DNA from: Lamellibrachia columna
Lineage: Eukaryota; Annelida; Polychaeta; Sabellida; Siboglinidae
Reading direction: 5' to 3'
DNA: 64,000 nucleotides
Assembly (NCBI GenBank): GCA_963662155.1
Contig: OY759268.1
Span: 3,269,501-3,333,500, forward strand
Part shown: positions 1 through 64,000 of the stretch, piece after piece
Layout of the letters: every line of letters starts with the position of its first letter
How positions within the stretch are numbered: the stretch's first letter is position 1
The notes under the pieces: model-generated
Seen by the model: the letters and a program-made list of their open reading frames with translations, nothing else
Databases searched by the model: none
What the model was told of the DNA's origin: nothing
Made by a program: the position numbers and the translations under genes

Positions 1-1619
1 GTGAAATAAATGGGAAAATATTGTCAACTCCAAATCTGGTGACAAAATACTATCTACTCCGTCTCTCATGATTAAATGCACTTGACTCTACATATCATAA
101 ATAAATTCCTTCCACTCCATATCTCATAAGTACATACAGTGTCCTCCATATCCCATGAGTATATGCTGTGTGCCCAATTAGTCAAGAGTAAATTGTGTGG
201 AGTACATTTCTCAGGGATATATGCTGTGTTTTCCATCTCTCAAAATTAAATACTCTGTACCCCATCTCAAATGAGTAAATATTATAAACTCCATCTTTCA
301 TTCGTAAATTATGTTGGTGCTTCTCTCATTAGTATATGATGTGTACAACATATCTCATGAGAAAATGCTGTGAAACACATCTCTCAAGGTTAAAGGCTGT
401 CGACGCCATCTCTTATGAGTAAATACTGTAATCTCCATCTCTCATGAGTAAATGATGTGTACTCCATCTCTCAAGATTAAATGTTGTGTGCACAATCTCT
501 AATGCATAACTGGTGTGGACTCCATTTCTGATGAGTAAATGCAGTGGATTCCGTTTCTCATCAGTAAATTTTGTGTACTCCATCTCTCATGAGTAATTGA
601 TGTGAAATCCATCTCTAATGAATAAATATCATATTCGCGATCTTTTATTAGTAAATGTTGGGTACGCGGTCTCTCATGAGTGTATTTTGTGGACACCATC
701 TCTTGAGAGCCAATGCTTTGGACTGCATCAGTCTTTAGAAAATGCTGTGGACTCCATCTCTTGGAAGTCAATGCTATGGACTCCATATCTTTTCAGTAAG
801 TGTGGATTCCATATCTGATGAGTAAATGCTGTGTTTTCAAACTCTCATGTGTAAATCCTGTGGGCTCCATCTGTTGTGAGTAAATCCTGGCAATTCCATC
901 TCTTATGAGTAAATGCTGTGGATACCACCTGTCATTAGTAAATGCAGTGGACTCTATCTCTCATCAATAACATATACACCATCTCTCATGAGTAAATACT
1001 GTGGACTTCATCTCTCATAATTAAATATCATATGCTCCATATATAATGAGTAAATATCGTTTTCTCCATATCTCAATATAAAATGCTGTCTACTCCAACT
1101 CTCATTAGAAAATACCGTGTTCTACATTACTCATCAGGAAATTGTGTGGACTCCATCTCTGATGAGTCCATATCTTGAACTCCATCTCTCATTGGTAAAT
1201 GCAGTTTACTTCAACTGTCATAAGTATATGTTGTGGACTCTATCTTTCTAGACTAAATGCTGCGGACTCTATCTCTTGTGAGTAAATGTTGTGGACTCCA
1301 TATCTCACGAGTAATTGCTTTGGACTCCATCTCTTGACAATGAATACTGTGTATTCCATCTCTCAAGAATAAACGCGTGTTTTCCTTCTCTCATAAGTAC
1401 ATGTCGTGTACTCCTTCTCTCATGAGTAAATGCTGTGTACTCTGTATTCTGTGGGTTTCATCTCTTTTGTGTAAATGCTGTGGAGGCCACCTCTCATGAA
1501 TAAATGCTGTGGACCCTATCCCTCACTAGTCAATGCTGTGGGCTTCATCTCTCATGAAACCGTGTACTCCATGCATATTGAGTAAATGTTGTGTACTCCA
1601 TCAATCATGAGTATATTCT

Positions 1620-2521
1620 GTGAAATAAATGGGAAAATATTGTCAACTCCAAATCTGGTGACAAAATACTATCTACTCCGTCTCTCATGATTAAATGCAC
1701 TTGACTCTACATATCATAAATAAATTCCTTCCACTCCATATCTCATAAGTACATACAGTGTCCTCCATATCCCATGAGTATATGCTGTGTGCCCAATTAG
1801 TCAAGAGTACATTGTGTGGAGTACATTTCTCAGGGATATATGCTGTGTTTTCCATCTCTCAAAATTAAATACTCTGTACCCCATCTCAAATGAGTAAATA
1901 TTATAAACTCCATCTTTCATTCGTAAATTATGTTGGTGCTTCTCTCATTAGTATATGATGTGTACAACATATCTCATGAGAAAATGCTGTGAAACACATC
2001 TCTCAAGGTTAAAGGCTGTCGACGCCATCTCTTATGAGTAAATACTGTAATCTCCATCTCTCATGAGTAAATGATGTGTACTCCATCTCTCAAGATTAAA
2101 TGTTGTGTGCACAATCTCTAATGCATAACTGGTGTGGACTCCATTTCTGATGAGTAAATGCAGTGGATTCCGTTTCTCATCAGTAAATTTTGTGTACTCC
2201 ATCTCTCATGAGTAATTGATGTGAAATCCATCTCTAATGAGTAAATATCATATTCGCGATCTTTTATTAGTAAATGTTGGGTACGCGGTCTCTCATGAGT
2301 GTATTTTGTGGACACCATCTCTTGAGAGCCAATGCTTTGGACTGCATCAGTCTTTAGAAAATGCTGTGGACTCCATCTCTTGGAAGTCAATGCTATGGAC
2401 TCCATATCTTTTCAGTAAGTGTGGATTCCATATCTGATGAGTAAATGCTGTGTTTTCAAACTCTCATGTGTAAATCCTGTGGACTCCATCTGTTGTGAGT
2501 AAATCCTGGCAATTCCATCTC
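1620..2521. repeat. Recent higher-order repeat copy of bases 1-902
   Basis: Bases 1620-2521 repeat bases 1-902 with an offset of 1619. I found only about three mismatches by eye, for example near 191, 622 and 866. Past 2521 the match jumps to about 1274 with an offset near 1245, so some 374 bp of the first block is absent from the second, and identity falls. Two more divergent block starts at 2882 and 3925 open with the same AAAATATTGT motif. Confidence 0.85.
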
Positions 2522-4225
2522 TTGTGAGTAAATACTGTGGACTCCATATCTCACGCGTAACTGCTTTGGACTCCTTCACTTGACATTGAATACTGTGTAC
2601 TCCATCTCTCAAGAGTAAACGCATTTTATTCTTTCTCTCATAAGTACATGTCGTTTATTCCTTCTCTCGTGAGTTAATGCTGTGTACTCCGTATGCTGTG
2701 GGTTTCACCTCTTTTGAGTAAATGTTGTGGAGGTCACCTCTTATAAGTAAATGCTGTGGACCCCATCCCTCATGAGTCAATGCTGTGGACTTCATCTCTC
2801 ATGAGAAAACACCGTGTACTCCATGTATCTTGAGTAAATGTTGTGTATTCCATCTATCATGAGTAAATTTTGTGTAATCCATGTGAAAATATTGTCAACT
2901 CCAAATCTCGTGACAAAATAATACCTATTTCGTCTCTCATGAGTAAATGCAGTGGACTCCATATATCATAAATAAATGCCTTCTACTCCATATATCATGA
3001 GTAAATACCGTGTCCTCCATTTCCCATTAATAAATTCTGTGTGACCAATATCTCAAGAGAACATTCTGTGGAATCCATCTGTTGGAAGTCAATGCTATGG
3101 ACTCCATATCTTTTCAGTAAGTGTGGACACTTACTGAACTCTCGAGCTAATGCTTTGGACTGCATCAGTCGTTAGAAAATGCTTTATACTCCATCTCTTG
3201 GAAATCAATGGTATGGACTCCATATCTTGTTAATAATTGTGGACTCTATTTCTCATGTGTAAATGCTGTGTATACCTTCTCTCAAGAGTAAATGCTGTGG
3301 ACTCCATCTAATAATTAGTAAATGTCATGTACTCATGTACTTTTTTTCAGTAAATGCTGTGTACTCGGTCTCTCATGAGTTTTGTGGACTCCATCTCCCA
3401 AGAGAAACTGCTGTGGACTCCATATCTTGGAAGTCAATGCTGTCGACTCCATATCTTGTTAGTAAGTGTAGACTCCATCTCTCATGAGTAAATACTGTGG
3501 ACCCCATTTCTGACGAGTAAATGCTGTGCAGTCCATCTCTAATTAGTAAATATCATGAACTCGATCTTTTATCAGTAAGTGCTGTGTACTCGGTATCTCG
3601 TGAAGATATTTTGTGGACTCTATCTCTCAAGAGAAATTGCTTTGGACTCCATCTCTGGGAAGTCTCTGTTGTGGACTCCATATCTTGTTAGAAAGATAAA
3701 GGCTGAGTAATCCATATATTGGGTGTAAATGCTGTGGGTTCCACATGTTATTGGTAATTGCAGTGGACTCCATCTCTCATAAATAAATGCCGTGTACTCC
3801 ATCTCTCATCAGTAAATATTACATATCTCATGAGTAAATGCTGTATACTCCATCTCTCAAGATTAAATGCTGTGTACACCACATGTAATCAGTAAATGGT
3901 GAGCATTCCATCTCTGATGTGAAAATATTGTGAACTCTAAATCTCGTTACAAAATACTATGTACTCCATCTCTCATCAGTAAATGCCTTGTACTCTATCT
4001 ATCTTGAGTAAATGCATTGTACTCCATCTCTCATAAGTTGATAACATGGACTCCATATCTTGGGATTCAATGCTGTTGACTCCATATATCATGAGTAAAT
4101 GTGGGCTCCATCTCTGATGAGTAAAAGCTGTGGACTCCAGAGTATATGCTGAGTATATGATGAGTATATGCTGTGGACTCCATCTCTCATGAGTTAATGT
4201 TATGAAATCGATATCTCTATAATTA

Positions 4226-4331
4226 ATGCTGTGGGATGGTGATGAAGAAGAAGGAAACAAAATCAGCGACCGGTATCGTTGCCAGCCTTACCCTGGAATA
4301 TATGGAAAAGGAGGAGAACAGCAATTGCATC
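4226..4331. other. Non-satellite island inside the satellite (copy 1)
   Basis: About 100 bp that does not follow the 29-bp pattern. It shares ACCGGTATCGTTGCC and a following GGAATATA segment with the island at 4960-5040, so one sequence seems to have been carried along with the array. I do not recognise it. Confidence 0.55.
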
Positions 4332-4959
4332 TCTCATGTGTAAACGCTGTGAACTCCATATATTGTGAGGAAATGCTGTTCGTTCCATGTCTTATGAATA
4401 AATTCTATGGACTCCACCTCTTATGAGCATATGCTTTTGAATCCATGTCTTGAGAGTCAATGCTGTGGTCTCCACATCTCATAAATAAGTAAAGTGTACT
4501 CCATCTCTAGTCAGTAAAACTGTGGACCCCATTTCTTGAGATTCAATGTTTTTGAAAGCATAAGTCGTGAGAAAATGCTGTGGACTTTATCACTCATTAG
4601 AAAATAATATTTACTCCATCTCAAGTCAGTACAAGCTGTGGACCCCATCTCTACTCAATAAAAGCTATGGACCCCATCTCTTGAGAGTCAATGCTTTGGA
4701 CTGCATCAGTCGTTAAAAAATGCAGTGTACTCCACCTCTGATGAGAAAATGTTGTCATCTCCAACTCTCATGGGTAAATACTTTGAACAAAAACTTTGGA
4801 CTCCATCTCTCATGAGTATTTGCTATGGATTCCATCTATCGTGAGTAGATATCATGTACCCATCACTCATGGGTATATATTGCATGCTCCATGTCTTAAG
4901 ATTAAATGCTGTGGACTCCATATCTTCTGAGTAAGTGCCATGGACTCCACCGCTCCGTA

Positions 4960-5040
4960 GCTAATGCCGCGGCCTAGTTATGAAGAAAAATTACCGGTAT
5001 CGTTGCCCCGGCCTTCAGGGAATATAAGGTAAATAACCCT
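4960..5040. other. Non-satellite island inside the satellite (copy 2)
   Basis: A shorter, diverged partner of the island at 4226-4331. It shares TTATGAAGAA, ACCGGTATCGTTGCC and GGAATATA in the same order, followed by a return to the satellite unit. No coding potential is evident. Confidence 0.55.
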
Positions 5041-5454
5041 TACATCTCTCAGTTGTCAATGCTATGGACTCTATCTCTTGAGAGTCAATACTGTGGACTT
5101 CATCTCTCATGAGAAAATGTTGTGGACTACATCTCTTATGTGAAAATGTTGTGAACTCCAACTCTCATTGTTAAATACTGTGTACTCAATCTCCCATGAG
5201 TAAACGCTGTGCACGCTATCTTTCATTAGTATAAGCGGTGGACTCTATCTCACAGGTGTAAATTCTGTGGCCTCCAACTCTCGCGAATTAATGCTGCGTA
5301 GTCCCTATCGAATGAGCATATTCTGTGGACTCCTTATCTCATAAATAAATAATGTGTATTCCGACTGTAGTCAATAAAAGCTGTGAACCCAATCTCTTGA
5401 GACTCAATGGTTTTGACTGCATCAGTCGTGAGAAAATGCTGGGTCGGTGTCTAG

Positions 5455-6690
5455 ACTCCAGTCAATACATCTTGATGCGCCCGTTATCACAGTGGGCGAC
5501 TTTAACTTATGCACCCTGGATGGCGTACTGCCCTTATTTCAACAGATCGTGACCTGCCTAACAAAGTAATCGACTTATGCTCTAGCTCATTGGAAGACAC
5601 ATACACCCCGCAATGTCTCCCTGCCCGGGGGGGGGGCAGATAACAACATCCTTCGTCTCCTGATATTCTCACTGACTCCGCGAAGTTCTGTCAAGACTCT
5701 ATCATCCCAGACTGTCACTGTGTGCCCTAACAAAGAATCCAGTGATCAACAAACAGAACATTCTTAGGGCAGACATAGGCCTTGCTAAAAAAGCTCTTCG
5801 AGACTAAGTAGAAAAGCAATATCAGACCATGAACACTCGTGATGCTTTCAGAAATCTCAAGGTGATAGCAGGTGATGCCAGAGCTGGCGAAAGTGCAAGA
5901 TCTAATACACTGCCTGATGCTATAGATCTAAACACCTTCTACACTCGCTTCGACAGAAAAAAACTTTACATCCGGGTGCACAAAGCTTCTGGCAACCACC
6001 CCCCGTACCCGAGAATGATCATCATCTCCAAAAACGACGTGACATGCCAGGGAAAACTGCTGGGACCGACAGCATTTCGGCCCACTTTCTATATACGTGT
6101 GCTGAGGAATTGGCGCCTATGTTCACACAACTGTTCCAGGAGTCTGTAGACACCGGCATCATTCCAAACATTTGGAATACCAGCACCGTCATTCCTGAGC
6201 TTAACATCCGATCATCGCATGAACTCAACCAATACATGCCCGTTGTTCTTACTTCCGTTCCCATGAAAGCCTCTTAGAAGTTATTCCTGATCAACCTCTC
6301 TCCACACATTAAGGAGAAACTGGATCCCATTAATTTCGCCTAGAAGCGTGGGCGTAGCACTCATAGTGCTGTGTCAACCCTGATACACAATGTAACCAAA
6401 CATATAGAGAAGGCAGTCAACTACATCCGCATCCTCTTTATATATTTTAGTTCGGACTTTAGTACTATGCACCATCACAATATGATTGAAAAGCTTCTAG
6501 TTCTGCAAATACCCCCCAACTTCATTCACTGGATGCATGACTTTCTCAGCAACATAACCCAACATGTGATGGCTGCCAGAAACACCGCACCCAACATCAT
6601 TACGAATACCGGAGCAACCCAACGGTGTGTCGGTGACATTTTCATCATCCCCTTTAAAAGTATCTACTTTAATTGAGCGTAGCATAGCAT
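5455..6690 (+). pseudogene. Decayed non-LTR retrotransposon ORF2 (endonuclease + RT)
   Basis: Broken frames on the plus strand read as parts of a LINE polyprotein. Near 5490-5520 is an endonuclease-like VGDFN motif. Near 5640 a poly-G stretch precedes an ADNN segment where families have a SDHN/ADHN-type motif. Near 5925 LNTFYTRFD marks the linker before RT. From 6044 come CAEELAPMFTQLF and a GIIPNIW segment (RT fingers). From 6345 comes a GRSTHSAVSTL segment, and near 6440 an ILFIYFSSDFSTM segment where active copies have FIDFSSAF, so the first catalytic Asp is missing. At 6605 TGATQRCV replaces GAPQGCV. Several frameshifts and stops mean it is dead. The clade is within the CR1/L2/Jockey group; I cannot place it further. 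Confidence 0.7.
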
Positions 6691-7570
6691 GTAGACAGCA
6701 CACAATCCATTATATGCGAATCCTATTACAGATGTCAATAACAATTACAGTTGCGTTGATGTGACACTGCAATACTGCGTAGTTGGATTTGAAAAAGAGT
6801 ACATAATATCAATTGGACTAATAGATATTATACACGAATATACGTACTGCTTTCTGGAGTTGACAATTTTCAATACAATCAGATGTATAGAATGTTTGTT
6901 AGGCCAAGTATCTTAAATAAAACACATAACATTACAAACTTTCTTATGCACAACACCATAACAGTCGGCAGCAATTATGGCGAATGAACAAAGAGAACTA
7001 TACATAACATCATAAAAAGCTATGAAATCGTCGATAATAAAGATATAAAATGTGTAAAACCAGTATTTCGAACAAGAGATTTGGCTTCGTCAGCGGTTGA
7101 GGCCTATCCCATACTACCGTATATGCCGTTCCCGGCGGCCTCTGGGAATTAAATGGTGGAGTAAACTCCCGGCTTTGGCATGCCCCATCCTCACCAGTCT
7201 CTTCCAATTGCATATGTACGCATCTCCAAGGGAGTTGTATCTTTCTCCAAGGGAGACAACAGATCGGAACCCTAATTCCCCCTCGTATCAGGAAACACCA
7301 CATCCTGGCGAGAGAGCAGCTTGCCAAGCCGCTGTAGACCTGTGTCTGTGTTTGTCTCGACGCGCCCAACTGGCAGTAGTTATAAGTTTTGCGATATATA
7401 TATGAACCCGACATGTCGCACGCAGCTGAAAATGTGGGCTTGTGTATTATTGACAAGCTATGGTATGATTTACTTCTATATTTATATAGAACGCATTTTA
7501 TTCAATTACAATTCGTCATTATAATGTTGTGAATATGATGAAGGATATATTGCTACAGACGTTTGTGAAG
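6691..7570. other. Unclassified interval
   Basis: No convincing gene. The 7080-7400 portion is more GC-rich than its surroundings and is open on both strands (148 codons minus, 102 codons plus), but neither translation resembles a family I know. The rest is AT-rich and featureless. Confidence 0.4.
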
Positions 7571-7574
7571 TAAA

Positions 7575-8336
7575 TGCATATAATAAATAAATAATCAATC
7601 TTATAATTTGTCATTTGGCATTCATGTATATTTTTCTCAAACAGCGACACACTGTGAACGCCAGATGGCGACATAGTTTTCTTATTATCTGGAATTTGTT
7701 TCTTTAATATCTTTGAATGAATATATTGTTAGGTGTGTGTGCATGCATTAATTAAAATCAATTTAATTAAACTAACTAATATAATAGCCAATAAATTATT
7801 GTCATCAAACACATGCATTAATCGCATGATGTTGAGCAATTTGTCGGTGATATACGTTCTACCATTTTAGCGATATCATTCACAATATCATTCCAGATGA
7901 GTGGGTCCTAGACCAAGCAAAGTTACTGTTTTATATTGGGCCTTACACGCATATAATGAATAAATAATCGTTCCTATAATTTTCAATTTGTATTTATGTA
8001 TTTTTTTCTCAGACGGCGACACAAGGTAAACGTGAAATGGTCATATAGTTATCTTATTATCTGGAATTTGTTTCTTAGATGTCTTTGAATGAATATATTG
8101 TTAGGCGATTGTATGCATGCATTAATTAAACAATACTCTAATACTAACTAACTAATATGTTTAATAAAACTTACTAATATGTTTAGCCAATTAATTGTTG
8201 TAATCAAACACATGTACTAATCGCAAAATGTTGAGCAATTTGTTGGTTATAAACGTTCTACCATTTTTGCACAATCATTCACAATCGAAGTCATAATGAG
8301 TGGGTCCTGGATCAAGCAAATTTACTCTTTGATCAT
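7575..8336. repeat. Tandem duplication, two diverged ~376-bp copies
   Basis: The segments 7575-7930 and 7951-8336 share a long ordered series of motifs: GCATATAAT, TTATTATCTGGAATTTGTTT, GAATGAATATATTGTTAGG, TGCATGCATTAATTAA, ATGTTGAGCAATTTGT and GAGTGGGTCCT. Their spacing gives a period of about 376 bp. They differ by many substitutions and small indels. No open frame is shared, so this is probably non-coding duplicated DNA. Confidence 0.8.
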
Positions 8337-8948
8337 GAGCCATACATTTTGAAATCTTTGATAAGCATGTTGCTAAATTCCCTGACAGGAGAATAGAAAT
8401 GTATTTATCTGATTTACTGTGAAATGAAGGTATCATTATTCTGCCTGCAGAATTTATTGTTGGATTATTTATTAAGGAAATAGTGTTAAGCTAATTTTGC
8501 ATATTCATCGGCGTATTGCATTAAACTGTACATATTTTTTTTACGTAGTTCTGAAAGCAATGGGAACCGTGTTCTTGAGTCATGTGATTTTAAAATCAAT
8601 TGTTTTATAGGAATCTGGGGGTGTTGTGAGAACACGATTTTAAGCAATTCAATAAGTGACTGATGTTGTGATCAAGGAGTTAACATTATCACATAATGCA
8701 AATCAAAGCAAGTTATTGTATACAATATTCTTTTATTAGTAAATAAACAAATGGGATATGTATACAATTTCTTCATGATGTTCTGCAGACCTCGTGTACA
8801 TCCATGCAATGTGGTAGAATAGTTTTATTTCACGAGTCTCATTCGAGCCTCATTCGCCTACGCTGTCGAAAGGTCCAATCCTGGAATGCTCTGCTAAATG
8901 CCAGAAATAGTAGATCAAACAACTCTTCACCCAGTAGAACACGAAATT
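8337..8948. other. AT-rich interval, nothing recognised
   Basis: No open frame of note, RNA gene or repeat was identified. The sequence directly precedes the first copy of the triplicated unit. Confidence 0.5.
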
Positions 8949-9222
8949 CTGAAACAATAAATGGTATGTAAGAAATTAAGTGATATGTAAGATCATAAAT
9001 ATGTAGTTTCAGGTAGTGAAATCTATTGAGGTGCTGCTAATTAGGACATTGCACGGCAGACGCAGACTATGTGTCAATGACAAGTGATGATGCGGAGAAT
9101 GAAAACCATTTTAAGGAAGACTAAATGAGACTATTGGTGGAAATTTAAACAGAATACGAAAAAAAAATTGCCTAACCATGTGAAAATCAATCCTTTCGTT
9201 TTTATATAGTTACCTCTATCAA

Positions 9223-9289
<67 letters not shown>

Positions 9290-9870
9290 TGAAATATTAA
9301 ATGGTATGTAAGAAATTAAGTGGTATGTAAGATCATAAATATGTCGATTCAGTTAGTGAAATCTATTGAGGTGCTGCTAATTAGGACATGGCACGGCAGA
9401 CGCAGACTATGTGTCAATGACAAGTGATGATGTGGAGAATGAAAACCATTTTAAGGAAGACTAAATGAGACTATTGGTGGAAATTTAAACAGAATACGAA
9501 AAAAATATTGGCTAGCCATGTGAAAATCAATCCTTTCGTTTTTATATAGGTACCTCTATCAACTAATATATATATATATATATACATATATTATATATTC
9601 TGAAATATTAAATGGTATGTAAGAAATTAAGTGGTATGTAAGATCATAAATAAGCCGATTCAGGTAGTGAAATCTATTGAGGTGGTGCTAATTAGGACAT
9701 GGCACGGCAGACGCAGACTATGTGTCAATGACAAGTGATGATGTGGAGAATGAAAACCATTTTAAGGAAGACTAAATGAGACTATTGGTGGAAATTTAAA
9801 CAGAATACGAAAAAAAAAGTACTTACCCATGTGAAAATCAATTCTTTCGTTTTTATATAGGTACCTCTAT

Positions 9871-9872
<2 letters not shown>
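8949..9872. repeat. Triplicated ~275-bp unit, each followed by (TA)n
   Basis: Near-identical units start at about 8949, 9289 and 9600. All run from CTGAAAYAWTAAATGGTATG to GGTACCTCTATCAA and each ends in a (TA)n tract (about 9224-9287, 9567-9598 and from 9873). Most of the spacing difference (340 against 311 bp) lies in the TA tract. The copies differ at few positions, so the duplication is recent. Confidence 0.88.
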
Positions 9873-9916
<44 letters not shown>

Positions 9917-10007
9917 TTGTATATATATATGTATATATATATATATATGTATATATATATGTATATATATATATGTATATATATTTGTATATATATGTAT
10001 ATATATG

Positions 10008-10074
<67 letters not shown>

Positions 10075-10078
10075 TGAG
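9873..10078. repeat. (TA)n microsatellite with interspersed TG
   Basis: About 200 bp of TA dinucleotides broken by periodic TGTA steps. The tyrosine/isoleucine-rich open frame on the minus strand is a translation of this repeat. Confidence 0.95.
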
Positions 10079-10281
10079 ATGTACCAGTATTTCTAAACGA
10101 CTTGTACTGTTAACGCTGTGAAGCACGCGCATGTTATTTGGAGCAGTGTTCTGATAGTCAGACAAGATAATTTCGATTTTATAAAAACAATTATATTTTT
10201 ATAAATCAATTCTCTTGCCGTCACAAAAATAATCCATGTAAATGAGATTAGGGAGAAACCAATGCAGGGCAGGAACATCAG

Positions 10282-11000
10282 ATAATAATAATATAATAAT
10301 AATTCCGTTTCTTAATATAGCGCTTTTTAGCTAACTAAATACCAATCAAAGCGCTTCACATTAATATGATGTGTTGACTAAATCTAAAATATAAATTCAC
10401 TAAATACGTAAGGTAAGGTAACAATAAATAAGCTAAGATAAATAAGTAAATAAGCTAAGATAAATAAGAACACATTACTATGACGTGTTGACCAAATCTA
10501 AAATATAGACTAATTAAATACATAAGATAAGATCAAATTAATAGTCTAAGATAAATAAATAAGTAATCTAAGAGAAATAAGTAAGTAAAAATAAATAAAT
10601 AATCTAAGATAAATCATTATAAAACAATAAATTAGTGTGTAAAAATACAATTTCAAACCGAACAATTTAAAACCAAGCAGCGTCATAGAATACAAATCAG
10701 TGTCATCGAGGCAGGTAGTGTGAACGAAATAAGTGAGTTTTTAGTAGTTTTCGGAAAGCTGCCAATGTCTCAGTTGTTCTCACACTCTTAGGCAAGCTGT
10801 TCCACATGGTTGGACCTGCCACTGCAAAGCTGCACCTTCCGACCGTTCTCCTCGGCACCGTCACTGCGAGCAATGTTGTGTCACTCGCCGATCGCAATGC
10901 ACGAGTAGACGCAGATGAATTGAGAAAGAAATTGGGCTGGGAACTGTTGGTTGTTTTGGGCATATCAACAGAATGTGTTCTTCCTTATTACCGTACACCT
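10282..11000 (-). pseudogene. 3' end of an L2-like LINE (RT C-terminus, 3' UTR, ATT tail)
   Basis: On the minus strand the frame at 10963-10703 ends with the usual tail of L2-group ORF2: SFAVAGPTMWNSLPKSVR, then FRKLLKTHLF and a stop. The 3' UTR (about 10700-10305) finishes with AAGCGCTATATTAAGAAACG and then an (ATT)n tail seen on the plus strand as AATAATAAT at 10282-10303. It is heavily 5' truncated: nothing upstream of about 11000 reads as RT. Confidence 0.8.
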
Positions 11001-11030
11001 ACAAGGGTGCACAGTAGGCCTAATTAATTC

Positions 11031-11754
11031 CGCCGACGTGGAGTTACTTGTCACACAGCTTCTGTCATGTGCTGGGAAGTAGGACATTATTGTTGTCATT
11101 TATTTCATCTACAACAAGAAATTAGCATACATGAGAAACGTATCCATACAACGCACTAACAATCTTGTTAATTATTACTTCGCATAAGAACAAATTGATT
11201 TTGGAAACAGTAACTAACTTATCAATAGTAACTAACTTGTCAATTAAAATTGTCAATCAATTAAAGGTTCAATCATTGTGAAAGAAGATTTCAAAGCATG
11301 TGCACTCTTTTTCAGACACGGAAAAGAAAAATGTTTATTGCCAATTTAAATGGGGATACGCGGAGACGTCAACACAACCAGCTGTGCCGGGGGGTAGGGT
11401 GACGGGGGCAAATGAAAGGGTGGGATCAATACCCCGAATGGTGAACGCGTATTGAGGCAATGCGACGAGCATGTGATCTAATATCACTGCTCATTCTAAA
11501 ACTTAATCCAACAGTAGACCAATTTTAAGATAGTAACATCAACACAACATAATAGTTTCACAGATAACAAGTGTGTCTACCGTCTACTGTAGCCCTTTTA
11601 GCATAAATGCTCTGAAGGCAAATGTGCAAAACGTAATTTTTTTTTCAAGGTTCATACGGTGGGGTCCCAAATGGGTCAAAGGTCATAAGATTGTAATCAT
11701 GATTAATTCAATGTGAATTTTGCCACATATTTGACAATTGTCCATTTTTTCAAA
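11031..11754. other. Unclassified interval
   Basis: No coding region or known repeat recognised. A G-rich stretch at about 11388-11430 stands out from the AT-rich surroundings. Confidence 0.45.
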
Positions 11755-12480
11755 CTAATATATACTTATCTAATCACATTTTACATGATTTATAATATGT
11801 ATAATGATGTGTATTGATACTTTTGCTGATGATACGAATATATTATTTTTGTGACGGTAGCAATCTATTAGAACTATGAGATATGCTAGAGAATTTGCTA
11901 AATTTTGCATATGGCTTGTTGTAAACAAATTATCATTGAACTGATCAAAAACAAATGATATGCTACTACGGAAACGTCCGTCGGATGTTGACATTAATTG
12001 TGCATAAATAACGAACGAATAGCCAGGGTACGTGTAACAAATATGTAACAAATATTGTGTAACAAATATTTGTTGATGACGATCTGAACTGGGAACATTA
12101 CATTAATATTAAAAAAAAAAAAAAACATTGTCGAAAGTTGCAGCGATCATTTACAAAGCAAGTTGTCTAATTAATCTTGATGGAATGTACATATTGTATT
12201 GTTCTCTGCTGTTGCCATATATTAACTATTGCAGTGAGATGTGGGGTAATGCCTATGTTACAAACATTAAGTGTATAAAAGTACTGCAGAAACAAATACT
12301 TCCGTCTATTCCTTGGAGAGAAACGTTTGGAGCATACTAGTACCCTCTTCAAGCAATTGTTCATTTATATTTATATGCAAGACATTTACACATCATAGAT
12401 ATACAAATGAATATAAGATTAATACAAAGCAAATTATATTTGTTTGTTCCCCTGGCGAAACGTTATCAGTGTTGTTTTAA
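11755..12480 (+). pseudogene. Degraded LINE reverse transcriptase C-terminal fragment
   Basis: A plus-strand read-through near 11815 gives TFADDTNILFL, the RT catalytic FADD box. It is followed by WLVVNKLSLN and KTNDML, then DDDLNWEHYINI around 12075, and from 12128 a 70-codon frame with LLLPYINYCSEMWGNAY and LQKQ. This order matches the palm-to-thumb part of animal LINEs. Frameshifts, stops and an A-run at 12110-12125 break it. It belongs to a different family from the CR1-like copies elsewhere in the window. Confidence 0.7.
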
Positions 12481-12917
12481 TACAACATATTAATTTGGCT
12501 AGTCAGGACACTTAGGGTAAGAGATTGAATGGAAAAAAAAACACTACATTGAAAGACATTCATTATTTCAGGTTTTGACTATTATTATTACATGTAGTGT
12601 TTTCTTTCCCAAGTTAATCTAATGAAATGATGTTTGTTGCATCACTGTTTTACAAATATGTCTATCAATCCGTGTTAGGACATATTGAAGAAAAATGATA
12701 CTCTCACCACAGCGTCGATCACCATTAGGACGTTCGATGGCATCCGTAGGCCGATAAGACTTGGTTGCACCCAGCAGTAGCAGTTCCGGAATGACAACCT
12801 GGATATGTCGCATCGTCACATCTAAAGTAGGTGCAAAAACGATTATAACACAAACAACTCGGGAAACATTCAAACTCAATATAAACAAGTAAATGTAGAT
12901 TTAAAAAGGCACAATGA
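12481..12917. other. Unclassified interval
   Basis: No firm feature. On the minus strand a stretch from about 12827 to 12714 is bounded by an acceptor-like CTACTTTAG and a donor-like GTGAGAG, so a small exon is conceivable, but neither frame resembles a known domain. Confidence 0.35.
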
Positions 12918-13052
<135 letters not shown>

Positions 13053-13140
13053 GTTTTCTTGCGATCTTTAGTCAAACTATTCATTTTGTTAGGTCCATTT
13101 GTTCGCGGGATGCATAGTTCATGAATAGAAGCTCTTAATC

Positions 13141-13176
13141 GGGGTGTACCTTGTATCAACATACAAGATACACCCC
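13141..13176. other. Short inverted repeat / hairpin
   Basis: Two 15-bp arms, GGGGTGTACCTTGTA and its near-perfect reverse complement, flank a 6-base loop TCAACA, with one mismatch between the arms. It could be the fused ends of a small inverted-repeat element or a transcribed hairpin. Confidence 0.7.
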
Positions 13177-13767
13177 GTCATAAAGGTGTCTAAAACAATG
13201 TCTTAATGCACGAGGGATCATACTGTCTTTGACATGTGCCTATGTTGTCAACCAGCAATGCAACTGTAAATATGTGTGCAGCACAGTAACATAATATTCT
13301 GATGTGGTCATCTTTTTTTGTTTGTTTAATGACCACCTTCATTTGGTTGAAGATTTTGGGGGGTAATCTTTGGTAGCAGGAAAGAGAGAAGAAATGTTGT
13401 AGTGCGATTTAGTGGGGTTGGGGGATGTAGAAAGGGGGACATCTAAATAGACCACAGCACTTTTTGAAGACCCTGGATCCAGAGTTAGTTGATAAAATAC
13501 AGGAAACCAGAGACCAGTACGTTCACGCATGATATTCCATGTATTATCTAGGTTATCCGCCAGATGGCGCCACTTAAACAAATCGAAACACGTTGCTATT
13601 TTGGGCTGGGGTTGGCTGCATTGAAGCGTCAGTCAGCGGCCTGGTTTGGACAACTTCTTTACTAAAATAAACCACGCTGCAAAAAATTGCTGAAAAGACG
13701 TATCAATATATGGATGCGTAAACCGTTTGTGATGAAAGATCACGGGTAATAAAATACTTAATGTGTG
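13177..13767. other. Unclassified interval upstream of a CR1-like LINE
   Basis: Contains an 80-codon minus frame with no recognisable domain. I see no repeat or gene here. Confidence 0.45.
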
Positions 13768-14932
13768 TATTTCAGAAAGCTTTCGATAAAGTGTCACATC
13801 AAAGATTATTACTTAAGCTAAAAGCCCTTGGCATAGGTAATGATGTAATCAACTGGATAGAAAAGTGGCTTACACACAGAAAACAGAGTAATAGTAGATG
13901 GTGAGATTTCAAACTGGAAATCTGTTTTGAATGGGGTACCACAGAGATCAGTACTAGGCCCTATACTGTTTTTAATATATACATAAATTATTTGGAAGAT
14001 GACATATCTAGCAAAGTACTCAAATTTGCAGATGACACAAAAGTATTCAGAAAGGTTACTGATGTTACAGATAAACACAGTTTACAGGATGATCTAGAAA
14101 AATTACTTAAATTATCATAAAAGTGGCAAATATTATTCAATTTTGGAAAGTGTAAATGTATACATATAGGACATGGAAACATGGACGAAGAATATAAAAT
14201 GGGGGATGCTGTACTAGGTAGAACCACACTAGAAAGGACAAAGGAGTAACATTTAGTGCTGAGATGAAAGTATCAGAGCAATGTGGGATTGCTGCTTCGA
14301 AAGGAAATCAAATTCTAGGGCTAATTAGGAGAACTGTCATGTATAAGGAGAAACAGCTAATTGTACCCCTGTACAAAGCAATAGTTATACCGCATTTGGA
14401 ATATTGTATTCATGCATGGAGGCTATATCGTAAAAAGGACATAGACAAGTTAGAAAGAATACAACGAAGTTCAACTAAAATGATTCCAGAATTGAGAGAC
14501 CTTAGTTACAAAAGTCGCTTATTACAATGTGGTTTGACAACACTAGAGACCAGGAGACTAAGAGGAGACCAAATAGAAGTGTTTAAAATAGTGAATGGTT
14601 ATGAGGATGTTGGCAGGAATATGTTCTTCAAACTTAAAGAAGGCAGTAGAACCTGAGGACACCAAACAGCATTAGTTAAGGAGCAGTGTAGGTTGGACAT
14701 GAGAAAGTACTCTTTCTCACAAAGGGTGAAAAATTAATGGAACAAACTGCCAAATGATTGTGTTAATGCTAGTAGTGTGAATATGTTTAAAAATAGAATT
14801 GACAGATATTTGATAAGGGCAGGCTACACATAGATGAGAAAATTGTTGGACTCTCGATAAACCAATGGCTTCCATGTCCATTTGCCATCTGGAACTTATT
14901 GTTTGGGATGGCAAACTTGTTAAATCTTGTCT
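13768..14932 (+). pseudogene. 5'-truncated CR1-like LINE (copy A)
   Basis: RT sequence begins abruptly with FQKAFDKVSHQRLL, continues through the palm (LKFADDTKVFRKV near 14020-14060), then the thumb and C-terminus (the 130-codon frame 14264-14656), and ends with a 3' UTR that finishes in CTTGTTAAATCTTG. Several frameshifts and stops disable it, including a stop where sister copies read RTRGH. It shares its 3' end with the copies at 17500, 19093, 21098, 25214 and 54588. Confidence 0.88.
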
Positions 14933-17484
14933 TACTATAACATATTCAATAATAAACATGATTATGTCGTGCAGTTGTCATCACAAACATTGAATCAAAC
15001 TATATATGTCAGACCTTACTTTCTCGGATGTAGTAAAACCATGGCAATTCATTCGCTTAGTTAATGCAGCAACTGGGACAAAGTGAAATAAAAAAATTAC
15101 TCCCAAGGTATCTCAATGCAACTTATATACCATATAAGTTAAACTTATCTGATACGTAGCCTTAATGGAGTTTTAGCGATAGGTTTGAAACAATTAACTT
15201 GCCCAAAATGCTCTAGTGTTTCCGGGTGTGGCAGGAAGTGGGACGTGGGTCCTCAAAAATGGTGGTAGGTTGGCCTCAACATTGGTGGGAGGTTGGATTG
15301 GTGGGAGATGTTACTCTCAAAACTGGTGAGAGGTTGCCCCTCCCCAAACAGGTGGCACTTAGGTTGAGACCCCTCCCATTACCGTTCTTAAAAGTACGAA
15401 CGGTAGTAAAATTTATTGGTGTTCTCCCTGTCCTGCTAATAAATATAACTTAGATATCTAGCTTACATCGCATGTAAAACTACAACATGTCGTCTTTGAA
15501 ATAACGTCTGAAAACTTATAAGTATTCACGTATTCACTGATGGATACCATTGTATCTGTGTTTAAGTATGAGTATCTCGGCGCGAAGCTTATGGAGCGAA
15601 GGTGACCGACAAATCCAGCTGACGTGATTGCCTATTAGTTACGAAGCTAGAAACAGGTAGAGCGAACAAACTGCTGAAACTGTCTAATGCGTTACGCAAT
15701 GATACCCACCATTGTCTGGAGTGATCGAAGTAGGAGCGGTCAGATGAATGCACGTGTTTTCCAGACCCACCGTGACACTGTAATTGAACGACCGCCACAT
15801 TACTAACTTGTTGAACAGAAATAGCCGCACCTCGTGTTAGCAATAGTTAGTACTAGACATACTTAACACATTAACCAAGGTTACAAATAACTTTCAATTT
15901 AAATTCTCAAATCAACAATCATCTATGATAAAACATAACAATATAACATAAACAAAATTGTTCATGCAGATTATATACTAAGTATTTATTGAAGTATTTA
16001 AGTTTCACGGTATGACACAGCCTAGGCATACGCGAACGACATTGAATTCAACGGGCGAGTTTCTTGCGAGACACTGCCACGCCCGTAGTTGAAGGGCCTA
16101 GTTGGAAATTCAAACATGTAATCTAAACTACAGTTTTACCGAGTCTACTTCATTAAAAGGCAAATATATATATATATATATGTGTGTGTAAATGTGACAA
16201 AACTAACTCACCAGTGTGTAGAAATGTAAAGCTGATCCGCGAGAAGGCCAACATGTCTAACGTAGAGTATCGCCGTTTGCACACGTCTCCGGTCCAGGAC
16301 AAACTGCGCTGGTCATTCACTAAACCCGTCCAGCCAGTTAATATGGGAGTGCCTCTGCTATCCTAGTGGCCTCTAGTGAGTGAATCAAGGTACTAACCAT
16401 GCGATATCATAGTGCACAAATTAGGGTTACGTTCCCCCACTTTAAAGTTTAGACATCCGCTGCTAAAATACATATGACAGTGGATTACTTAGGGGTATTG
16501 GGCCATATGACCCCTCTGGCTGAAATCTGATTTTTTTCAGGGTGTAACCTGTTGCGCCGCCTCATAGAAGTAAGTTAAATTAATGAGTTACTATGATTGA
16601 CTTGTCGAGATCCTAGATGGGCTATTTGTGTAGGGCCAGGTTACTCAGTTTGAAAAGTTTTGCTATGTACATGCAGTACCGGCGTCGTGCTTACAAATAT
16701 TGACACTAGCTGTCTCTGTGTTTCTCTCTCCGCCCCCCCCCCCCCCCCCGACGCTTACCTGCTGGATGTATGTACTCACGGCGAAAAAATTTCTTTGTAC
16801 GCAGCTCAGCGCCTCTGGAACATAACAGCTTCGAGATGCAGCTTCAGATTTTCTTTTAAAAACTGGATATGATCTCTTTAAATGTGTGTGCATGTTATGC
16901 TGGAAATGTATTGATGCCATTTTTGCTATTTACTTTAAACTTATTTAACTTTATTACTATTCACGTTTGATTTATTTGAATTAGTGATGTAAATTGGTGT
17001 ATCTGCGCATGCGCGTATGTTGAAGCATGTAAATATCATATCATGTCATATCATAACATATCATAATTAGCTGCACCAACGTGTGTGCATGGGGAAAATT
17101 AATATAACATAAATTTCCGCTTTTGCGTGTGTAGATGGGGAGGAAAATATGTTACGGCCGGAAGTGGAAATTCATCCATTATTTCCTTTGGTTGACATTC
17201 TCTGTTATAACTCATTGCTATTATATACAGTACCTATTATTGTAACTATAATATATTGATGTTATTAATAAACTGATGTCAACTACCGGCTCGTGGGCGA
17301 AGAGAACATCAGAAAATACCGTGGACGCGAAGTAACTTATGTTGTAACAGAACTGTTTTGGAAGTGGCTAAAGAGAAAGGTTCTATAGGGGTAGATTGTG
17401 TATCGTATGCAGCCTTACAGAAAAAGAACGGTGTTGTTTGGATATAAGGTTAGTTTTCACGGAGAAGAATACATGATTGGAGCA
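14933..17484. other. Long interval with no recognised gene
   Basis: Short frames of 60-85 codons occur on both strands with no family resemblance. Landmarks are a small TA run at about 16165, a C17 homopolymer at 16733-16749, a segment at about 16490-16560 related to 35640-35720, and TCATATCA-type short repeats at 17035-17065. Confidence 0.5.
16733..16749. repeat. Poly-C tract (C17)
   Basis: Seventeen consecutive C residues after CTCTCTCCG. The proline or glycine runs in open frames here come from this tract. Confidence 0.95.
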
Positions 17485-17499
17485 ACGTATCTACTAACT

Positions 17500-17665
17500 G
17501 TTTAAATGCTAGCACTCTGAATATGTTTAAAACAAAACTGAGAGATATCTCATCAGGGTAGGTTACACAAATACGAAACAATGTTGCTCGAGAAAACTAA
17601 ATGCTTTGTTGTCCATTTGCCATCTTGAGTGCATTGTTTTTCGTGGCAACCATATTACAGAAGGC
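17500..17665 (+). repeat. CR1-like LINE, 3'-terminal fragment
   Basis: The sequence matches the last codons and 3' UTR of the CR1-like family: LNASTLNMFKTKL in frame, then GGTTACACAAA, CTCGAGAAAAC and GTCCATTTGCCATC. Only about 165 bp remains, so this is a dead-on-arrival insertion or a decayed remnant. Confidence 0.75.
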
Positions 17666-18154
17666 AGGCAATTGCATCACCCAAAATGGCATCTAGGAAA
17701 ATGATGACGAAACATAACATATATCAGCTTGGAGGACATAGCAGTAAAGGTTAAAAGGTTAAAGGCATAAATTATGCTGGCTGAAGTCACCTATTGTTCC
17801 AGCCCGGACTTGACGCTCACTGAGTTGGTTCCATTCAACTATTATCTTTACAAAATCACAATTCCTGGATTGGTATGTTTGGACTACAGGCACTATTAAG
17901 TACCTGGAGTTATTGATTTGAAATTTTTCAACGATATTAACGGTCACAATTTATGGCGGATCCAGATTCTGAAAAAAGGGTTGCCAAGTTTACCAGAAAA
18001 TACACCAGATGGTAGATTTTCTGCAGGATACACGCAGGCACGCACATAGTAGTCCACTTTTGTATAATGCTACCCCTTTTGAAAGTGTACAATGACCTTA
18101 TAACAGCGGTAGACTCTCGTGAGGGGAAATTATCATGGAAAAGTCTTATATACT
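17666..18154. other. Unclassified interval
   Basis: Two frames of 62 and 73 codons on the minus strand show no recognisable domain. No repeat was found. Confidence 0.45.
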
Positions 18155-18326
18155 GCATGGCCTCTTGTGATAGGGACCTTACAAGGGGTGGACCACTGCA
18201 TGGCCGCTTGTGATAGGGACCTTACAAGAGGTGGACCACTGTATGGCCGCTTGTGATAGGGACCTTACAAGAGGTGGACCACTGCATGGCCGCTTGTGAT
18301 AGGGACCTTACAAGAGGTGGACCACT
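18155..18326. repeat. 43-bp tandem repeat, exactly 4 copies
   Basis: Four consecutive units of GCATGGCCGCTTGTGATAGG plus 23 further bases, with only a handful of substitutions. The total length is 172 bp, or 4 x 43. The unit is not a multiple of three and is not coding. Confidence 0.95.
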
Positions 18327-19092
18327 GAAAGCCATTCGTCCTCTCATGTTGTGTCGCCAAATGTGTCTCCAAAAAACACATCGTTGTGATTCTCGAGATG
18401 TGTGACATCATGGCTGTAGCTTCTTAGGGTGATACTCTGCTTTTCACAGAGAATTACCGTCTTTACTATTGGCTGCAGCTTAAGGCGGATGTCACTCACA
18501 CTGGTTTGCAAGCCTGACAATAGCTGTTGTAATTCACTATAATTTGTGTTTAAGGCATAATGGTAGAGTCAATAAGAATTACTGGGAACAAATGGCAGTA
18601 CTCGTCGCAACCTTCGAAGGATATCGAGAGTCCAACATTTGTATACATTCAGTGCGGTATTATTCTTCCCTGGAATCTACATCAGGTGGATGACACATCA
18701 GGTAGATGACACATCAGGTAGATGACACATCAGGTGGATGACACATCAGGTGGATGACACATCAGGGGTTTGTAAAGGGCAAGGAGAAGAACCTAAAATA
18801 TTAAATGACCCTCTTCGATTAAAATTCAAACGTATGTGGTGAAGCGTCTGAGGTGTATTGAGTTCTACCGTGGGTTGCCACAACGTATGGGATTTAGAAC
18901 ACGGAACAAACCGTATACGCGTGCAACAGTTCATTCATCCATGTCCAAATTCATCTATCCGAGTGGTGGCAGTAATTTACAAAGCTAAGCTACAAAACTA
19001 AGCTATGTGTGATCATTAACTCTGAATCAAGATACTGACATTTCACAAAGCACTGACAGGATACAATACTAGCAAAACCATGGCAACTGTCA
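18327..19092. other. Unclassified interval carrying a 16-bp repeat
   Basis: No gene recognised. It holds the short tandem repeat at 18680-18766 and a 62-codon minus frame without a known domain. Confidence 0.45.
18680..18766. repeat. 16-bp tandem repeat, about 5.4 copies
   Basis: The unit CATCAGGTGGATGACA is repeated five times plus a partial. The only variation is GTGG against GTAG. Confidence 0.93.
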
Positions 19093-20504
19093 GATTTAAC
19101 AAGATTTGCCATCCAAGCCAAAGGCCCAGATGGCAAGTGGACAAGGAAGCCATTGGCTTATCGAGAGTCCATCAATGTTCATCTACTTATAACCCGCCCT
19201 CCTGAGATATGTGTCAACCTTGTTTTTAAACATATTCACGCTGCTAACAATTACACAATCTGTAGATAATTTGTTCCATTCATTTATTGTCCTCTGTGAG
19301 AACGAGTGCTTCCTGATGTCCAATCTACATTGATCCTTTACTAATTTTACCTCATGTCCTCTAGTTCTGCTATCCTTCTTGAGTGAGAAAAACATATTTC
19401 TATCAATATTTTCATACCCATTCAATATCTTAAAAACTTCAATCTGATCTCCTCTTAACCTCCTTGTCTCTAGAGTTGTTAAACCACATTCTTTCAGGCG
19501 TTCTTCATAACTAAGGTCTCTCAGTTCTGGAATCATTTTAGTTGCTCTCCTTTGTATGCGTTCAAGCGTATCTATATCCTTCTTACGATACGGTCTCCAT
19601 GCTTGTATACAGTATTCTATATGAGGTCTAACTATTGCTTTATAAAGAGGTATAATTAACTTTTTTCCCTTGTATGTTATGTTTCTTCTAATCAATCCAA
19701 GAATTTGATTACCCTTTGAAGCTACAATACCACACTGCTCTGAAACTTTCATATCAGCGCTTATTGTAACTCCTAAGTCCTTTTCTTTTACAGTAGTACC
19801 CAGAACAGTATCTCCCATTTTATAGTTTACATTCAAGTTTCCATGTCCTGTATGTAGGCATTTACATTTCCCAAAATTGAACAGCATCTGCCATTTCTCA
19901 GACCGTTTCACTAATCTGTCTAGATCGTTTTGTAAATGTTGTTTATCACCATCAGTATTAACCTTTCTAAACAGTTTTGTGTCGTCCGCAAATTTCAGTA
20001 CGTTACTTGTTATACTGTCGTCCAAGTCATTGATATAAATTAAGAATAATATAGGTCCTAATACTGATCCTTGAGGTACCCCACTCAAAACCGATTTCCA
20101 ATTTGAAACTTCTCCATCTACTACAACTCGTTGTCTTCTGTCAGTCAGCCATTGTTCTATCCAGTCAGTTATGCTATCCCCGATACCATGGCCTTTTAAT
20201 TTAAGTAGTAATCTTTGATGTGGCACTTTGTCAAAAGCTTTCTGAAAATCTAAGTAGATAATATCTACTGGCGATCCCACGTCTATCCACTTAGTTATTT
20301 CTTCCAAAAAACATAACATATTTGTTAAGCATGACCTCGCTTTAAGGAATCCATGTTGAGATGAATTTAATAATTTATGCTTAACGAGGAAGTCCACCAT
20401 ATGGTCTTTAATTAACCTTTCTAATAATTTACAAATCACTGACGTTAAACTCACTGGTCTGTAATTCTCTGACTTATTTCTCGAACCCTTTTTAAATCGT
20501 TACA
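19093..20504 (-). mobile_element. 5'-truncated CR1-like LINE (best preserved copy)
   Basis: Minus-strand insertion. The 5' break is at about 20504, inside the codons for FKKGSRNK, and the 3' end lies at about 19093 in GGCAAATCTTGTTAAATC. It carries an uninterrupted ORF2 C-terminal frame. The least-decayed state of this copy suggests that it is the youngest of the family in the window. Confidence 0.9.
19183..20454 (-). CDS. LINE ORF2 fragment: reverse transcriptase palm to C-terminus (423 aa)
   Basis: Reverse transcriptase that would copy LINE RNA at a nicked target site. Visible motifs in order: HGFLKARSCLTN (fingers, about residue 35), IIYLDFQKAFDKVPHQRLLL (first catalytic Asp, about 65-85), SGVPQGSVLGPILFLIYIND (about 125), LKFADDTKLFRKV (catalytic FADD, about 155), GKCKCLHTGHG, EKDLGVTISAD, then the thumb-like block PLYKAIVRPHIEYCIQAW and RIQRRATKMIPELRDLSYEE. 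It ends LRRAGYK. The upstream endonuclease half is missing. The nominal Met is internal: the frame stays open to about 20499 and is cut by the truncation, so no native start exists. The similarity is to CR1-group elements often labelled jockey-like. Confidence 0.93.
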   Translation of the reverse strand: MSLTSVICKLLERLIKDHMVDFLVKHKLLNSSQHGFLKARSCLTNMLCFLEEITKWIDVGSPVDIIYLDFQKAFDKVPHQRLLLKLKGHGIGDSITDWIEQWLTDRRQRVVVDGEVSNWKSVLSGVPQGSVLGPILFLIYINDLDDSITSNVLKFADDTKLFRKVNTDGDKQHLQNDLDRLVKRSEKWQMLFNFGKCKCLHTGHGNLNVNYKMGDTVLGTTVKEKDLGVTISADMKVSEQCGIVASKGNQILGLIRRNITYKGKKLIIPLYKAIVRPHIEYCIQAWRPYRKKDIDTLERIQRRATKMIPELRDLSYEERLKECGLTTLETRRLRGDQIEVFKILNGYENIDRNMFFSLKKDSRTRGHEVKLVKDQCRLDIRKHSFSQRTINEWNKLSTDCVIVSSVNMFKNKVDTYLRRAGYK

Positions 20505-20533
20505 GTTGGTGTCCTTGTACGTAACAACCGTTA

Positions 20534-20857
20534 TTACGATTGGCTAGTAGTGAATGTGACGTCCCGACTGTTCGTGTTTATTTTTCTTTCGAAGTACAGT
20601 GTCTGATCATTCTTTTGATACCTTTTTAATTCAAATAATTGTAATGGGATGTGATTAAATAAAAAATATATATCTTCTTTCTTGCCCCTCGTTGGAACAA
20701 TTCTTTCGGACGCCCCTGACTGATCACTAATACGTAAAATGACACGTATGTTTTCTATGAAACGCTGAGTGTTACATATAGCAGATTCTTTGTTTGGCTC
20801 CAGACTGATACTGTTGATATGATGCTTGTAGACGTCTTTGAATAGGCGACTGGACAT
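20534..20857 (-). CDS. Hypothetical 107-aa frame
   Basis: Open minus-strand frame starting in a good context (TTCAAAATGTCC) and reading MSSRLFKDVYKHHINSISLE at its N-terminus. The protein is charged and non-repetitive, with no signal peptide or membrane segment. I do not recognise it. It sits between a truncated LINE and LINE debris, so it may belong to an unrelated repeat. Support is only length and composition. Confidence 0.25.
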   Translation of the reverse strand: MSSRLFKDVYKHHINSISLEPNKESAICNTQRFIENIRVILRISDQSGASERIVPTRGKKEDIYFLFNHIPLQLFELKRYQKNDQTLYFERKINTNSRDVTFTTSQS

Positions 20858-21097
20858 TTTGAATGGCTTGGGATCAAACGTTTATTTTTTTCTTTGAAGT
20901 GGGTGAAAGGATTTAGTTATTGTGTATTGTGTGTGGTTGCTCAACAAAATAACTCAAAGGTTAATAAACTATACTGCAAGGACACATTCGAAACGTGTCT
21001 AAGCCACTCAACAAAGGCGGGTCTTTGAAACTTGTATTGATAACAATGGGGTGTTACATGCTAAGCAACAGCTCGGAGTATTAGACACCTCAGGGCA

Positions 21098-21303
21098 TTG
21101 AATGGATGGAACAAATTGTCTACGGATTGTATAACTGCTAGCAGCGTGAATATGTTTAAAAACAAGATTAATCCATATCTCACGAGGGCGTGTTACACGT
21201 AGATGAACATTGTTGGACTCTCGATAAGTCACTCTCTTCCTTGTCTACTTGCTATGTGGGCCTTTGACTTCGATGGCAAATCTTGTTAAGTCTTGTTAAA
21301 CAT
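21098..21303 (+). repeat. CR1-like LINE, 3'-terminal fragment
   Basis: Plus-strand remnant of about 200 bp. It reads NGWNKLSTDCITASSVNMFK in frame, ends its ORF after LTRACYT, and has the family 3' UTR with a doubled CTTGTTAAG/CTTGTTAAA end. Confidence 0.8.
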
Positions 21304-21359
21304 CTAGATAAACCTAAACATATTTTACAAGATTTAACCAGATTTTCAACTATCTACTG

Positions 21360-22250
21360 CTGCTGAGAGTTCATCCTCAACTACTGCGCCCTCTCCACTT
21401 AGATAAAATCCATCTATCATGTACATATCAGTCCTCCCAACGAAACTTCCCCACAAATCCAACTTCCGCTTCCCTATACAGCTTCTGTACTAGCATGTTA
21501 ATTACCATCCCCGGCAGTTTCGATATATCAGACCCCTCATTCCTATTAATGATAGAATCCCTGAGAGAATTACCTGCTGAACACACTTCTGGGTTAGTGT
21601 TCTGAGTTACTGTCTGTATGGCAGTTGTACCCTCCCTCACTACATTATTTCTTCCTACGTGTGCTAAAACAGATCCACCCTTTCACGAACCTATAATGTT
21701 TTCTACCCTCTCAATTATAGGCAAGGCAAGGCAAGCAAACCACCACGTCATCTCCCTTGTTTAAGTCTCTGTCGGGTTTCCTAACTATCGATTCCCGCAC
21801 AAACATTCTCGTTCTCTCCCTCACCACCTCTATCACTACCTCAGAATAGCTCTTCCGTTCCGTTCCACTGCAGCCTTGTCACCTGGCAGACTATTATCAA
21901 TCTTCCTCTCACCCATCAACGTGTCACGTTTCCCTCCCGTCTCCTGGCTAACTTGAGCTCATGTCGCCTTCCTTCCTGACACTTTCCTCCCATCTCCCTC
22001 ACTCCCATCACACTCACTCTCGTCTCCTGTCTACGTCGCTCCTGTCTCCTTCTCTCCAGTTGTCTTACCTCCCATTTCTTTCCTTCCAGTCCCCATACGT
22101 TCTGTCTCTCTTCGACCTGTCACTCTACCTCCTCTAAGCCTCCTCCCGGGCTGAGGTGATATCTCCCTAGCATCTCTATCATCGTCTCCCCCCCCACCTT
22201 ATCATCTACTGCCCCCACTGGAACCACTTGCACAACCCACTGTCACGATT
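21360..22250 (-). pseudogene. CR1-like LINE ORF1 relic (esterase-type domain)
   Basis: Read on the minus strand, the region shows broken pieces of a CR1/jockey-type ORF1: a basic, Arg/Gly-rich N-terminal part (about 22200-21900), then segments reading ETRQRLKQG and IERVENIIGS, then VLAHVGRNNVVREGTTAIQ (about 21680-21620). The last resembles the HVGTNN block of the SGNH-hydrolase-like domain that some CR1 ORF1 proteins carry. The final part reads EVGFVGKF. Stops and frameshifts are frequent. Whether it once belonged to the ORF2 fragment at 19093-20504 is uncertain, because unrelated sequence and an oppositely oriented fragment lie between them. Confidence 0.55.
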
Positions 22251-22406
22251 TTTACTAGTATGAACGATAACATTCTTTAGTCCAGGGGTAATAATGAATA
22301 ACAGCGGATGAGCTGATGTGACTTACTTTACTTTCGTGTTCAGATTATGTATATAATAACCAATACTATGGCAAATATGTATCATTGATATGAGACTAGA
22401 ACACAC

Positions 22407-22408
<2 letters not shown>

Positions 22409-22446
<38 letters not shown>
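22409..22446. repeat. (AT)n microsatellite
   Basis: About 38 bp of pure AT repeat. Confidence 0.97.
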
Positions 22447-22450
<4 letters not shown>

Positions 22451-23340
22451 TGCGCATTTATTACGTAAATTGTACAATAAGATAAGTTTAGTGTTCAAAA
22501 CATCAACAGTTATACAGTATAAAAAGTATACCACTTAGTATATTAATGATCCCTGACATCATGACATAATGACAATGTTCAGTTAAAATCGAGACTAGTT
22601 ATAATTACAAGTTAAAATGACAATTTTCAGTCTTACCAGAAATAGAGTTCAACGATTTTGAAAGTTGTATCCTTGGATGTGGGTTAAACTAAAAGCTAAC
22701 TTCGACTCCTTCCCTGGGTCGTCACAGGGATAATTCTAAAACTTTGCACACATAACACTTGACGATCGTTGGGTAAACGGATTTTATTCACGGACGAACA
22801 CTTTTACGATGACGGACGAAACAAGACGAACCAGTCGAATCAGTAGAAACGCTTCGACTGTGAAGATCGATGTACGCTTCAATGAAGTTGTTTGTCGACG
22901 CATGTCACGCGATCACCATGGCACGATGAACGTCTCGACGATGGGAATCAACGTAAGTCGCACAGTTGTGTAGACGTAATCGCCTCAATGTAGATCTTTT
23001 ATACGAATTAATGATCATCTTGTCGCTTTTGTGAATTTCCATTTTAACTTATCGAATAAATTATGCAACTAGAATCATTACAAGGATTATTTCATCTTTT
23101 CTTCACTAACAATTAATATCAGAACATTTCAACTTAACAATAAGGGCTTTATTCGCGCAATAATTTTCTACATAGTTGCCAAAATTTCAGCTTAAAAATA
23201 CAGTTGTTACAAAATACACATCATCACACACTTAAACCAAAACTACGAATAGCGCTTAAGTTCGTTCCCGTCACTAAAACCAAATCTGGATGATTACACA
23301 ACAGTAGTTAGTAGACCTCTACTAACTACTCACAACACAT
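22447..23340. other. Interval upstream of the L2-like LINE
   Basis: No coding frame recognised. The 22680-22990 part is richer in CG dinucleotides (GACGAAC, TCGACG motifs) than the surroundings and may be the 5' UTR or promoter of the LINE that follows, but this is inference from position only. Confidence 0.35.
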
Positions 23341-23344
23341 CTAT

Positions 23345-25213
23345 CGACCCAGTGAGAAGCGCGGTGGAGGTGTGGCTGTACTCTATCAAAGCGGATTGAC
23401 CATTAAGACCTTTTATTCTACACGGAATGGCATGTTCACACATTTCGAACATATGGACAGTATGGTCGTTTCCATTGATGTGAATGTGAGATTGTGCATA
23501 TTGTACTGCCCGCCTCCCTCTAAGCGAAACTGTTTTAAGAACAGTGTGTTTTTCGACGAGTGGAGTTTGTACTTGGACCGACTTACTGTTATAACTAACG
23601 ATGTAATCATAACAGGTGACCTCAACTTCTACCTCGACAACGTTAACGATGCAGATGCGGTGCGCTTCAATGGCACATTGGAAGCTCATGGATTGGTACA
23701 ACACGTGGTGGGACCCACACACAAGAAGCGCCATACTTTGGATGTTGTCATCACACGGGACATTAGTTCCTTGTTGATTGGGATACCAACAGTTTCTGAG
23801 CCATGTCTTGGAGACACAAAGGGTAACCCTTCCGGCGACCATCTGGCTCTGTGTTTTAGAATTAACTTAACGAAGCCAGACAGCGTTCGCTGGCCGGTCA
23901 CTTTCAGGAAGCTTCGGGACATTTGTATTCCCGAATTTATCAAGTACTTAACACCAATTTTGAACGATACTGATAGGCCGCTAAATGAGCTTGTACACGC
24001 CTATACTACGGGATTTGAAGCGGTTGTCGACCAACACGCTCCCGTCCAAAGAAAGTCGATAACACTGAGACCAAACGCGCAATGGTATTCAGACGAATTG
24101 AGACACGTCAAACACGCGCAGGCGAGCAGAGAACGTATGGCGGCGAACAACCAACTTACCGTTCATCGACAGTTGTTCAAGGAGCAATGCAACGCAGTCA
24201 ACAAACTGATGATCAGTGCCAAGAAAACATTATTTTCTGCAAAAATCAGAGACTGCGGCCAAGATCAGAAATAAATGTTCAAATTAACGTGTCAGTTGAT
24301 GGGTAACACGGGACAGGTAATCTTACCAACCCATGAATCGGCCGAACAGTTAGCGACTATTTTTGGTGACTTTTACATTGACAAAGTTGCTACCATTCGA
24401 CGAAACATCAACACCGGCAACCCAAGTGACATCTACGAAACAGCATTGGACAATGACGTCATGTTTGACGGAATCCCGCTTCAAAGGTTTCTGCCAGCCA
24501 CCCATGACGAGGTGAAGCGAATAATTACAAATTCGGCCAACAAGTCATGTGACTTAGACCCGATCCGTACGCTGCTTTTGAGGCAGTGTCTGGATCATTT
24601 CGTGCCGTTGATTACAACCATTATTAACAAATCGTTGGCAACGTCAGTGGTCCCCGCATGTTGAAGTTGTGAGACCATTGCTTAAAAGGCCGGGCCTCGA
24701 TAATGAAGTTCTGAATAATTATCGGCCTGTGTCAAACCTACCATACGTGTCAAAACTTCTTGAGAAAGTGGTCGAACACCGTTTGAAAGATCACCTGGAC
24801 ATCAATAATCTACGCGATTTTTACCAGTCGGCGTACCGAAATAATTACTCAGCCGAGACAGCTCTTGTGAAAGTCCAAAACGACATCGCAGCAGCCCTTG
24901 GTCAAAAACGTGTAGTTGTCTTGGTCATGCCTGATCTGCCCAGTACGTTTGATGTTATCGACCATGGCATTATGCTAACGTGGCCTCAACACTCATTTGG
25001 TGTGACAGCAGAAACCCTGGATTGGATATGATTTTTATTAGCGGCCAAACGCAATGTGTCCCTGCCGGCCCCGCAACTTCGTTCAACGCACATCTATGCT
25101 GCGGCGTGCCACAAGGAACTGTGTTGGGACCGAAACTGTAATGCATATACGCTAAACCAGTTGGTGATATGGTGAAGAAACATAATCTTCGCTACCACTG
25201 TTATGCATATGAC
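23345..25213 (+). pseudogene. L2-like LINE ORF2, 5' part (endonuclease and RT fingers)
   Basis: A long plus-strand frame begins with SEKRGGGVAVLYQSG, typical of the APE endonuclease domain. It continues with VIITGDLNFYLD (about 23605), TLDVVITRD (about 23737) and SGDHLALCF (about 23833), the catalytic GDxN and SDH-type boxes. After a single in-frame TAA at 24272 it continues to RT fingers, then shifts frame at about 24660 (NNYRPVSNLPYVSKLLEKVV) and again after 25030. CGVPQGTVLGPKL follows near 25090, and the copy stops at HNLRYHCYAYD at 25213, exactly in the catalytic box. The remainder resumes at 27943. Confidence 0.85.
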
Positions 25214-27942
25214 AGATGCTGAATTAGGATTGACAGGATACGTAATGTTTAGGAGCAATCGAATAGGAAGAAGGGGAGGGGGAGTTATTTTATATGTTAA
25301 AGAATCTATTTAGGCTGATAAAATAAATTAGAAAGCGAAGCAGATTACGTTAAAGTTGCTTGGTGCAAAATTGTTTCAGGAAATTCAAAATTAAGTATTG
25401 GATTAGTTTACCGAAGTCCAAAAATAATCGAAGAGGATAACACAAAAATACAAAATGCTATAAAGGAAGTTAGTAAAGGGGAATATATCGTAATAGGAGA
25501 TTTTAACCATGGACATATACAATGGAAATCTCTAGAGCGTACAGGGGGTAAGGACCAACAATTTCTATTTTTAATTCAGGAGAGGATCCTTACTCAGCAC
25601 GTGCTAGAACCAACCAGGGGATAAAATGTATTAGATATAGTTTTATCATCACAAAAAGAATTAGTGGACAATGTAAAAATACATGAACCATTGGGTAACA
25701 GTGACCCCAATAAAATACATTTTGACATCAATGTAAAATCAGAAAGTAAAAATAAAAAAACGTATAAGAGAAATTTCCACAAAGGTAACTATAAAGATAT
25801 GAGAAAATACTTAGCAAAGCTAGATTGGAATAACATGCTGATGAATAAGACCGCAATTGAATGTTGGAATATTCTAAAATATGAAATTGAGGGTATCATC
25901 GATAAATTTGTTCCCTTGAAAAAACAAGGAAAACGATATAGAAAGAAACACTTGTCAAAAGAAGCTATTAGAAAAAGAATGTTTACGCAAACTATGTGGA
26001 GGGTTTATAGGCGTACCAGAAAGGATGAAGATTATGCAAATTACAAAGAGGCTCTTAACCTAGCTACAACTGAAATTAGAAAATATAAAAGAACCTTTGA
26101 AAATTGACAGGTAATATAAAAATGAGAGCAAGAGTTTCTATGCTTATGTAAGGAGTAAACAGGAAGTTCGAGATAAGGTCGGACCACTGGAAAACAACAG
26201 GGGAAACCTAATTTTAGACGGGTTTCAAAGGGCAGAGGTCCTAAATGAGTATTTCAGCTCAGTTTTTACCACAGAAGATATCAGCTCACTTCCAGTTCCA
26301 TTTACAAAATTTGAGAGCAATACATCAGAACATTTAGGACAGTTATTTGTAACTCCTGAAATGATAGCAAAGAAAATTAAGCAGATGAAAGATAATAAAT
26401 CACCTGGAGTTGATGGGATACCACCAAAACTGCTTAAGGAAATTGTTGAACAAATTAGTACACCACTTGCAAAATTGTTTTTAACTTGTCACTAGAAGAA
26501 GGAATAGTTCCTTCAGAATGGAAAGAGGCAAACATTACGCTGCTATTTAAGAATGGATCGAGGAACAAGCCAGAAAATTACAGACCAGTCAGTTTAACAT
26601 CAGTTGCATATAAATTACTCGAAACATTAATTACATACCACATGGTGGAATTTCTTGTAAAACATAAATTAATAAACATATCTCAACATCGGTTCCTAAA
26701 AGCAAGGTCATGTCTAACTAATCTCTTATATTTTTTTGAAGAAGTTACAAAGTGAGTACATGACGTGTCACCAGTGGATGTTGACTACTTAGATTTTCAG
26801 AAGGTTTTCGATAAAGTGCCACATCAAAGACTGTTCCTTAAACTAAAAGCCCATGGCATAGGTATTCATGTAACCAACTGGATAGAAAAGTGGCTTACAC
26901 ACAGAAAACACAGAGTAATACTTAGATTTCAAACTGGAAATCTGTTTTGAGTGGGGTACCACAGGGATCAGTATTAGGCCCTATACTGTTTTTAATATAT
27001 ATAAATGATTTGGAAGATGACATATCTAGCAAAGAACTCAAATTTGCAGATGACACAAAAGTATTCAGAAAGTGTTCTAATGATACAGATAAACAAAGTT
27101 TACAGGATGATCTAGATAAATTAGTTAAATGACCAGAAAAATGGCAAATGATATTAAATTTTGGGAAGTGTAAATGTATACACATAGGACATGGAAACAT
27201 GGATGAAGAATATAAAATGGGAGGTGCTGTACTAGGTATAACCACACAACTACAGGACTTAGGAGTAACCTTTAGTGCTGACATGAACGTTTCAGAGCAA
27301 TGTGGTATTGCTGCTTCGAAAGGAAATCAAATTCTAGGGCTAATTAGGAGAAATGTCATGTATAAGGAAAAACAGCTAATTGTACCCCTGTATAAATTAA
27401 TAGTTATACCGCATTTGGAATATTGTATTCATGCATGGAGGCTATATCGTAAAAAGGACATAGACAAGTTAGAAAGAATAAAACGAAGTGCAACTAAAAT
27501 GATTCCAGAATTGAGAGACCTTAGTTACGAAAGTCGCTTATTACAATGTGGTTTGACAAAACTAGAGACCAGGAGACTAAGAGGAGACCAAATAGAAGTG
27601 TTTAAAATAGTGAATGGTTATGAGGATGTTGACAGGAATATGTTCTTCAAACTTAAAGAAGGCAGTAGAACCAGAGGACATAAAGCAGCATTAGTTAAGG
27701 AGCAGTGTAGGTTGGACATGAGAAAGTACTCTTTCTCACAGAGTGTGATAAATGATTGAAACAAACTGCCAAATGATTGTGTTAATGTGTGAACATTTAA
27801 AAAATAGAATTGACAGATATTTGATAAGGGCGGGCTACACATAAATGAGAAAATTGTTGGTCTCTCGATAAGCCAATGACGTTCTTGTCCACTTGCCACC
27901 AGGAACTTGTTGTTTGGGATGGAACCTTGTTAAACCTTGTTA
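25214..27942 (+). pseudogene. CR1-like LINE nested inside the L2-like LINE (longest copy)
   Basis: Begins in the endonuclease domain (ELGLTGYVMFRSNRIGRRGG, about 25220-25280), then VIGDFNHGHIQW (about 25495) and a DIVLSS box (about 25635). A linker region (147-codon frame 25664-26107) leads to NKSPGVDGIPPKLLKEI (about 26395) and RT motifs YLDFQKVFDKVPHQ, SGVPQGSVLGPILF and KFADDTKVFRK. A long C-terminal frame (27148-27759) and the family 3' UTR with AACCTTGTTAAACCTTGTTA at the end complete it. At least four stops or frameshifts disable it. A GACA at each edge (25211-25214 and 27943-27946) may be the target duplication. Confidence 0.87.
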
Positions 27943-28530
27943 GACACACAAATATACTTGTCCATCAAGCCTGATGAGAACTGGGCCAGTGATAGGTCAG
28001 CCACTGAAGCCTATGTGGCGGATGTTGGCGGGTGGATGAATAGAAACATGCTAACACTGACCCAAGAAAAAGCGAACTCATTGTGTTTTCGTCCAAACAC
28101 CGAATTCGTCGAGTGAACGACTTGTCCCTCACGAGCGGAGGCAGACTATTACATACTATGCAATCCGTGAGATATCTTGGAGATATTATTGACAGCAGCT
28201 TGACAATGCAGAAACAGGTGAATGCGATCTCCAAGTGCCTGAAATATTGGCAAAGTCATCACAAATGACGCCTGTAAGATTCTAGTCCAGGCACTGGTAA
28301 CAACCCGTCTGGACTATGGAAACGCGCTACTGCAAGGTTTGCCTCAGGTGCTAATTGAACGATTGCAGCGTATGCAGAATTACGCTGCTCGCCTAATCAC
28401 CGGGTCACGCAAGAGTGAACACATAACGCCTGTGTTACGTGAGCTACTTTGGCTTCCAGTGAAATACCGGCTCCGCTTTAAGGTTAACACCTTCACGTAT
28501 AAATTTGACGACGTGCCATTGGGTGTACTG
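27943..28530 (+). pseudogene. L2-like LINE ORF2, 3' part (continues from 25213)
   Basis: Sequence resumes with codons for TQIYLSIKPDENWASDRSA, the segment that follows the YADD box in this family. It goes on with GGWMNRNMLTL, then (frame-shifted) RYLGDIIDSSLTMQKQV, RLDYGNALLQGLPQ and LQRMQNYAARLITGSRKSEH. It ends near FKVNTFTYK at about 28505, before the usual WNSLP tail. The missing tail implies a second deletion or truncation. Confidence 0.85.
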
Positions 28531-28955
28531 CTCATGAAATTACTGATGTACGAGATAACAATATGTTAGCAATCACCAATGGACTTTTTACATCCAAATA
28601 TTGACACGTTGAGGCCATTGGCACAGAATAGCATTTCCGATAGCTTTGACATAACGTTATTAAACTGGTTATATCATTATCGCTGGTAACGCGATTCGAA
28701 CAGTTTTCTCGTGGTCATTACTAACAATGAAATATTGTTGGTGGACAGAGGTTGTCAACGAAGACGTCTACTTCTGTAAGCTAGGCACTGTGAGTTGTGT
28801 TGGATTAAGTTTATTGCATGACAGATTAACATGTTGACGTTAATAATATTGAACGGAATTCAATAATTTGCGGTTTTTATTTAAAATCAACGTTCAATTC
28901 GTAACCTCGACTTTGTAGTCACTGTATCGGACATACAGACGTATTTATATTGCAG
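28531..28955. other. Interval before the GPCR exon
   Basis: No feature recognised. It would be intron if the acceptor at 28951-28955 (TATTGCAG) is used for the downstream GPCR exon. Confidence 0.4.
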
Positions 28956-29123
28956 AGTGCGGACGCGGGGTGACATACAGCGCCGTGAAAACAAGCGTAA
29001 TCGTTGCAATGATCGTTTTACATATCACCATGAACTATCTACTAATCGCTGTTCTCGTGAAATATGCAGAACTACGTGAAGACCGCACCGTTCTCTTCAA
29101 GATATCGCTCTCTCTGGCAGACG

Positions 29124-29149
29124 CAGTGGACTTACGCAGTGGACTTACG
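29124..29149. repeat. 13-bp direct repeat inside GPCR TM2
   Basis: CAGTGGACTTACG occurs twice head to tail. The frame stays open across it, but the spacing between LAD and GLTVLP is about three to four residues longer than usual. Confidence 0.9.
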
Positions 29150-29481
29150 GTTTTACCAATCGGTGCTGTATTCTGCTCAAGAGTTATATCAAGAGTGCAA
29201 CATTTGACACAATACCTTCCCAAGATAAACATGGTATGCCTGTCGATATTCGGCTTCGCTTCGATGCAAAGCCAGGCTTGGGTGGCCTTCTCTAAGATGG
29301 TATCGGTATCGAAGCAGCTGAGGTACGAGCTCTCTAGAAATCGCTGCTACGGAATCATTGTCTCCACGTGGATCTTCGGCGCCGCTGTTGCTGCTTCAAG
29401 GTTACTTCTTAGCCCGACGTGGAATACAGATGTTTGCTGGTTTACATTCGAGGCACACAGCAGAAGCGTTTCTGCGTTGGT

Positions 29482-29639
29482 GTTAGTGTTGTACCTAGTC
29501 TCGTTAGTTTGTCCGGAACTTGTTCTCACCTACGCGATTGTGCGAATAATGTTCCTCGTTGTTAGTGTTGTACCTAGTCTCGTTAGTTTGTCCGGAACTT
29601 GTTCTCACCTACGCGATTGTGCGAATAATGTTCCTCGTT
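29482..29639. repeat. 79-bp tandem duplication inside GPCR TM5
   Basis: Bases 29482-29560 are repeated exactly at 29561-29639. Since 79 is not a multiple of three, the duplication alone moves the reading frame from that of TM1-TM5 to the other frame, in which TM6 and TM7 are then read out of phase with the upstream helices. Confidence 0.95.
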
Positions 29640-29758
29640 GTCGTCCGAGCTCACATACAAGTCTCGATGTAGGTGCAGTCGATCAGCGGAGGCGACGACG
29701 ATTCAGGAACGGTGAATCTTAAGGCGATTCGCTCTTCCAGAAACGTCCTCGTCATTTG

Positions 29759-29822
29759 CTTTGTAGCTCTGGATCTTTGTACCTCTGGAACTTTGTAGCT
29801 GTGGATCTGTGTAGCTGTGGAT
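29759..29822. repeat. 16-bp tandem repeat (4 units) inside GPCR TM6
   Basis: Four units of CTTTGTAGCTCTGGAT-type sequence with a few changes. Three extra units add 48 bp, so the frame returns, but the rotated frames introduce a TAG. Confidence 0.9.
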
Positions 29823-30002
29823 CTTTCAGTGCTATTTTTTGTGCATATGATTATTCTTTACATCTTACACGATGAAAAGTTGTGTTTAGTTTTTTGGCAT
29901 TTTGGTTGGTCCGCTACAATTCGTTCACGAATAGTTTTCTATACATGGTTCTTCACCAGTCGATTCGATAAAACACTTAGGCTCATGTTCACCGGTTTGT
30001 AA

Positions 30003-31022
30003 GAGTCGTGTTGTTGTGGCTGAAGGCAAATCCGTACAGAAGTCGGTGACGATAACAGCGGGGATAAACCATTTCGTGTTCAACTGGTAATTTAATTAAC
30101 TAATTTGTTGTTGTCGTGTTAGTTGAACACATCGCCGTTATCGGATTCTGATGTCTTGTGTCGTTTAATTAACTATTAATTAACTGTGTTACTGCCTAAA
30201 TGATCATGTAGTCGTGTCGTGTTCGGTAGATGTATTGCCGTTGTCGACTTCCGTTGTTAAGTATTGTGCGACTGACAAGTTGCATGGATACGTTTCCCAT
30301 GAACGTAACGTCTAAATTCATACTTCAGGGTTGGTTCCTTTATGACGCGAACACAGGCGTCTAAATCGTTGTAATTGATTATATTTCGAATATATTTGCT
30401 AAACAAAACACCGAACATATGTATTAATGCATAACCTGTTTACATTTGTTTGCTAGAAAAATATACTTGTTGTTAATATTATTTTGTTGTTGCTGCTGCT
30501 GCTGTTTCATGGAACTTCTTGCATAGGTTCTGTTGTGTAGAGAGTGTATACAAATGAACAAGATTCATGAAGCTATACGAACGTTTCAAGTACATATAAT
30601 TACGGAAGAAATCGTGCAAATTGTCGAAAGTAATTTTCACATAAAATGCAACGATATGTAAAACAAGTGTTGTGTTGGTAGTGTGCATATGCGCGAATAA
30701 GGTTTTGCACGGACGACGGGTTGTCTGTTTGTGCAGTGTTTACGTAGATCCTGAGAAAACAAACACATCTGGCATCCACCACGAAGTGCTGTCCCTGTTG
30801 TTCATATGTGTTATTTAGTTTTGTTTAAATTGTCGGCCAAAATATTAATTTATTTTAAACTAAGCCAAGTGGAAATTCGGAGAAAAAGTATTTTCGTATT
30901 TTCGTGATATGATATCAGGATATTGATACTTTCACAAGTTACCCGATTTATTATTCACCTTATTAACGACGGGTTAATTTAATCGAGGAAAGAGTTGTAT
31001 GAGAAGAAACTCTCACAACAGT
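30003..31022. other. Interval downstream of the GPCR exon
   Basis: AT-rich with no recognised gene. It contains a short GCT/GTT run (about 30484-30505) and 60-70-codon minus frames without domain resemblance. It could include the GPCR 3' UTR. Confidence 0.45.
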
Positions 31023-31290
31023 GGAATTTGACGACGTGAATTTGACGACGTAAATGTGAAGGCGTGAATGTGAAGACGTGAATGGGATGACGTGAATATG
31101 ATGACGCGAATATGATTACTTTAATGTGATGACATGAATGTGAAGACGTGAATGTTATAACGTGAATGTAATGACGTGAATGTGATGATGTTAATGTGAT
31201 GACGTGAATATGAAGACGTGCATTTGATGACGTGAATGTGAAGACATGAATGTGATGATGTGAATCTGATGACGTGACGTGAATGTGAAT
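31023..31290. repeat. 14-bp minisatellite, about 18 units
   Basis: Units of CGTGAATGTGATGA with mainly single-base variants. The junctions create many ATGACGTGAA motifs that resemble ATF/CREB half sites. The threonine/histidine-rich minus frame is a repeat translation. Confidence 0.9.
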
Positions 31291-31375
31291 GTCATAGATA
31301 AACGTAAAAGCATTTATTTCCTCAAATGAAGAGGCGTCTGATATCGTCATCAACACCGTCGTAAGAGTCTCAAAC

Positions 31376-31581
31376 GTCTTAAGAGTATTGATCATACGTT
31401 TTAGGACGTTAGTCAGGCGTCTTGAGATATGGTCAAGCGTCTTAAGAGTATTGATCATACGTGTTAGGACATTATTCAGGCGTCTTCAGACATGGTCAAG
31501 CGTCTTAAGAGTATTGATCATACATCTTAGGACATTAGTCAGGCGTCTTAAGACATTGTCAAGCGTCTTAAGAGTATTGGT
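31376..31581. repeat. 63-bp minisatellite, about 3.3 units
   Basis: The unit begins GTCTTAAGAGTATTGATCAT and is repeated three times plus a partial. Because 63 is a multiple of three, the plus-strand frame reads a 21-residue periodic, Arg/Leu/Val-rich peptide. No start or family supports it as a gene. Confidence 0.92.
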
Positions 31582-31599
31582 CAAGCATGATCCATAGAT

Positions 31600-32784
31600 A
31601 ACTACTATATAATTACACCACAAAAACAACGTGTGTATATAATATGTTTAATCAAGCGAAGCTAAGAGAAGCTATTTTATATATTATATTATTATTATTA
31701 TTATGTACAAATGCTTTTACGTTTATCTTTGACGACCACATTCACGCCAACACATTCACGTAATCGCATGACATGTACAAACGCGGGAATGGATGAGACG
31801 GCGAGTTTGTAGAAACGCAGGAAAATTGCGAAAGCGCCAAGTTGGTAGAAACGCGTGGGAATTGGGAAAAGGCGTGTAGAAACGCGGGAAATGGAGAAAA
31901 TGTTTGCACATTTCGGCGGATTTCAATTTAGCGTGACAGCTTATGAATTATTTCGCTGAATTGTCAGATATTCTTATACATGCATTGGCATCCCAGATTA
32001 CTGGAAAAGGCATATTTATTGCTAACCAGGGACGCCCTAACAAGCACACCCTTTTTACATCAATGTCAGTTACACCCAGAATAAAAAAATATAAAAATTA
32101 CAATAGTTAAGTTTTAATGGCATCAAGATAGATTACAATTGAGGGAGGATTTCAAAACACGGATGTTCAAAAACAAACAAAATTGGTTTATTGGCAAAGC
32201 AGCTGCTTCGTTTAGCGAATGTGAATGTTTCGCCCTGAATACCATGTTTACAGGGCATGTCGAATGGCCAGATCGATATTTATAAACATGTAACGATACA
32301 AAGATTGTGGTTGAATAAAACATATTTCAGTGGCAGACCCGTCCTCGGGGTTTTGTAAAGGGGCATCGGGTGTACACAATCAATTTTAGATTTGCTTAAC
32401 GTACGAACCATCCCCGTGGACTCTCGCGCACGGCCTACAAAAGTTCAGCACCAGTCATGCGAGACTGACGGAGATATGAAGACACTTACAGACAGACAGG
32501 CAGACAGAGTCACAAACTCTTTATGGAAGAGAAACAATGGACTGTATACTTGGATGCTAACACTATGACAACTCTGCTCCAAATCCTCTATACAGAAAGC
32601 CAAGACATTACGCCCACTCTCATGTCACAATCTATGAACCTTGGGGTGGAAAGGAGTGGCCGTCTGGGTAGTTCCTACCCCATGCCCCTCGACCATCGTC
32701 ATGGTAACATGGAGGTCTCGACTGCCAATTGGATCGTTGAACAGTTACAAAAAGTCATAGAAAGAAAATAAATCGAATAACTTG
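31600..32784. other. Unclassified interval
   Basis: At 31770-31900 the motif GTAGAAACGC(A/G)GG recurs three to four times. The 82-codon plus frame at 32523-32771 has no recognised domain and lies just before the truncated LINE. The remainder shows nothing. Confidence 0.45.
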
Positions 32785-33850
32785 GGCGGTCCTTGGGCCA
32801 GTTATGTTTACTCTGTACACTACGCCAATGCAGCGCTTATTCAGAAGACATGGAGTACACTACCACAAATATGCGGATGACATTCAACTATATGCATCCT
32901 ACAATCCAGCTGTGCTGGGCGACCAAGCGGAAACAGTGAGGCAACTCACAGACTGTATTAGGGAAGTTGGACAATGGATGACTCTTCGTATGCTAAAGTT
33001 AAATGATGACAAAACTGAGATGATTACTTTTATATTAAAACATCATCTCAAGTTATATGGAGTTTGCTGTATGACCATTGGAGCTGACATCATTTCACCA
33101 GTAGACTGCGTACGAAATTTGGGAGTTCATATGGATCAACATCTGACGACAACACATCATGTGACAGCTGTGTATGCTGCTTGTAATTATCATCGATACA
33201 GACTATCATCAATACGTCACTATCTCACAACAGAAGCCACCAAAAGTGTTGTAAACGCACTTGTGACCTCTCGCTTAGATTTCTGTAATTCGCTTTTGGT
33301 AAACCTTCTGGCATCACAGATACTTCGACTGCAACGAGTACAGAACAATGCTGCTAGACTAATTACGCGCACCAGTAGGCACGACCACATAATACCAGTC
33401 TTAAGGGGCTTACACTGGCTGCTGGTAGCAAGTCGAATACATTTCAAGGTGCTAGAGCTGGCGTACCGATGCGTCAATGGTTTGGCGCCGACTTATTTGG
33501 TCGAACTTTTACACATACGAACTCCTGATGGGCGTCTACGCAAGGACTATGCGCCAACACTGCACTAATACATCACTAAGAAGAGCATTGGTGAATCTGC
33601 AATTGGAACAACAGCGCCTCGACTATGGAATTCATTGCCCGCAGACATTCGTAATTCCAAGACGCTAACAATTTTTAGGAATTCTTTAAAGACTCACCTT
33701 TTTACTAGTCACTTCAAATATGAAGAGAATATTATGTGATGGACACTATGGGTGGACTATTTGTGATATACATTAATTTTGCATTAGGAATCTCACCAGT
33801 ATTTTACACAATGTGAATAGTATTTTATACCATGTACAGCGCATTGATCC
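32785..33850 (+). pseudogene. 5'-truncated L2-like LINE (RT palm to 3' UTR)
   Basis: Starts at the codons for LGPVMFTLYTTPMQRLF, then HYHKYADDIQLYASYN (catalytic YADD intact), WMTLRMLKLNDDKTEM, VRNLGVHMDQHL and RLDFCNSLLVNL. RVQNNAARLITRTSRHDHI and LRGLHWLLVASRI lead into YRCVNGLAPTYLVELL. After a frameshift near 33565 the C-terminus reads APRLWNSLPADIR and LKTHLFTSHF, ending at about 33740. A 3' UTR of about 110 bp ends in GTACAGCGCATTGATC. One frameshift and the truncation make it inactive. Confidence 0.9.
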
Positions 33851-33904
33851 TTATAGTCGCCGAAGTCTGACAATGCTAAACTAGAACAATACATTCGTAG
33901 ACCT

Positions 33905-34140
33905 AACCTTAGGTTTGAAGAAATATCAGAGGCGGTGGGGGCTGCGGAGACTGATCTGCATCATAAATAACCAGATGAAAATGACCCCCCAGGAAGCTCA
34001 GGAAATTGAGCGCGTGCACCAAAATCGGCCGCCAAGTCGCCGATGGACGCCCCCCGCATGGTTATTGTCCGACTCAAGTGTGATCGTCGCCGTGACGCTA
34101 TCTACAAATATCGGGGCAACTTGAAGACAAACAGTACAAC
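33905..34140 (+). pseudogene. Possible LINE ORF1 remnant
   Basis: Broken reads contain EEISEAVGAAETDL, then (after a stop and a frame change) APRMVIVRLKCDRRRDAIYK followed by YRGNLK. The VIVRL block resembles the RRM-type part of L1/Tx1 ORF1 proteins. Short and degraded, so the call is tentative. Confidence 0.35.
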
Positions 34141-36441
34141 TTTGGTTTCAAATCGTATTTTTGAAAATTAAGATTTAACCAAGCTAAGCTCGGAGCTGTT
34201 ATACTGACTGAGAAAGCTAAAGAAAGCCGGTGAAAAATTCTGACTGCTGGTTATACAGCGGACACATTCTGGTGAAAGACCAAAATATGAAAATTCGTCA
34301 AATCCACACTAAGCTAGACCTGTGCTTCTAGGTCTCCGTGGCACGCGCTTGCACGTGCTTGCATAATGCCCAAGGATGTCTATTTGTGGTCTGCAGGTCG
34401 TCGCCTAATGTGTTGCGTTAAGGTAGCGTTAACTAAAACTTTCATCGTCTCTCTCGCAGTGGGATTGGTAAGAAAAAAGAGCACAAACTTTGATTCGCAA
34501 ATGCCGAATTATCTTGTTGCCTACTGTAACGCTAGGTAACGTCATTTAACACTGTCAACGTGTGAATTAGTTACACTCACAAAGGGATTAACTTGTTACG
34601 CTATCGAACTACGAATGTTTTAATTTGATGGCGCTGAGCAAGACTGACTTACACATGTTGCCTCACGGTCACAAAATGTATTTATTTGTTGCTGTAAACT
34701 ACATTCTATGATCGTGACAATGTAAATGTAATGTGAATATCGCTTTATTGCTTTATTACGATTATTATTATTCCATGTATTGTGTTTTAAAATTAAACCT
34801 ATCATGAATTATTATTGTTTACTGTACCATTTAATTATAATAAAAGTCATTAATGTACAATGTTTCTAAGTATTACTTAAATTGCAGTTCTTGGCTGCAC
34901 TTATGATGTGCATATATCAAGTTACCAATTATACACCTGAATTTCCTAATTAAAATGGTGATAACGTTAGGATTATATAAGTCAAAGAAACAAGAAGTTT
35001 GCCATATCATAGGAATGAATCAAAGTCGTTAAAGATAACTTAGTTAATTAATGTTCTACTTTGTGATGCAAACGTTAGTCAAACATAGAGTAAAATGCAT
35101 TTCGTTTAAGTTCCGTACTCAGCCATCTTTGCTAAAGAAATGGCTCGTGGAAATAAAGCTTTCAAACTTGAGGTCGCCAAGAACAAACTTGTTCCGACAG
35201 CCACACGGAGAAGGTGGCAGCCTTGGGTTATCCTGGTACTAAACTATCTTTGGAAGATGATGATGTCATGACTTTTAATTAAGCATTTGAATCACACACT
35301 TCTGAAAGTGTTTCAAATGACAAGCCCACAGCCCCAGGCGAGTTGACAAGCTTAACTAAGTCACTATAGATGATGCCATAGTTGCTGACATTTTGAAGAG
35401 AATGTTTTCATAAGACTGCTGCACACAAACATAAAGGAAAATTTATAAGAACATTGACAAGCTGAAAAGAATACAAACCTGAGCAACTAAGCTTATCTCA
35501 GAAGTTCAATGTTTTACACACGGAAGCATATTGCTGCCATGTGTAGAAAGAAAAAAATATATCAAAAGTTCGACTTAATAAGTCGAAATTCCAAAACTCT
35601 AAACGTTCAATTTACTGGGCCCAAGTTCCTAAATTCGCATATTTAAGGGGACATTCGGCCATGACCCCTCTTGGCTTAAACATTTCGTTTTTTGCCATTG
35701 TCACATGTTACTCCACCACACGGTAGCATGGTAAACTAATGGGTGACAAAGCTTGCCCACTTTGGCCTCCCTATATTTTGTGAGATATTGAAAACGCCAT
35801 AATTAACGCTTGTTCACTGGAAAGGTTATCAGGTTATATGATGTTCTTCATATTAATATAACAGTTGTCTTCGTTTATTTGACGTCATCTCTTTACATTG
35901 ACGTCCATGCGTGGACGTTTCAGAACGTTTTACCATGACGTCCACGTGCGAACGTTACGTAGCGTTTTACAATGACGTCCGTGCTCAGACGTTATAGTTA
36001 CACGCTATCCATAAAGTAAGCTATGTTGTGCCTTTTTGAGATCCCCATCTCATCCATTAACCAATTACTGTGCTCTCATCACAACCAGTCGTAGCACGAG
36101 ATGATGATCTTTGTACGTCCCTATTCGTAATAATGCTTAATTATTCTGGTAGGTTGCGCCTCTGAGCTCAGCTTCCGGAGGACACAGGCGCTATAGATAT
36201 TTTTACTATTATTAGCAGGTGGCCATACGTTGCTGGTTAACTTCCCTGAGTTCGTTCTGAAAACCGTAAATATGCGGTAGGTGATACATAACTATTGGCT
36301 TTCCAATTGGAGACCCTTGCTTTTGCAATGGTTTGATAACCTGGGTATTCCAAATATGGGCCATGCTATCAAGTTCTTCCCAGAAGAGAGAGAAAAAGAT
36401 AGAGACATATTAATTTAGTGTGAAAAATGCATAAAAGATTC
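34141..36441. other. Long interval without a recognised gene
   Basis: Mostly AT-rich. Landmarks: 35640-35720 is related to 16490-16560; 35880-36000 carries three spaced GACGTCC...ACGTT units. Frames are short (60-70 codons) and without domains. Confidence 0.5.
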
Positions 36442-38612
36442 TCAATAACAATTTATGAAGATACTATCATAACGTACCATAGGCCTGCATCTCTTCTTGT
36501 CTTTTCCCATAAGCCGTAAGGATCGTTGGGGCAGCATTGATGACTTTCTAACCAGCTCTCTCCACGTTTCCCTGTTCTCGACAGCCCTCTGGGAGTCAGC
36601 GAACTCCATTCCTGTCCACTCTTTGATGTTATCTTCCCACTTCTGCTTCTGTTTACCTCTTCGTCCCCACCCCTCTCTTACAGTACCTTGCAAGAGAGTC
36701 TTTGCAAGGCCAGATGATCATGATACATGACCGTACCACTTCAGTTTACGCTTCTTAACTGTTGTAAGAAGGTCGTCATATGGTCCGATGGCTTTTTTGA
36801 TTTTGTTGCGGACAGCTTCGTTAGTAACATGGTCTTTGTATGATATGCGCAAGATCTTCCGAAAGCATCTCATTTCCATGGCTTTTATAATTTTCTGTAG
36901 ATCTGCTGAGAGGGTCCATGTTTAAGAAGCGTACAGAAAGATGAACATGACAAGGGAGCGCATCAGCCTTATTTTCGAACTGACAGTGATGTTTCTGTCG
37001 TTCCATAAGGGTTACAACCTTGTTAGTGCTGCTGTTGTTTGTGCAATCCTAACAAGTATCTCCGGTTTGGAACCCTCATCTGTGATAATTAATCCCAAGT
37101 ACCTGAAGCTTGTTACTGTCTCAAGTCTCTGTTCATTAACTTAGACCTCTGTGCTGATGCCTTGTGTGTTGTTCTTCATCAGTTTGGTCTTTTCGGCACT
37201 GATCTCCATGCCGTATGATGTAGATGTTTTCTCGAGGCGCTCCACCAAATTGACTAGTTCTTGTTCATCTCCTGCTAAGCCGTCGATGTCGTCAGCAAAA
37301 CGAAGATTGGTGATTGTCCTGCCTCCAATGCTGACAGTGCCTTGATGGTTTTCTAAAGCATTAGTCACGATCCTTTCCAGAAAAATGTTGAAGAGCGTTG
37401 GTGATAGTAGGCATCCTTGTCGAACTCCGACTGTTGCTCGAAACCAGTCTTCTATGCTGCTGTTGAAGATTACTGCACTGGTGGCATTGTCATATAGGTG
37501 TTCAATGGTTCGGACAAGCTTGGAGCCAATGTTGTACTTCCTCATGATTGCCCATAAGGCCGAATGCCATACTTTATCAAAGGCCTTCTTGAAATCTATG
37601 AAGACATGATACAGGCTTTGCTGATGTTGAAGGTGTTTCTCGCAAAGGATTCTAAGGTTGAAGATATGTTCACTGGTGCTATGTCCTGCTCGAAAACTCG
37701 CTTGTTCTTCAGCGATGATCTCTTCTGCCTGGGGTTTGTGTCTGTTGAGTAGTATCTTCAACACGACTTTGCTCGGGTGGTTGATGAGGCTGATTGTTCT
37801 GTAATTTTGGCACATCTGTAGGTTGCCTTTCATGGGAAGTGTGATGATCAGTGGCTGAGTCTATGGAGTGGGCCATTTTCCTGTCTGCCAGATCTTGTTG
37901 CAGATTGTTGTAACTGTGGTAATCAAGGTTTCTCCCCCAGCTTGAACCAGTTCTGCTGGTATGTTATCAATTCCAGCTGACTTTCCTTTTTTCAGAGACT
38001 TTACTTCAGCCTTCACTTCTTCAAGAAGAATGGGGCAGTCGTCCTCTTCAGTAGTCTGTGGACAATTTAGTACTGCTGGGTCTCCGTTGGTATTGTGGCT
38101 GTACAGTTTTGAGCAGTATGCTGTCCATCGATTGAGGATCTGCTGTTCTTCTGTCAGGCATTTCCCTGATTTGTCTTGGATAGTGGTAGTTATCCCTTTC
38201 TTCGCTGATGTCAGGTCTTTCACTATTTGATAAGCCTTCTTGCTGTTGTTCTTGCTCAAGCTGTCTTCAATTTTACAGCATTGTTCTGCTATCCAGTTAT
38301 CTTTTGCTCTTCTCATATCTAGTTTGATCTTTTTGTAGACTTCTCTGTATTTTGCTGCACCTTCAGGATCACATTTTCTCATTTTCAATTCCCTTCTTTT
38401 GTCACAGAGATCTAGGATGTCTGCTCTGACCCATGGTTTCTTTGTCCGACGGTGTTTTCCAAGGATCTCGCTGGCTGTGTCGGTCACTATTTTGTTGAAG
38501 GTGTTGGTCAGCAAGTTCACGTCGGTATATTTGTCATCCAGTATAATAAGTGGTGCAAATTTCCCACCTATCATTGCTTTGAATGCTTCTGCTACATCAG
38601 GCCTGGATACTA
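36442..38612 (-). pseudogene. RTE-like LINE ORF2, 5'-truncated, three nonsense codons
   Basis: One continuous minus-strand frame with stops only at about 37860 (TAG), 37141 (TAA) and 36729 (TGA). N-terminal linker: KKPWVRADILDLCDKRRELK and KSLKKGKSAGIDNIPAELVQ. RT: EEQASFRAGHSTSEHIFNLR, VFIDFKKAFDKVWHSALW (first Asp), VGVRQGCLLSPTLFNIFLE and LRFADDIDGLAGDEQEL (catalytic FADD). Then ISAEKTKLM, RYLGLIITDEGSK, an RKILRISYKDHV segment, KWYGHV and GRRGKQKQKWEDNIKEW, as in RTE-type ORF2 proteins. The endonuclease is missing, and the 5' break lies about 95 bp from a (CA)n array. The absence of frameshifts indicates modest age. Confidence 0.9.
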
Positions 38613-38705
38613 AAAAAAATAAAGCGCAAAAGCTTGACGTCTGATGAGCGCTGTGGTGATATGTGTTGTGATAGGTGTGGTGATAGGTGCGGTGGAATCG
38701 TGGAA

Positions 38706-39673
<968 letters not shown>

Positions 39674-40115
39674 GGGCACGGACCACAGTCACTTTTCCCA
39701 TAGACGACCATTATAACATTCTTGCGCCTACATTGAAAATTTATCCTACAATTTTTTTTTTAAATTCACAGAAAATGACAGACCCACTAAGACACCTGGT
39801 GTGTAAAATTCGTGAAAATGACATACCTCCTTTTCGCACAAATTGCTTCAAAGCATGATGCCACTGCATTTCTGCCATGAAATTCCCCAGTTTCCAAAAT
39901 ATGAGTACATCCTGCCTAACAGCCACTGTGTCCTTACGCAACTGGTATACCTAATGAAAAATGGCATCATTTCAAAGCTTAGATGCTACTGTGCACAAGA
40001 ACATCACTTCACTCCCTCATCCACACAAATTCTGCTGTCACAAATAAACCCTATCTGCACAATGAATGTTTTCCTTGGGATCCTTTACGATTGATTCTGA
40101 CTGTGGTCCGTGCCC
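39674..40115. mobile_element. 442-bp non-autonomous element with perfect 18-bp TIRs
   Basis: The left end GGGCACGGACCACAGTCA (39674-39691) is matched exactly in inverted orientation at 40098-40115. The interior has no transposase. Its first 88 bp recur at 53116, where a shorter derivative ends in the same outer bases. Flanks (TATATAC and TAATTAA) do not show a clear target duplication, so the superfamily is open. Confidence 0.8.
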
Positions 40116-40159
40116 TAATTAATTTCCGACATCTCACAAACCGTCACGAAAGTTATACC

Positions 40160-40164
40160 AAATC
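40160..40164. other. Target-site duplication, left (AAATC)
   Basis: Five bases directly before the first TG of the left LTR, identical to 51136-51140. Five bp is the usual stagger of Ty3/gypsy integrases. Confidence 0.85.
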
Positions 40165-40521
40165 TGAAGAAAACCACTCTCCTTCAGATGACAGTTGTCT
40201 TTAATCAGGAAATGATCAACTGTTGCACTCTGAAAGGAGTAACAAAATAACATGAATACTAAATACTAGCTAACTAAGCTAAACAGCATTGACAGTGAAA
40301 TGTGCGCATAGTAATGTATCTTGTACCTCAATGTAATGTCATCAGCACACAGTGTTCACTGTCGACCCATTCGTGTGGCAGGCTACTAGCACAATGTACC
40401 AGTGCAATTGACTGCAGTGGGCACTTGATGTCCAACCATGCATAACGATACGCATCACTGACCAGTGACTACCACATATCTATAGGCCATACACTTGTAG
40501 GCCACTTGCTACATCTCATCA
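40165..40521 (-). repeat. LTR 1 (3' LTR of the left copy)
   Basis: Starts TGAAGAAAACC and ends ATCTCATCA on the plus strand, thus TG...CA in either orientation. It differs from LTR2 and from LTR3 at four positions each, by my reading. It carries AACTG where the others have AGCTG in the candidate self-pairing motif. Confidence 0.95.
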
Positions 40522-40535
40522 TCCCCCCCACGTTC
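40522..40535 (-). other. Polypurine tract of the left copy
   Basis: The minus strand reads AACGTGGGGGGGA directly before the 3' LTR, the usual position of the plus-strand primer. The right copy has the same tract with one G fewer at 45817-45829. Confidence 0.75.
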
Positions 40536-40556
40536 ATGAACTATGAATGTAAAGAC

Positions 40557-43500
40557 TTACACCCACGTCCCTGACACTGGCTCGTAACGACGAGGCGGTC
40601 GACGCAATCGTGGTGCGCGCAGGACTCGAGGCGATGACTGTTCCGGAGGTCGTGCAGAGGGAGTACGAGGTAGCGATGAAGGTGGCCCGTCGAAGGTTGC
40701 TGGAGGTGCATCTACGTCAGGAGTTGCGGTAGCTGGATGAATCTCTGGCGCAGCGGCTGCTGGAGAAGGCGGCGTTGTTGCTGCCTGGGGTTTTGAGACA
40801 GCAGGAGACGCTGGCGTAGCTGGTGGATGGAGCTCTGGCGCAGTGGCTGCATGATACTGATCCGGCGTGGTTGCTGTCATCGTGTATGGGCGTGGTTGGA
40901 GAGCAAGGTCGTTTGACGCGGGACACCGAGATGACAGTGGCTCGCCGATAGATGTAGAGGGCTGGACAAATTGCCTTAAGAACCGTCTGTTGAGGAGGGT
41001 GAGTCGGCCCGAGCCGTCAATCTTGACCAGGTACTGTTCATTGTCTCCTACGTCCACGACGACGCCTGATCTGTCCCATTTGTTCGGATGGGGCCCACGC
41101 TGGTTTTGGACATATACTCTCGCGCCGATCACCAGGGGCGGTAGGGCCTGCGAGTGGGCATTTAGGGCCTCAGAGGTGCGCGCGAATCGAGCGCGCATAG
41201 CATTCTCCTTTGCCGACCAAGCCTCCCGCTACATCGGGCGGATGGATGGATTCTCAAACTTAGTACACCTGTTGACGAATGAGAACGCGTCTCTGATGGG
41301 TCTGCCAAATATCACTTCCGCAGGGGATACGTTACAATCGGGGTCGGGTGTGTTCCTGAGTTGCAGCATGGCTCGTAACAGCCCATCATTATCTAGCGAG
41401 CCGGTCGGGCCTATGTTATCCATAAGAGTGCGCTTAGCCTTCTTGACCGCTACTTCAGCCCGGTCGTTAGACTGCGGAAAGGCAACCGAAGATATGCGAT
41501 GGTGGACCCCCCATCGCGACAGGAAGTTGGAGGTTTCGGAAGCTGTGAATTCAGGGCCCCCATCACTTGACAGGATTTCAGGGACGCCGAAAGTGGCGAA
41601 CATCTGGCGAAGACAGGCAATGAGGCCAGTAGCTCCGGAGTAGGGTGTCCCCGGGGGCGTTTTGTAGATGTCCACCCAACCCGACAGACGGTCACCAACG
41701 ACGAGATAATGGCATCCGCCGTAATCGCAGAAGTCCGCGAAAACTGACTCAAACGGAGTCGACGGCGTGTCAAGCGCCGCTGGGGGAGTCGCAGCTTGTG
41801 ACGGTGCTGTTTTGTTGCATGAGCGACATCTATCTCGGGTCTCCTGAATGGCGGTGGATATGCCCGGCCAGAATACGATCGAACGGGCACGGGATTCCAT
41901 CGATGACACTCTCTGGTGGGCAGAATGGAGAGTGCGAAGTACCTCGTTACGAAGGGAGGGAGGAATTACCACCCGATCCTGGTATAGGACGGCCCCGTCT
42001 GAGACACAAAGGCTCTCGCGGTACATCCAGAATGCCGCAACGGTGTCGTCCGTTTCGCGACGTGTGTCTGGGAAGCCTTCTTCAATGGCCACCATGAGCA
42101 GGCGCATGCCAGGATCTGATGACGTCTCCATGGCGATGCGCTCCCAGGATAGCGCGGTGAATGATGAAGCATCGCGACGAATGGCTGCGATAATTGCGCA
42201 CTCCGCAGAATCCATTCCGGAGCATAGGGTGAGACTTGTGAGCTCTGCATACTCACTTTGTGATGGATGGCGAGATGTTGCATCAGCAGCGGTGTTTGTC
42301 TTCCCGGGGAGATGCGTCACTTTGAAATGCCAAGGCAGTGTCCGTTGTTTGAGGCGAAATATCCGAGAATTTTTAATTTCGTCGAGTGTTCGGTCGCCAA
42401 GGATCTTGACCAGAGGCTTGTGATCAGTGACGACGACAAGGTCATCGCAGCCCTGTGTGAAGTAGCGTGACTGTTCTAGGCCCCATGCAACAGCCAAGGC
42501 CTCGCCCTCTATTGGCGCGTAGCGTTGCTCGGTAGGGGTAAGGAAACGGGAGCCCGCCAAGGTTATCTTCCATCCATCATCGCAACACCCCGGCAAGGTC
42601 GTTGCACAATCACAATGTTTTTGACTAAGGAAATAACCGATCCCGAGCTTCGACCAATCGGGTCGAAGGCACGTCCGTCTTCGTAGGTCGAAGATCTCGA
42701 CACCATATCTGATTGCCTCGCTAATGCTCGACTTTGAGGCTTGGAATGCGCTCTCCAGGTCTACTGACCAACGGAAGGGTGTCTTTGGGCTCAAGAATGG
42801 CTTGAATGGTCTCATGATATCCCGGAGTTGAGCATAGTTCGTCACTTGGTTAACCAAACCAAACCAGGACCGGACGTCGGTCGTGGATGTTGGTGTCGGG
42901 AAATCCCGGATAGCGTCCAGATATTTCGGGAGTGGCTCAATCGTAGCGTTGGAGATGCGGAATCCGGCGAAGTCTACGGTACGTTGTGCGAACTGGAATT
43001 TGTCCGGGTTGAGGACTACCCCTGCTCTGCCGACGAGGATGAGGTAATCTATGGTCCTCCACCAATGATTCTGTAGCTCAACATCCCAGTGAACGGTGTC
43101 ATCGATGCATCGCTCCTTGCGCTGGAAGTTGGCAATGATCTCATCAAAATGGCGGTTGTACCCGTCCCCAGATGATAGGAAGCCTTGTGGTGCACGAGTG
43201 TATCGGCATCTGCCGAAAGGGGTGATTAACGTCGTCAGGTGCCTGTCCGAATCTCGGAGGGGAACAGAATGATAGCCGTTCCAAGCATCCGTTACGGTTT
43301 TCCAGGATTCGCCGGGCACGCGTCTCGCCAGATGGAATGGAAATTCACTGGAGAATGTTTCGCGTGCACAATGCTTGTTCAGTGGGGAAGGTCGACAGTC
43401 CTTCGTGGGGAGCCGTTCTGTTTCCGGGTGACCACCATTCGGTGACACCATGTCACAGCTTCACCATGTGGCACACGTTCGATGACGCCATGGGCCTCGT

Positions 43501-44610
43501 CACGCAGGAGATCCTGGTGTACGCGCTCCTGCCAATGCACAGGGATCAAGGCCGGGGTGTGCACCGCCTTAGGAGTTGCACCTTCCACTGGGGGCCCTGC
43601 CATGCAGGGCAGAGGGCGGTGAGGGCATGTGTTGAATGTTGACGATGCAAATTCCTGGAGTAGTCATGCCTTCATCTTTGCGTTATTTGCCTCCGTGCAA
43701 TCGAAGGGAAGCACGGTTGGACGATTGGGGACTATAGTGCGTGGAGGGCATGAGCAGGGTCCGTCGCTCTCAGCAAGGGCCGATACGCACCCAGCGTTAC
43801 TGGCACGGAGTCCACAGTCCTGTTGATTGCGGGGGCCAGGAGGTCCGTCGATGGAGGGTGCAGAAGCTGGAATGCGCGGTAACGGGCCGATCGAGGGGAA
43901 GTCGAAAGGGACGATGCCAAGGTCCACCATGGCCTCGCAGCTGAGGTAGAACCCGTGCGCGGCTGGACTCACATACACCATTGTCGCGCAGGACTATCGA
44001 TCATTAGCAGAAGACGATGCTCTGAGGCGGAGAACCACGGCCCCAGTGATTTCAATACGCGTCTTATTGGCCGCGGTCAAGTCAACAGACACAGGCAAGA
44101 GGTCTGCTGCAGAGAATCCAGCAGCCAGGAACCCTGACATCGACCATAGGCATGATTGCGCGCCGGTATCGGCTATGGCCGTGATGATTGACGGGTTGGT
44201 TCTGGGGCATGGGCGTCCGAAGGCGAGGTAGTCTGATGGTGTCACGGAGACCTGCACCTGGAGTGTCGGGTGGTCGAGGAACCGCGTCTTTCGCCACTCG
44301 CCTTTAGACCAGATGTGGTGCGACAATTTCACAGATGATTGCGCGGGTGGCTCGTTGGCGGGTCGCCGACGTCGACGACGGCGACGACGGCGATGCTGGC
44401 ATGGAGCACTAGTAAAGGCCGACACTTGGGTGAGCGTGGTAGCAACTTCCGGCTGTGGCGGCTGCATGCTGCGGTTGCGTGGTCGCTCGCTCGGGCGCCT
44501 TCCGCGGCGTGCTCGGTAGCAGGCAAGACAGACGCGGTGTGGTTTGGTGTTCCATCCTCTTGCGCCCTCAGAGAACAGAGCGAATACCTTCTTGCAATCG
44601 GGGCAGATCG
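40557..44610 (-). pseudogene. Pol gene, left copy
   Basis: The protease part (44467-43994) keeps DTGAQSCLW but ends at a copy-specific TAG where the right copy has CAG (about 44001). A 15-bp deletion near 43580 removes five codons before RT. A 1-bp deletion at about 43386 (GGGAAGG for GGGAAAGG) shifts the frame inside RT. From there to 41229 a 740-codon frame holds CIDDTVHWD, VVTDHKPL (RNase H Asp intact), the zinc-binding and D/D/E integrase boxes without interruption. The shared TAG at 41229-41231 precedes the C-terminal domain (41198-40557), which ends in a Pro/Ala-rich tail and ...YEPVSGTWV. Confidence 0.92.
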
Positions 44611-45399
44611 CTGTCTGACCACGTCCCGGCTGGGAAGATACAGCGCGGGTACCGAGGTCGTTGTGATTCTTTTGAAAGTAGAGATGCCAGCAGCCGATGA
44701 AGGAAGGGCGTTTCGCGCCATCTCTTTTCCCTCAACTAGGGTAATGACATCGTTCACGGTGCGCTCGAGTATTTTGTCTGCCCCGAGGATTTCACGGCGA
44801 ATATCCATGTCGGCGATCCCGGCGATGAGGACGTCCCTGACGATTATTTATGTGAAGTCGACAGCGGTTGGAACCGGGCAGGCACATTGGACGGAGTAGG
44901 CGCAAGTTTCGGCCTTACCGCGTACACGGGCTGCAAACGACCGGAAAGATTCTTCGCGCTTTTGGCGGAGGAGAACCAGCTCAGCCCGGTTGACGCCGGT
45001 GGCGACAGCTATCACCGCCATGGCTTTCATTGCAGCCATCAGCTCACCTGTGGGCTTCACGATAATGCCAGGGTCCGATTTTAGTAGTCCATTCCCGAGT
45101 TCATCGGCCGCACACTGGAATAGCTGGGAGGAGGAGTTGTGGGGATCGATGCCCGATCCCAGGGCAAACGCGACCCATCGGCGTGAAAAAACATTCCATT
45201 GTTCCTCTGAGACTCCCACATCGACCCGGGGCTGGTCCAATTTCGGCCCTCGTCATGCAGCAGCTGGTCCGGTGTAGGCCTGCTGGACGAGATGGACAGA
45301 TGTGTGGTTGCCCACGAGCGCGATCGCTACTTCTTGGGGTTTCTGTCCAGTCGAGAACCCACAGCCCGGCACGACACACTGGATGTCTATGGTCGCCAT
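44611..45399 (-). pseudogene. Gag-like gene, left copy
   Basis: Same layout as the right copy, including TGA at 45253-45255 and TAA at 44848-44850. Differences are a few substitutions, for example DQPRVDV for NQPRVDV and QKREES for QEREES. Retaining the same two stops shows that both copies descend from a template already carrying them. Confidence 0.85.
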
Positions 45400-45459
45400 G
45401 CTCAGCTCAAGGGATGACGCGGGTTGCACTCGTTGCCGCAAATGACGTGCAGTTGATCA

Positions 45460-45816
45460 TGAAGAAAACCACTCTCCTTCAGATGACAGTTGTCTTTAAT
45501 CAGGAAATGATCAGCTGTTGCACTCTGAAAAGAGTAACAAAATAACATGAATACTAAATACTAGCTAACTAAGCTAAACAGCATTGACAGTGAAATGTGC
45601 GTATAGTAATGTATCTTGTACCTCAATGTAATGTCATCAGCACACAGTGTTCACTGTCGACCCATTCGTGTGGCAGGCTACTAGCACAATGTACCAGTGC
45701 AATTGACTGCAGTGGGCACTTGATGTCCAACCATGCATAACGATACGCATCACTGACCAGTGACTACCACAGATCTATAGGCCATACACTTGTAGGCCAC
45801 TTGCTACATCTCATCA
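45460..45816 (-). repeat. LTR 2 (shared middle LTR)
   Basis: Serves as the 5' LTR of the left copy and the 3' LTR of the right copy. It differs from LTR3 at two positions that I could find (AAAAGAG against AAAGGAG, and CTAGCAC against CTGGCAC). Confidence 0.95.
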
Positions 45817-45850
45817 TCCCCCCACGTTCATGAACTATGAATGTAAAGAC

Positions 45851-48800
45851 TTACACCCACGTCCCTGACACTGGCTCGTAACGACGAGGCGGTCGACGCA
45901 ATCGTGGTGCGCGCAGGACTCGAGGCGATGACTGTTCCGGAGGTCGTGCAGAGGGAGTACGAGGTAGCGATGAAGGTGGCCCGTCGAAGGTTGCTGGAGG
46001 TGCATCTACGTCAGGAGTTGCGGTAGCTGGATGAATCTCTGGCGCAGCGGCTGCTGGAGAAGGCGGCGTTGTTGCTGCCTGGGGTTTTGAGACAGCAGGA
46101 GACGCTGGCGTAGCTGGTGGATGGAGCTCTGGCGCAGTGGCTGCATGATACTGATCCGGCGTGGTTGCTGTCATCGTGTATGGGCGTGGTTGGAGAGCAA
46201 GGTCGTTTGACGCGGGACACCGAGATGACAGTGGCTCGCCGATAGATGTAGAGGGCTGGACAAATTGCCTTAAGAACCGTCTGTTGAGGAGGGTGAGTCG
46301 GCCCGAGCCGTCAATCTTGACCAGGTACTGTTCATTGTCTCCTACGTCCACGACGACGCCTGATCTGTCCCATTTGTTCGGATGGGGCCCACGCTGGTTT
46401 TGGACATATACTCTCGCGCCGATCACCAGGGGCGGTAGGGCCTGCGAGTGGGCATTTAGGGCCTCAGAGGTGCGCGCGAATCGAGCGCGCATAGCATTCT
46501 CCTTTGCCGACCAAGCCTCACGCTACATCGGGCGGATGGATGGATTCTCAAACTTAGTACACCTGTTGACGAATGAGAACGCGTCTCTGATGGGTCTGCC
46601 AAATATCACTTCCGCAGGGGATACGTTACAATCGGGGTCGGGTGTGTTCCTGAGTTGCAGCATGGCTCGTAACAGCCCATCATTATCTAGCGAGCCGGTC
46701 GGGCCTATGTTATCCATAAGAGTGCGCTTAGCCTTCTTGACCGCTACTTCAGCCCGGTCGTTAGACTGCGGAAAGGCAACCGAAGATATGCGATGGTGGA
46801 CCCCCCCATCGCGACAGGAAGTTGGAGGTTTCGGAAGCTGTGAATTCAGGGCCCCCATCACTTGACAGGATTTCAGGGACGCCGAAAGTGGCGAACATCT
46901 GGCGAAGACAGGCAATGAGGCCAGTAGCTCCGGAGTAGGGTGTCCCCGGGGGCGTTTTGTAGATGTCCACCCAACCCGACAGACGGTCACCAACGACGAG
47001 ATAATGGCATCCACCGTAATCGCAGAAGTCCGCGAAAACTGACTCAAACGGAGTCGACGGCGTGTCAAGCGCCGCTGGGGGAGTCGCAGCTTGTGACGGT
47101 GCTGTTTTGTTGCATGAGCGACATCTATCTCGGGTCTCCTGAATGGCGGTGGATATGCCCGGCCAGAATACGATCGAACGGGCACGGGATTCCATCGATG
47201 ACACTCTCTGGTGGGCAGAATGGAGAGTGCGAAGTACCTCGTTACGAAGGGAGGGAGGAATTACCACCCGATCCTGGTATAGGACGGCCCCGTCTGAGAC
47301 ACAAAGGCTCTCGCGGTACATCCAGAATGCCGCAACGGTGTCGTCCGTTTCGCGACGTGTGTCTGGGAAGCCTTCTTCAATGGCCACCATGAGAAGGCGC
47401 ATGCCAGGATCTGATGACGTCTCCATGGCGATGCGCCGATGCGCTCCCAGGATAGCGCGGTGAATGATGAAGCATCGCGACGAATGGCTGCGATAATTGC
47501 GCACTCCGCAGAATCCATTCCGGAGCATATGGTGAGACTTGTGAGCTCTGCATACTCACTTTGTGATGGATGGCGAGATGTTGCATCAGCAGCGGTGTTT
47601 GTCTTCCCGGGGAGATGCGTCACTTCGAAATGCCAAGGCAGTGTCCGTTGTTTGAGGCGAAATATCCGAGAATTTTTAATTTCGTCGAGTGTTCGGTCGC
47701 CAAGGATCTTGACCAGAGGCTTGTGCTCAGTGACGACGACAAGGTCATCGCAGCCCTGTGTGAAGTAGCGTGACTGTTCTAGGCTCCATGCAACAGCCAA
47801 GGCCTCGCCCTCTATTGGCGCGTAGCGTTGCTCGGTAGGGGTAAGGAAACGGGAGCCCGCCAAGGTTATCTTCCATCCATCATCGCAACACCCCGGCAAG
47901 GTCGTTGCACAATCACAATGTTTTTGACTAAGGAAATAACCGATCCCGAGCTTCGACCAATCGGGTCGAAGGCACGTCCGTCTTCGTAGGTCGAAGATCT
48001 CGACACCATATCTGATTGCCTCGCTAATGCTCGACTTTGAGGCTTGGAATGCGCTCTCCAGGTCTACTGACCAACGGAAGGGTGTCTTTGGGCTCAAGAA
48101 TGGCTTGAATGGTCTCATGATATCCCGGAGTTGAGCATAGTTCGTCACTTGGTTAACCAAACCAAACCAGGACCGGACGTCGGTCGTGGATGTTGGTGTC
48201 GGGAAATCCCGGATAGCGTCCAGATATTTCGGGAGTGGCTCAATCGTAGCGTTGGAGATGCGGAATCCGGCGAAGTCTACGGTACGTTGTGCGAACTGGA
48301 ATTTGTCCGGGTTGAGGACTACCCCTGCTCTGCCGACGAGGATGAGGTAATCTATGGTCCTCCACCAATGATTCTGTAGCTCAACATCCCAGTGAACGGT
48401 GTCATCGATGCATCGCTCCTTGCGCTGGAAGTTGGCAATGATCTCATCAAAATGGCGGTTGTACCCGTCCCGAGATGATAGGAAGCCTTGTGGTGCACGA
48501 GTGTATCGGCATCTGCCGAAAGGGGTGATGAACGTCGTCAGGTGCCTGTCCGAATCTCGGAGGGGAACAGAATGATAGCCGTTCCAAGCATCCGTTACGG
48601 TTTTCCAGGATTCGCCGGGCACGCGTCTCGCCAGATGGAATGGAGATTCACTGGAGAATGTTTCGCGTGCACAATGCTTGTTCAGTGGGGAAAGGTCGAC
48701 AGTCCTTCGTGGGGAGCCGTTCTGTTTCCGGGTGACCACCATTCGGTGACACCATGTCACAGCTTCACCATGTGGCACACGTTCGATGACGCCATGGGCC

Positions 48801-49929
48801 TCGTCACGCAGGAGATCCTGGTGTACGCGCTCCTGCCAATGCACAGGGATCAAGGCCGGGGTGTGCACCGCCTTAGGAGTTGCACCTTCCTTGAGATGGA
48901 TCTCCACTGGGGGCCCTGCCATGCAGGGCAGGGGGCGGTGAGGGCATGTGTTGAATGTTGACGATGCAAATTCCTGGAGTAGCCATGCCTTCATCTTTGC
49001 GTTATTTGCCTCCGTGCAATCGAAGGGAAGAACGGTTGGACGATTGGGGACTATAGTGCGTGGAGGGCATGAGCAGGGTCCGTCGCTCTCAGCAAGGGCC
49101 GATACGCACCCAGCGTTACTGGCACGGAGTCCACAGTCCTGTTGATTGCGGGGGCCAGGAGGTCCGTCGATGGAGGGTGCAGAAGCTGGAATGCGCGGTA
49201 ACGGGCCGATCGAGGGGAAGTCGAAAGGGACGATGCCAAGGTCCACCATGGCCTCGCAGCTGAGGTAGAACCCGTGCGCGGCTGGACTCACATACACCAT
49301 TGTCGCGCAGGACTGTCGATCATTAGCAGAAGACGATGCTCTGAGGCGGAGAACCACGGCCCCAGTGATTTCAATACGCGTCTTATTGGCCGCGGTCAAG
49401 TCAACAGACACAGGCAAGAGGTCTGCTGCAGAGAATCCAGCAGCCAGGAACCCTGACATCGACCATAGGCATGATTGCGCGCCGGTATCGGCTATGGCCG
49501 TGATGATTGACGGGTTGGTTCTGGGGCATGGGCGTCCGAAGGCGAGGTAGTCTGATGGTGTCACGGAGACCTGCACCTGGAGTGTCGGGTGGTCGAGGAA
49601 CCGCGTCTTTCGCCACTCGCCTTTAGACCAGATGTGGTGCGACAATTTCACAGATGATTGCGCGGGTGGCTCGTTGGCGGGTCGCCGACGTCGACGACGG
49701 CGACGACGGCGATGCTGGCATGGAGCACTAGTAAAGGCCGACACTTGGGTGAGCGTGGTAGCAACTTCCGGCTGTGGCGGCTGCATGTTGCGGTTGCGTG
49801 GTCGCTCGCTCGGGCGCCTTCCGCGGCGTGCTCGGTAGCAGGCGAGACAGACGCGGTGTGGTTTGGTGTTCCATCCTCTTGCGCCCTCAGAAAACAGAGC
49901 GAATACCGTCTTGCAATCGGGGCAGATCG
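45851..49929 (-). pseudogene. Pol gene, right copy (protease-RT-RNase H-integrase), frameshifted
   Basis: The largest frame (841 codons, 49786-47261) has an Arg run, the aspartic protease motif IADTGAQSCLW (DTG at 100-102), RT VDLSPLNKH (about 364), TDAWNGYHSVPL (about 398), RAPQGFLSS and RCIDDTVHWD (IDD at 460-462). RNase H follows: RPDWSKLGIGYF (about 606), IEGEALAVAW (about 657), VVTEHKPL (Glu where the left copy has Asp) and AADATSRH. An 8-bp insertion at about 47430 shifts into integrase: LHSAHQRVSS, WPGIS and CRSCNK (zinc-binding), VFADFCDYGG, SSDGGPEF and DRAEVAVKK (catalytic D, D, E). One extra C at about 46801-46807 shifts again, and a TAG (46523-46525) precedes the C-terminal domain with PNKWDRSGVVVDVGDNEQYL. 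Confidence 0.92.
49838..49924 (-). other. Zinc-ribbon-like CPDC...CLAC segment between gag and protease (right copy)
   Basis: In the frame that leads into pol, CPDC is followed about 21 residues later by CLAC, with EGARGWNTKPH between. This C-X2-C / C-X2-C arrangement stands where most elements have CCHC knuckles. It lies in the -1 frame relative to the gag frame. The left copy has the same segment at 44519-44605. Confidence 0.7.
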
Positions 49930-50718
49930 CTGTCTGACCACGTCCCGGCTGGGAAGATACAGCGCGGGTACCGAGGTCGTTGTGATTCTTTTGAAAGACG
50001 AGATGCCAGCAGCCGATGAAGGAAGGGCGTTTCGCGCCATCTCTTTTCCCTCAACTAGGGTAATGACATCGTTCACGGTGCGCTCGAGTATTTTGTCTGC
50101 CCCGAGGATTTCACGGCGAATATCCATGTCGGCGATCCCGGCGATGAGGACGTCCCTGACGATTATTTATGTGAAGTCGACAGCGGTTGGAACCGGGCAG
50201 GCACATTGGACGGAGTAGGCGCAAGTTTCGGCCTTACCGCGTACACGGGCTGCAAACGACCGGAAAGATTCTTCGCGCTCTTGGCGGAGGAGAACCAGCT
50301 CAGCCCGGTTGACGCCGGTGGCGACAGCTGTCACCGCCATGGCTTTCATTGCAGCCATCAGCTCACCTGTGGGCTTCACGATAATGCCAGGGTCCGATTT
50401 TAGTAGTCCATTCCCGAGTTCATCGGCCGCACACTGGAATAGCTGGGAGGAGGAGTTGTGGGGATCGATGCCCGATCCCAGGGCAAACGCGACCCATCGG
50501 CGTGAAAAAACATTCCATTGTTCCTCTGAGACTCCCACATCGACCCGGGGCTGGTTCAATTTCGGCCCTCGTCATGCAGCAGCTGGTCCGGTGTAGGCCT
50601 GCTGGACGAGATGGACAGATTTGTGGTTGCCCAAGAGCGCGATCGCTACTTCTTGGGGTTTCTGTCCAGTCGAGAAGCCACAGCCCGGCACGACACACTG
50701 GATGTCTATGGTCGCCAT
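49930..50718 (-). pseudogene. Gag-like gene, right copy (two nonsense codons)
   Basis: Structural protein of the element. It probably starts at 50718 with MATIDIQCVVPGCGFSTGQ (a Cys pair that may bind metal). It continues after an in-frame TGA (50572-50574) with PRVDVGVSEEQWNVFSRRW, FRSFAARVRGKAETC and, after a TAA (50167-50169), DVLIAGIADMDIRREILGAD and VEGKEMARNAL. These blocks match the gag of K02A2.6-like elements. Both stops sit at the same sites in the left copy. Each is consistent with a C-to-T change on the coding strand. Confidence 0.85.
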
Positions 50719-50764
50719 GCTCAGCTCAAGGGATGACGCGGGTTGCACTCGTTGCCGCAAATGA

Positions 50765-50778
50765 CGTGCAGTTGATCA
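50765..50778 (-). other. Candidate primer binding site, non-tRNA type
   Basis: The bases abutting the 5' LTR in element orientation read TGATCAACTGCACG. They do not begin with TGG, the complement of a tRNA CCA end. They can pair with CAG(T/C)TGATCA inside the LTR, extended by GTGC beyond a 3-base bulge. That suggests self-priming as in Tf1/sushi elements. The same site is at 45446-45459 for the left copy. Confidence 0.45.
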
Positions 50779-51135
50779 TGAAGAAAACCACTCTCCTTCA
50801 GATGACAGTTGTCTTTAATCAGGAAATGATCAGCTGTTGCACTCTGAAAGGAGTAACAAAATAACATGAATACTAAATACTAGCTAACTAAGCTAAACAG
50901 CATTGACAGTGAAATGTGCGTATAGTAATGTATCTTGTACCTCAATGTAATGTCATCAGCACACAGTGTTCACTGTCGACCCATTCGTGTGGCAGGCTAC
51001 TGGCACAATGTACCAGTGCAATTGACTGCAGTGGGCACTTGATGTCCAACCATGCATAACGATACGCATCACTGACCAGTGACTACCACAGATCTATAGG
51101 CCATACACTTGTAGGCCACTTGCTACATCTCATCA
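50779..51135 (-). repeat. LTR 3 (5' LTR of the right copy)
   Basis: Outermost 5' LTR in element orientation. Would drive transcription of the right copy and, by read-through, of the whole tandem. Confidence 0.95.
50814..50879 (-). promoter_or_regulatory. LTR core promoter and polyadenylation motifs
   Basis: On the minus strand the LTR has a TATA-like TATTTAG (50879-50873). About 34 bases on is an initiator-like TCAGAG (50847-50842), followed by CAGCTGATCA (50836-50827) and an ATTAAA polyadenylation variant (50819-50814). This spacing is plausible for a short R region. LTR1 and LTR2 carry the same arrangement. Based on motif spacing only. Confidence 0.45.
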
Positions 51136-51140
51136 AAATC
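51136..51140. other. Target-site duplication, right (AAATC)
   Basis: Follows the CA end of the right LTR and matches the left flank. No such pair surrounds the middle LTR. Confidence 0.85.
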
Positions 51141-53115
51141 AAAGAAAAACATTTATCTCGATAAATCACAGAAGGAAATCCACATCGCAATGCAACACAT
51201 TAATTGATATGTCACCGAGACATGCCCCCGTATGTGAGGGGAAGAATTTCAAGTGAACTGAATTACATATAATGCACTTTAGTCATAAAGCCCACACTGC
51301 TTGCTGTGCCGGAGATATAGGAAATCTTACAAGTGTTTCACAAAATGTGGGGTATTTTCATCAATACAACACTAAAATTGTCAACTAATTTTTTATTAAG
51401 ATATATATATATTTTTTTAAATATGCACTGTTTTTGGGCAAAAAGCTAGCATTTCAGTGTATTTCACAACATTGATAGGTAATATTGAGCGTTCAAAGTA
51501 CAACGAATTATGGTATGTGTGAAAACAAGCTATATATCTGACAAGTTTCCATGTGAACATTTGGCATTTCTGACACGGATGACCCAATTTCAAGTCACTG
51601 AAGGTGCCAACTGCCTGTCAACGAGATAGAACAGGATGCTGCCTGTTTGGGGCTTTTGGGTGTCTACTGTTGCAACTACAGTGATGATAAGCCTACTTTT
51701 TGCTCAGATTTCAACTACAGGAGGTTGTAAATTCTATTCAGAATCTACATTGCGGTATTTTCTCAGCCAATAGCTGTGCAGCATGACAGACAAGTGGTCT
51801 ACCCCACTAAAATTATGGCCATTGCTTAAATGTCAGTTGGACAGATTGCTCCCAGGTCAGTCAGATAGTAAAAGTTTTTGACTCTGATACAGATATCAGC
51901 ATGGAGAGGAAAAGCGAAGGTGTGGGGAAGTTCCAAATAGCCAAAAATGAGAGGAGATGTGGCTTTCAGAAGGGGCACACTGTGCCAGGATATTGTGGTT
52001 CTACACATACAGAATAAATTGTGCACCTTGGGGGCTTCACTTTGAAGGAGAGGATTTGATGTCACCTGTCCAGGGCATGATAACTGCACAGCAGCATTGA
52101 CATTGTATTGCTATGGAGGTGACTGCAAGATATGCAGGTACTCCTCTATAGCCTGCACAGGTGGGAAAGGAAACTGGTGGAAAAAATCAATGTACTCTCC
52201 ACTATCTCAACATGACCAGTGGAGACAGGATTACACTGAGAAAGATTCTGCAATAAGATAAGGGGGAAATGCACTAGCGTTAACAAAACTGTGTCTTAAC
52301 ACAAACCGAAATGATGGCCTGAACAGAGGGTTGAGTGCTGCTCTACCAAAAAATGTGAACTTCAGTCGCAATGTCAAGGGACGTGCCTGTGCAGCCATTG
52401 ACAGGCTGAATTATGGAGCGGGGGACTCTCTACTGTGGAAATTGGAGAGAAGCAAAGCTCCGATTAGTAAAGGTGGAAGTGTGCCACACACTCCCCCCAC
52501 ATGTATGTGAGGAGAGTTCAAAAGAGAATTACCTCATAGCCCTGCGAGCACAATGAAGCATGGACACACAGACAGACAGGCAAGCAGCTGAGCATGCAAA
52601 AACACACAAACTGGTGAGTAATGATAAGACTGGCTTAATTAATTGATTGATTTGTCTCTCACCTGTTCAACTGCACAATTTCTAAATACACTGTGGGTAA
52701 TGACCATGACCAAAACAATGCTGCTCTCTCACACACTGTCTTCTATTGTTGTTTATATGCAGTGGCACCAGTAATATATGCTGTGGATTAACACACAAGC
52801 TGACATTGCAAATATGGCTACAACTTAGATGTCTAGGAATCTTTGATAAATTATGGTGTAGCATATACATTAATCTATATACAAGAACTGTCTTCCATTT
52901 CCCAGCTGGAAAGTTCACACATATGACACCATACTGGGCTAGCTAGCCTATACAATATGCTTTAAAACACCCAGTCCATAACATGCAACTGCAATTTCTT
53001 GACAAGACAGTGTTAAACTTGATTCTCCACCTATATTTTCTCACAAAAAATGTCATCCATGCTTGTTTTACCACGATGCGTTGCCTTGGTAACAAGCCAG
53101 TCAAAATTTCATATT
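51141..53115. other. Interval right of the gypsy tandem, no recognised gene
   Basis: Several frames of 65-90 codons on both strands, none resembling a family. CACACAGACAGACAGGCA-like sequence at about 52562 recalls 32490-32505. I see no other repeats. Confidence 0.5.
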
Positions 53116-53214
53116 GGGCACGGACCACAGTCACTTTTCCCATAGACGACCATTATAACATTCTTGCGCCTACATTGAAAATTTATCCTACAATTTTTTT
53201 TTTAATCCGTGCCC
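53116..53214. mobile_element. 99-bp deletion derivative of the 39674 TIR element
   Basis: Identical or nearly so to 39674-39762 (through CCTACAATTTTTTTTTT). It then jumps to TCCGTGCCC, the last nine bases of the right TIR. The interior was lost by a deletion joining the T run to the right end. Confidence 0.8.
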
Positions 53215-54587
53215 ATACACGGGTGATTCTTGACGAAAGTGTAGTGACTGCGACAAACGGTGGCGTCACATCCCGCAGCCTGAATAACCGAGGCTATTGA
53301 AATGGTTAGTGGCGCCACAGGTGGGGAATTTGGGCTTAAGAGTCCGCCATCTTTCGGATAGACAAGTGTGACGGAGTAACGGGATATTCATTTATCTTCC
53401 GGACTTGCTCGTTATTGTGAAATATTACGACGGTCAGCGGTGTATAGCGTCATTTCAGAAACGTTACGTTTTAAAACATACTTACTAAAACATTTATCAA
53501 ACATGTTTATGATATTCGGCCACCGTTTTACAGTGCCAGTGGCCACGTTTTTCCACGACTACGATTAGCGTCTTTGAGTTTGGGCATCGCCGCCAGAGGC
53601 AGCGAAGGTAAGGCAGAATGTTTTGTAGCAGTGTTTTAATTTTAAACAAAATTACTGGCCTAACAGTATTCTTATTTAATACAATGCAGGTGTTTCTGCC
53701 TATATTTAGACTTACTGGAGTGTAGGTAGAATTAGCTAATGGTAAGAATTTGGTTCGAAGAACGTCACAAATTGGTGCCACCAAAAATAAGGATGTCAAT
53801 GAAAATTTCAAATTGCAAATCTTTTTACGAGATGGTGGTAGCTATGATAAATTTAATTGTGAAAAAAGTTTAAGAATTGAAGTACTTTTTTAAAGACGTA
53901 AATACGTTTTTTAGATTATTGGCACTGAACCTAAAAACGGCACCAAAATGTGGCATTTTTTATAGCCACTAATAAAAACACCTATGTTCAAAGTTAATCG
54001 AACAAAGTCAAAGAAGAGTTGGGCTGAACTGAAGTTGATGTTGCGATTCCACCATCTGTACTCCTTTAGTGGTATGTGATTATGTACACAGTAATTGGCT
54101 CTGTAATCATGTAATAATAAGAAACCAGTAGTAACTACTGCTGTCACGGTTCCGGGTCTAGAACCAAAACTGTGGGTCCCAGTAGGTACTGCGGGTATTG
54201 GTTCTTTCTGGACCTGGAACTGTCACAGCACCAGTCATCAGTAATTAATTCACACATTGTGGTATTCTAACTGATCATCAGAGAATCACATTATTATTGA
54301 CTTTTTTAGAGTATGGTCAATTAGATGATTTATATAATAAATATGGTGAATTAATTAAAACAGATCAGAGCTTGATTCAAGACATGTGTTTGATCTGTCA
54401 TGCATTTAGTATCCTGGCTATGTTTGACATAAATATTAGTTTACACAAAGGTAGGGCAATGTAGGGAATTTATACATAGGAGCCAGTTAATTGCAGATTC
54501 TAACTTTGAGTTCCGTCCTGATTGGCTAAAGAAGAAAGGACGGAACAGGTCAACTCTTGTGCTAGCATCTGTCGCCTAAAAATATAT
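53215..54587. other. Unclassified interval
   Basis: A 104-codon minus frame (53497-53811) has no recognised domain. At 54149-54219 GGTTCCGGGTCTAGAACCA and an inverted, imperfect partner form a possible hairpin. The rest shows nothing. Confidence 0.45.
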
Positions 54588-55975
54588 ATAAATGATTTGG
54601 AGGATGATCTAGCAAAGTATTCAAATTTGCAGAAAAAAGAAAAATATTCAGAAAAGTTACTAATGATACAGATAAACAAAGTTTACAGCATGATCTAGAA
54701 AATTAGTTAAAAAGCAAGGTAATGTCTAACCAATCTTTTATGTTTTTTGTAAGAAATGACAAAGTGGGTAGATGACAGTGGATGTTGTCTACTTAGATTT
54801 TCAGAAATCTTTTGATAAAGTGCCACATCAAAGATTGTTACTTAAACTAAAAGCCCATGGTATAGGTAATGATGTAATCAATTGGATAGAAAAGTGGCTT
54901 ACACACAGAAGACAGAGAGTAATAGTAGATGGTGAGATTTCAAACTGGAAATCTGTTTTGAGTGGGGTACCACAGGGATCAGTATTAGGATCAGTATTAG
55001 TTTTTAATATATATCTATATATATATGTATATATATATAAATGATTTGGAAGATGACATATCTAGCAAAGTACTCAAATTAGCAGGTTACACAAAATTAT
55101 TCAGAAAGGTTACTAATGATACAGATAAACAAAGTTTACAGGATGATCTAGATAAATTAGTTAAATGGTCAGAAAAATGGCAGATGTTATTCAATTTCGG
55201 GAATTGTAAATGTATACACATAGGACATGGAAACATGGAAAAAGAATATAAAATGGGGGATGCTGTACTAGGTAGAACTACACAAGAAAAGATCCTAGGA
55301 GTAACATTTAGTGCTGACATGAAAGTTTCAGAGCAATGTGGGATTGCTGCTTCGAAAGGAAATCAAATCCTAGGGCTAATTAGGTGAACTATCATGTATA
55401 ACGAGAAACAGCTAATTGTACCCCTGTCCAGAGCAATAGTTAGACCACATTTGGAATATTTTAGCATGGAGGCCATATCGTAAAAAGGACATAGACAAGC
55501 TAGAAAGAATATAACGAAGAGCAACTAAAATGATTCCAGAATTGAGAGACCTTAGTTACGAAAGTCGCTTATTACAATGTGGTTTGACAACCCTAGAGAC
55601 CAGGAGACTAAGAGGAGACCAAATAGAAGTGTTTAATATAGTGAATGGTTATGAGAATGTTGACAGGAATACATGTATGTTCTTCAAACTTAAAGAAGGC
55701 AGTAGAACCAGAGGACACAAAGCAGCATTAGTTAAGGAGCAGTGTAGGTAGGACATGAGAAAGTACTCTTTCTCACAAAGGGTGATAAATAAATGGAACA
55801 AACTGCCAAATGATTGAGTTAATGCTAGTATTGTGAATATGTTTAGAAATAGAATTGACAGATATTTGCTCAGATGAGAAAATTGTTGGACTCTCCATAA
55901 GCCAATGGCTTCCTTGTCCACTTGCCATTTGGAACTTGTTGTTCGGGATGCAGTCTTGTTAAATCCTTGTTAAAG
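54588..55975 (+). pseudogene. CR1-like LINE with scrambled 5' end
   Basis: The first 120 bp (54588-54708) matches RT sequence of the YINDLEDD to DDL(E)KL region. The next block (54712-54990) is an earlier part of the same protein: VYLDFQKSFDKVPHQRLLLK and SGVPQGSVLG. The order then runs normally from 55030: YINDLEDDISSKVLK, EKWQMLFNFGNCKC, KVSEQCGIAASKGNQ, RDLSYESRLLQCG. A TA-rich expansion of about 30 bp splits the FLIYINDL block, the FADD box is altered, and several stops follow. The 3' UTR ends in CTTGTTAAATCCTTGTTAAA. Confidence 0.87.
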
Positions 55976-56098
55976 TGTTGATGTCTTCACCTTCCTGCTG
56001 ATCTCTTGTTGTATTCAAGTGTTAGTGTCTTCACATAAAATCATATATTTTTTATGCCCTACATTTACTATTTTATTTATAAATATACATCTTTTAGA

Positions 56099-56395
56099 TC
56101 CTTGCTATGTGCTGTTGGCAAGCACCAATGTCTCCTTGGTATGTGCTGTCGACAAGTACCGATGTCTCCTTGCTATGTACTGTCAGCAAGCACCAATGTC
56201 TCCTTGCTATGTGCTGTATCCAAGCACCAACATCTCCCTGCTATGTGCTGTTAGCAAGCACCAATGTCTCCTTGGTATGTGCTGTCGACAAGCACCAATG
56301 TCTTCTTGCTATGTGCCGTTGGCAAGCACCAATGTATCCTTGGTATGTGCTGTAGTCAACTACCAAAATCTCCTTGCTTCTTGTGGTTGTAGGCA
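56099..56395. repeat. 34-bp minisatellite, about 8.7 units
   Basis: Units of TCCTTGCTATGTGCTGTTGG plus 14 further bases, with moderate divergence. With 34 bp per unit, all three plus frames are open and read the same Cys/Ser-rich peptide out of register. This is a repeat artefact unless expression is shown. Confidence 0.92.
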
Positions 56396-56744
56396 AGCAC
56401 AAAGAAAGCAGCCCAGCCGAGATCAAGAAGGTTCAGATGGAGGAACTTGCTGCAATGTTGTTTACCTCAAAAACCTGCTTGCACCATTCTTACATGCGTA
56501 CGACTTCTTCATGCAGACAGTCAAGAACATCAAACAAACTTGGCATACCAGTGTGTCCGGGTCTGTATTTGAATTTGTTTTGCTGTTTAAGGGTCAGACC
56601 ACAATAATACTGCCTGCTGTACTTTAGATGGTTGTAGCTACAGCCAATTTCAGTGATTTTTAACTGGGAAGTCACTTGATCTAGTCAGCCAGCAAGTTTC
56701 TGTTTTCTTTCTCCCTCCTCAATTAATTTAGCCCATTGTGAATC
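56396..56744. other. Interval with a weak exon-like segment
   Basis: An acceptor-like CTTGTGGTTGTAG precedes GCAAGCACAAAGAAAGCAG. One frame reads EIKKVQMEELAAMLFTSK, another KNLLAPFLHAYDFFMQTVK. They are in different frames, so no single exon is supported. I do not recognise either. Confidence 0.3.
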
Positions 56745-57115
56745 AGGGCCATTGGTGTTCATATCTGTAGAGTGTATGAATTGTTTAAAGGTATGAACAG
56801 TCAGCTTAATGTATATATATATTTTTAATTATTGAAAGAATTGACTTTGAACATTAAATCGGGTAACTTTGAAAGTGTGAATAGGTTTATGTCATAGTAT
56901 GTAGTTGGTTGGAGCCATGTTTGACCTTTTCCAGTGAATTCCACATGGGTCCAGTTGAATATATCTATTAGGTTGTCTGATGTATTTATAAAAACTAAAT
57001 GACACATTTGCACAAATGAGCAAGCATGTCATAGTGGATACTAGATAGGTTAGATTTTTTTCCGAAATTATTTTGAAATGAAGCAAGAGAAAAATCAAAT
57101 TGAGGATGGAGCTTG
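56745..57115. repeat. Dispersed repeat, copy 1 (partner at 59975)
   Basis: Shares an ordered series with 59975-60410: CATTGGTGT, GTGTATGAATTGTTTAAAG/GTGTGAATAGTTTG, ATTATTGAAAGAATTGACTTT, GTGGATACTAGATAGGTT and ATTTGAAATGA. Identity is moderate, with indels. Unknown family. Confidence 0.7.
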
Positions 57116-58353
57116 TCTCCCACAATTGCTATAAGACTATCAAATCTCCAGTTCTCCTGCTCAGGAGAACAAATCTCCCACCATATTTCTGTTGAAATAA
57201 CATTCTTTGCAGCCTAACAACATATTGTTAATCCCTCCCCTTACTAATGCCTGAACAATGCAGACCTGTCTAACCTGTGTCCTTGTGTCTTGTGTGTCGT
57301 TGACATTGTTTATAAGCCATAGATGAGCAAAGCACTGGCACCTTTGGGTTCCCTAATGTCAGTTTGTCACCCACTGTAACCCAGGCTCACATTAATCAGT
57401 GTACAATCGGTTAACTATCCATTGAGATAATACCTATCGATACATCATGGTATAAGACATATTATGTTTATGTTCACATGCAATAGATACAATACGGCAC
57501 AGGCACTGCTTGAAGAGATCTTTGGGCTAAAGGTGAATGAAAAGTTCCCAAAGAAACTGCTGTAGTAGACATCATGTGGTGTTGGTGTCTGGGAAATAGA
57601 CGGAAAATGGTCATTACAGCCACAAAGTAATCATGCTGGAAATCACTGTTGGACAGGAGGTAAATATATTTCTTGTTCGTTACACATTATCAAAGCCCCA
57701 CTACAGTGTGACAGGACTATCAACAGTTATGTAATCGTCACATGTAGAAATGTCTTGTGGACATGTAGTGTGCTAAGATGTTATTAGTCCCCATAAAAAA
57801 GTCAGTAATGTAAGGTGTCACTAGGCCATCTTGACAGAAACAATTCCATTCAAATTAAACAGTTGCCTTATATTTATTCAAATGTTTTTCTATGGAAAAG
57901 TAGAGGAATGTAACAGAAACATGTAATTTCCTGCTTTTATGATTATTGCTGTCCATATTACACTTACCCAGCATCTCCACGTGAACGCAAGGTGTCATGT
58001 AAGTATTGATAAACAGCAATACTGGTTGTTTAGATATTCACCTTTATATGCAGTGGGGATGATATCCTGATACTCTAATATGTACAGTCTCTATTTTTCA
58101 TGGTTGTTATGAGTAATGCTATCCTTTAGTTCTACCATTTATCAAACAACTTCGTAGTCCTCCATTATACAATGTTAAAAACAAATGTTTTTAGCATTGA
58201 AACTTCATGCTGATTAATTGGTCAGAATATGTATTAATAGTAGCAGCCAATAAACTCAAAATACTCCTTGTACTTACCATTCACTAAGATATGTTGATGC
58301 AACCAGAAACGATTCATATAACTTGTATTTATCATTTATAATTTTTATTTTTA
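57116..58353. other. Unclassified interval
   Basis: No frame, repeat or RNA gene recognised. AT-rich throughout. Confidence 0.5.
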
Positions 58354-58900
58354 GACTGCCAAGAGTTTAGGCCTTTCTGATCTCTCAAAGTTGAAAGATG
58401 TTTTCAACTTCAAAATTAACTCCATTAGGCTGAACAAATTGCTCATAAGGTCGGCTTGTCAAAGGTCAAGACAAGCATCTTGAAACTGTGGAAGAAATTG
58501 AGGTTGGACAATGTTTATTTTCTGGATTAGCTCCTGCCAGTCAGCATACATTATACTGAGGCGATTGGACCGCTGCCAAAAGAGATGCGGGTCATGTTTC
58601 TGCAGACAACTTCCATCATGTCGGCGAACTTCCGTTTCTTGTGCGATGAGTGCGGCTTTGATCGCGATCACATACGGAGACTTCCCGTCATTCTCGGACA
58701 CGACCACTCGTTGCTACGCAAGCACTGGACCATTCTACCACAACGGGACGAACTGCAGCCATTCGATGAGTGGACCCGGGACAGGTGGCGCCTCCTGAAT
58801 GTGCTGCAGTACTTCATCGAGAGAGAAAACAATTTCAAACATCCGGTCGTCTTCTCAAACCACGAGTCCGAAACTTGTACAAAGTCGGCTTCATAAACAC
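58354..58900. other. Coding-like segment of unclear strand
   Basis: After an acceptor-like TTTTATTTTTAG the plus strand is open to about 58483 with TAKSLGLSDLSKLKDVFNFK. From 58585 a 103-codon plus frame and an overlapping 82-codon minus frame (58707-58459) are both non-repetitive. The plus one contains FLCDECGFDRDHIRRLPV and WTRDRWRLLNVLQYFIE. Higher GC content than the flanks suggests former coding DNA, but no family is recognised. Confidence 0.3.
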
Positions 58901-58984
58901 GAGGTCATGTCATCACCATAGTTCAGTTATTTTTTAAGATGAAGTGTGTTTTCCAAATTATTGTCATATGTCAGCTTTATCTTA

Positions 58985-58996
<12 letters not shown>

Positions 58997-59031
<35 letters not shown>

Positions 59032-59135
59032 ATATATATATCCAGCTTTTCGAATTAACCGACTTTGAATTAAGTGGCATGCACTATATATATATATATG
59101 TATATATATATATTATATATATATATATATACACA
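58997..59135. repeat. (TA)n tracts
   Basis: Two TA runs (about 58997-59041 and 59083-59135) separated by about 40 bp of unique sequence. The second adjoins the 3' end of the LINE on the minus strand. Confidence 0.95.
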
Positions 59136-59139
59136 TATG

Positions 59140-59570
59140 TATAATAATAAATAAAAAGGTGAGTTTTTAAGTGTTTTAAACACTTGTAGTGATTTCACTG
59201 CCCTCAGAGAAGGTGTTCAATTGTTCCATAGAATGGCTGCGCAAACAGCGAAACGGCGTTCACCATGTGTGACAGTCAGTAAAGCCGGTAAGAATAAAAA
59301 CGCTGGCAGCAAAGCAGATCGTAGAGTTCTGTTGATGGGGCAGTAGCTAATTAACTCAGCCAGGTAGTCCCGCGCCAGACCATTTAAAGCACAATAAGTT
59401 AACAAAAGCACTTTGTAAGTTGGTCGCAAATGAACGGGCAGCCAGTTTAAACGCTGCAACACGGGTGTAATGTGCTCGTATTTCCTTATACGGGTAATGA
59501 GGGGAGCAGCACAGTTCTGTACCTTTTGTAAACGCTGCAGTATTTTGGCAGCCAGACATGCATAATGATC
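59140..59570 (-). pseudogene. 3' end of an L2-like LINE
   Basis: Minus-strand reads: KVQNCAAPLITRIRKYEHIT (about 59540-59480), VLQRLNWLPVHLRPTYKVLL, TYCALNGLARDYLAELISY and FAVCAAILWNN (about 59230). Then the C-terminal tail and an AT-rich 3' end. The frame is intact from about 59540 to 59217 except for normal divergence. Everything upstream in RT is missing. Confidence 0.8.
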
Positions 59571-59974
59571 AACAATGTGCTATTGATACATTTTTTTTAC
59601 CGTGGTATGATTAGTTTGTTTTATTCTTATTATAAAATATCTAATTTTTCAGTTTTACATAAACACTGCTCTTGTTCCCATAGTGAACTCTCGTTGGTAT
59701 CGAGACTGTTGAACGAATGCAACATTGTGTGTGGTCTGTCTTGGTTGTCTCGAACTTACGAAAATGAAATGCCAATTATAGTTTGAAAAGTGAGCTCGGG
59801 CCCTGTTAGTTCTTTGTTGTTGCAACACTCACGAATGACTAATTCAAAGTTTACCACATAAATTCTTTTCCAATTAGAATTGCCATCTAGTGGTCATTAT
59901 ACTTATGAAACACAAAATTGTCTCCAAAAAATAATTTTAATTTTAAAACTGCTTCCTAAACTGAATTAGCCTAT
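59571..59974. other. Unclassified interval
   Basis: Nothing recognised beyond a 73-codon plus frame without domain. Confidence 0.45.
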
Positions 59975-60410
59975 CGCAAATCCGGTTCATTGGTGTCCAA
60001 ATATGTAGTGTGTGAATAGTTTGTAACATTCGCAGTTGATTTAATAAAAAAAATGCTTATTTTTGTTCATATTATTGAAACAATTGACTTTAGCCGTTAG
60101 ATCTGGTAAGGATCAAAATGGTAAACACTGTGTGGGTCAATGCTGATAATGGCCGTGACCTCCATCCTCTCACCGATCACATGACAAAGTTAAAAAATTT
60201 CTCCAAGCAAGAAAACTTATTTCTCAGCATTTCGATTCTCACTTCAGTTAATGCTTGAACGAGCATTAACTAATTTAATAGTCTGATGAAAAACAAAAAC
60301 TACATACAAAAGTTGCACAAACGAGTTAGCATGTTGCAGTGGATACTAGGTAGGTTTGGTTTTTTGCTAAATTTATTTGAAATGAGGCTACCAAAAAATT
60401 TAATTGATTA
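59975..60410. repeat. Dispersed repeat, copy 2 (partner at 56745)
   Basis: Matches 56745-57115 in motif order, with an insertion of about 100 bp around 60120-60270. Ends in an ATTTGAAATGAGG block like the partner. Confidence 0.7.
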
Positions 60411-60796
60411 AGCACCTTTAACTTTGTGGGACATTTACACTCTCAAGGACCGAAAATGAGTGAAATATCTAACTAGTGGTGTCAGTAATGTGATATCCAG
60501 AATCTCAGAATGGGTCGTATTCAGGACTGGCTCAAATTTGACGCCGGTATGGTGCATAACTACAGTTTTGGCGCGCTGTTGCATTTACCTGGTTTTGGTT
60601 CCCAAAAGTATATACTTTGTCGATTGAGTTGCTGGTCTGTGAGTAGTCACGTGTGACACTTGGTTGGTTTGTACGTTGCAAATTGGCTGTACGAGATGAA
60701 ACAAATGTTTTGATGCCTAAATCGATTGGTACCACACTCAATACCTGGGTGATTGATTCAATAATGTTACACATATTATGCTATTATTTGGAAGGC
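60411..60796. other. Unclassified interval
   Basis: No gene recognised. It leads into the fragment of the zinc-finger exon. Confidence 0.45.
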
Positions 60797-60824
60797 GTGT
60801 CCAATATGTGCCAAGGGATTTCAG
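60797..60824 (+). other. Inverted 28-bp fragment matching the UBZ4 exon
   Basis: GTGTCCAATATGTGCCAAGG and the next eight bases match the minus-strand exon at 62103-62076 at 27 of 28 positions. In frame it gives CPICAKGFQ, against CPICAKEFQ in the gene. Downstream similarity stops. Confidence 0.8.
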
Positions 60825-61015
60825 TGTGGTGTGTCTACTGTGAAAACAATGGCAACAGATAAAGTGAATTAAAGTCATTACATTCACTCTTAATTTCATG
60901 TATGGGTTGACAAGACATTTCAGTGTGGTGTGTCTACTGTGAAAACAATGGCAACAGATGAAGTGAATTAAAGTCATTACATTCACTCTTAATTTCATGT
61001 ATGGGTTGACAAGCA
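60818..61015. repeat. 99-bp tandem duplication, 2 copies
   Basis: ATTTCAGTGTGGTGTGTCTA begins both units (60818 and 60917). They differ at very few positions, for example ATAAAG against ATGAAG. The first unit overlaps the inverted zinc-finger fragment. Confidence 0.93.
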
Positions 61016-61220
61016 ACTTAGTGAGTTACACATGTGATGGGTAAAACAGTTTTCATAGTCATTATTGGGTGGGGCTCTGTAACTAGTAAATTGTAGCTTC
61101 TCTTTATAGTCTGCCATATTTATTAAACATGTTACAACATGCATTTTATTGAAGCCAGCCAAACCGGTATCAGCTCAGACGCAACTTATGAATACTCTAG
61201 TAAAACGTTCATGCAGACAT

Positions 61221-61914
61221 CTAGGACCACACAAACACCAACTAGGACCACTCAAACACCAACTAGGACCACACAAACACCTACTAGGACCACTCAAACA
61301 CCAACTAGGACCACACAAACACCAACTATGACCGCTCAAACACCAACTAGGACCGCTCAAACACCAACTAGGACCACTCAAACACCAACTAGGACCACAC
61401 AAGCACCTACTAGGACCACTCAAACACCAACTAGGACCACTCAAACACCAACTAGGACCACTCAAACACCAACTAGGACCACTCAAACACCAACTAGGAC
61501 CACACAAACACCAACTAGGACCACACAAACACCAACTAGGACCACTCAAACACCAACTATGACCACTCAAACACCAACTAGGACCACTCAAAACACCAAC
61601 TAGGACCACACAAACACCAACTAGGACCACTCAAACACCAACTAGGACCACACAAACACCAACTAGGACCACACAAACACCAACTATGAGCACACAAACA
61701 CCTACTAGGACCACTCAAACACCAACAAGGACCACACAAAGACCAACTAGGACCACTCAAACACCTACTAGGACCACTCAAACACCAACTAGGACCACTC
61801 AAACACAAACTAGGACCACTCAAACCCCAAATAGGACCACACAAACACCTACTAGGACCACTCAAACATCAACTAGGACCACACAAACACCAACTAGGAC
61901 CACTCAAACACCAA
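61221..61914. repeat. 21-bp minisatellite (about 33 units) encoding TRTTQTP
   Basis: Units of AGGACCACTCAAACACCAAC plus T. Because 21 is a multiple of three, the plus strand reads a long mucin-like (TRTTQTP)n peptide in two frames (61139-61603 and 61686-62000), split by one extra A near 61588. There is no signal peptide, and the flanks do not look like a gene. It lies just past the polyadenylation signal of the UBZ4 gene, so it may be only a minisatellite. Confidence 0.9.
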
Positions 61915-61921
61915 GCTCAGT

Positions 61922-61927
61922 TTTATT
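61922..61927 (-). terminator. Polyadenylation signal of the UBZ4 gene
   Basis: AATAAA on the minus strand, about 92 bases after the stop codon at 62019. The 21-bp minisatellite begins immediately beyond it. Confidence 0.6.
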
Positions 61928-62018
61928 AATAGATCTTTTGTATACATTGTCCAGTCAACATAGGTTAAACTGTTCATCCAGTTTACTTTACACAGTTTGA
62001 CGAATTGATACAGATGTA

Positions 62019-62516
62019 TTATTCTATCAAACACGTGTCTATATGTTTGTTGATCTCTGCGTTGGAAGAACTCGACTGAAATTCCTTGGCACATATTGGA
62101 CACTCAAGTTTACGATTTGCGCCTTCGTTTTCTTCCCCACTGTTCCCTTTGGCAAACAACGATGTAATGCTCGACTGTTTCGCTCGTTTACTTTTCGATT
62201 GACTGTCACTGTTTGTTGATAGAGGGCGCTTCACTGAGACGCTTGTCGTCAATTTGCTTTTGACCCCGTTTGAAGAATGTGAGCTGGTGGTGCAGCTGGC
62301 TTCTGATTGGTTGTCAGGGATGCTGCAACAGCTCCCTCTGTTGGTGTCTGATGGCAGCATCTTCGCAGGCTTGAAGAAGTTCTTTATCGTCACAGGGGGC
62401 GTGACTGCTTTCATGAGACATTTCTTGTTGACTGGCGTCACAGGTTCCGTGACGGAGACAGATGTCACATGACTTACAACTGACGAATCGTTGCCCAGTG
62501 ATGGAGCGGACGGATC
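62019..62516 (-). CDS. Last exon of a UBZ4 zinc-finger protein with PCNA-binding-like motifs
   Basis: Encodes 165 residues and a TAA. The acceptor is CATGTTCCAG before GATCCG. Rich in Ser/Thr/Lys and probably disordered. At exon residues 43-50 TIKNFFKP resembles the aromatic end of a PIP box. At 114-121 QSSITSLF fits Q-x-x-I-x-x-L-F, close to a PIP box, and follows a basic SKSKRAK. The C-terminus is a zinc finger, CPICAKEF...NKHIDTC, with C139, C142, H158 and C162. The C-X2-C-X15-H-X3-C pattern is that of UBZ4 ubiquitin-binding fingers found in DNA-damage-tolerance proteins such as RAD18 and WRNIP1. Joined to the exon at 62818-63001 in phase 0. The protein is probably nuclear. I do not know which gene it is. 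Confidence 0.75.
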   Translation of the reverse strand, partial: DPSAPSLGNDSSVVSHVTSVSVTEPVTPVNKKCLMKAVTPPVTIKNFFKPAKMLPSDTNRGSCCSIPDNQSEASCTTSSHSSNGVKSKLTTSVSVKRPLSTNSDSQSKSKRAKQSSITSLFAKGNSGEENEGANRKLECPICAKEFQSSSSNAEINKHIDTCLIE

Positions 62517-62817
62517 CTGGAACATGATAGTTCTCTGTCAATTCATTATTGGTATACTCCAAACTTGTATTTGTTAGTAGGTCTTCAGATAGAAAGTACA
62601 AAATTGTGAGTTACATTTAAAGGGTTTCGGGGGGAAAATGTGTTAGATGTCAATTCGGGCAACATTTAGATGGGCAAAATTTCAGAATAAAAATCTGCAA
62701 TAAACATTTCATCCATTGCTACCATTTGCTTTGATGTTCAACCAACCTGATTCGCTATGGACTAAATGAACTGTGGACGCAGCTTTAACCTTTTTATTTT
62801 GTTATCATCTTACTCAC

Positions 62818-63001
62818 TAGTTGTTGTTGCATTAGTTGCAGTGTGAGTTGTCGTTGTTGTCCCTGAGCGAGTTCCAGCATCCTCTGTTCGTCTATTGCCT
62901 TCTCCACCAGGTGGAGCAGTGTGTGCGGGTAGCGAACTCCGACCAACCGCTCACCATTCTCTAGCTGCACTCGGACCACGCGCAATGTGCTCTCTGCCTT
63001 C
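62818..63001 (-). CDS. Penultimate exon of the same gene
   Basis: 184 bp between an acceptor (AAATGTTTCAG) and a perfect donor (GTGAGTAAG). It begins with the last base of a split codon and ends in phase 0. It reads KAESTLRVVRVQLENGERLV, then YPHTLLHLVEKAIDEQRMLE and a Gln/Leu-rich stretch (QQRQLTLQLMQQQL) that could form a coiled coil. The first half recalls UBX/ubiquitin-like folds (a strand, then a DG/NG turn), but this is weak. Upstream exons lie beyond the window. Confidence 0.65.
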
Positions 63002-63422
63002 CTGAAACATTTGTGCTTCAACAAGTAAACATTAAATCAAATAATTTTTTTTATTTGTACGCCCACGCATCAATAGAAATTAAAGATAATAGTATGTAGA
63101 TAATGGTAGATAATTCTAGGTAGATGACTCACTCTTATTTTTACCAAGTTGTAGGTAGATAATAGGAGGTATATAAACCTTAGACTGTAGTAGATAATAA
63201 TAGGTAGATAAGACTCACTCTTATTCTGACCAAGTATACACAATGCTTTTTAAATTGTAATTATAAATAACATAACTAAATAGTCTGAACTCAAACAAAA
63301 GGGTTTAAACAGTTCATAATCGATAAGCAGTTCCAGTTGTAAACATATGGATTGGTAGGCTGGGGAGCTATGGAGGATAAGCAAGTTTAAACAGGTCGAA
63401 TTTTAGTTTATGCAAAAATTTT
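63002..63422. other. Intronic or upstream sequence of the UBZ4 gene
   Basis: AT-rich. Contains repeated TAGGTAGATAA and GACTCACTCTTATT motifs (63110-63230). Nothing coding was recognised. Confidence 0.45.
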
Positions 63423-63490
63423 GAGTGAGTTCCACAGAGTCGGTGCAACAACAGAAACAGCTCCAGTTCCTACATTTGTCTTAACACTGG
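63423..63490 (-). pseudogene. Short L2-like LINE C-terminal remnant
   Basis: The minus strand reads TGAVSVVAPTLWNSLK, the hallmark VAAPTLWNSLP tail of L2-group ORF2. Only about 70 bp is recognisable. Confidence 0.45.
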
Positions 63491-63568
63491 AAACAAAAAG
63501 TATATATATATATAAATATATATATATAATATATATATGTTCAGGACTGAATTTATTATCAATTTAAA

Positions 63569-63630
63569 GATCACAAATTAAATATCTCTGTAGCATATAT
63601 ATATGCTACAAAGATATTTAATTTGTGATC
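63569..63630. other. 62-bp near-perfect palindrome
   Basis: Two 31-base arms (63569-63599 and 63600-63630) starting GATCACAAATTAAATATCT are reverse complements with one mismatch and no loop. The centre is TATATATATA. Confidence 0.92.
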
Positions 63631-64000
63631 TTCTTTCAGTCTTGAACTTGACCAAGGACTCTGCCTCTACATTTGCAACAGGAGATCGTTCTGTTGTGGA
63701 ATTGTTGGGAAGAAGCTGTATTTGTAAGTCTGTAAATGTTGTGGTTTGCACGGCGAATGTATCAAGAAGCGAGGAATGTCTTGGATGGAATTTTCAGAAT
63801 GTGCTATATTCTCACGTTAGCTGTAACTGGGGACCATATCGAGCCAAGGTCGTTTCCAATAGCGACAACATTGTCACTATGCCACCACAGAGAAGATGCA
63901 TCCGATAGCAACGGGCACCAACTGAAACAAACGTAACAACACAGATGTTTTATCCAGTAGCTACAGTATAGTATAGTATTCAGTATGTAGTAGCTATAGT
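63631..64000. other. Unclassified end of window
   Basis: Open plus frames of 101 and 66 codons (63603-63936) show no recognised domain. The last 40 bases hold TAGTATAGTA-type short repeats. Confidence 0.4.

Follow-up and report, generated by a model that had tools for sequence, protein, structure and literature searches.

A tandem HERV-K locus, in which two proviruses have a common middle LTR, resembles the locus described here, but it belongs to a vertebrate retrovirus. Three-LTR tandems are already known, especially in plants. According to the accessible parts of PMC11899658, Nipponbare rice carries 28 tandem LTR-retrotransposons, 10 of them with perfect 5-nt duplications, and a rice pangenome of 76 accessions holds 266 such tandems; kangaroo centromeres, Drosophila and yeast are also mentioned there, and integrase-independent recombination of cDNA at the LTR is cited for yeast Ty1. 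The rice locus TLI2 is similar to ours in having two internal regions, three LTRs and one 5-nt outer direct repeat, with about 99% identity between the internal regions and between the LTRs (PMC11899658, same parts). For Arabidopsis, 10 LTR-IN-LTR-IN-LTR elements were reported against 474 LTR-IN-LTR elements; they are of the same structure class, again in a plant host, and the accessible portion of PMC5379124 describes no analysis of unit lesions. The word "tandem" does not occur in the portions of PMC8220671 and PMC8556966 at hand.

The locus that we analysed, which lies in a window of 64,000 nucleotides of Lamellibrachia columna DNA (contig OY759268.1), adds another three-LTR tandem to those known. 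The rice tandems differ from it in their plant host and in the population haplotypes at hand; for them, the choice between recombination at the locus and a ready-made tandem is left undecided in the accessible parts of PMC11899658. At the present locus, the lesions of the two units and the near-neutral differences between them favour duplication after insertion. Such a comparison of lesions and neutrality, unit against unit, is a simple test that can be applied to one locus, and here it favours recombination after insertion.

The tandem spans positions 40160..51140 and has the order LTR-internal-LTR-internal-LTR, with three 357-bp LTRs, all TG...CA, alternating with the internal regions of two units, A and B (Table 1). 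The pentanucleotide AAATC is present as a single copy at each outer edge. Both flanks of the middle LTR were inspected, and neither carries a target duplication; only element sequence is found there, with primer-side sequence on the left and a polypurine tract on the right. Thus, the middle LTR is shared by the two units and the target duplication lies outside only. The original prediction had placed a three-LTR unit with 357-bp LTRs at these coordinates and AAATC at the outer edges but not around the middle LTR, all of which was borne out at both edges. It had also claimed a single insertion rather than two independent ones, which the one target duplication supports; two independent insertions are ruled out, as they would call for a fourth LTR and an inner target duplication, neither of which exists. 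Chance cannot produce 5.3-kb direct repeats at such identity. Just right of both LTR1 and LTR2, the polypurine tract is seen as a C-run on the plus strand, and it is the minus strand that carries the pol ORFs. The element therefore runs from right to left, so that LTR3 is the 5′ LTR and LTR1 the 3′ LTR in the element sense. About 45 bp to the left of the tandem ends a short element (39674-40116) with 17-bp inverted ends, GGGCACGGACCACAGTC; a shorter relative of it, with 90 identical bases, is located 13.4 kb to the right (53116-53224).

Table 1. Positions of the tandem, its two units and their lesions in the window.
Feature	Position	Strand	Remarks
Target-site duplication, left copy	40160..40164	.	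AAATC
LTR1	40165..40521	-	357 bp, TG...CA on + strand; 3′ LTR in element sense
Candidate self-primer site in LTR1, 11 nt	40212..40222	+	ATGATCAACTG (+ strand); equals sense-strand sequence beside 5′ LTR
Unit A internal region	40522..45459	-	4938 bp; gag remnant and pol; polypurine tract at left end
Unit A ORF	41229..43451	-	740 aa; RT, RNase H, integrase; upstream end out of frame after 1-bp deletion at 43388
15-bp in-frame deletion	43584	-	Private to unit A; segment retained in unit B and P0001
Stop by substitution	43664	-	Private to unit A
Further stop by substitution	43996	-	Private to unit A
Unit A candidate self-primer binding site	45450..45460	-	Last LTR base + 10 nt
LTR2	45460..45816	-	Middle LTR common to both units; no flanking target duplication
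Unit B internal region	45817..50778	-	4962 bp
1-bp (C) insertion	46801	-	Private to unit B; frameshift in integrase part
Unit B ORF	47261..49786	-	841 aa; protease motif, RT, RNase H; end out of frame past 8-bp insertion
8-bp tandem duplication	47429..47436	-	Private to unit B; frameshift
gag stop TAA	unit B 50167..50169; unit A 44848-44850	-	D/E in 16/19 relatives with a residue there
gag stop TGA	unit B 50572..50574; unit A 45253-45255	-	Cys in closest relative P0121
Unit B candidate self-primer binding site	50769..50779	-	
LTR3	50779..51135	-	5′ LTR in element sense
Target-site duplication, right copy	51136..51140	.	AAATC

The element is a minus-strand LTR retrotransposon of the Ty3/gypsy group (Metaviridae). 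Its LTRs begin and end with TG...CA, its target duplication of 5 bp falls in the 4-6 bp range, and the order of the pol domains identified with Pfam, RT-RNase H-integrase, is of the gypsy type. In the 740-aa ORF of unit A, Pfam places RVT_1 at residues 40-166, RT_RNaseH at 255-366, Integrase_H2C2 at 496-550 and rve at 568-656. No chromodomain was found after the integrase, in that the two 213-aa C-terminal pol ORFs matched zero Pfam families, a result with which a diverged domain would be compatible. Among the best 120 of 1211 matches, the closest to the pol ORF of unit B was P0001, which heads a cluster of 88 sequences and is 97% identical over 93% of the query. A protein of Lamellibrachia satsuma is identical in pol at 46 of 47 residues and in gag at 35 of 37, a match that by itself points to a siboglinid tubeworm as the probable host. 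DNA of other copies was sought in two ways: viral_contigs contained 0 matches to a 30-base LTR pattern, and a profile built from the relatives picked out 23 candidate stretches there and 31 in genome_contigs, but not one of these was confirmed as a relative. Reverse-transcriptase ORFs (Pfam RVT_1) of other retroelements are present in the window at 19183-20454 and 37141-37833, both on the minus strand.

When the internal regions of units A and B are aligned, 26 of 4937 bases (0.53%) are substituted, and there are five indels of 1, 1, 8, 1 and 15 bp. With four further substitutions in the LTRs, the total is 30 substitutions and five indels, which rules out that one sequence was assembled twice. 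The original prediction had called the event recent; this holds only in a relative sense, as the internal sites differ by 0.53%, and if the recombination partners were alleles, part of the divergence between A and B is older than the duplication. Seventeen of the 26 internal substitutions are nonsynonymous, including two that create stops in unit A, and nine are synonymous, where the reading frame used near 49960, in the overlap of gag and pol, was our choice. Given the observed transition bias, the neutral expectation is 73% nonsynonymous, or 19 of 26 (19:7). The counts are hard to reconcile with omega values up to 0.3 (P = 0.027), whereas an omega of 0.5 is compatible with them (P = 0.27). 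The differences between the units thus look neutral, being close to the neutral expectation.

Each unit also carries lesions of its own. Unit A alone has two stops, has lost 15 bp in frame between TCC repeats and has lost a further 1 bp; unit B alone has gained 1 bp by insertion and 8 bp by tandem duplication. One private frameshift is thus found in unit A and two in unit B. In pol, all nine amino-acid differences between A and B that are covered by P0001 are private to one unit, five to A and four to B. In this comparison, 15 of 21 rows, which come from the out-of-frame start of the unit A piece, were left uncounted (P0001 positions 301-312, 337 and 360-365); columns with two pieces were skipped, and position 668 was added from separate comparisons. 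Neither unit retains a working gag or pol.

Other lesions are common to the two units, namely the TGA and TAA stops in gag and two changes in the RT. Because the ORF databases contain open frames only, the lack of a stop in the relatives is no test of whether these stops are derived; an acidic residue at the site is such a test. At the TAA site, 19 of 27 relatives have a residue, which is D or E in 16 of the 19. At the TGA site, a residue is present in 13 relatives and varies among them, and P0121, the closest relative, has C; in the P0121 gag comparison, three rows (204-206) at its own deletion junction were not counted. In the RT, both units have C and H at columns where P0001 and 12 of 12 other relatives have W and R. 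Judged by these alignments, the gag and RT lesions common to A and B look derived. At the 19 positions where A equals B and differs from P0001, the majority of the relatives sides with A and B at nine, with P0001 at five and with neither at five, and P0001 has therefore also decayed. One result argues against these lesions having arisen only at this locus: P0138, which lies on another contig and represents a cluster of seven, starts at a Met right after the second shared gag stop and differs by three residues from A and by three from B, the two units differing from each other by four. This start, together with the equal closeness to A and B, indicates that one shared gag stop may be present in other copies and older than the insertion.

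The original prediction had given about two differences between LTR2 and LTR3 and about four between LTR1 and each of them; the counts are exactly 2, 4 and 4 among 357 positions. Five sites are variable, of which three are private to LTR1, one to LTR2 and one to LTR3. The closeness of LTR2 and LTR3, which had been offered as evidence, is not significant by itself (binomial P = 0.21), there being only five variable sites, and a model that takes LTR3 as the source of LTR2 fits better than a star, but not significantly so (2lnLR = 2.8). The two differences between LTR2 and LTR3 match the 1.9 expected from the internal rate, and the four differences of LTR1 from each are as expected if LTR1 and LTR3 predate the duplication. 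One of the variable sites, LTR position 55, is A in LTR1 and G in LTR2 and LTR3. A at this position completes an 11-nt match to a candidate primer site, described below, and is therefore more likely to be ancestral, with G as a shared derived state. This site thus suggests a derived G55 and the right LTR as the source of LTR2.

The retrotransposon Tf1 is self-primed, its RNA pairing with itself. In the element described here, an 11-nt stretch, ATGATCAACTG, consisting of the final LTR base and the following 10 nt, has a second copy within LTR1 on the opposite strand, which would allow one and the same RNA to self-pair in the manner of Tf1. The match is 11 of 11 in LTR1 and 10 of 11 in LTR2 and LTR3, where the longest exact run is 7; the latter two, which are the 5′ LTRs of the two units, thus have one mismatch each. 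An 11-nt match was reached in four of 2000 dinucleotide shuffles of LTR1, a figure to be read with LTR1 being the best of the three LTRs and with TGATCA being palindromic. As sequence evidence, the 11-nt match hints at Tf1-like self-priming. A 97-nt fold from the end of LTR3 lends it no support beyond that of shuffles (z-score 0.11); the minimum-energy fold is without pairing of primer and site, though the centroid pairs 6 nt. A tRNA-type primer site was rejected, given the absence of TGG from the first 60 nt of the internal sequence. This absence is one likeness to Tf1/sushi elements, and another, if real, is the candidate stretch beside the 5′ LTR with its complement in an LTR stretch of the same RNA (PMC6317226 and PMC3601003, accessible parts). 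Unlike those elements, this one shows no Pfam chromodomain in its C-terminal pol ORFs and has a mismatch in both 5′ LTRs. One could envision, tentatively and with some doubt, a non-chromoviral gypsy element in an annelid whose reverse transcription is primed by its own LTR transcript and not by a tRNA, and of which a dead copy was duplicated at this locus, the mismatch of LTR2 and LTR3 as opposed to the match of LTR1 recording the copied LTR. If this is true, then the sequence of events in a tandem can be read from a priming signal. If real, self-priming would also extend beyond the Tf1/sushi group and the two plant lineages that the accessible part of PMC6317226 reports.

As for the origin of the tandem, the original prediction had named unequal recombination between LTRs or a tandem cDNA. 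Comparing one internal region with the other is not decisive, but it favours the first of these, because the differences between the units look neutral, the pol changes are private and the shared gag and RT lesions look derived. We think that one insertion probably decayed, was duplicated by unequal LTR-LTR recombination and then diverged. A single Ty3/gypsy element would have inserted once, creating the 5-bp AAATC duplication, as the anatomy suggests, and would then have decayed at the locus and gained the gag stops. Out-of-register homologous recombination, with the right LTR of one chromatid or homologue joined to the left LTR of its partner, would have yielded the LTR-int-LTR-int-LTR arrangement; a solo LTR is expected from the reciprocal exchange. 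Since then, as their near-neutral differences and the frameshifts private to each show, the units have diverged without selection. We infer both the recombination and its timing after the shared lesions. As a by-product of LTR recombination, the tandem is without a function of its own and can shrink to one copy or to a solo LTR.

The main rival to recombination after insertion, and a less likely one, is that the tandem was integrated in one step, either as a concatemeric cDNA or by reverse transcription of a read-through tandem transcript, after which all parts diverged. A one-step insertion predicts the same outer duplication, and its star-like LTR tree is not rejected, the LTR data being too few; an origin of this kind is kept possible for rice in the accessible parts of PMC11899658. 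With one shared gag stop possibly present in other copies, as P0138 hints, the shared lesions could also predate the insertion. Against it, a gag-dead parent would have had to be mobilised in trans. LTR1 is also the odd one out (4 and 4 differences against 2), and the G55 of LTR2 and LTR3 is left unexplained unless there was a second change or the LTRs were mixed. We regard insertion of a ready-made tandem as unlikely.

Another explanation is an assembly artefact, in which a single-copy locus was represented by both of its diverged alleles, strung together at the LTR. A divergence of 0.53% is conceivable between alleles in an outbred invertebrate, and the internal divergence is within this possible range. 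The junction, however, is exactly one LTR with exact flanks, and the 30 substitutions and five indels rule out a plain repeat of one sequence; we consider such an artefact quite improbable. Least probable of all is integrase-free recombination of a cDNA with the LTR of a resident element, as known from yeast Ty1, which would likewise leave one outer duplication and none inside, but in which the newcomer is expected to come from a working lineage, whereas both units share the gag stops and RT changes and their differences show no synonymous excess.

Several other repeats and ORFs were seen in the window. Several kb (114-5350) are taken up by a satellite-like array, diverged and repeating every 29 bp (and 58 bp), and about three copies of a 340-bp tandem unit with AT runs lie at 8946-9938. 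At 61221-61914, a 21-bp tandem array of 33 copies is open on both strands, giving a Thr/Pro-rich or a Cys/Trp-rich ORF. On the minus strand (62019-62525), a 168-aa ORF has a C-terminal Cys/His zinc-finger-like motif (Pfam PF18112, below cut-off) and presumably resembles the C-terminus of an SPRTN-type protein.
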